A stretch of 36,376 bases of DNA, from the NCBI GenBank assembly GCA_902790495.1, contig CADASK010000029.1:1-36376 (forward strand), written 5' to 3'. Shown here one piece after another: positions 1 through 36,376 of this stretch. Both the position numbers and the translations under genes were made by a program. The notes under the pieces were generated by a model. That model saw only the letters and a list, made by a program, of their open reading frames with translations. It was not told the origin of the DNA and did not search any database. Every line of letters starts with the position of its first letter. Within the stretch, counting starts at the first letter, position 1. The stretch is from an uncultured Eubacteriales bacterium (lineage in GTDB: Bacteria > Bacillota > Clostridia > Christensenellales > Aristaeellaceae).

Positions 1-5819
<5,819 letters not shown>

Positions 5820-5844
5820 TCCTCACGATAACAGCAACGCAACA

Positions 5845-5900
5845 CAGCAGAAAACCCAGCCAGTTGTGCTTCCGGCTGGGTTTTCTGCTGTTCATTTTTG
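5845..5900. terminator. Long rho-independent terminator between convergent genes
   Basis: An 18-base-pair perfect stem (5845-5862 with 5875-5892) and a 12-base loop. On the plus strand TTCATTTTTG follows, so it ends gdhA. The stem begins only a few bases past the end of the minus-strand gene that stops at 5901, so it may also act in that direction, though the minus-side T tract is poor. Confidence 0.9.
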
Positions 5901-6821
5901 TCACCGGATCTCCGCCGCGAACGCGTCCGAGAAGCCCGGGCAGCTCCACACGCCGCAGGCGCTCAGGCGGTCTCCGCGCACGGCCATCTCCAGCACCAGG
6001 CTGTTCGTCAGGGTGATGTGCAGGGTCTGCTGGCCGCTGAAGGGGCCCGTGCCCTCCGCCACAGCGCCGCTCAGCATCGCGTAAAGCCGCGCGCAGGCTT
6101 CCGGGTCAGATACCGTGCCCACGCCGCTGAGCGTCATTGAGGCGATCCTTCCCGCCGCGCAGAGGGTCGCGTCCAGGCTTTCGCCGGCGGCAAGCCCCAT
6201 TTGGCTGACGCTCACGCGCTGGTAAACCTGCTTCACGCCGTTGGACTCCGCCGTGACCACAGCGCCGTCCATGCCCTCCACAGCGTAGAGTGCCGTGCCT
6301 GCCGGCAGATGGTTGCTCACCACGCCGGAGGCGTACACAGGCTCCTTCGTCACCGTCTCCACCGTACCGAGCATCATTCCCGGCCGCGCCTGGGCGGGCA
6401 GGCCGTAGGTCATCAGCCTGTAATAGCGCCCGTGGATGCCCACAAGAGGAAAGCTTCCGTTCGGCTCACCGGCCCACAGGCTGCCCTCGCCCGCGCCGGA
6501 CGAGGAAGTGACGGACACCTGGCCCCTGCTGATGAGCTTCGCCTCGCCCTGGCGCTCGGTGGCCGTTCCGGCCGCCTGCTCCACGATCACCGGCACAGTG
6601 TCGCTTCCGCGGTGAAGCAATTGCGGCACAGCCACCAGCGCCAGCACCACCGCTGCCATCGCAAAGGCTAATGCGGGCCGCATCGCACCGCGCCGGACGC
6701 GCGTCCTGCCGCCGCCCAGCGCCGCTTCCTCGATCCTTCTTCGCAGCTGCGGCGTCGCTTCCAGCCCGGCCAGCGCGTGATCCGCCGTATCCTTCAGGTT
6801 TTCAAGCTGCTTCACGATCAT
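5901..6821 (-). CDS. Probable membrane-anchored anti-sigma factor
   Basis: 306 residues. A cytoplasmic N-terminus of about 48 residues is followed by one membrane segment (about 49-68, ALAFAMAAVVLALVAVPQLL) and a long extracytoplasmic domain of unrecognised fold. Its ATG overlaps the stop of the ECF sigma gene in an ATGA junction, and an SD AAAGGAGA precedes it. Coupled translation and this topology are typical of ECF sigma/anti-sigma pairs, which is the main basis for the call. I see no zinc-type H-x3-C-x2-C anti-sigma motif near the N-terminus, so it is not a ZAS-type protein. The outer domain contains several Cys (in LCAAGR, EACARL and SACGVWSC), which could matter for sensing; that is inference. 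Confidence 0.65.
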   Translation of the reverse strand: MIVKQLENLKDTADHALAGLEATPQLRRRIEEAALGGGRTRVRRGAMRPALAFAMAAVVLALVAVPQLLHRGSDTVPVIVEQAAGTATERQGEAKLISRGQVSVTSSSGAGEGSLWAGEPNGSFPLVGIHGRYYRLMTYGLPAQARPGMMLGTVETVTKEPVYASGVVSNHLPAGTALYAVEGMDGAVVTAESNGVKQVYQRVSVSQMGLAAGESLDATLCAAGRIASMTLSGVGTVSDPEACARLYAMLSGAVAEGTGPFSGQQTLHITLTNSLVLEMAVRGDRLSACGVWSCPGFSDAFAAEIR

Positions 6822-7336
6822 TCGTCTCCTTTAAGCTGTGCTTCCATTTTCTTTCTCGCGCGGCTCAGACGCGAGGACACCGTGCCCATTGGCACGTTCA
6901 GCATCTCCGAGATCTCCTCAATGCCAAAACCCTGGTAATAGTGGAGCAGGACCACTTCCTTGAAATCAGCCGGCAGGGCGTTGACCGCCCGCATCACCTG
7001 CTCCTCGTCCTCGCGCCTGGAAAACTCATCCGGCGCGGGGATCAGTTCAAACACCGGGCTGCCCAGCACCACGCGCTTGACCCACGCGCTGCGCCACAGA
7101 TCCCTGCAGCGGTTGAGGGCCACCTTGAGGAGCCAGGCCTTCTCCTTGTCCGGCTGCAGCACGGGATGGGTCGTGATCAGCTTGACAAACACATCCTGGC
7201 AGACGTCCTCGGCCTTCTGGCGGTCACCCAGGTAGAAATAGCACACGCGCAGCACGTCGGTGGCGTACTGGCGATAGAGGCGGTCAAAGGTCTCCGTTTC
7301 CTGCCCCGCGATGTCCCCGGAGGGATTCTCCCGCAA
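6818..7336 (-). CDS. ECF-family RNA polymerase sigma factor
   Basis: 172 residues with both ECF regions. Region 2 spans about 18-55 (FDRLYRQYATDVLRVCYFYL, then AEDVCQDVFVKL). Region 4 spans about 118-168 (FKEVVLLHYYQGFGIEEISE, then a helix-turn-helix with VPMGTVSSRLSRARKKM). It would direct RNA polymerase to a small set of stress or envelope promoters, held in check by the membrane protein encoded next to it. The start is a TTG at 7336, supported by the SD GGAGGTGA 6 bases upstream; there is no competing ATG. An ECF-like sequence upstream suggests autoregulation. The target genes cannot be inferred. Confidence 0.93.
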   Translation of the reverse strand: MRENPSGDIAGQETETFDRLYRQYATDVLRVCYFYLGDRQKAEDVCQDVFVKLITTHPVLQPDKEKAWLLKVALNRCRDLWRSAWVKRVVLGSPVFELIPAPDEFSRREDEEQVMRAVNALPADFKEVVLLHYYQGFGIEEISEMLNVPMGTVSSRLSRARKKMEAQLKGDE

Positions 7337-7390
7337 AGCCTGTCACCTCCCCGCACGCTCCGCCTGATAAACGAAGCGTGCAGTCATTCT

Positions 7391-7417
7391 GTTCCGTCAA
7401 ATCCGTAAAAAAGTTCC
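7391..7417 (-). promoter_or_regulatory. Possible ECF-type autoregulatory promoter
   Basis: On the minus strand GGAACTTTTTT (7417-7407), then about 10 bases, then ACGGAAC (7397-7391). A GGAAC -35 followed by a T-run is common at ECF-dependent promoters, but the -10 element is not a clear CGTC. No sigma-A consensus was found here. Tentative. Confidence 0.35.
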
Positions 7418-7445
7418 AGATCTTTCTGCCGTGTCACGCTGCGGC

Positions 7446-8957
7446 TCATTCCGCCCGCAGCACGCACACCGCATAGGGCGGCAGGGACAGCAGGGTCTGG
7501 CTGTCGCGCTGTTCTATGCGCACCGTCTCCCCGCCTGTCTCCGCCTCGCCGGTGACCGCATACAGGCCTGCCAGCGTCACGGTCTGCTCCTGCTTCGGCG
7601 AGAAGTTCATCGCCACCAGGCAGGTGCCCTCCGCCGTGCTCCGCTCGAAGACCACGGCGAAATCCTCCGTGACGATCCAGCGGTTCGCGCCCGCGGCGAT
7701 CTCAGGATGCTCTGCCCGCAAGGCGTTGATCCTGCGGCAATAGTTCAGCAGCGAAGCCGGATCCGCCTCCTGCTCCGCCACGGAGGGGTACGCATACTCC
7801 ACGCGATCCGTGCCGGGCGGCAGCTCGGTCTCAGTGCCGTCGCCCCAGAGCATCGGCAGCCGCTTGTTCGGATCAGCGCCCGCTCCCACCATACCGATCT
7901 CCTCGCCATAGTAGGTGAAGGACGCGCCGCCCATCAGCTGCAGCACCGCCTCAGCGAACTTCGCCTTGGGCAGGTTCTGCCGCGCCTGCAGGGAGCCGAT
8001 GGCGCGCCCCGTGTCATGGTTGGCCAGGAAGGGCGCCCAAAGCCGGTCGGGCAGCGCGTCGTACAGCTTGTCCATCATCGTCACGAAGGCCGCTCCAGGC
8101 TTGCGGGCGCGCAGCGTCTGGCAGATGCTGCCCTCCGCCTGGGACACAGGAAAGAGGAAGAAGGTGTCCACGCCGCTGGCATAATAATCCGCGATGTCGC
8201 CGAGACCCTTCCAGCACTCGCCCACGAGAAAGCTGCCAGGCTTCAGCGCCTCGCAGGTCTCCTTCAGCCACGCGAGAAAGGCGATATTCTTGTCCTTGTC
8301 TCCCGCGTAATAGCTGGTCACCGCGTCCAGGCGGAAGCCGTCCACGCCCACATCGCACAGGTAGAAGTCCAGGATCGCGGTGATCTCCTCCCGCACAGCC
8401 TCGCTGTCCAGGTTCAGGTCCGGCATGCCGCCGCCCGCGAACTGCTCCTCATAGTACCAGCCGGTCTCCTCCAGCTGCGCCATCGCGCTTCCTGCCTCCT
8501 GCCGAAACACATAGCGATCCAGGCTGGGATCCTCCGTGCGGCCCTCCCGCAGCGCATCGCAGGCCGCGGTGAACCATGGGTGCTGCGTCGAGGTGTGGTT
8601 GATCGGAAGATCGAGGATCAGGCGCATGTCCGCGGTGTGACAGGCGTCCGTCAGCTCGCGCAGATCCTCCATCGTGCCGTATTCCTCGTCGATGGCCAAA
8701 TAGTCCGTCACGTCGTACTTGTGGTAGCTGGGGCTTTCCATCACCGGCATCAGCCAGATGGCCGTATACCCCATCCCCCGGATGTAGTCGAGCTTCTCGG
8801 TGACGCCGCGCAGGTCGCCGATCCCGTCCCCGTCACTGTCCCGAAAGGAGCGCGGAAAGATTTCATACCAGGTGTCCACACGCTGCGGCGCAGCCTGAGC
8901 AGGCAGGACGGCCGTGAGAAGCAGCAGCAGTGAAAACACATAGAGCCATCGGCGCAT
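7446..8957 (-). CDS. Secreted GH13 alpha-amylase-family glycosidase
   Basis: 503 residues from the ATG at 8957. A signal peptide (MRRWLYVFSLLLLLTAVLPA, cleavage near AQA-A) precedes a complete GH13 barrel: region I DLPINHTS, region II GFRLDAV with nucleophile Asp211, region III LVGECW with acid/base Glu247, region IV LANHDTGR with Asp315, and a C-terminal beta domain. It should cleave alpha-glucosidic bonds outside the membrane; exact substrate specificity is not readable. The GTG three codons upstream sits almost on the SD, whereas the chosen ATG is 8 bases from AAGGGG. It is the last gene of the sdaAB-sdaAA-SGNH-amylase operon, 21 bases after the SGNH gene. No lipobox is seen, so it is probably released or loosely cell-associated. 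Confidence 0.93.
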   Translation of the reverse strand: MRRWLYVFSLLLLLTAVLPAQAAPQRVDTWYEIFPRSFRDSDGDGIGDLRGVTEKLDYIRGMGYTAIWLMPVMESPSYHKYDVTDYLAIDEEYGTMEDLRELTDACHTADMRLILDLPINHTSTQHPWFTAACDALREGRTEDPSLDRYVFRQEAGSAMAQLEETGWYYEEQFAGGGMPDLNLDSEAVREEITAILDFYLCDVGVDGFRLDAVTSYYAGDKDKNIAFLAWLKETCEALKPGSFLVGECWKGLGDIADYYASGVDTFFLFPVSQAEGSICQTLRARKPGAAFVTMMDKLYDALPDRLWAPFLANHDTGRAIGSLQARQNLPKAKFAEAVLQLMGGASFTYYGEEIGMVGAGADPNKRLPMLWGDGTETELPPGTDRVEYAYPSVAEQEADPASLLNYCRRINALRAEHPEIAAGANRWIVTEDFAVVFERSTAEGTCLVAMNFSPKQEQTVTLAGLYAVTGEAETGGETVRIEQRDSQTLLSLPPYAVCVLRAE

Positions 8958-8978
8958 GACATTCACCCCTTCAGCGTG

Positions 8979-9635
8979 TCAAAGCAGTTTGAGCGCCTCA
9001 CCTATCCGGCGGGCGAGCAGCGCGTGGCCGGCGTCGTTCGGGTGCAGGCCGTCCGGCAGCAGCCGCTCGATCACCACCGGGTTCGTCGGCTGGATGCCGC
9101 TGGTGGCATAGAGATCCAGCACCGGCAGGGAGTAGGCGAAGGCCACCTCGAGGATGATGTCCCGGTACACCCGCAGGATCTCGCCGGGCTTTTCCTTGCT
9201 GCCGTCGCCGAAGGGATTCTCCTCGTCCGCGCGGCGCAGGGGCGTCACCACCAGCACCGGCTTGCCGACGTAGCGCGTCTGCAGCGTGGACATCAGGTCG
9301 TGGCACGCGCCGTAGAAGGTCGCCGGCGTCCGATCCTTCGGCCCGCCGATGGGCGCGTCGCCGTGGCCGTAGTCGTTGGTGCCGCCGAAGACCACCACCG
9401 CGTCCGCGCTCTCATCCATCTCGCGGCACCGCATGCAGTAATCCAGGTCGAAGGGCGAATCGGTTACGACCCGCTGGCGGGCGATCCGCGTGCCCCCGAT
9501 GCCGTAATTGTTCGCCTTCTTCAATCCGTACATCCTCGCCAGCACATCCGTGTAGCGGTTCTCCACACATGAAGCGCCCGCGCCCTCCGTGATGGAATCC
9601 CCGAGGAAATTGATGACCGCACCTTCCAGCTGCAT
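8979..9635 (-). CDS. SGNH/GDSL-family hydrolase
   Basis: 218 residues with the block motifs of SGNH esterases: GDSITEG (nucleophile Ser), an internal GGTR, GGTNDYG (oxyanion Asn), and DGLHPN (catalytic Asp and His). It would hydrolyse an ester, such as an acyl or acetyl group on a sugar or lipid. There is no signal peptide, so it appears cytoplasmic. SD AAAGGAGA lies about 8 bases before the ATG. It sits 34 bases after sdaAA and 21 before the amylase gene. A role in deacetylating imported carbohydrate is possible but not shown. Confidence 0.88.
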   Translation of the reverse strand: MQLEGAVINFLGDSITEGAGASCVENRYTDVLARMYGLKKANNYGIGGTRIARQRVVTDSPFDLDYCMRCREMDESADAVVVFGGTNDYGHGDAPIGGPKDRTPATFYGACHDLMSTLQTRYVGKPVLVVTPLRRADEENPFGDGSKEKPGEILRVYRDIILEVAFAYSLPVLDLYATSGIQPTNPVVIERLLPDGLHPNDAGHALLARRIGEALKLL

Positions 9636-9669
9636 AAGTCTTTCTCCTTTATCTTCTTCCGCAGGCGTT

Positions 9670-10533
9670 TCACAGCCCCTGCTTTTTCAGCCGCGCGCGC
9701 ACGGAGGGACAGGCCGCGCAGCCGCCCTCGCCGGTCTCCCGGAGGCTGGAGGGCAGCGCGTCGCCGACTTCCTTCATGGCGAGGATCACCTCGTCCGGCT
9801 CCACCGGGCACCGAATGCCGGCCAGCGCCATGTCCGCCGCTGTGAAGGCGATGCCCACCGCGCCCACGTTGCGGTAGACGCAGGGCACCTCCACCAGGCC
9901 GCCCACAGGGTCGCAGACGAGGCCCATCAGGTTCATCAGTGCAAAGGCGGCCGCATGCACGCAGGTGGCTGCGTCAGCCCCTTCCATCTCGCACAGGGCA
10001 GCGGCAGCCATCGCGGCCGCCGCGCCGCACTCCGCCTGACAGCCGCCCTCGGCACCCGAAATCGAGGACTGGGAGGCAATGGCCTCGCCCACCGCCGCGG
10101 CGGCAAACAGTCCGTCCACCGCCTGCGCCTCGGTCCGCTCCTTTCCCTCGGTCATGGCCAGGAGCACGCCCGGCAGGATGCCGCAAGCGCCCGCTGTCGG
10201 TGCGGCGACGATCCGTCCCATGCAGGCGTTGCATTCGGCCGTCGCCAGCGCGTACATCTCGGCGCGGCCCAGCACCGGTCCGGCCAGGGATGCTCCCGCC
10301 TCCAGCCTGCGCCGCAGCAGCGCCGCCTGACCGCCCGTCAGTCCGCTGACCGACCGCAGCCCCTCGTCCAGGCCGCTGCGGGCGCTCGCCGTCATCTCGT
10401 GCCACATCCGCGTCATCGTATCGCGCACATGCTCTTCGGCCTGACCGTAGGTCTCGGCCTGGACGCGCTGGGCGGCCTGCGCCAGGCTGCCGCTCCCGGC
10501 CAGCTGAATCCACTCGCTGAGCGTGTGATCCAT
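9670..10533 (-). CDS. sdaAA: L-serine dehydratase, iron-sulfur type, alpha subunit
   Basis: 287 residues matching the alpha chain of two-subunit, [4Fe-4S]-dependent serine dehydratase, which converts L-serine to pyruvate and ammonia. The conserved block ECNACMGRIVAAPTAG followed by ACGILPG is present. Other Cys occur in EGGCQAECG and, near the C-terminus, in EGGCAACPS; these are candidate cluster ligands. The ATG overlaps the sdaAB stop (TGATG), implying translational coupling and 1:1 production. Together with gdhA in this window it points to amino-acid deamination capacity. Confidence 0.95.
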   Translation of the reverse strand: MDHTLSEWIQLAGSGSLAQAAQRVQAETYGQAEEHVRDTMTRMWHEMTASARSGLDEGLRSVSGLTGGQAALLRRRLEAGASLAGPVLGRAEMYALATAECNACMGRIVAAPTAGACGILPGVLLAMTEGKERTEAQAVDGLFAAAAVGEAIASQSSISGAEGGCQAECGAAAAMAAAALCEMEGADAATCVHAAAFALMNLMGLVCDPVGGLVEVPCVYRNVGAVGIAFTAADMALAGIRCPVEPDEVILAMKEVGDALPSSLRETGEGGCAACPSVRARLKKQGL

Positions 10534-11198
10534 CAGCCGTCCCTCCTCTCCAGGAAGGACACATCGCTGACGCCTTCCGTCCGCTCAATGGCGGCAATCA
10601 CCTTCGCGCTGGGCTTACCGTCCAGCTCGATCACCATCAGCGCGTCTCCGCCAGTGCCGCGCCGGTAGACCTGCATCGCGCCGATGTTCATGTTCTCCTC
10701 GGCCAGCAGCCCTGTGACGTGCGCGATCTCGCCGGGGGTGTCCCGGTGATGGATGATCAGCGTGTTCTCCTTGCCGGAAAAGCCCACGTTCATCCCGTCG
10801 AGCTTGGTCACGCGGATGCTGCCTCCGCCCACGGAAGCGGCCTCCATCGTCAGCGTGCGCCCGTCCTCCCCGTAGAGGGACAGCCGCACCGTGTTGGGGT
10901 GCGCGTCCCGGATCTGGGTGGGATGGAAGGCGATGCGGATGCCCCGCTCCTCGGCCAGCTCCAGGGAATGGCGCATGCGCGTGTCGTCCACGGCCATGCC
11001 CATCAGGCCCGCCGCGATGGCGCGGTCTGTGCCGTGGCCGTGGTAGGTCTTGGCGAAGGAGCCGTGAAGACCCACATCGGCCGCCACGACCTCCTCACCC
11101 AGCAGGAGCCTGGCCGTCTGGCCGATACGCGCCGCGCCCGCCGTGTGGGAGCTGCTCGGCCCAACCATCACCGGCCCGATCAAATCAAACAGATCCAT
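10533..11198 (-). CDS. sdaAB: L-serine dehydratase, iron-sulfur type, beta subunit with ACT domain
   Basis: 221 residues from the ATG at 11198 (MDLFDLIGPVMVGPSSSHTAG), the usual start and length for the family; longer in-frame starts upstream add unconserved sequence that overlaps the promoter. SD CGGAGG lies 5 bases before the ATG. Residues 1-145 form the beta-chain fold with the GPSSSHTAG motif. About 148-221 form an ACT domain (NTLIIHHRDTPGEIAHVTGL), the kind that often binds an amino-acid effector. It is the first gene of the operon and partners the alpha subunit encoded immediately downstream. Confidence 0.95.
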   Translation of the reverse strand: MDLFDLIGPVMVGPSSSHTAGAARIGQTARLLLGEEVVAADVGLHGSFAKTYHGHGTDRAIAAGLMGMAVDDTRMRHSLELAEERGIRIAFHPTQIRDAHPNTVRLSLYGEDGRTLTMEAASVGGGSIRVTKLDGMNVGFSGKENTLIIHHRDTPGEIAHVTGLLAEENMNIGAMQVYRRGTGGDALMVIELDGKPSAKVIAAIERTEGVSDVSFLERRDG

Positions 11199-11226
11199 GT
11201 CTGCCTCCGTCTGCATTGCTGGGTCT

Positions 11227-11255
11227 ATTGTATCGCAGGTTGAAAGCCGGTGCAA
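11227..11255 (-). promoter_or_regulatory. Sigma-A promoter of the sdaAB operon
   Basis: On the minus strand TTGCAC (11255-11250), a 17-base spacer, TACAAT (11232-11227). It lies about 29 bases upstream of the chosen sdaAB ATG, which argues against the longer starts. Confidence 0.8.
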
Positions 11256-11284
11256 GGGGCAAAGTGCTTTTGCCGCAAAACCAA

Positions 11285-11321
11285 TCAAAAAGCCAGCCTC
11301 GGTGCTGGACCGGGCCGGCTT
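11285..11321 (-). terminator. Terminator of proS
   Basis: On the minus strand AAGCCGGC pairs with GCTGGCTT, with further inner pairing CCGGT/ACCG, followed by TTTTTGATT. It lies between the proS stop and the sdaAB promoter. Confidence 0.8.
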
Positions 11322-11384
11322 GATGGCATTGGGGATTTGTACTCTTTCAGACGGATTGCGCGCTTTGCGGCACAGTCTTCTGTC

Positions 11385-12833
11385 TCAATAGGCCTTGGCG
11401 AAATACATCACTTTGCTGGCCTTCTTGCCGCAGCAGACGCAGGTATCGCCGAACCGCATCTCGTCCTGGTTGAAGGGCATGTTGCGGCTGGAGGCGTTGA
11501 ACTTCTCCTTGATCTCGTCCTCGCAGGCGCGCTCGCCGCACCACATGGCCTTGGCGAAGCCCTGCTCCACCTGAGCGGCCAGCTCGTCCATGTTGTGCAC
11601 CTCCACCGTCCGCGCGTCGCGGAAGGCCTTGGCCTGGTTGTACAGCTCCTTCTGGATGTCGTCCAGCAGCGCCTTCACGGCGTCCGCCAGGCCCTCCAGC
11701 GGCAGGGTGGTCTTCTCGAAGGTGTCGCGGCGGAAGACGGTCACCACGCCGTTCTCCAGATCGCGGGGGCCAACCTCCAGGCGCACCGGCACGCCCTTGA
11801 GCTCCCAGTCGTTGAACTTGAAGCCCGCGGACACGGTGTCGCGGTCGTCCAGCTTCACGCGGATGCCGGCCTCGCGCAGCTCCTTCTCCAGCTTCTCGCT
11901 CGCCTCGGTCACGCCGGGCTTATGGGCCGCGATGGGCAGGATGACCGCCTGGATCGGGGCGATTTTCGGGGGCAGGCGCAGGCCGCGCTCGTCGCCATGA
12001 GTCATCACGATGGCGCCGATCAGGCGGGTGGACACGCCCCAGCTGGTCTCCTCGGCGTACTGCAGCTTGCCCTCCTTGTTCTGGAACTGGATGCCGTAGG
12101 CCTCGGAGAAGTTGGTGCCGAAGTTGTGGGAGGTGCCGGCCTGCAGGGCCTTGCCGTCCTGCATCATGGCCTCCATGGAATAGGTCGCGCGGGCGCCGGC
12201 GAACTTCTCCTTCTCGCTCTTCTGGCCGACGTACACCGGCAGGGCGAGCACGTCCTCCGCCACCTCACGGTAGATCTCCAGCATGGTCAGGGTCTCCTCC
12301 TGGGCCTCCTCCGCGGTGGCGTGAATGGTGTGGCCCTCTTGCCAGAGGAACTCGCTGGTGCGCAGGAAGGGACGAGTCGCCTTCTCCCAGCGCATGACGG
12401 AGCACCACTGGTTGTACTTCATCGGCAGGTCGCGCCAGGTCTGCGTCCACTTGGCGAACATCGTGCAGAAGATGGTCTCTGAGGTCGGGCGCACGGCCAG
12501 GCGCTCCTGCAGCTTCTCCGTGCCGCCCTGGGTGACCCAGGCGACCTCGGGCGCGAAGCCCTCCACGTGCTCGGCTTCCTTGAGCAGCAGGCTCTCGGGG
12601 ATCAGCATCGGGAAATACACGTTCTCCGTGCCGACGGCCTTGAAGCGGGCATCCATCTCAGCCTGGATGCGCTCCCAGATGGCGTAGCCGTAGGGGCGCA
12701 CAATCATGCAGCCGCGCACCGGGGCGTAGTCGCACAGGCCGGTCTGGAGAATGACGTCGGTATACCACTGCGAGAAATCCTCGCTGCGGGGGGTGATGTA
12801 GCTGACAAACTCCTGCTTGTCCTTCTTGGCCAT
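11385..12833 (-). CDS. proS: Prolyl-tRNA synthetase (short archaeal/eukaryal-like class)
   Basis: 482 residues starting MAKKDKQEFVSYITPRSEDF, the length of the class without the inserted editing domain. It attaches proline to its tRNA. Class II features: the motif 2 region around MRWEKATRPFLRTSEFLWQE, the PTSETIF motif and motif 3 near the anticodon-binding domain. The C-terminus carries Cys-rich elements (CGERACED and CVCCGKK), a likely zinc site. The SD GGAGGAGG precedes the ATG at 12833. The frame is open much further upstream (to 13085), but that part is the T-box leader. Expression is governed by that leader. Confidence 0.97.
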   Translation of the reverse strand: MAKKDKQEFVSYITPRSEDFSQWYTDVILQTGLCDYAPVRGCMIVRPYGYAIWERIQAEMDARFKAVGTENVYFPMLIPESLLLKEAEHVEGFAPEVAWVTQGGTEKLQERLAVRPTSETIFCTMFAKWTQTWRDLPMKYNQWCSVMRWEKATRPFLRTSEFLWQEGHTIHATAEEAQEETLTMLEIYREVAEDVLALPVYVGQKSEKEKFAGARATYSMEAMMQDGKALQAGTSHNFGTNFSEAYGIQFQNKEGKLQYAEETSWGVSTRLIGAIVMTHGDERGLRLPPKIAPIQAVILPIAAHKPGVTEASEKLEKELREAGIRVKLDDRDTVSAGFKFNDWELKGVPVRLEVGPRDLENGVVTVFRRDTFEKTTLPLEGLADAVKALLDDIQKELYNQAKAFRDARTVEVHNMDELAAQVEQGFAKAMWCGERACEDEIKEKFNASSRNMPFNQDEMRFGDTCVCCGKKASKVMYFAKAY

Positions 12834-12902
12834 GGGTATCTTCCTCCTCCATGGGTCAGGCCACGCCGCGGCGCAGCCCTGGGTTGATGGCGGCTGGGAC
12901 TG

Positions 12903-13138
12903 AAAAAGCCTTCGCCGCTGCGATTTGCTTGCAGGGACGAAGGCAATGGATTGCTTTCGCGGTACCACCCGGCTTGAAGCCCTCTCGGACTCCCTCTCTC
13001 GGCATCCTTTCACGGGGATGAGGCGGCGGTGATTGGCCGCGGCTCCGGGCTGGGAGACATCCTGACCACGCCGCGCGGCTTGCACCGTCCCGCGCTCGCT
13101 GAAGGCTGGCTGCTGATGTCGGGCCCTTCATGGCCGAT
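12903..13138 (-). promoter_or_regulatory. T-box riboswitch leader of proS, with terminator
   Basis: The leader contains the T-box core GGGTGGTACCGCG (12970-12958). A terminator follows with stem GCCTTCG (12944-12938) and CGAAGGC (12914-12908), then TTTTT. The stem I distal signature GGTGCAAGCC lies upstream. A lower helix GACATC/GATGTC flanks a bulge whose 3' side reads TCCCA, so CCC at 13054-13052 is the candidate proline specifier, followed by a purine. Uncharged tRNA-Pro would stabilise the antiterminator and allow proS transcription. The specifier is inference; the T-box call is firm. Confidence 0.92.
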
Positions 13139-13144
13139 GATGGG

Positions 13145-13173
13145 ATGATAGCACAACGCCCATTGAAAAGCAA
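13145..13173 (-). promoter_or_regulatory. Sigma-A promoter of the proS T-box leader
   Basis: Minus strand TTGCTT (13173-13168), 17-base spacer, TATCAT (13150-13145). Start near 13138. Confidence 0.75.
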
Positions 13174-13226
13174 GGGGTGAAGGGCGAAAACTCCCGCAGA
13201 TTTTCGCTGGGTTATGTTGTGGAAGC

Positions 13227-13259
13227 AAAAGCTCCGTGAGCGTTTGCGCGCCCACGGAG
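13227..13259 (-). terminator. Terminator after the permease-family gene
   Basis: Minus strand CTCCGTG (13259-13253) pairs with CACGGAG (13238-13232), followed by CTTTTGCTT. It begins 15 bases past the stop at 13275. Confidence 0.75.
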
Positions 13260-13274
13260 AGAGTACGAATCGGA

Positions 13275-14293
13275 TTACAGGCTGCCGTCCAGGATGGCGT
13301 TGACTACGACGCTGCCCACGTCGAAGTTGTTCTTGCGGGCGGTGGCGAAGATGTCAGCGGCTTCCACGTTTTCCTCGGAGGCCAGGGTCTCCTTGAAGTT
13401 GGGATCCCAGAGGCTCTCGGGGGCGCGCCGTTCATGAAGACGTCCATGTTGACGGAGTCGCGGATGATGATGAAACGGTCCAGCATGCCCAGGCGGTCCA
13501 GCACCACGGCCAGGGCGGTGTCTTCCATCTCGGTCAGGGCGAAGGGATCGGGCGCGCCGTAGGTCTCGCACATGAGCAGGGCGTTGGCATGGTCGCGATA
13601 GCCCTTCCAGTAGTTGTCGCCGGTGACGGTGGTGCCGCGCAGGACCTTGGGATCGCGGACGGCCCACTCAGCGCCGTCGAAGGCGGCGGACATGAAGTTG
13701 CGGGTGCGCTCCGTGGTGGCCAGGGGAACATCCTTCACCAGGTCATAGACCTTGGCCATCAGATCCTGGTCAAGCAGCTTGTAGCTGGAGCTGTCGTAGC
13801 TGGCGTCATGGAACCAGGTAGTGCCCTCGGGATCAGTCATCTCGCGGATGTCAGCGTGATGGCCCAGGTCATAGTCGATGGCGGCGGTGATCACAAACAC
13901 GTCACCCATCACGCCGTACTCATATGCGGAACCGGCGCAGCCCGTGCTGATGACATAGGCATTGGAGAAATCGAAGCGGCTGTCGTTCAGGACTGCCATC
14001 AGGCTCAGCGCGGTGTTGACCTTGCCCATGCCGGTGACATAGAGGGCCACGCCGTCCTTGACGTACAGCTTGTTCTCGCCGAAGCCGCCGCGGATCTCGT
14101 ATGCCTCGCCGCCGGCGCAATAGGCCTCATAGTAGTACTGGGCTTCACCGGGGAAGTCGTCCGCCAGTTCGCCGGACTCGAACTTGGGCAAAAGCAGGGC
14201 CTTGATGGCAACGGGCTCCTCGGCCATGGCGGAAACCGCGAAGAGGCTGACGAGCATCAGGGAGAGGATCAGGGCGGCAAGCAGTTTTTTCAT
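13275..14293 (-). pseudogene. Purine nucleoside permease (NUP) family protein, frameshifted
   Basis: A signal peptide (MKKLLAALILSLMLVSLFAV, ending AMA-E) leads into a protein resembling the NUP family, which is related in fold to nucleoside phosphorylases. Blocks seen include IKALLLPKFE, VTGMGKVNTALSLMAVL, STGCAGSAYEYG, DYDLGHHAD and RGTTVTGDNYWKGYRDHA. The frame runs to about 13424 (DSVNMDVFMNGAP) and then turns to nonsense. The true continuation (PESLWDPNFKETLASEENVE, ending VVVNAILDGSL) lies in another frame and stops at 13275. Adding one base to the five-G run at 13419-13423 restores a single reading frame of about 339 codons. It could be a real inactivating mutation or a homopolymer sequencing error. 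SD AAAGGAGA precedes the start. Secreted NUP-like proteins are little studied in bacteria; transport or nucleoside binding is only inferred from the family name. Confidence 0.8.
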
Positions 14294-14370
14294 GTGCTTT
14301 CTCCTTTGTCTGTCGATCGTTTTGCTGCGTTCCGTCTTGAATGTTCGTGATTCAGCCGGGAACGGCGCCT

Positions 14371-14399
14371 ATCATAGCGCCTGTTTCCTGCTTTGTCAA
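14371..14399 (-). promoter_or_regulatory. Sigma-A promoter of the permease-family gene
   Basis: Minus strand TTGACA (14399-14394), 17-base spacer, TATGAT (14376-14371). Confidence 0.8.
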
Positions 14400-14520
14400 G
14401 CGTTTTCGCGGACATTATCTTGTGTATCGAGAATGCTGTTCGTATTTGGACCGTATTCTCCATGTTGCCCTGATCTGGCCTTCCGCGGCCTTCTCCGGGG
14501 CGATTCAGATTGGTCTCATA

Positions 14521-14549
14521 TTGTCTTTTTTTCGCCTTTGTGCTATCAT
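14521..14549 (+). promoter_or_regulatory. Possible promoter of the glmM-like gene
   Basis: TTGTCT (14521-14526), 17-base spacer, TATCAT (14544-14549). The -10 box overlaps the first in-frame ATG (14548), so a transcript would begin at about 14556, inside the apparent coding frame. See the glmM entry. Confidence 0.6.
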
Positions 14550-15888
14550 GCATGTGCCGGCAGACCGCCGGAAAAATATCGGCCGTTTTCTCGGCTGGTA
14601 CTACGGAGAGCTCCGCAGCCAGCGCGGCGACGGCAGCCAGGCCCGTGTGGTCATCGGCAAGGACACGCGCCGTTCCAGCTATATGTTTGAGTACGCCCTC
14701 GTAGCTGGCCTCACAGCCTCCGGCGCGGAGGCCTGCATGCTGCACGTCACCACGACGCCCTCCGTCGCCTACGTGACGCACATGGACGATTTCGACTGCG
14801 GCATCATGATCTCTGCCAGCCACAACCCCTACTACGACAACGGCATCAAGCTGCTCTCCGCCGGCGGCGAGAAGATGGATGAGGACACCATCTCCCTGAT
14901 CGAGGACTACCTGGACGGCGGCGTCGAGGTCTTTGGCAAGCGGCTCACAGAAGTGCCGCTGGCCACCGGCGAGCGCATCGGCCGCACGGTGGACTACGTG
15001 GCGGGCCGCAACCGCTACATCGGGTATCTGATCTCCCTGGGCCAGTACTCCTTCCGCGGAATGCGGGTCGGCCTGGACTGCGCCAACGGCTCCGCCTGGA
15101 ACATCGCCAAGTCCGTCTTCGACGCCCTGGGCGCTAAGACCTATGTGATCAACGCCGATCCCGACGGCCTGAACATCAACCGCGACGCTGGCTCCACCCA
15201 CATCGAGGCCCTGCAGCGCTATGTGCTGGAGCAGCACCTGGATGTCGGCTTCGCCTACGACGGCGACGCGGACCGCTGCCTGGCCGTGGATGAGAAGGGC
15301 AACGTCGTCACCGGCGACCACATCCTCTACATCTACGGCAGCTACATGAAGGAGCGCGGCAAGCTGGCCGAAAACACGGTCGTCGCCACGGTGATGAGCA
15401 ACTTCGGCTTCTTCAAGGCCATGGACGAGGCCGGCATCCACACCGCCCAGACCAAGGTCGGCGACAAGTACGTCTATGAGTACATGATGCAGCACGGCTG
15501 CCGTCTGGGCGGCGAGCAGAGCGGCCACATCATCTTCTCGAAATATGCGACAACGGGCGACGGCATCCTCACCAGCATGAAGATCATGGAAGTGATGCTG
15601 GCAAAGAAGAAGCCCCTGAGTGCCCTGTGCGAGGGCATGACCATGTACCCGCAGGTGCTGCGGAACATGCGCGTCAAGGACAAGCCCGCCGCCCAGAACG
15701 ATGCCGTTGTGCAGGCGAAGATCGCCGAGGTGGCTGACACCCTCGGCAGCACGGGCCGCATCCTCGTGCGGGAAAGCGGCACCGAGCCCGTGATCCGCGT
15801 GATGGTGGAGGCCCAGAGCGAGGAGCAGTGCCGCGAGCTGGTGGACAGCGTCTGCGACGTGATCCAGGCCCGGGGCCACTGCGTGTGA
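14548..15888 (+). CDS. glmM: Phosphoglucosamine mutase-like protein, 5' end apparently deleted
   Basis: Most of a phosphohexomutase of the GlmM type, which converts GlcN-6-P to GlcN-1-P for UDP-GlcNAc and wall synthesis. Present: the phosphoserine loop IMISASHNP (Ser about 90), metal loop YDGDADRCLAVD, sugar loop GGEQSGH and phosphate loop RESGTEPVIRVM. The N-terminal motif of the family, F-G-T-D-G-x-R-G, is absent in all three frames. Similarity begins abruptly at IGRFLGWYYGEL, about 11 residues after the first possible ATG. That ATG has no SD and sits in the -10 box; an in-frame GTG at 14554 is the only other nearby candidate. The simplest reading is a small deletion removing SD, start and roughly the first 20 codons. 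Assembly error is the main alternative. The gene precedes a GlmU-like protein by 35 bases. Confidence 0.8.
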   Translation: MHVPADRRKNIGRFLGWYYGELRSQRGDGSQARVVIGKDTRRSSYMFEYALVAGLTASGAEACMLHVTTTPSVAYVTHMDDFDCGIMISASHNPYYDNGIKLLSAGGEKMDEDTISLIEDYLDGGVEVFGKRLTEVPLATGERIGRTVDYVAGRNRYIGYLISLGQYSFRGMRVGLDCANGSAWNIAKSVFDALGAKTYVINADPDGLNINRDAGSTHIEALQRYVLEQHLDVGFAYDGDADRCLAVDEKGNVVTGDHILYIYGSYMKERGKLAENTVVATVMSNFGFFKAMDEAGIHTAQTKVGDKYVYEYMMQHGCRLGGEQSGHIIFSKYATTGDGILTSMKIMEVMLAKKKPLSALCEGMTMYPQVLRNMRVKDKPAAQNDAVVQAKIAEVADTLGSTGRILVRESGTEPVIRVMVEAQSEEQCRELVDSVCDVIQARGHCV

Positions 15889-15923
15889 GGCAGCGGCAAG
15901 TAAACAAGACGCAGAGGTGCAGT

Positions 15924-16589
15924 ATGCTGACAGTGAAGGATTTGTTTGATCTCTCCCATTCCCTCGCGGGCGCCTGGCTCGCGGGGTTCGAGAAGCCCTG
16001 GGAGGCGCTCCCCGGCATCAAGGCGATGATCCTGGAGCTCGGCCCGACCCTCGATCCGGCCGAATACAACGAGGTTTCCGAGCATGTGTGGGTGCACCGC
16101 ACCGCCGTGGTCGCGCCGACGGCCTTCCTAGGGGCCCCGTGCATCATCGGCCCGGAGACCGAGGTGCGCCACTGCGCCTTCATCCGCAGCAGCGCGCTGG
16201 TGGGCGCGCACTGCGTGGTCGGCAACTCGGTGGAGCTGAAGAACGTCATCCTGTTTGACAACGTGCAGACCCCACACTATAATTATGTGGGCGACAGCAT
16301 CCTCGGCTACAAGAGCCACATGGGCGCAGGCTCCATCACCTCCAACGTCAAGAGCGACAAGACCCTGGTCTCGGTGCGCTCGGCGGAGTGCGTCTGCCCC
16401 ACCGGTCTGAAGAAATTCGGCGCTGTGCTCGGCGACCGGGTCGAGGTGGGCTGCAACAGCGTGCTGAATCCCGGCACGGTCATCGGGCCGGACAGCCGCG
16501 TGTATCCCCTCTCCAGCGTGCGCGGCGAGCTTCCGCCCCGCAGCCTGTGGAAAACTGGCGGCGTCATCGTCCCCATCGAAGATCGCTGA
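15924..16589 (+). CDS. Left-handed beta-helix hexapeptide protein, GlmU C-domain-like
   Basis: 221 residues from the ATG at 15924, with SD AGAGGTG 4 bases upstream. From about residue 55 onward it consists of hexapeptide repeats (VAPTAFLGAPCIIGPETEV and so on). A block resembling the acetyltransferase half of GlmU follows: ELKNVILFDN, then YNYVGDSILGYKSHMGAGSI. No nucleotidyltransferase domain is present, although such proteins are often labelled UDP-GlcNAc pyrophosphorylase-related. It directly follows the glmM-like gene, so an acyltransferase step on amino-sugar phosphate is a reasonable inference. Substrate is not determined. Confidence 0.85.
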   Translation: MLTVKDLFDLSHSLAGAWLAGFEKPWEALPGIKAMILELGPTLDPAEYNEVSEHVWVHRTAVVAPTAFLGAPCIIGPETEVRHCAFIRSSALVGAHCVVGNSVELKNVILFDNVQTPHYNYVGDSILGYKSHMGAGSITSNVKSDKTLVSVRSAECVCPTGLKKFGAVLGDRVEVGCNSVLNPGTVIGPDSRVYPLSSVRGELPPRSLWKTGGVIVPIEDR

Positions 16590-16605
16590 CTTTGGGAGGA
16601 TTATT

Positions 16606-17211
16606 ATGGGACAGATTCGCGTCACCCCGTGCCCCATCGAGGGCCTTTACGTCATTGAACCCGCCGTGCACGGCGACCAGCGCGGCTACTTCACCGAGAC
16701 CTACAACCAGCGCGATATGGCCGAAGCGGGCCTGAACATGGTCTTCGTGCAGGACAACCAGAGCATGTCCGTCAAGGGCGTGCTGCGCGGTCTGCACTTC
16801 CAGAAGCAGTATCCCCAGGGCAAGCTGGTGCGCGTGATCCGCGGTGCCGTGTTCGACGTGGCCGTCGACCTGCGCAAGGGCAGCAAGACCTATGGCCAGT
16901 GGCACGGCGAGGAGCTGACCGCCGAGAACCACCGGCAGTTCTACATCAGCGAGGGCTTCGCCCACGGCTTCCTGGTGCTCAGCGACGTCGCCGAGTTCTG
17001 CTACAAGGTCACCGACTTCTGGCATCCCGGCGACGAGAGCGGCCTGGCCTGGAACGATCCCGCCATCGGCATCACCTGGCCCGGCCTGCAGGGCAGCTAT
17101 CCCGGCAGCGCCTCCGCCGAGGGCTACACGCTTTCGGACGGCACCCCGCTCAATCTCTCGGACAAGGATCAGAAATGGCCCCAGCTGAAGGACGCCTTCA
17201 TCTTTCAGTGA
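16606..17211 (+). CDS. rfbC: dTDP-4-dehydrorhamnose 3,5-epimerase
   Basis: 201 residues of the RmlC cupin family, which epimerises dTDP-4-keto-6-deoxyglucose on the way to dTDP-L-rhamnose. Family blocks: GDQRGYFTETYNQ, QDNQSMSVKGVLRGLHFQ (catalytic His in RGLHFQ), GKLVRVIRGAVFDVAVDLRK, FYISEGFAHGFLVLSD and YKVTDFWHPGDE. SD GGAGGATT is 6 bases before the ATG, and the gene starts 16 bases after the hexapeptide gene, so the three plus-strand genes look like one operon. The other rhamnose genes (rfbA, rfbB, rfbD) are not in the window. Confidence 0.95.
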   Translation: MGQIRVTPCPIEGLYVIEPAVHGDQRGYFTETYNQRDMAEAGLNMVFVQDNQSMSVKGVLRGLHFQKQYPQGKLVRVIRGAVFDVAVDLRKGSKTYGQWHGEELTAENHRQFYISEGFAHGFLVLSDVAEFCYKVTDFWHPGDESGLAWNDPAIGITWPGLQGSYPGSASAEGYTLSDGTPLNLSDKDQKWPQLKDAFIFQ

Positions 17212-17220
17212 CCGGGTCTG

Positions 17221-17245
17221 AAACCGCCCAAGCGGCGGTTTTTTG
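17221..17245 (+). terminator. Terminator of the glmM-rfbC operon
   Basis: AAACCGCC (17221-17228), 5-base loop, GGCGGTTT (17234-17241), then a T run continuing to 17244. It follows the rfbC stop by 9 bases. Confidence 0.9.
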
Positions 17246-17283
17246 CTTTCCTAAACAAGCGTCCTTCTCCCACGTTTCGTTTC

Positions 17284-17312
17284 TTGAAACACAGCTTTTC
17301 CTGTGGTACAAT
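17284..17312 (+). promoter_or_regulatory. Sigma-A promoter of the zinc-ribbon/L,D-transpeptidase pair
   Basis: TTGAAA (17284-17289), 17-base spacer, TACAAT (17307-17312). Start near 17319, about 50 bases before the ATG. Confidence 0.8.
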
Positions 17313-17370
17313 ACCGCCAGATGACTTTCTCAGACCCATGCGGTGCCGCCGGCGCCGGAAAGGAGCTGCC

Positions 17371-18303
17371 ATGCCTTACACCTGTCCCTGCAAGGCCTGC
17401 GGGCACGATGTCCAGGCGGGCGACACCTGCCCGGAGTGCGGCGGGAAGCTGAACCCCGTCGCAGCCCGCATCCTCTGGGAAGAGCGGCGTCTGCCCGTCG
17501 CCAGCTGGATCTGCTGGAACAGTATCCTGCGCGTGGCGCTGCCTGTCTACGGGCTGACGGTTGCCGTGATTCTCGCGGTGGAGCTGGCCTTCGGCGGTCT
17601 CCGCTCCGCTGAAGCCCTGCTGACCGGCGGCTTCGGGACTGCGGCCCTGGCGATTCTCGCAGCGCTCCTGACGGGCACCGGGATCGTGCTGCTGGCGCGC
17701 GGGCCGGAGACGCTGAGCTGCTGGGTCGACAAGCGCGGTCTCCACATGACCGTCATGATTTCAGAGCCGACTCGCCTGCGCCTGCTGGCCCGCGGACTCC
17801 CCGCCGAGACAGCCGCCAAAGCAAGGGCAGGAAAGCCGCTGAAGGCAGCGGAGACATCGATCGCCTGGCGCGAGATCCGCCGCATCCAGCTCTGGCCGCA
17901 AAAGGGTCTGATCCTCGCCTACGCTCCCCGGTTCTGGCTCCGCCTGGCCGTGCCCTGCCCGTCCCATCTGCGCGCGGAGGTGCTGGAGGCCATCTGCGAA
18001 TACGTGGGCAAGCGCAAGGACATCCTGCTGCCGGAGGCTCTACGCCCGGAGACAGAGAAGAAGCCCAAACGGCGCTTCCACCTCTTCCACCGGAAGCATG
18101 CAGATCCCGCGAAGGGCGCGAAGCACGCAACAGCAAAGAAAAAAGCCGCTTCCTCCAAGGGCAAGAGCATTCGTAAGAAACCAGCCTCGGCGACGAGCCG
18201 GCCCTCGGCCCACGTCAGCATGGAGGAGATCATCGCGATGAATGAGGAGGAGGCCCAGCGGCAGGCCATCGACTCCGAGCGGGAGAGCCGCAGGCGGCGC
18301 TGA
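17371..18303 (+). CDS. Zinc-ribbon membrane protein of unknown function
   Basis: 310 residues; family not recognised. Residues 1-30 form a zinc ribbon with two Cys pairs (CPCKACG, then CPECGGKL). Two membrane segments follow, about 53-73 (LRVALPVYGLTVAVILAVEL) and 88-110 (FGTAALAILAALLTGTGIVLL). After them comes a cytoplasmic-looking domain of about 100 residues containing IAWREIRRIQLWPQKGLI, reminiscent of PH-like membrane domains. The tail is very basic (many Lys, Arg, Ala and Ser) and ends in a charged helix. Start chosen at the ATG with SD AAAGGAGC. It is transcribed with the downstream L,D-transpeptidase (24 bases apart), suggesting an envelope role, but no function can be claimed. Confidence 0.8.
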   Translation: MPYTCPCKACGHDVQAGDTCPECGGKLNPVAARILWEERRLPVASWICWNSILRVALPVYGLTVAVILAVELAFGGLRSAEALLTGGFGTAALAILAALLTGTGIVLLARGPETLSCWVDKRGLHMTVMISEPTRLRLLARGLPAETAAKARAGKPLKAAETSIAWREIRRIQLWPQKGLILAYAPRFWLRLAVPCPSHLRAEVLEAICEYVGKRKDILLPEALRPETEKKPKRRFHLFHRKHADPAKGAKHATAKKKAASSKGKSIRKKPASATSRPSAHVSMEEIIAMNEEEAQRQAIDSERESRRRR

Positions 18304-18327
18304 CGCTTGCGTCGAAAGGAGGCAATG

Positions 18328-19731
18328 ATGAAAAGAATCTTATGGCTGGCGGCGCTTCTCACCTGCGTCCTCAGCGTATCCCACTGTCTCGCGCTGGGCA
18401 TCAGCGTGGAGCAGGAGCTGGTTCCCTTCGGCGAGAATCCCATCACCGTCACAGCCAGCGAACCCGGCTACCTCACCCTGCGCGTGGTGCAGGAGGATAT
18501 CGAGCGCCGGGTGATCGTGGAGGAGGAAGCCATCCTCCAGGGACGCACGTTCATCCCCTACGACGGCCTGGCCTGGAACGAGGAGCCCTTTGCCCGCAGC
18601 TCGAAGGTCACCGTGGAGGCCCTGTTTCTCTCCGAGAGCGGCGCCGAGGAGGAGGCCTCCCTGAGCACCTACGCGAAAACCCCGAAATCCGCCATCGTCT
18701 ACGCCCTGCCGGAGCGCAGCGTCTACGCCTATGAGCGGGGCAGCAACGGCCTGCGCATCGACGCGTCCCTCTCCGCCGCCGGGCAGATCAACCTGCAGAT
18801 CGTCTCCCCCGACGATCCCGATCAGGTGCTCTGGGCCCAGAGCAAATCCACCTCCGGCGAGGACAATGAGAAGTTCTTCTGGAAGGGCACGACCACCGGC
18901 GGCAAGGTCCTGCCGGCGGGCGACTACGAGCTGCGTGCCTTCAGCCGGGCGATGCCTGAGCGGGTCCTCACCGTGCCGCTGACCCTGCTGGCCGCGCCCG
19001 AGGAGGCCCTCGAGCCCGCCGTCACCGGCACCCTGATCCCCGCCGACGACGCGACGGACGAGGAGATCTGGGACATGCTGATGCAGCCGGCTTTCGTCAT
19101 CAACGGCGGCGAGGGCGGCGGCTGCGCTATCCACGAAAAGCCCAGCAACCGCAGCAAGACCGTCGGGATGATCACCTGTGCCACGGTCGGCGTCACGATT
19201 CTCGACCTCTCCCACGACACCCACGCGCTGATCGGCGCCTGGCGGCAGGAGGACGGCACCTGGGTCGAGGGCTATGTGGAGAAGCGCCTGCTCATGCTCA
19301 AGCGCCCCAACGACAGGGTGGGTGTCGTGGTGGACAAGCGCACCCAGGAGCTGACCGTCTTCATGGACGGGGAGCGCCTGGGCACGGCGATGGTCTCCAC
19401 CGGCCTGCCGACCGCCTCCCGCAAGCGCGCCGAGACCCGCGCGGGCGTGTACTTCACCGCCAGCCGGCAGGGTGGCTTCATGGAGGAGGGCTACCGCTAT
19501 GCCTACCCGATCCGCATCGACGGCGGCAACCTGATTCACCAGATTGGCTACCAGTCCAAGCATGGCTCCGCGCCCAACTTCACCGCGCAGATCAAGACCC
19601 TCGGGCAGAAGGCCAGCCACGGCTGCATCCGGGTGGACTGCCGGGTGACGGAGGCGAGCAACGGCATCAACGCCTATTGGCTCTGGACGCACCTGGGCAG
19701 GAATGTGAAGATCATCGTCATCGACGGATAG
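18328..19731 (+). CDS. Secreted L,D-transpeptidase (YkuD domain) with accessory N-terminal domains
   Basis: 467 residues. A signal peptide (MKRILWLAALLTCVLSVSHC) is followed by a beta-rich region. About 130-215 resembles the FlgD-like Ig fold (AAGQINLQIVSPDD, then GKVLPAGDYELRAFS). About 255-325 looks like an SH3-type segment (AIHEKPSNRSKTVGMI, then WVEGYVEKR). The catalytic YkuD domain spans about 330-467, with active-site HGCIRVDCRV (SHGC motif, nucleophile Cys) preceded by NLIHQIGYQS. It should form 3-3 peptidoglycan cross-links or attach proteins to the wall outside the membrane. AAAGGAGG lies 5 bases before this ATG and 2 before the adjacent one at 18325, so 18328 is preferred. Confidence 0.92.
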   Translation: MKRILWLAALLTCVLSVSHCLALGISVEQELVPFGENPITVTASEPGYLTLRVVQEDIERRVIVEEEAILQGRTFIPYDGLAWNEEPFARSSKVTVEALFLSESGAEEEASLSTYAKTPKSAIVYALPERSVYAYERGSNGLRIDASLSAAGQINLQIVSPDDPDQVLWAQSKSTSGEDNEKFFWKGTTTGGKVLPAGDYELRAFSRAMPERVLTVPLTLLAAPEEALEPAVTGTLIPADDATDEEIWDMLMQPAFVINGGEGGGCAIHEKPSNRSKTVGMITCATVGVTILDLSHDTHALIGAWRQEDGTWVEGYVEKRLLMLKRPNDRVGVVVDKRTQELTVFMDGERLGTAMVSTGLPTASRKRAETRAGVYFTASRQGGFMEEGYRYAYPIRIDGGNLIHQIGYQSKHGSAPNFTAQIKTLGQKASHGCIRVDCRVTEASNGINAYWLWTHLGRNVKIIVIDG

Positions 19732-19739
19732 GGACACGC

Positions 19740-19779
19740 AAAAGGCACAGCGATCATTGAAGCCGCTGTGCCTTTTGTT
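19740..19779. terminator. Bidirectional terminator between convergent genes
   Basis: AAAAGGCACAGCG (19740-19752) pairs with CGCTGTGCCTTTT (19764-19776), 13 pairs with an 11-base loop, T-rich on the plus strand. A-rich flank on the left gives a T tract on the minus strand too, so it can serve both the L,D-transpeptidase and galK. Confidence 0.85.
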
Positions 19780-19792
19780 TACAGACAGGTTT

Positions 19793-19849
19793 CGGCCTGC
19801 GGGCCGACCCGGGAGCTTTGCGATCGCCCCCGGGACCCCTTCGCTGCAT
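19793..19849 (-). repeat. Dispersed two-hairpin element, copy A
   Basis: On the plus strand: stem CGGCC/GGCCG closing TGCG, then CCCGGGAGC / GCCCCCGGG (one A-C mismatch) closing TTTGCGATC, then ACCCCTTCGCTGCAT. It lies 31 bases past the galK stop, inside what would be its 3' UTR. Annotated on the minus strand because all copies lie 3' of minus-strand genes; the true sense strand is unknown. Confidence 0.8.
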
Positions 19850-19880
19850 GTGTTTATTTCCTTGAGCTGTGGAAAAATAC

Positions 19881-21158
19881 TCAGTCCAGGCTGACCTCAG
19901 CCGCACCCTCGGGACGGATGTCCAGCACGTGGCAGCAGCCCTTGCCGAACACCGCATCGTTGGCGGCGATGAAGCTGTCCAGCCCCTCGGTGCGGACAAA
20001 GTTGAGCGTCGTGCCGGCAAAGCCACCGCCGTGCACGCGGGTCGCCGCGCAGGCGGGATGAGCCTTCGCGATGGCCTGGGCGAGGCAGAGGCCCTGCTCC
20101 TCAGGGTAGGCGTAGACGTTCTGCAGCAGCGTCCAGGAGGACAGGCCGCTGGCGTTGATCTCAGCGAGGAAGGCCTCCACGTCGTCCGCCTTCAGCGCCT
20201 GCACCTGGGCCGCCACCCTGCGGTTCTCGCCGTAGAAGTGGAAGGCGCGGAGCAGCGCGCGGTCAGGCACCTTGTGATAGAGCTTCGGCAGCGCCGCCAT
20301 GAAGGCAGCCTCGTCCACGTCCGCCAGCAGCTTGCCGCCCAGCGCCTCCGCCACCTGCTTCATCTCGGCGGGAATCGCCGCGTAGGCGGGCGTCAGGTTG
20401 GCGTGGCTGGCGCCCGTGGCCACCACCACTAAGGCAAAGCCCTTGTCGGCGAAGCTGTAGCTCAGGGCATTGACTGTCGGGTCCTCCGTGGCGAAGTCGA
20501 TGTTCACCAGGCCGCCCGAGGAGGAGGCCATCTGATCCAGCAGGCCGCTGGGCTTGCCGAAATGCACGTTCTCCGCGTACTGGCTGATCTTCGCCCTAGT
20601 CTTGAAGTCGATGACCGAGCCGTTGTACAGCCGGTCCTGAATCGCCACCATCAGCACCTCGAAGGCCGCGGAGGATGAAAGCCCGCTGCCCGAGGCCACG
20701 GACGAGGTCATCACCGCGTCAAAGCCGCCGATTTTGTAGCCCAAGGCCGCCATCCTGCACGCCACTCCGCGGATCAGCGCGGAGGTGGTTCCCTCCTCGC
20801 CCGCCTGGGGCTCCAGCTGCTCCAGGTTCACCTCGATAGCCGGATAGCCCTCGGAGTGCAAACAGACGGTCCTGTCCGCGCGGGGGCTCACCGCCGCCAG
20901 GGCGTCCAGGTTGACCGCCGCGGCCAGCACCTGGCCATGGTTGTGGTCGGTGTGGTTGCCGCCGATCTCCGTGCGCCCGGGCGCGCTCATCAGCAGAACG
21001 GTCTCCCGCTCGCCAAAGGTTTCCTCAAAACGATCCAGCAGCGTCTGATAGCGCGCCTGCTGGCGCTGTACCATGCCGTCCCGGGTACCGTACAGCTCCG
21101 CGAGCCGCGCGGCCGTCTTCTCAGTGGCAATCGCTGCCCTTCTCTGTCGATGCTCCAT
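19881..21158 (-). CDS. galK: Galactokinase (GHMP family)
   Basis: 425 residues from the ATG at 21158 (SD AGAGGAG). It phosphorylates galactose to galactose-1-phosphate with ATP in the cytoplasm. Visible: galactokinase signature SAPGRTEIGGNHTDHNHG (about 57-74), the GHMP ATP-binding motif SSVASGSGLSSSAAFEVL, and the C-terminal motif RVHGGGFAGTTLNFV. The open frame extends upstream of this start, but that sequence is the end of the overlapping solute-binding-protein gene. It lies 28 bases behind that gene and is probably co-transcribed with it. The mgl-type transporter at the other end of the window would deliver its substrate. Confidence 0.93.
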   Translation of the reverse strand: MEHRQRRAAIATEKTAARLAELYGTRDGMVQRQQARYQTLLDRFEETFGERETVLLMSAPGRTEIGGNHTDHNHGQVLAAAVNLDALAAVSPRADRTVCLHSEGYPAIEVNLEQLEPQAGEEGTTSALIRGVACRMAALGYKIGGFDAVMTSSVASGSGLSSSAAFEVLMVAIQDRLYNGSVIDFKTRAKISQYAENVHFGKPSGLLDQMASSSGGLVNIDFATEDPTVNALSYSFADKGFALVVVATGASHANLTPAYAAIPAEMKQVAEALGGKLLADVDEAAFMAALPKLYHKVPDRALLRAFHFYGENRRVAAQVQALKADDVEAFLAEINASGLSSWTLLQNVYAYPEEQGLCLAQAIAKAHPACAATRVHGGGFAGTTLNFVRTEGLDSFIAANDAVFGKGCCHVLDIRPEGAAEVSLD

Positions 21159-21186
21159 CACGAATCTCCTCTTTCCTTCAGCCGCA

Positions 21187-22695
21187 TCACTGTGGACGCG
21201 CGTCATAGGCCTGCTGCCAGATGTCCACCAGTTCCTCCATGCCCAGCTCCCGCACGCGGGCGGTGTAGGCGTTCCAGCTCTCATCCGTCAGCGCGATGTC
21301 GCCGGTCACGAAGCACGCCATGGCGTTCTCTGCGTAGGACGTGAGCGCCGGCCAGAGCTCTGCCACCCGCGCCTGCTGCGCGGCGGTGAGGAACACCTGG
21401 GGGTAGGCCTCCCGGCTGATCTCCGCCAGAGACACCAGCGAGGTCATCACGCGCTTGGCCGCCTCATCCTCGAAGGAGAGGCTGTAGCTGACCGGCGTGT
21501 ACCCCGGGATGATGGTGCCGTCGCTGATGGTCATGTCCTTCATGACCGTGTCGACCACCATCTCCGGGCTGTCCAGCCAGTACCAGGTGCCGTCCGAGAG
21601 GCGCTCGTACTCGTGCCCCTGCAGGCCACTGCGGGCCAGGAAGCAGCCGTCCTCTGTGTAGAGGTAATCCACCCAGCGCAGCACGGCCGGGATATCCCTG
21701 CAGGCGCTCGTCACGGCGAAGGCGCCGCGGCGCACCTCGCCCAGCAGGCTGCGGTAAACCTGGGTGCCCTCACTGGTCAGCGGCATCAGCAGCGCGTAAT
21801 CCCCCGCCATCTCGCTGGGCAGCATGTTCATCGGCGAAGGGCCGAAAACGATGCCGTAGGTCGGGGTGGCCTTGCTGTCGGTGATGGCGCGGCTGGTGCT
21901 GCCCAGGGTGAAGCCCGTGCGGTCCAGCAGGCCCTCCGTCCACAGGTCATGCAGCCAGGTGAGGAAGGCGCGGTTCTCGTCCGAGGTGAGCATATCGCGC
22001 ACCCGGCCTTCGCCGTCCACCGTCACGCCGTAATCGTTCGAGATCCACCCGAAGGCGTGCTGCAGGAACCGCAGGTCCCACAGGCCCGTGAAGGCGATGG
22101 GCACCTCGTCCGCACGGCCGTTGCCGTTGGGATCCTTCGTGGCGAAGGCGCGCAGCACCTCCGCCAGCTCCTCCGCCGTGGTCGGCGTGGACAGCTGGAG
22201 GGCGCGCAGCCAGCGCGTGTTGATCCACATCGCGTTCTGCGACATCAGCGGATCGATCAGCGGCAGCGCCGCCACAGCCCCGTCCGGCAGGGTGATATCC
22301 CGCAGCCATTCCGGATGCTCCTGCATCAGCGCCCAGAAGGCTGGCGCATGCTCCTGCAGGTAGGGCTTCAGGTCGATGAGCACACCGCGCTCATACAGCG
22401 CCAGCGTCTCCTGGGAGGAGAGCTGGGCCTTGAAGACCGCGTCGGGCAGCTCGCCGTCCGCCTGCCAGCCGGACTTTTCCAGCCGCCAGGCCTCCGCGTC
22501 CGCGAACTGGCGCAGTTCAAAGGAAACGCCTGTCTTCTCCACCATCCGGTCAAAGAACAGGTTGTTGTTCCAGTCATGCCCTGTTTCCTGGGGATCATAG
22601 CCGGCCAGAACCATCTGTTCCTCAGCCAGCGCAAAAGGCAAACATGACAGCAGCGCCATCAGCGCCGCCAGCAGAAGCACATACACCTTCCGCAA
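21187..22695 (-). CDS. ABC-type extracellular solute-binding protein (carbohydrate, LplA-like)
   Basis: 502 residues. The exported N-terminus (RKVYVLLLAALMALLSCLPF) could be cut at ALA-E or, less typically, lipid-modified at LLSC. The body resembles large family 1 solute-binding proteins of Firmicutes, with segments such as LYERGVLIDLKPYLQEHAPA, WINTRWLRAL, TKDPNGNGRADEVPIAFTGL and WVDYLYTEDG. It would capture a carbohydrate outside the cell for an ABC importer, but no permease or ATPase genes are next to it; galK follows. Start is TTG at 22695 just after an in-frame stop, with a GGGGTGAGG SD; no ATG is better placed. Confidence 0.85.
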   Translation of the reverse strand: MRKVYVLLLAALMALLSCLPFALAEEQMVLAGYDPQETGHDWNNNLFFDRMVEKTGVSFELRQFADAEAWRLEKSGWQADGELPDAVFKAQLSSQETLALYERGVLIDLKPYLQEHAPAFWALMQEHPEWLRDITLPDGAVAALPLIDPLMSQNAMWINTRWLRALQLSTPTTAEELAEVLRAFATKDPNGNGRADEVPIAFTGLWDLRFLQHAFGWISNDYGVTVDGEGRVRDMLTSDENRAFLTWLHDLWTEGLLDRTGFTLGSTSRAITDSKATPTYGIVFGPSPMNMLPSEMAGDYALLMPLTSEGTQVYRSLLGEVRRGAFAVTSACRDIPAVLRWVDYLYTEDGCFLARSGLQGHEYERLSDGTWYWLDSPEMVVDTVMKDMTISDGTIIPGYTPVSYSLSFEDEAAKRVMTSLVSLAEISREAYPQVFLTAAQQARVAELWPALTSYAENAMACFVTGDIALTDESWNAYTARVRELGMEELVDIWQQAYDARPQ

Positions 22696-22720
22696 CGCGC
22701 CTCACCCCTTTCATGTCTCT

Positions 22721-22749
22721 ATTATAACCGATTCCTGCCCGTTTGAACA
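22721..22749 (-). promoter_or_regulatory. Promoter of the solute-binding protein-galK operon
   Basis: Minus strand TATAAT (22726-22721) with a weak TGTTCA (22749-22744) 17 bases upstream. A perfect -10 with a poor -35 suggests activator dependence, which is inference. Confidence 0.6.
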
Positions 22750-22784
22750 GGCGTGAACAAGATTTTGGTGTCCGGCCTGCCCCG

Positions 22785-23651
22785 TCACGCCTCGTCCGCA
22801 AACAGGCGCTTCAGGCGCAGGGCGGCCTGCTTCACCGCGTTCTTCTTCTCGCCCGCAACGGTCAGCTTCTCCTGGCTCTCGCGCAGGCTCAGGCCGCCGC
22901 ACATGCACTCGACCAGCCGCGCCTCCAGGCTGAGATCAGCCTGCGCCGTGCTCTCGGCCTCCGGCGCGGGGACGGCGTGCAGATCCAGCACCGCACAGTA
23001 CTCACCCTTCTCCGCCTTCGGGTTGGCGTGGAGGATTTCGAGCACCTCCTCCGCCGTGCCTCGGACGGTCAGCTCGTGCAGCTTCGTCAGATCGCAGGAC
23101 AGGGAGATCCGTGCACCGGGCAGGGTTTCCGCCACCGCCTCCACCAGGTCGATCACCCGGAAGGGCGACTCGTGCACCACGGCGATCGGCGGGCCCTGGA
23201 GCAGGGCCGTCAGCGCGGCGCGAAGCTCCTTCCTCTCCCGCGGGAGGAAGCCGTAGAAGGCCCAGGCCCGCGTGTCGAAGCCGCACACTGAGATGGCCGC
23301 CACCGCCGCGCAGCAGCCTGGCACCGGCATCACAGGGATGTTCAGCTCCAGCGCCGCCTCGATCAGGCCCCAGCCCGGGTCGGAGACGCAGGGGGTACCC
23401 GCGTCCGTCACCACGGCCACGTCGATGTCCTCGGCTGCCATGCGCTCCGCGATCTGCCGTCCCTTGTCCGCCTCGTTGTGCCTGTGCACGCTGGTCATGG
23501 GCGTGTGGATGTCGAAGACCTGGCAGAGCTTCATGGTCTGGCGGGTATCCTCCGCGGCGATGAGGCTCACACCCTTGAGGGTCTCCACGGCGCGGGGCGT
23601 CATGTCGTTCAGGTTGCCGATGGGCGTCGCCACCACATAGAGGGTTGCCAT
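22785..23651 (-). CDS. rsmI: 16S rRNA (cytidine-1402 2'-O)-methyltransferase
   Basis: 288 residues, normal length. RsmI methylates the 2'-OH of C1402 in the ribosomal decoding centre. Tetrapyrrole-methylase fold motifs: LYVVATPIGNLNDMTPRA at the N-terminus, IAAEDTRQTMKL, VTDAGTPCVSDPG (SAM site) and FYGFLPRERKE. The ATG at 23651 overlaps the stop of rsmH (TGATG), so the two genes are coupled. Both enzymes modify the same nucleotide, RsmH on the base and RsmI on the ribose. Confidence 0.95.
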   Translation of the reverse strand: MATLYVVATPIGNLNDMTPRAVETLKGVSLIAAEDTRQTMKLCQVFDIHTPMTSVHRHNEADKGRQIAERMAAEDIDVAVVTDAGTPCVSDPGWGLIEAALELNIPVMPVPGCCAAVAAISVCGFDTRAWAFYGFLPRERKELRAALTALLQGPPIAVVHESPFRVIDLVEAVAETLPGARISLSCDLTKLHELTVRGTAEEVLEILHANPKAEKGEYCAVLDLHAVPAPEAESTAQADLSLEARLVECMCGGLSLRESQEKLTVAGEKKNAVKQAALRLKRLFADEA

Positions 23652-24595
23652 CACATCACCCCCAGTTTTTCCGCCACGCGCAGCTTCGCGCTGTGAGCCC
23701 GGGGATTCGCCTCGATCTCCTCCGCCGTGGGCTTGATCGCGCCGCCGCCCAGCACCTTCACCTTCGGCTTGCGGCCGCAGGTGCACACGGGCGCCTTCGG
23801 CGGGCAGATGCAGGGGTTCTGCAGCCGCTGGAAGCAGCGCTTCACGCAGCGATCCTCCAGGCTGTGGAAGGTGATGACCAGCAGCCGGCCGCCGGGGGCC
23901 AGGCAGTCCACCAGATCACAGAGCGCCTGATCCAGCGGATCCATCTCGTCGTTCACGGCGATGCGGATGGCCTGGAAGGTGCGCCGGGCCGGGTGGCCGT
24001 CATCCTTGCGGCGCACGGCCTTGGGGATGGCCGCGTCCACGCACTTCACTAAATCCTGGGTTGTCACCAGCGGCTTTTGCGCCCGGTGCTCACAGATCAT
24101 CTTCGCGATGCGCGCCGCCCACTTCTCTTCCCCGTAGTCGCGCAGGATGCGCGTCAGCTCGCCCTCGTCCGCCGTGTTGACCAGATCCGCCGCGGTCATG
24201 GGCTGGGTCGTGTCCATGCGCATGTCCAGCGGGGCGTCCTCATGGTAGGAGAAGCCGCGCTCGGCCTCGTCCAGCTGGGGGGACGACACGCCCAGATCCA
24301 GCAGCGCGCCGTTCAGTCCGGGCGCGCCGGCCTGCTCCAGCAGGACCTTCGCGTCATGGAAATTCCCATGGATGGCATGAAAGCCCGCGTAGCCCTGCAG
24401 CCGCTCGGTGGCCGCCGCGATGGCGCGCTCGTCCCGGTCGATGCCGTAGAGGGTCGCGGTGCCGCCGGAGCGACTGAGGATGCCCTCGCTGTGGCCGCCG
24501 CCGCCGAGGGTGCCGTCGCAGTAGACGCCGTCGGGCTGCGGGTCGATCCAGGTCATCACCGGGTCAAAGAGCACGGGAATGTGATGGAACGCCAT
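23651..24595 (-). CDS. rsmH: 16S rRNA (cytosine-1402 N4)-methyltransferase
   Basis: 314 residues from the ATG at 24595 (MAFHHIPVLFDPVM), SD GGAGG 9 bases upstream; the longer open frame runs into the intergenic repeat and is not used. Family motifs: YCDGTLGGGGHSEGIL (SAM binding), LDLGVSSPQLDEAERGFSY, and LLVITFHSLEDRCVKRCF. A Cys-rich insert (CICPPKAPVCTCGRK) precedes the C-terminus. The gene is usually in the mraZ-ftsL-division cluster; here it is paired with rsmI instead. Confidence 0.95.
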   Translation of the reverse strand: MAFHHIPVLFDPVMTWIDPQPDGVYCDGTLGGGGHSEGILSRSGGTATLYGIDRDERAIAAATERLQGYAGFHAIHGNFHDAKVLLEQAGAPGLNGALLDLGVSSPQLDEAERGFSYHEDAPLDMRMDTTQPMTAADLVNTADEGELTRILRDYGEEKWAARIAKMICEHRAQKPLVTTQDLVKCVDAAIPKAVRRKDDGHPARRTFQAIRIAVNDEMDPLDQALCDLVDCLAPGGRLLVITFHSLEDRCVKRCFQRLQNPCICPPKAPVCTCGRKPKVKVLGGGAIKPTAEEIEANPRAHSAKLRVAEKLGVM

Positions 24596-24633
24596 CAGTG
24601 TCTGCCTCCAATTCACTCTTCCTCTGTTGAAAA

Positions 24634-24650
24634 CCCTAGCGTTAGGGATT
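24634..24650 (-). other. Short hairpin upstream of rsmH
   Basis: Minus strand CCCTA-ACGC-TAGGG followed by TTTTC, next to copy B of the dispersed element and about 40 bases before the rsmH start. It could be a weak terminator or leader hairpin. I found no convincing sigma-A promoter between valS and rsmH. Confidence 0.45.
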
Positions 24651-24651
24651 C

Positions 24652-24708
24652 CGCGCCTGCGGGCGCGGGCAGGGGGCTTTGCGATCGCCCCCTGCACCCC
24701 TTCGCTGC
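24652..24708 (-). repeat. Dispersed two-hairpin element, copy B
   Basis: Plus strand: CGCGCC/GGCGCG closing TGCG, then GCAGGGGGC / GCCCCCTGC (9 perfect pairs) closing TTTGCGATC, then ACCCCTTCGCTGC. It lies 3' of valS, just beyond its terminator, and upstream of rsmH. Confidence 0.85.
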
Positions 24709-24732
24709 CTCCATAGATATGATATGCAGTAG

Positions 24733-24765
24733 AAAACACCCCGGCAGCGGCTTTCGTTGCCGGGG
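24733..24765 (-). terminator. Terminator of valS
   Basis: Minus strand CCCCGGCA pairs with TGCCGGGG across an 11-base loop, followed by TGTTTTC. Located 12 bases past the valS stop. Confidence 0.8.
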
Positions 24766-24776
24766 CTTGGGTCGTT

Positions 24777-27482
<2,706 letters not shown>

Positions 27483-27522
27483 GTGTTTGCAACCTCCTGT
27501 CGGAATTCTCTATGGTAAGCGT

Positions 27523-27720
27523 TTATCGGATGAACACGAGCACAGCGCCCAGCATGGCGATGCCCAGGCCGGCGAAGCGGAAAATGCGCTCCGCCGTGGG
27601 GCGCTTCTCCTCCGCTACAGGCAGAAGAGACGCCCATTTTCCCGCGCCGTAGCCCAGCACCGCGCCGAGGGCCAGCACAGCGACACCAGGCTGGAAAAGC
27701 CTTGTCAGGATATCCGCCAC
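27523..27720 (-). CDS. Small two-segment membrane protein
   Basis: 65 residues starting at a GTG (27720) with a strong SD GGGGAGGTGA 4 bases upstream; the longer open frame is T-box leader. Two hydrophobic stretches are visible, GVAVLALGAVLGYGAGKWA and FAGLGIAMLGAVLVFIR, joined by a short charged loop. Family not recognised. It sits between the valine T-box terminator and valS, 40 bases before valS, so valine-tRNA starvation should induce it together with valS. Confidence 0.65.
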   Translation of the reverse strand: MADILTRLFQPGVAVLALGAVLGYGAGKWASLLPVAEEKRPTAERIFRFAGLGIAMLGAVLVFIR

Positions 27721-27742
27721 GGTATCACCTCCCCTCGTGACC

Positions 27743-28012
27743 AAAACAAAACAAAGCTCCATCCCGAAGGACGGAGCTGTTCCGTGGTACCACCTTGTTT
27801 CGCAGACACGGTACGCCGAAGAACCGGTCATCTGCCTCATTGCGCACGATAACGGGTGCAACCGCACGGGCTAAAGCCCTTCCGGACTCTTCACGCCGCG
27901 CTCTTCAAAAGCGACCTTCCCCTGCTGCCTGCGGAAACAGCCTCTCAGCCCATGAGCCGTTCTCTCTTGCCGCGCCCTGCAGGGTACTCCTCTTCTGTCT
28001 GCGAGTTTTCAT
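27743..28012 (-). promoter_or_regulatory. T-box riboswitch leader of valS, with terminator
   Basis: T-box core AAGGTGGTACCACGG (27796-27782). A terminator follows: AGCTCCGTCC / GGATGGAGCT around a TTCG loop (27778-27755) and a T-rich tract (27754-27743). Stem I marks: AGAAGAGGAGTA, AGAGAG and GGCTGAGAGGC. The segment GGAAGGTCGC supplies a GTC valine codon at 27915-27913 followed by a purine, the likely specifier. Conserved CCGTTATC and AATGAGGC occur around stem III. The leader begins right after the rpmF stop, and no separate promoter is clear. Confidence 0.92.
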
Positions 28013-28019
28013 ATGGGCA

Positions 28020-28214
28020 TCAGGCTTCCTTGCGCTCCTCTTCGAGGTTCAGGACCTGCTTGCCGTTGTAGTAGCCGCAATTCTTGCACACGTGGTGATC
28101 CAGCTTCATCTGATGGCACTGGGGGCACTCAACGATGCCCGGCATGCTCAGCTTCCAGTTGGCCTGACGGCTGTGCTTGCGAGCCTTGGAAACTTTTCCC
28201 TTCGGTACTGCCAT
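28020..28214 (-). CDS. rpmF: Ribosomal protein L32
   Basis: 64 residues from the ATG at 28214 with SD GAGGAGGTG. Typical start MAVPKGKVSKARKHSR and a zinc ribbon (CPQCHQMKLDHHVCKNC) showing all four Cys, i.e. the zinc-binding form. It follows yceD, as in most bacteria. The stop codon is immediately followed by the valine T-box leader, without a terminator. Confidence 0.97.
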   Translation of the reverse strand: MAVPKGKVSKARKHSRQANWKLSMPGIVECPQCHQMKLDHHVCKNCGYYNGKQVLNLEEERKEA

Positions 28215-28281
28215 ATTCACACCTCCTCAACCGATGCTTCCGCCGCGCTCCAGCGGGCGGTCGGATGGTGAACTGCCATCC

Positions 28282-28797
28282 TCAGTCATCACTTTCGCCA
28301 GCTTGTTCAGCCAGCAGCTGCTTTAACGCCGCAAAAGGATGCTGACCAGGCAGTTCCTCTTGGCTCAGGCGCACACTCACTCCCCGGCTCTCCCAATCAC
28401 CGATCCCGGCGCAGCCATCCTTGCAGATGAAGCGCATGGGCAGATTCAGCACCGTGTAGGTCAGCGCGAGACGCTCGAGATCGATCTTCCCGCTGTTGTA
28501 GGAAAAGATCTCGTCGTCCTCCGGATCGCCTCCGTAGATGAAGGTCTCCCGGTAATCCGCTGTCACGGAGACAGACACTGGGGCCAGACAGTAGGCACAA
28601 CGGGCATGAGCGACCGTGGTCAGCTTGCCGTCCACAACGACATCGCCGTTCTCCATCGCCACAAACGTTCCCTCAAGCTGCGCGTCGTCCAGCGTGACGG
28701 TATCCCCCGCGATATCCTGGGGTGCCATGGCCTGCTCCCCCCGGAAGGGATATACCGTGCCGGCATTGCGGATTGCCTGTGTAACGTCGAGCTTCAT
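28282..28797 (-). CDS. yceD: YceD-family (DUF177) protein
   Basis: 171 residues of the DUF177 family, nearly always encoded just before rpmF. In plants and E. coli members are linked to 23S rRNA or large-subunit biogenesis; the exact role here is unknown. Family signs: a CAYC pair around residue 67-71 (ARCAYCLAPV) and CKDGCAG near 128, possible metal ligands, and the acidic C-terminal tail. SD GGGAGGAG precedes the ATG. First gene of the yceD-rpmF unit, driven by a consensus promoter. Confidence 0.9.
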   Translation of the reverse strand: MKLDVTQAIRNAGTVYPFRGEQAMAPQDIAGDTVTLDDAQLEGTFVAMENGDVVVDGKLTTVAHARCAYCLAPVSVSVTADYRETFIYGGDPEDDEIFSYNSGKIDLERLALTYTVLNLPMRFICKDGCAGIGDWESRGVSVRLSQEELPGQHPFAALKQLLAEQAGESDD

Positions 28798-28827
28798 GCC
28801 ACTCCTCCCGTTTTGTGACCATGAGCT

Positions 28828-28856
28828 ATTATAGGCGTTGAGCGCCGTTTTGTCAA
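28828..28856 (-). promoter_or_regulatory. Full-consensus sigma-A promoter of yceD-rpmF
   Basis: Minus strand TTGACA (28856-28851), 17-base spacer, TATAAT (28833-28828): both hexamers and spacing are perfect. It may also drive valS by read-through. Confidence 0.92.
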
Positions 28857-28901
28857 CAACTTTTCCGCTTTTCGGCGCTGATTTTCGTTACAGAAATGAA
28901 C

Positions 28902-28928
28902 AAAAAGAGGGCGGCTCGCCCGTCCTCT
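28902..28928 (-). terminator. Terminator of the asd-dapA-dapB operon
   Basis: Minus strand AGAGG-A-CGG / CCG-C-CCTCT with one A-C mismatch and a GCGAG loop, then TTTTTG. About 17 bases past the dapB stop. Confidence 0.8.
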
Positions 28929-28945
28929 CGATGTTCCCGGTGATC

Positions 28946-29692
28946 TCACAGGCCGCTCACCAGATCGTCCATGGAATACAGACCCGGCTCCTTGCCCTGC
29001 AGATAGGCCGCCGCGCGCAGCGCACCCTCGGCGAACACCGCCCGGTTCTCCGCGCTGTGGCTCAGCGTGATCCGCTCCATCGGCCCCAAAAACAGCACCT
29101 GATGCTCGCCGGTTACCGTGCCGCCGCGCACCGCGTGCAGGCCGACCTCGCGCTTCTGCCGGGCGCAGTCCCGTCCGCTGCGGCCGCACACCGCCTCACG
29201 GTTTTCCATCCCCGCGTTCTTCACCGCCTCATAGAGCATGAGGGCCGTGCCGCTGGGGGCGTCCTTCTTACGGTTGTGGTGGGCCTCGACGATCTCGATG
29301 TCAAAGTCCTCGCCCAAAGCCTGGGCGCTTTCCCTCGCCAGCCTGCGCAGCAACGCAATGCCGACGCTCATGTTGGCTGAACGGAACACCGGCGTGCGCT
29401 TCGCCGCCTCGGCGATGTCCGCCATCTCCTCCTCGCCGTAGCCCGTGGTGGCCAGCACCAGCGGCAGCGGACTGCGCGCGCAGTAAGCCAGGATCCCCGG
29501 CAGCGCCGAGGGATGCGAAAAGTCAATCAGCGCGTCCGCGCAGCCCGCCGGCACCTGGGCCCAGTCGTTCACAATACCGTCTTCCGCCGCGTGGGGATCG
29601 AAGCGGCAGGCGACCTCGACGCCATGGCTCTTCGCGGCCTCGGCCACCGCCCGGCCCATATGGCCGGCCGCACCGGTGATGATGATTCTCAT
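28946..29692 (-). CDS. dapB: 4-hydroxy-tetrahydrodipicolinate reductase
   Basis: 248 residues. It reduces hydroxy-tetrahydrodipicolinate with NAD(P)H in the lysine and meso-diaminopimelate pathway. Visible: nucleotide-binding MRIIITGAAGHMGRAVAEAA, ATTGYGEEE, the active-site signature EAHHNRKKDAPSGTALML, and the C-terminal FAEGALRAAAYL helix. Last gene of asd-dapA-dapB; 39 bases after dapA. Confidence 0.97.
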   Translation of the reverse strand: MRIIITGAAGHMGRAVAEAAKSHGVEVACRFDPHAAEDGIVNDWAQVPAGCADALIDFSHPSALPGILAYCARSPLPLVLATTGYGEEEMADIAEAAKRTPVFRSANMSVGIALLRRLARESAQALGEDFDIEIVEAHHNRKKDAPSGTALMLYEAVKNAGMENREAVCGRSGRDCARQKREVGLHAVRGGTVTGEHQVLFLGPMERITLSHSAENRAVFAEGALRAAAYLQGKEPGLYSMDDLVSGL

Positions 29693-29731
29693 TCCGTTTC
29701 CGTCCTTCCAGCCGTCCTGCGGCAGCGCGCC

Positions 29732-30616
29732 TTACGCGATCATCCCGAGCTCGCGCAGGATCGCCGCCAGCTTCTCACGGTTCTGGGGCTGCATCGGCAC
29801 CAGGGGCAGGCGCAGCTCGTCCGCGCACAGGCCCAGCATGCTCATGGCCGCCTTGACCGGGATCGGGCTCGTCTCGCAGAACAGCGCGTTGGTCAGGGGC
29901 AGCAGCTTCAGCTGCAGCGCCGCCGCCTCGCGGTTCTTGCCCTCCAGCGCCAGATGCGCCATCTGCACGGTCTCCGCGGGGCACACGTTGGACAGCACGG
30001 AAATCACACCCTGGAAGCCGCAGGAGATCAGCGGCACAATCAGGTCGTCGTTGCCGGAGTAGAAGGTCACGCTGTCGCCGCAGAGCCGCACTTTCTCCAG
30101 GGCCTGGCCCACGTCACTGGAGGCTTCCTTGACCGCCACGATGTTCGGGTGGCCGCAGATCTCCCGCATGGCCGCCGGGCCAATGTTGATGCCCGTGCGG
30201 GACGGCACGTTGTAGACGATGACCGGCAGGGTAGCTGCGTCCGCGATGGCGTGGAAGTGGGCCACCAGGCCCTCCTGGCTCGTCTTGTTGTAGTAGGGCG
30301 TGACCACCAGCTGGGCGTCCGCGCCGAATTCCTTGCTCATGCGCGCCGCGTCCACGGCCTCGCGCGTGCAGTTGGAGCCCGTGCCCGCGATGACCGGCAC
30401 GCGCCCGTGGGCCACGTCCACCACGCGGCGGATGACCGCCAGGTGCTCCTCCCAGGTCATGGTGGCCGGCTCGCCCGTGGTGCCAGCCGCCACCAGGCCG
30501 TCGATACCCGCCGCGATCTGGCTCTCCACCAGGGCGTCGAGGGCGGGATAATCCACCTCCCCGTTCCTGAAGGGGGTGATCAGCGCTGTCGCGCAGCCCC
30601 GAAAGAGCGCGTTCAT
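29732..30616 (-). CDS. dapA: 4-hydroxy-tetrahydrodipicolinate synthase
   Basis: 294 residues, standard length. It condenses aspartate semialdehyde with pyruvate. Visible: GTTGEPATM (usually GTTGEsaTL), TPYYNKTSQEGL with the catalytic Tyr, YNVPSRTGINI, and the Schiff-base Lys in IVAVKEASSD. The ATG overlaps the asd stop (ATGA), so translation is probably coupled. Its substrate comes from the upstream gene and its product goes to the downstream one. Confidence 0.97.
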   Translation of the reverse strand: MNALFRGCATALITPFRNGEVDYPALDALVESQIAAGIDGLVAAGTTGEPATMTWEEHLAVIRRVVDVAHGRVPVIAGTGSNCTREAVDAARMSKEFGADAQLVVTPYYNKTSQEGLVAHFHAIADAATLPVIVYNVPSRTGINIGPAAMREICGHPNIVAVKEASSDVGQALEKVRLCGDSVTFYSGNDDLIVPLISCGFQGVISVLSNVCPAETVQMAHLALEGKNREAAALQLKLLPLTNALFCETSPIPVKAAMSMLGLCADELRLPLVPMQPQNREKLAAILRELGMIA

Positions 30617-31686
30617 CCCATGTACCCCTTTCTGCAGAGCAGCTCCGCAGTCAATATGCCGCCGCCCGCCGCGCCGCGCACGGTGTTGTGGCTCAGGCAG
30701 ACGAAGCGATAGTCGAACAGCTTGTCCTCCCGCAGGCGGCCGATGGGCACGCCGAAGCCGCGCTCAAAGTCGCGGTCCAGCCGGGTCTGGGGCCGGGAAG
30801 GATCCTCAAAGTACTGCAGGAAGGGCTTCGGCGCGCTGGGCAGCTCCAGGCGCTGGGCCTCCGTCTCGAAGGAGCGCCAGCGGCGGATCATCTCCTCCAT
30901 CTCGGGCTTGTCCCGGAAGGAGACGGACACGGCCGCCATGTGGCCGTCCGAGCAGGCTACGCGCAGGCACTGGGCGCTGATGAGGGGCTTCTCGGCGGAG
31001 ATGATCTTCCCGTCCTCCAGCCTGCCCCAAATCTTGAGGGGCTCGATCTCACTCTTCTCGTCCTCGCCGCTGATAAAGGGGATCACGTTGTCCACCATCT
31101 CGGGCCAGGTTTTGAAGGTCTTGCCTGCGCCGGAAATCGCCTGATAGGTGCAGACACTGATCTTCTCCACGCCAAAGTCCAGCAGCGGGGTCAGGGCCGG
31201 CACATAGCTCTGGATGGAGCAGTTGGGCTTCACGGCGATAAAGCCGCGCTTCGTGCCAAGGCGCTGGCGCTGGAAGGGAATCACGTCGATGTGGCCGGGG
31301 TTCAGCTCCGGGATCACCATCGGCACGTCCTCCAGGCCTCGGCAGGCGCTGTTGTTGCTCACCACGGGGATCTCGTGCCTGGCGTAGGTCTCCTCCAGCG
31401 CGCGAACCTCGCTCTTGGGCATGTCCACGGCGCAGAAGACGAAGTCCACCTTCCCGGCGATGGCGTCCACATCCGCCGCGTCCATCACCTTCATGCCGGC
31501 GATCCCCTCCGGGATCGGAGCCTCGAAGGCCCAGCGGCTGCCCACCGCCTCCGCGTAGGGCTTGTCCGCGCTGCGCGAGGACGCGGCCAGCGCCGTGATT
31601 TCAAACCAGGGATGTCCCTGCAGCAAGAGGATAAAGCGCTGACCGACCATGCCGGTGGCGCCCACGATGCCAACGCGGTAATGCAT
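30613..31686 (-). CDS. asd: Aspartate-semialdehyde dehydrogenase (fungal/archaeal-type)
   Basis: 357 residues from the ATG at 31686 (MHYRVGIVGATGMVGQRF), SD AGGAGG 8 bases upstream. It reduces aspartyl phosphate to aspartate semialdehyde, the branch point to lysine, diaminopimelate, threonine and methionine. Visible: the Rossmann GATGMVGQ motif, catalytic Cys in VKPNCSIQSY, SNNSACRG, and HNTVRGAAGGGIL near the C-terminus. Length and motifs fit the fungal/archaeal class rather than the E. coli type. First gene of the operon. Confidence 0.96.
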   Translation of the reverse strand: MHYRVGIVGATGMVGQRFILLLQGHPWFEITALAASSRSADKPYAEAVGSRWAFEAPIPEGIAGMKVMDAADVDAIAGKVDFVFCAVDMPKSEVRALEETYARHEIPVVSNNSACRGLEDVPMVIPELNPGHIDVIPFQRQRLGTKRGFIAVKPNCSIQSYVPALTPLLDFGVEKISVCTYQAISGAGKTFKTWPEMVDNVIPFISGEDEKSEIEPLKIWGRLEDGKIISAEKPLISAQCLRVACSDGHMAAVSVSFRDKPEMEEMIRRWRSFETEAQRLELPSAPKPFLQYFEDPSRPQTRLDRDFERGFGVPIGRLREDKLFDYRFVCLSHNTVRGAAGGGILTAELLCRKGYMG

Positions 31687-31758
31687 GTTCCATGCCTCCT
31701 TGATGGTTACCAGGCCGCAAAGCCTGTCCGGATCCGCCCTTGGGTGCGCGGATGTGCT

Positions 31759-31788
31759 ATTGTAGCATGGCGGCGGCGGGACTGTCAA
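31759..31788 (-). promoter_or_regulatory. Sigma-A promoter of asd-dapA-dapB
   Basis: Minus strand TTGACA (31788-31783), 18-base spacer, TACAAT (31764-31759). The leader of about 65 bases is too short for a lysine riboswitch; it holds only a small CAGGC/GCCTG hairpin. Confidence 0.82.
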
Positions 31789-31810
31789 CGAAAATACAAA
31801 GATGGAACAA

Positions 31811-31847
31811 CGCAAAGCAGCCGCCCTTGTATAAGAAGGACGGCTGC
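31811..31847 (-). terminator. Probable terminator of the mgl operon
   Basis: Minus strand GCAGCCG-T-CCTT / AAGG-G-CGGCTGC around a 7-base loop, followed by TTTGCGTTG, a weak T tract. It separates the mgl operon from the asd promoter. Confidence 0.6.
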
Positions 31848-31898
31848 CGTAACACGTCTGATAATCAGCTATGAATACTTACTTCTGCAAAGGGGTTC

Positions 31899-32024
31899 CG
31901 CGCCTGTGGGCGCGGGCAAAGGGCTTTGCGATCGATCCGGGGTTGCCACCCGTTCTCCGCTGAAAACTCCATAACATGGAGTTTTCCGGGCGCTCCGAAC
32001 CCCCTGCACCCCTTCGCTGCATCC
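31899..32024 (-). repeat. Dispersed two-hairpin element, copy C (extended form)
   Basis: Starts like the other copies on the plus strand: CGCGCC/GGCGCG closing TGTG, then GCAAAGGGC and the invariant TTTGCGATCG. About 65 bases not found in copies A, B and D follow (31935-31999), then CCCCCTGCACCCCTTCGCTGC as in copy B. The extra segment holds an 11-bp hairpin GAAAACTCCAT-AAC-ATGGAGTTTTC (31962-31986) and a smaller CGGGGT/ACCCG pairing. It lies 33 bases past the stop of the last mgl-operon gene. Apart from this element, the mgl terminator and the asd promoter, nothing was found in the 31687-32057 gap. Confidence 0.75.
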
Positions 32025-32057
32025 TCTTAACTCTTTCAATCATAGCAGCAAGACGTA

Positions 32058-32318
32058 TTAAAGTTTGAAGATGCCGGCGGCTTCCAGGATGATGAGCACG
32101 AACACGATCACCAGTGCGATGCTCACCACCCAGATGATCACGTCCAGCTGCTTCACGGAGAGGGGCACCTTGTCGTACCACAGCTCCTTTTTCGCCTGGA
32201 GCCTGCGGGAGTAGGGCTTGTTCTCCAGGCCCGCCTCCCGCTCCTCAATCTCTCGCTCTTTCTCGCGGAGGGCGCGTTCCCTCTCCGCAAGCTTTCTCTC
32301 GCGTTCCTCGATCGTCAT
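32058..32318 (-). CDS. Small coiled-coil, single-pass membrane protein
   Basis: 86 residues from the ATG at 32318. Residues 2-30 form a highly charged heptad-like helix (MTIEERERKLAERERALREK, then EREIEEREAG). The single membrane segment is near the C-terminus (about 64-83, VIIWVVSIALVIVFVLIILE). Family not recognised. It starts 4 bases after the mglC stop with a modest SD (AAGAAGTG), so it is the last gene of the mgl operon. A role with the transporter is inferred from position only. Confidence 0.75.
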   Translation of the reverse strand: MTIEERERKLAERERALREKEREIEEREAGLENKPYSRRLQAKKELWYDKVPLSVKQLDVIIWVVSIALVIVFVLIILEAAGIFKL

Positions 32319-32322
32319 AGCA

Positions 32323-33336
32323 TCACTTCTTGGCGATGTACTTGCGGATATCCAGGGACACGGCCAGCACGATGACCAGGCCCTGCACCACATAGTTGTA
32401 GTAGGGGTTGACGCCCAGGAACTGCAGGATGATCTTCAGCAGCTCGAACACCAGCACGCCCACCAGGATGCCGGGCACGGTGCCGATACCGCCGGTGGTG
32501 GAGACGCCGCCGATGGTGCAGCCCGCGATGGCTTCCAGCTCATAGCCCTGGCCCATGGACGCGGAGGAGCCGCCGGACTTGGCCGCCAGCAGGTAGCCGG
32601 CGATGGCGTACATCACGCCGGCCGTGGCGTAGATGCCGATCAGGGTGCTGGTCGTGTTGACGCCGGAGACCTCAGCGGCCACCTCGTTGCCGCCGATGGC
32701 ATACATGTACTTGCCGTGGCGGGTCTTGTTGTAGATAAACCAGAACAGCAGGCCGAACACAGCCGCCACGAACAGCAGGTAGGGCAGGTGGAAGCCCTTG
32801 ACGCTGCCGATGCGGCCGTTGATCAGCGTGGTGTAGATCTTCTGGAAGCCGCCGATGGGCTGGGCGTCGGAGATCACCAGGGAGATACCGTAGATGATCG
32901 TCTGGGTGCCCAGGGTCGCAATGAAGGGCGGCACGTGCAGCTTGGTGACAATCAGGCCGTTGATGAGACCCCAGATCAGACCGAGCACCAGCACGATGAG
33001 GAACACCAGGCCGATGTTCATCTCAGGAGCCCACTTCCACAGACGGCCCGTGTAGTCGCCGCGCTGGCACAGGATGCCAGCCACCACAGCCGCGAAGCCC
33101 ACCTGACGGCCGGCGGACAGGTCCGTGCCCTTGGTGATCAGGCAGCCGGACACGCCCAGCGCGATCAGGAAGCGCACGGCGGTGTTGCTCATCAGGTTCC
33201 CGAAGTTGGCCCAGGAGAAGAAGTTGTCCTTCATGAAGCCGACCACGATGGCGGCAATCAGCAGCAGTAAGACGATAGGATTGCCCTTGACGATGCGCAG
33301 CGCTTTTTGGGCTGCGGTTTCCTGCTTCTTTTCCAT
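32323..33336 (-). CDS. mglC: Galactose/methyl-galactoside ABC transporter permease
   Basis: 337 residues, mostly hydrophobic, with about eight to ten membrane helices. It matches the MglC/RbsC-type permease family: GTDLSAGRQVGFAAVVAGI, NGLIVTKLHVPPFIATLGTQ, YAIGGNEVAAEVSGVNT, and IAGCTIGGVSTTGGIGTVPG. It forms the channel of the sugar importer with MglA and MglB. The ATG at 33336 is 9 bases after the SD AAGGGGG; the ATG three codons upstream abuts the SD. 18 bases downstream of mglA. Confidence 0.93.
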   Translation of the reverse strand: MEKKQETAAQKALRIVKGNPIVLLLLIAAIVVGFMKDNFFSWANFGNLMSNTAVRFLIALGVSGCLITKGTDLSAGRQVGFAAVVAGILCQRGDYTGRLWKWAPEMNIGLVFLIVLVLGLIWGLINGLIVTKLHVPPFIATLGTQTIIYGISLVISDAQPIGGFQKIYTTLINGRIGSVKGFHLPYLLFVAAVFGLLFWFIYNKTRHGKYMYAIGGNEVAAEVSGVNTTSTLIGIYATAGVMYAIAGYLLAAKSGGSSASMGQGYELEAIAGCTIGGVSTTGGIGTVPGILVGVLVFELLKIILQFLGVNPYYNYVVQGLVIVLAVSLDIRKYIAKK

Positions 33337-33354
33337 CTTGTACATCCCCCTTGT

Positions 33355-34866
33355 TTACTCGAACTGGGTCGCCAGCGCCATGATGTTCTCCTGGGTGGCG
33401 TCCTTGCCGTCAATAAAGCCGGTCACACGGCCGTCGCACATCACCATGATGCGGTCGCTCATGCCGATCAGCTCGCTCATCTCCGAGCTGATCATGATGA
33501 TCGACTTGCCCTCGCGGGCCATCTCCTCGATGATGCAGTAGATTTCATACTTCGCGCCGACGTCGATACCGCGGGTCGGCTCGTCCATGATGAACACGTC
33601 CGGGTTGTTGGCCAGCCAGCGTCCCAGCAGCACCTTCTGCTGGTTGCCGCCGGAGAGCGATTTGATCTGGGTCTTGGAAGAAGGTGTCTTGATGTTCATC
33701 TTCTTCACGTTGTCCTGCACCAGGCTTTCCACCTTCTTGCTGTTGATGGAGACGCCGTAGTCCAGGTACTGGTTCAGGGATGAGATGGAAATGTTGTCCG
33801 CCACGCTCAGCACGCCCATGATACCGCTGCCGCGCCGGTCCTCCGTCAGCATGGCGACGCCCTGGTCGATGGCGTCCTTCGGACGGTTGATATGCATTTC
33901 CTTGCCCTTGTAAAAGATCTGCCCCTTGGAGTGAGAGCGGATGCCGAACAGGCCCTCCATCAGCTCCGTGCGTTGGGCGCCCACCAGGCCGCCCACACCC
34001 AGGATTTCGCCCTTGCGCAGCTGGAAGGAGATGTTGCGGAAGGAGCGCGGGTTGATGGACGTGAAGTCCTTCACCTCGAACACGACCTCGCCGGGCACGT
34101 TGTTCTTGGGCGGATAGAGGTTGGTCAGCTCGCGGCCCACCATCTTGGTGATGATGGAATCCGTCGTCATCTCGCTGGCCGGCCAGGTGCCGATGTACTG
34201 GCCGTCGCGCATGATGGTGATGTCGTCGCCGATGCGCAGGATCTCGTCCATCTTGTGGGAGATGTAGACGATGGCGACGCCCTCGGCCTTCAGGTCAGCG
34301 ATGATACGGAACAGGGCTTCCACCTCGTTGGCCGTCAGCGAGGAGGTCGGCTCATCGAGGATCAGCACGCGGCAGTTGGCGGAGACAGCCTTCGCAATTT
34401 CCACGCTCTGCATCTGCGAGACGGACAGCTCGCCCACCTTCTGCTTCGGGTCAAAGTTCATGCGAACCTTTTTGAGCAGCTCGGCGGTGTCAGCGTACAT
34501 CTTTTTGTGGTCGATGATCGGAATCAAGCCGAGCGCCTTCTTCATGGGATAACGGCCCAGGAAGATGTTTTCGCCTACGGTGCGCGCCGGGATCGGCTGC
34601 AGCTCCTGGTGCACCATGGCGATGCCCTTGTGCAGGGCGTCCATGGGATCGTTGATGGTCACGGGCTGACCGTCCAGCTTGATCTGCCCCTCATCCATCT
34701 TGTAAATGCCGAACATGCACTTCATCAGCGTGGATTTGCCCGCGCCGTTCTCCCCCATCAGGGCGTGCACCTTGCCCGGACGCAGCTTGAGCTGTGCGTG
34801 GTCCAGGGCCTTGACGCCGGGGAAGGCTTTGCATACATCGGTCATTTCCAGTACGTACTCAGACAT
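33355..34866 (-). CDS. mglA: Galactose/methyl-galactoside ABC transporter ATP-binding protein
   Basis: 503 residues with two ABC domains, as in MglA/RbsA/XylG. The first has Walker A GENGAGKST, signature LSVSQMQSVEIAKA and Walker B VLILDEPTSSL. The second has a degenerate Walker A (GLVGAQRTELMEGLFG), intact signature LSGGNQQKVLLGRWL and FIMDEPTRGIDVG, the normal arrangement for this family. It powers import through MglC. The ATG at 34866 has SD AAGGGGGG; the longer open frame upstream lies in the intergenic repeat region. Confidence 0.95.
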   Translation of the reverse strand: MSEYVLEMTDVCKAFPGVKALDHAQLKLRPGKVHALMGENGAGKSTLMKCMFGIYKMDEGQIKLDGQPVTINDPMDALHKGIAMVHQELQPIPARTVGENIFLGRYPMKKALGLIPIIDHKKMYADTAELLKKVRMNFDPKQKVGELSVSQMQSVEIAKAVSANCRVLILDEPTSSLTANEVEALFRIIADLKAEGVAIVYISHKMDEILRIGDDITIMRDGQYIGTWPASEMTTDSIITKMVGRELTNLYPPKNNVPGEVVFEVKDFTSINPRSFRNISFQLRKGEILGVGGLVGAQRTELMEGLFGIRSHSKGQIFYKGKEMHINRPKDAIDQGVAMLTEDRRGSGIMGVLSVADNISISSLNQYLDYGVSINSKKVESLVQDNVKKMNIKTPSSKTQIKSLSGGNQQKVLLGRWLANNPDVFIMDEPTRGIDVGAKYEIYCIIEEMAREGKSIIMISSEMSELIGMSDRIMVMCDGRVTGFIDGKDATQENIMALATQFE

Positions 34867-34952
34867 GCTTGGTATGCCCCCCTTTTCTACCTGCCGAACA
34901 GCGCTCTTCGCGGAAGAAACGTCCAAACACTCCAGCGCAGCAGCACGGGTTT

Positions 34953-35015
34953 CGCCGCCTGCGGGCGGCGACCAAAGGGCTTTGCGATCGCCCTTTGGAA
35001 ACCTTCGCTGCATCC
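34953..35015 (-). repeat. Dispersed two-hairpin element, copy D
   Basis: Plus strand: CGCCGCC/GGCGGCG closing TGCG, then CCAAAGGGC / GCCCTTTGG (9 perfect pairs) closing TTTGCGATC, then AAACCTTCGCTGCATCC. It lies in the 294-base mglB-mglA intergenic region. The rest of that region holds the two hairpins beside mglB and the mglA ribosome binding site; no gene is seen. Confidence 0.85.
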
Positions 35016-35084
35016 CTGCGTGTTGTGATGATGCCGGGATCAGGAACCGTTTCCTCTGCGAAAAGCACTGATAACAGGAAATGA

Positions 35085-35150
35085 CGGGTGAGCCAGGAAC
35101 TGACCCACCCGCCGTTTCAGTCACAGGCGCAGCGGTTTCATCCGCTGTGC
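35085..35150 (-). promoter_or_regulatory. Two mRNA hairpins after mglB
   Basis: Minus strand hairpin 1: CAGCGG-ATGAAA-CCGCTG (35147-35130) with extra outer pairs. Hairpin 2: GGGTGGGTCA / TGGCTCACCC (35110-35086, GU pairs included) followed by TCATTTCC. Hairpins here usually protect the binding-protein mRNA and lower downstream expression; that role is inferred. Confidence 0.55.
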
Positions 35151-35160
35151 GAATGATTGA

Positions 35161-36174
35161 TTACTGAGCGTCCACGTAGGCCTTGTTGACCTTCACATAG
35201 TCAACCCAGTAGTAGTTCTCGATGTCCTCGCCGTTGAGCAGCTTCACAGCCACGTCCACAGCCGCGTGGGACTGACCGATGTGGTCATTCAGCACGGTGC
35301 CGGTCATCTCGCCGTCCTTGACGAGCTGCACAGCCTCTTCCAGAGCGTCCACGCCCAGCAGGTAGATGTCCTTGCCCACGGTGCGGCCGGCGGTCTGGAT
35401 GGCGGTGGCGGCGCCCAGAGCCATGGCGTCGTTGTTGCAGAACACGACCTCAACGTCGTTGCCATACTTGGTCAGCGCGTTGGCGCAGAGCTCCTGGCCC
35501 TTGGTCTGGTCCCAGTTGCCCACCTGGTCGTCCAGGCATTCCACGGTGTAGCCGGCGTCGGTCAGGGCCTTCACGGAGTACTCGGTGCGATACTGGGCGT
35601 CGATGTTCTCGGGGTCGCCCTCGATCATGATATAGGAGATCTTGCCGTCGCCGTTGATGTCGCCGTGATTCTCCAGCTCAGCGACCATCTCGCCCTGGAA
35701 GGTGCCGCTCTGACGGGCGTCAGCGCCGACATAGCAGACCTTGGGGTTGTTCAGGATGCCTTCATAGGCCTCGTCCAGGGTCTTGCCCTCGGCGTCATAG
35801 GCCAGGGGCTCGCGGTTGATCAGCACCAGCGGGATCTCGTTGGCCACGATCTGGTCGATCAGCGCGTCGGCGGAGGAGGTCTGCACCAGGTTCAGGATGA
35901 TGACGTCCACGCCCTGGGTGATGAAGTTGTTGATCTGGTTGGTCTGCTCGGCCATGTCGTTCTTGCCATCAGCCATGATGATCTCATACTTCACGTCGTC
36001 GGTCTCGAGGGACTTGAAATAGTTCTCGATCTCGTTGCGGTACAGGGTCATGAAGTTGTCGGTGAACTGATAGATGGAGACACCAACCTTGTAGGTCTTG
36101 GCTTCGGCGGAAGCGAAGCTCAGGGCGCTCAGAGCCATCATGGCCACAAGCAGGATCGCCAGGAACTTTTTCAT
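35161..36174 (-). CDS. mglB: Galactose/glucose-type ABC transporter substrate-binding protein
   Basis: 337 residues from the ATG at 36174, SD AAAGGAGTG. Signal peptide MKKFLAILLVAMMALSALSF, cleavage near ASA-E; no lipobox Cys, unusual for a Gram-positive binding protein but matching other exported proteins here. A periplasmic-binding type I fold follows: KVGVSIYQFTDNFM, NLVQTSSADALI, CNNDAMALGAATAIQ and LGVDALEEAVQLVKDG. The loop DINGDGKIS (172-180) resembles the calcium-binding site of MglB. It delivers galactose or glucose-like sugars to MglAC. First gene of the operon, preceded by TTGATA-type repeats. Confidence 0.95.
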   Translation of the reverse strand: MKKFLAILLVAMMALSALSFASAEAKTYKVGVSIYQFTDNFMTLYRNEIENYFKSLETDDVKYEIIMADGKNDMAEQTNQINNFITQGVDVIILNLVQTSSADALIDQIVANEIPLVLINREPLAYDAEGKTLDEAYEGILNNPKVCYVGADARQSGTFQGEMVAELENHGDINGDGKISYIMIEGDPENIDAQYRTEYSVKALTDAGYTVECLDDQVGNWDQTKGQELCANALTKYGNDVEVVFCNNDAMALGAATAIQTAGRTVGKDIYLLGVDALEEAVQLVKDGEMTGTVLNDHIGQSHAAVDVAVKLLNGEDIENYYWVDYVKVNKAYVDAQ

Positions 36175-36190
36175 GGGAACACACACTCCT

Positions 36191-36230
36191 TTGATATGAT
36201 TTATCAACAGCGGCTTGCACCGCTTTGATA
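36191..36230 (-). promoter_or_regulatory. TTGATA/TATCAA inverted repeats before mglB
   Basis: Plus strand TTGATA (36191-36196), TATCAA (36202-36207), TTGATA (36225-36230). The outer pair also pairs through AGCGG/CCGCT, giving a long hairpin (36202-36230). The middle arm could instead pair with the first TTGATA, next to the SD at 36184-36190. It could be an operator or a leader switch. I found no clear sigma-A promoter upstream of mglB. Confidence 0.5.
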
Positions 36231-36305
36231 CACACCCGCAGCGGAAACACGGGCACGCTGTCCATTTTCCTCTGCATTGTGGGGCTGTTGCACAACCCCC
36301 AGCAC

Positions 36306-36349
36306 AAAAAACGGAGCTTTCGACCACTGAGGAGGTGGAAGAAAGCTCC
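36306..36349 (-). terminator. Terminator of a gene beyond the window
   Basis: Minus strand GGAGCTTTC (36349-36341) pairs with GAAAGCTCC (36321-36313), with inner CCAC/GTGG, then GTTTTTTG. It would end a minus-strand gene located past base 36376. Confidence 0.8.
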
Positions 36350-36376
36350 ATTTTGTTGTAGAATGTATCTGCAATG

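What the first reader, a model, noticed from the sequence alone, without database searches (positions are those of the whole stretch)
19793..35015. Four copies of a structured intergenic element with covarying stems
Copies at 19793, 24652, 31899 and 34953 share one plan. Hairpin 1 is closed by TGCG (TGTG once), with stems CGGCC, CGCGCC, CGCGCC and CGCCGCC each matched by its complement. Hairpin 2 encloses the invariant TTTGCGATC, with stems CCCGGGAGC, GCAGGGGGC and CCAAAGGGC each paired by the changed partner arm. A conserved CCTTCGCTGC tail follows. Stem sequence changes while pairing is kept, which is the mark of selection on structure. All four are in the same orientation, 31 to 145 bases past the stop of a minus-strand gene (galK, valS, last mgl gene, mglB). 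Possible roles: 3' UTR processing or stability element, REP-like mobile palindrome, or protein-binding RNA. I do not recognise it as a named family.
Basis: partly seen in the sequence, partly recalled or inferred. Interest (0 to 1): 0.8.

Follow-up and report, generated by a model that had tools for sequence, protein, structure and literature searches.

The report
REP-like mobile repeats with pseudoknot tails
The four look-alike hairpins belong to a family of hundreds of short DNA repeats that appear to have multiplied between the genes of this bacterium and its relatives, and they share a folded shape in which the tail pairs back into the hairpin loop.

Summary
The loop motif CTTTGCGATCG occurs 340 times in this 2.47 Mb genome, reversed-pattern control 0. 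The family is patchy in related bacteria (41 of 200 family genomes). The core is hairpin 1, hairpin 2 and a tail. Tail TCGC pairs with loop GCGA, or TCGG with CCGA, forming a pseudoknot; the changing pair is Watson-Crick in 318 of 332 copies. The linker C-run equals the stem G-run minus one in 87% of 323 copies. A long form carries a 65-nt inner module with its own covarying stems. Copies lie between genes (188 of 198) in either orientation, so a 3'-UTR role is unlikely. Of 27 copies assessable in a congener, 24 sites are empty. Close inverted neighbours never share a stem type (0 of 19). This fits a REP-like non-autonomous mobile repeat. The mobiliser is unknown: five element-rich genomes lack Y1/RAYT transposase, TnpB, reverse transcriptase and above-cut-off IS110 matches. 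Whether ssDNA or RNA is selected is open.

The parts
19785..19844 (+). Copy 1, short form: hairpin 1 stem TCGGCC 19792-19797 / GGCCGA 19802-19807; hairpin 2 arms 19808-19815 / 19827-19834 (one A.C mismatch); loop GCGA 19820-19823 pairs with tail TCGC 19841-19844
   Evidence: R1 match 68.5 bits; no element in the G068 counterpart
24645..24705 (+). Copy 2, short form: hairpin 1 CCGCGCC 24651-24657 / GGCGCGG 24662-24668; hairpin 2 GCAGGGGG 24669-24676 / CCCCCTGC 24688-24695; loop GCGA 24681-24684 / tail TCGC 24702-24705
   Evidence: R1 86.3 bits; also present in G068 inside an island of identity
31892..32017 (+). Copy 3, long form: hairpin 1 31898-31915; 5' arm GCAAAGGG 31916-31923; loop GCGA 31928-31931; inner module 31932-31999; mismatched 3' arm CCCCCTGC 32000-32007; tail TCGC 32014-32017
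   Evidence: R2 145.9 bits
34947..35008 (+). Copy 4, short form: hairpin 1 TCGCCGCC 34952-34959 / GGCGGCGA 34964-34971; hairpin 2 CCAAAGGG 34972-34979 / CCCTTTGG 34991-34998; loop GCGA 34984-34987 / tail TCGC 35005-35008
   Evidence: R1 76.5 bits

Best explanation
These are copies of a REP-like, non-autonomous mobile repeat of the intergenic DNA. Shown: a modular structured core (hairpin 1; hairpin 2 with a CTTT[G/C]CGATC loop; an A/C linker; a TCG[C/G] tail that pairs with the loop), an optional inner module, hundreds of copies in this genome, copies absent from most assessable sites in a congener, position almost only between genes in both orientations, and avoidance of same-type inverted neighbours. 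Inferred: the core spreads as a folded single strand, recognised by an enzyme encoded in trans. The loop tetranucleotide works as a guide that selects the tail TCG[C/G] as the end of the element, as guide sequences select cleavage sites in IS200/IS605; changing the guide base requires the matching change in the tail. The short form is probably a deletion derivative of the long form, and stem types reassort by recombination between copies.
For: Copy number: 340 CTTTGCGATCG in G000, control 0; TTTGCGATCGNCC in 7 of 12 genus genomes, own included: 233, 27, 23, 9, 2, 2, 1. Long-form matches: 149 in G000, 141 in G060, 136 in G061, 97 in G068, 2-62 in the other eight, at most 150 candidates scored per genome. 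Pseudoknot: first pair Watson-Crick in 318 of 332 copies, G:C and C:G both common; in A1 this pair is GC 30 / CG 12 and the fourth pair AU 35, GU 5, GC 2. The swap occurs within stem types CAAAGGG, CAGAGGG and CCGGGGG, so it is not one lineage's mark. Mobility: of 95 elements 27 could be assessed in G068; 24 have no element there by regular expression nor by either covariance model at E up to 1 (read against the intervals). Intergenic: 91 of 94, 97 of 104 held out, 37 of 43 in G068, contig-edge cases left out. Inverted neighbours within 250 nt: 0 of 19 typed pairs share a hairpin-1 type, shuffled mean 8.8, 0 of 5000 shuffles; tandem neighbours 5 of 7. Heterodimer preference is reported for REP dimers (PMC3733652, passages read). 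Modularity: arm types CAGGGGG, CAAAGGG, TCAGGGG, CAAGGGG, CCGGGGG and GAGGGGG each occur short and long.
Against: No mobiliser found in the five genomes richest in long-form matches (G000, G044, G060, G061, G068): no Y1_Tnp, no TnpB (0 of 12 genomes), no reverse transcriptase, IS110 only below cut-off in G000 and G068 inside frames of about 1500 aa. These genomes are 66-95% complete. G065, with 40 long-form matches, does hold two IS200-type Y1 genes and three reverse transcriptases, so a mobiliser of those kinds lost elsewhere is not excluded. Ends and target duplications were not resolved, because whole intergenic regions differ between the species; in rows 0, 2, 37 and 68 the G068 segment is even longer, so 'empty' is not 'clean insertion'. 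The strand bias expected of lagging-strand ssDNA transposition appeared in the first 424 kb (69 of 95 against GC skew) but did not replicate (62 of 106, p 0.098; G068 24 of 45). Nothing shows that the tail is a cleavage site. The shared sites lie in stretches of raised identity, which could mean spread by homologous recombination instead.
Confidence: 0.6

Rival explanations
1. A structured RNA parasite or non-coding RNA: the pseudoknotted + strand is transcribed and folds to bind a protein, and the DNA repeats are the record of its copying. The inner module with conserved unpaired blocks would be a protein- or RNA-binding domain.
For: Pseudoknot, stem b (GCTC/GAGC, GTTC/GAAC, ATTC/GAAT) and inner hairpin all covary. 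G.T outnumbers A.C on the + strand in nested pairs (35 against 25 in A3, 23 against 8 in A4) and in the pseudoknot (22 against 4, 16 against 12).
Against: No fixed orientation to genes; no reverse transcriptase in G000, G044, G060, G061 or G068; the G.T counts come from related copies and are not independent; no Rfam match at gathering score.
Confidence: 0.2
2. Spread and homogenisation by homologous recombination or gene conversion between copies and strains, with hairpin correction during replication making arms match; no dedicated enzyme.
For: Raised identity around shared sites: copy 2 100% at 24538-24738 in 70-95% surroundings; L038 locus 95-100% at 9904-10264, though its surroundings reach 98% in places. 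Chimeric copies such as window copy 3; reassorted modules.
Against: Does not obviously create new sites in unlike intergenic DNA (24 of 27 without an element in G068); arm correction cannot explain the 4-bp loop-tail covariation or the linker tracking.
Confidence: 0.12
3. A cis-acting 3'-UTR, terminator or mRNA-stability element.
For: Stable folds (z -3.5, -2.8 and -3.3 for window copies 2, 3 and 4, but -0.95 for copy 1); intergenic position.
Against: Both orientations, divergent gene pairs included; none of the 14 listed terminator-like sites coincides with a copy; copy number differs up to about 100-fold between congeners.
Confidence: 0.05

Closest known systems
REP / BIME repeats with RAYT (TnpA_REP), and the CGTC-tagged REPs
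   Same: Short intergenic palindromes in tens to hundreds of copies, uneven between relatives, stem subfamilies, head-to-head heterodimers; CGTC repeats likewise seem to lack a dedicated transposase (PMC3733652 and PMC8266576, passages read)
   Different: No RAYT in G000; no GTAG tag in the 5' flank profile (CGTC not scored separately); the conserved tetranucleotide lies in the loop and pairs with the tail; two hairpins and an optional inner module; host a Clostridia relative, while 'Firmicutes' and 'Clostrid' occur 0 times in that paper's main text
IS200/IS605 ends (described in PMC8266576, passages read)
   Same: A subterminal hairpin and a tetranucleotide guide that pairs with the cleavage site, so guide and site change together
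   Different: Here the candidate guide is in the hairpin loop, not 5' of the hairpin; no Y1 transposase or TnpB in the five element-rich genomes
BOX elements of Streptococcus pneumoniae
   Same: Modular intergenic repeats with an optional inner module predicted to fold largely on its own (PMC3049150, passages read)
   Different: BOX has variable numbers of boxB and terminal inverted repeats; no pseudoknot is mentioned in the passages read; sequences were not compared by a tool

Membership tests
REP with RAYT (REPtron) | Y1/HUH transposase of the IS200-like superfamily in the genome | tested here: not met
   PF01797: 0 in G000, G044, G060, G061, G068; control rings in 5 of 14 named genomes including E. 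coli. G065, G066, G067 of the genus do have matches
REP with RAYT (REPtron) | GTAG tag 5' of the hairpin | tested here: not met
   5' flank is purine-rich, then T (88 copies, position frequencies); no GTAG in the profile
REP (general) | 20-40 bp palindrome, extragenic, high copy, subfamilies, dimers | tested here: met
   but the core is longer (60 nt) with two hairpins. Units of about 31-40 nt without hairpin 1 occur in two viral contigs
IS200/IS605-derived element (PATE) | TnpA or TnpB of the family present to act in trans | tested here: not met
   for the five element-rich genomes; no element seen beside the four Y1 loci of G065, G066, G067
IS200/IS605-derived element (PATE) | guide-cleavage site pairing | tested here: inconclusive
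   loop-tail pairing shown; cleavage not testable here
Classical MITE | terminal inverted repeats and target-site duplication | tested here: inconclusive
   no TIR seen in flank profiles; sites too diverged to read a duplication
Any Rfam family | match at or above gathering score | tested here: not met
   0 matches in window; best overlap with a copy is chrB-a, 22.5 bits against 43.9 needed, E 3.4
Intrinsic terminator | hairpin followed by T tract | tested here: not met
   14 terminator-like sites listed, none at a copy

The most novel reading that the evidence does not exclude
A new class of mobile palindrome in Clostridia in which the hairpin loop is a 4-nt guide that base-pairs with the element's own 3' end, with a third strand (the linker) tracking the stem. 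It would be moved by an undescribed structure-specific enzyme that is neither RAYT, TnpB nor a reverse transcriptase, and its end would be respecified by swapping the guide base, as nature has done (GCGA/TCGC to CCGA/TCGG).
Probability: 0.3. Interest if true: 0.8.

Novelty: new variant of a known kind. Interest (0 to 1): 0.62.

Why it matters
Well-studied REP repeats come mostly from Proteobacteria, with a known enzyme (PMC3733652, PMC8266576, passages read). A family with hundreds of copies in a Clostridia relative, carrying a covarying pseudoknot and no recognised mobiliser, makes two questions testable: which enzyme moves folded single strands without a Y1 domain, and whether loop-tail pairing selects the cut site. 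In G060 at least five long copies end within 60 bases of a contig end, so such repeats may also break metagenome assemblies.

Tried and rejected
3'-UTR or cis-RNA element: disfavoured on orientation. Lagging-strand bias: seen in the first 424 kb, then tested on a second set with the prediction noted beforehand, not replicated; dropped. Depletion from divergent gene pairs (5 observed, 15.5 expected) also did not replicate (22 in the second set). RAYT, TnpB, reverse transcriptase, IS110 as mobilisers; no other transposase family was searched. TnpB guide-RNA (reRNA) idea: dropped. HDV-like and twister ribozymes: considered from recall only; I saw no match of plan. Second pseudoknot GCCC/GGGC in the long form: columns nearly invariant, no covariation. 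Outer stem between the 5' purines and the linker: predicted by folding, but by my reading the 5' T count follows hairpin-1 type while the linker follows hairpin-2 type; not counted formally. tRNA link: ARAGORN finds tRNA genes beside two weak matches (L203, L217); not followed. Literature: searches listed no paper that describes this repeat; the library is open-access PMC only.
Full report
What is there. The four copies are present. Each reads, 5' to 3' on the + strand: purines and T; hairpin 1 with a TGCG loop (TGTG in copy 3); hairpin 2 with the loop CTTTGCGATCG; an A/C linker; TTCGC. Copies 1, 2 and 4 are short (about 60 nt).

How many. CTTTGCGATCG occurs 340 times in the 2.47 Mb genome, the reversed control 0 times. 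Among 60 family genomes the next highest count is 23, in the same genus. With TTTGCGATCGNCC, 7 of 12 genus genomes match, own included: 233, 27, 23, 9, 2, 2 and 1. The long-form covariance model matches all 12: G000 149, G060 141, G061 136, G068 97, G044 62, G065 40, the rest 2-11, with 150 candidates scored per genome. In the order, 16 of 396 genomes match, 13 of them (own included) in the same family. The short-form model matches 41 of 200 family genomes in 13 of 50 genera. Searches used stricter filters. The short model finds 201 matches in the 812 kb of G000 held, long forms partly included.

Structure. I aligned 42 of 47 long copies and 55 of 97 short copies parsed; 5 and 42 were left out. 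Of cells, 96.8% and 87.4% form standard pairs. Cells paired, cells changed on both sides and the covariation score exceed all 500 shuffles and the slid controls; the counts of covarying pairs and pair types do not (26, 434, 240 and 314 of 500 shuffles reach them). Hairpin-1 figures are lowered, I think, by stems of different length. The decisive feature is the loop-tail pseudoknot. Where the loop is TTTGCGATC the tail is TTCGC; where it is TTTCCGATC the tail is TTCGG. Over 332 parsed copies from four species and others, the first pair is Watson-Crick in 318. The fourth pair shows A-U, G-U and G-C. Both versions occur within stem types CAAAGGG, CAGAGGG and CCGGGGG, so the change arose or moved more than once. 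The linker also tracks the stem: its C-run equals the G-run of the arm minus one in 87% of 323 copies, 0 of 2000 permutations reaching this. I cannot explain this; a third strand lying along the stem, as in H-type pseudoknots, is one idea.

Long form and modules. The inner module has its own covarying stem (GCTC/GAGC, GTTC/GAAC, ATTC/GAAT) and hairpin. Among the loci of other genera that one search shows (several at contig ends did not print), the inner module stands inside other outer stems, for example L193, L206, L209 and L215, and the outer core stands alone (L197, L202, L211) or with another branch (L198, L212). Three viral contigs hold outer units. In L219 and L221, which share this stretch, two units without hairpin 1 lie in tandem at the end of a long phage frame; L220 has one unit with a hairpin 1. 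So hairpin 1 is dispensable, and the elementary unit seems to be hairpin 2 with its pseudoknot tail. In G000 six common arm types occur in both short and long form; the CCAGAGG type (15 copies) was classed as neither by my filter.

Where and how they sit. With a simple codon-usage gene finder (coding fraction 0.865), 91 of 94 copies in the first 424 kb, 97 of 104 in a held-out 388 kb and 37 of 43 in G068 are intergenic, edge cases left out. Orientation to genes is mixed. An opposite-to-GC-skew bias in the first set (69 of 95) did not replicate (62 of 106; G068 24 of 45), so I do not claim it. Neighbours within 250 nt: 15 head-to-head, 6 tail-to-tail, 13 tandem. Of 19 typed inverted pairs (21 in all) none share a hairpin-1 type, against 5 of 7 typed tandem pairs (13 in all) (Fisher p 0.0003; 0 of 5000 shuffles). 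This is what is expected if long perfect inverted repeats are lost, and matches the heterodimer preference described for REPs (PMC3733652, passages read).

Mobility. For 27 of 95 elements both flanks align to G068; 3 have an element there, 24 do not. The covariance models place no match at E up to 1 in any of these 24 intervals. Some of the 27 share an intergenic region. Exact junctions could not be read because the whole intergenic segment differs, and in four cases the G068 segment is longer than in G000. The three shared elements lie at two loci. Window copy 2 is in a 200-nt stretch of 100% identity within 70-95% surroundings; the L038 pair is in a 95-100% stretch whose surroundings range from 62 to 98%. 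This suggests local recombination between species, constraint, or an assembly effect.

Mechanism. The best reading is a REP-like non-autonomous mobile repeat spreading as a folded single strand, with loop-tail pairing doing what guide-cleavage site pairing does in IS200/IS605 (described in PMC8266576, passages read). Shown: structure, copy number, intergenic position, turnover. Inferred: enzyme, cut site, ssDNA. G.T exceeds A.C on the + strand, weakly favouring that strand as the folded one, as ssDNA or RNA. No candidate enzyme was found in the five element-rich genomes, which are incomplete; G065 (40 long-form matches) does have Y1 and reverse transcriptase genes.

Membership and novelty. It works like a REP but fails the REPtron features tested (no Y1 transposase, no GTAG tag). 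It resembles BOX in modularity (PMC3049150, passages read). No Rfam family matches at gathering score. No plasmid record and only two unverified phage contigs of 4-7 kb hold a partial match to the long form. The eight literature searches listed no paper that describes it. I rate it a new variant of a known kind.

Noticed in passing
   Followed up: no
L022:1501-1732, L034 near 6244-6451, L036 near 8556, L045 near 10216: What looks like a second intergenic repeat family (CTCTCCCTCTGGGAGAGCTGTC ... GTGACTGAGAGGG) lies next to several copies.
   Followed up: no
window:24538-24738 against L250; L038:9904-10264 against L233: Stretches of 95-100% identity between two species around shared elements; clear-cut for the window locus, less so for L038.
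   Followed up: partly
L203:1501-1610 and L217:1501-1614: Inner-module-like hairpins next to tRNA-Arg and tRNA-Gln genes in genomes of another family, with a T-arm-like sequence in inverted orientation on the far side.
   Followed up: partly
window:1-4235: Large minus-strand frame with 192-nt repeats.
   Followed up: no
L152 near its right end (G065:C63): CRISPR-like direct repeat GTCCCGCCCCGCACGGGGCGGGTGGATTGAAAT, two copies printed.
   Followed up: no
L219:920-1010 and L221:2250-2340: An element unit forms the last codons of a long phage frame, so the repeat can supply a protein C-terminus.
   Followed up: no
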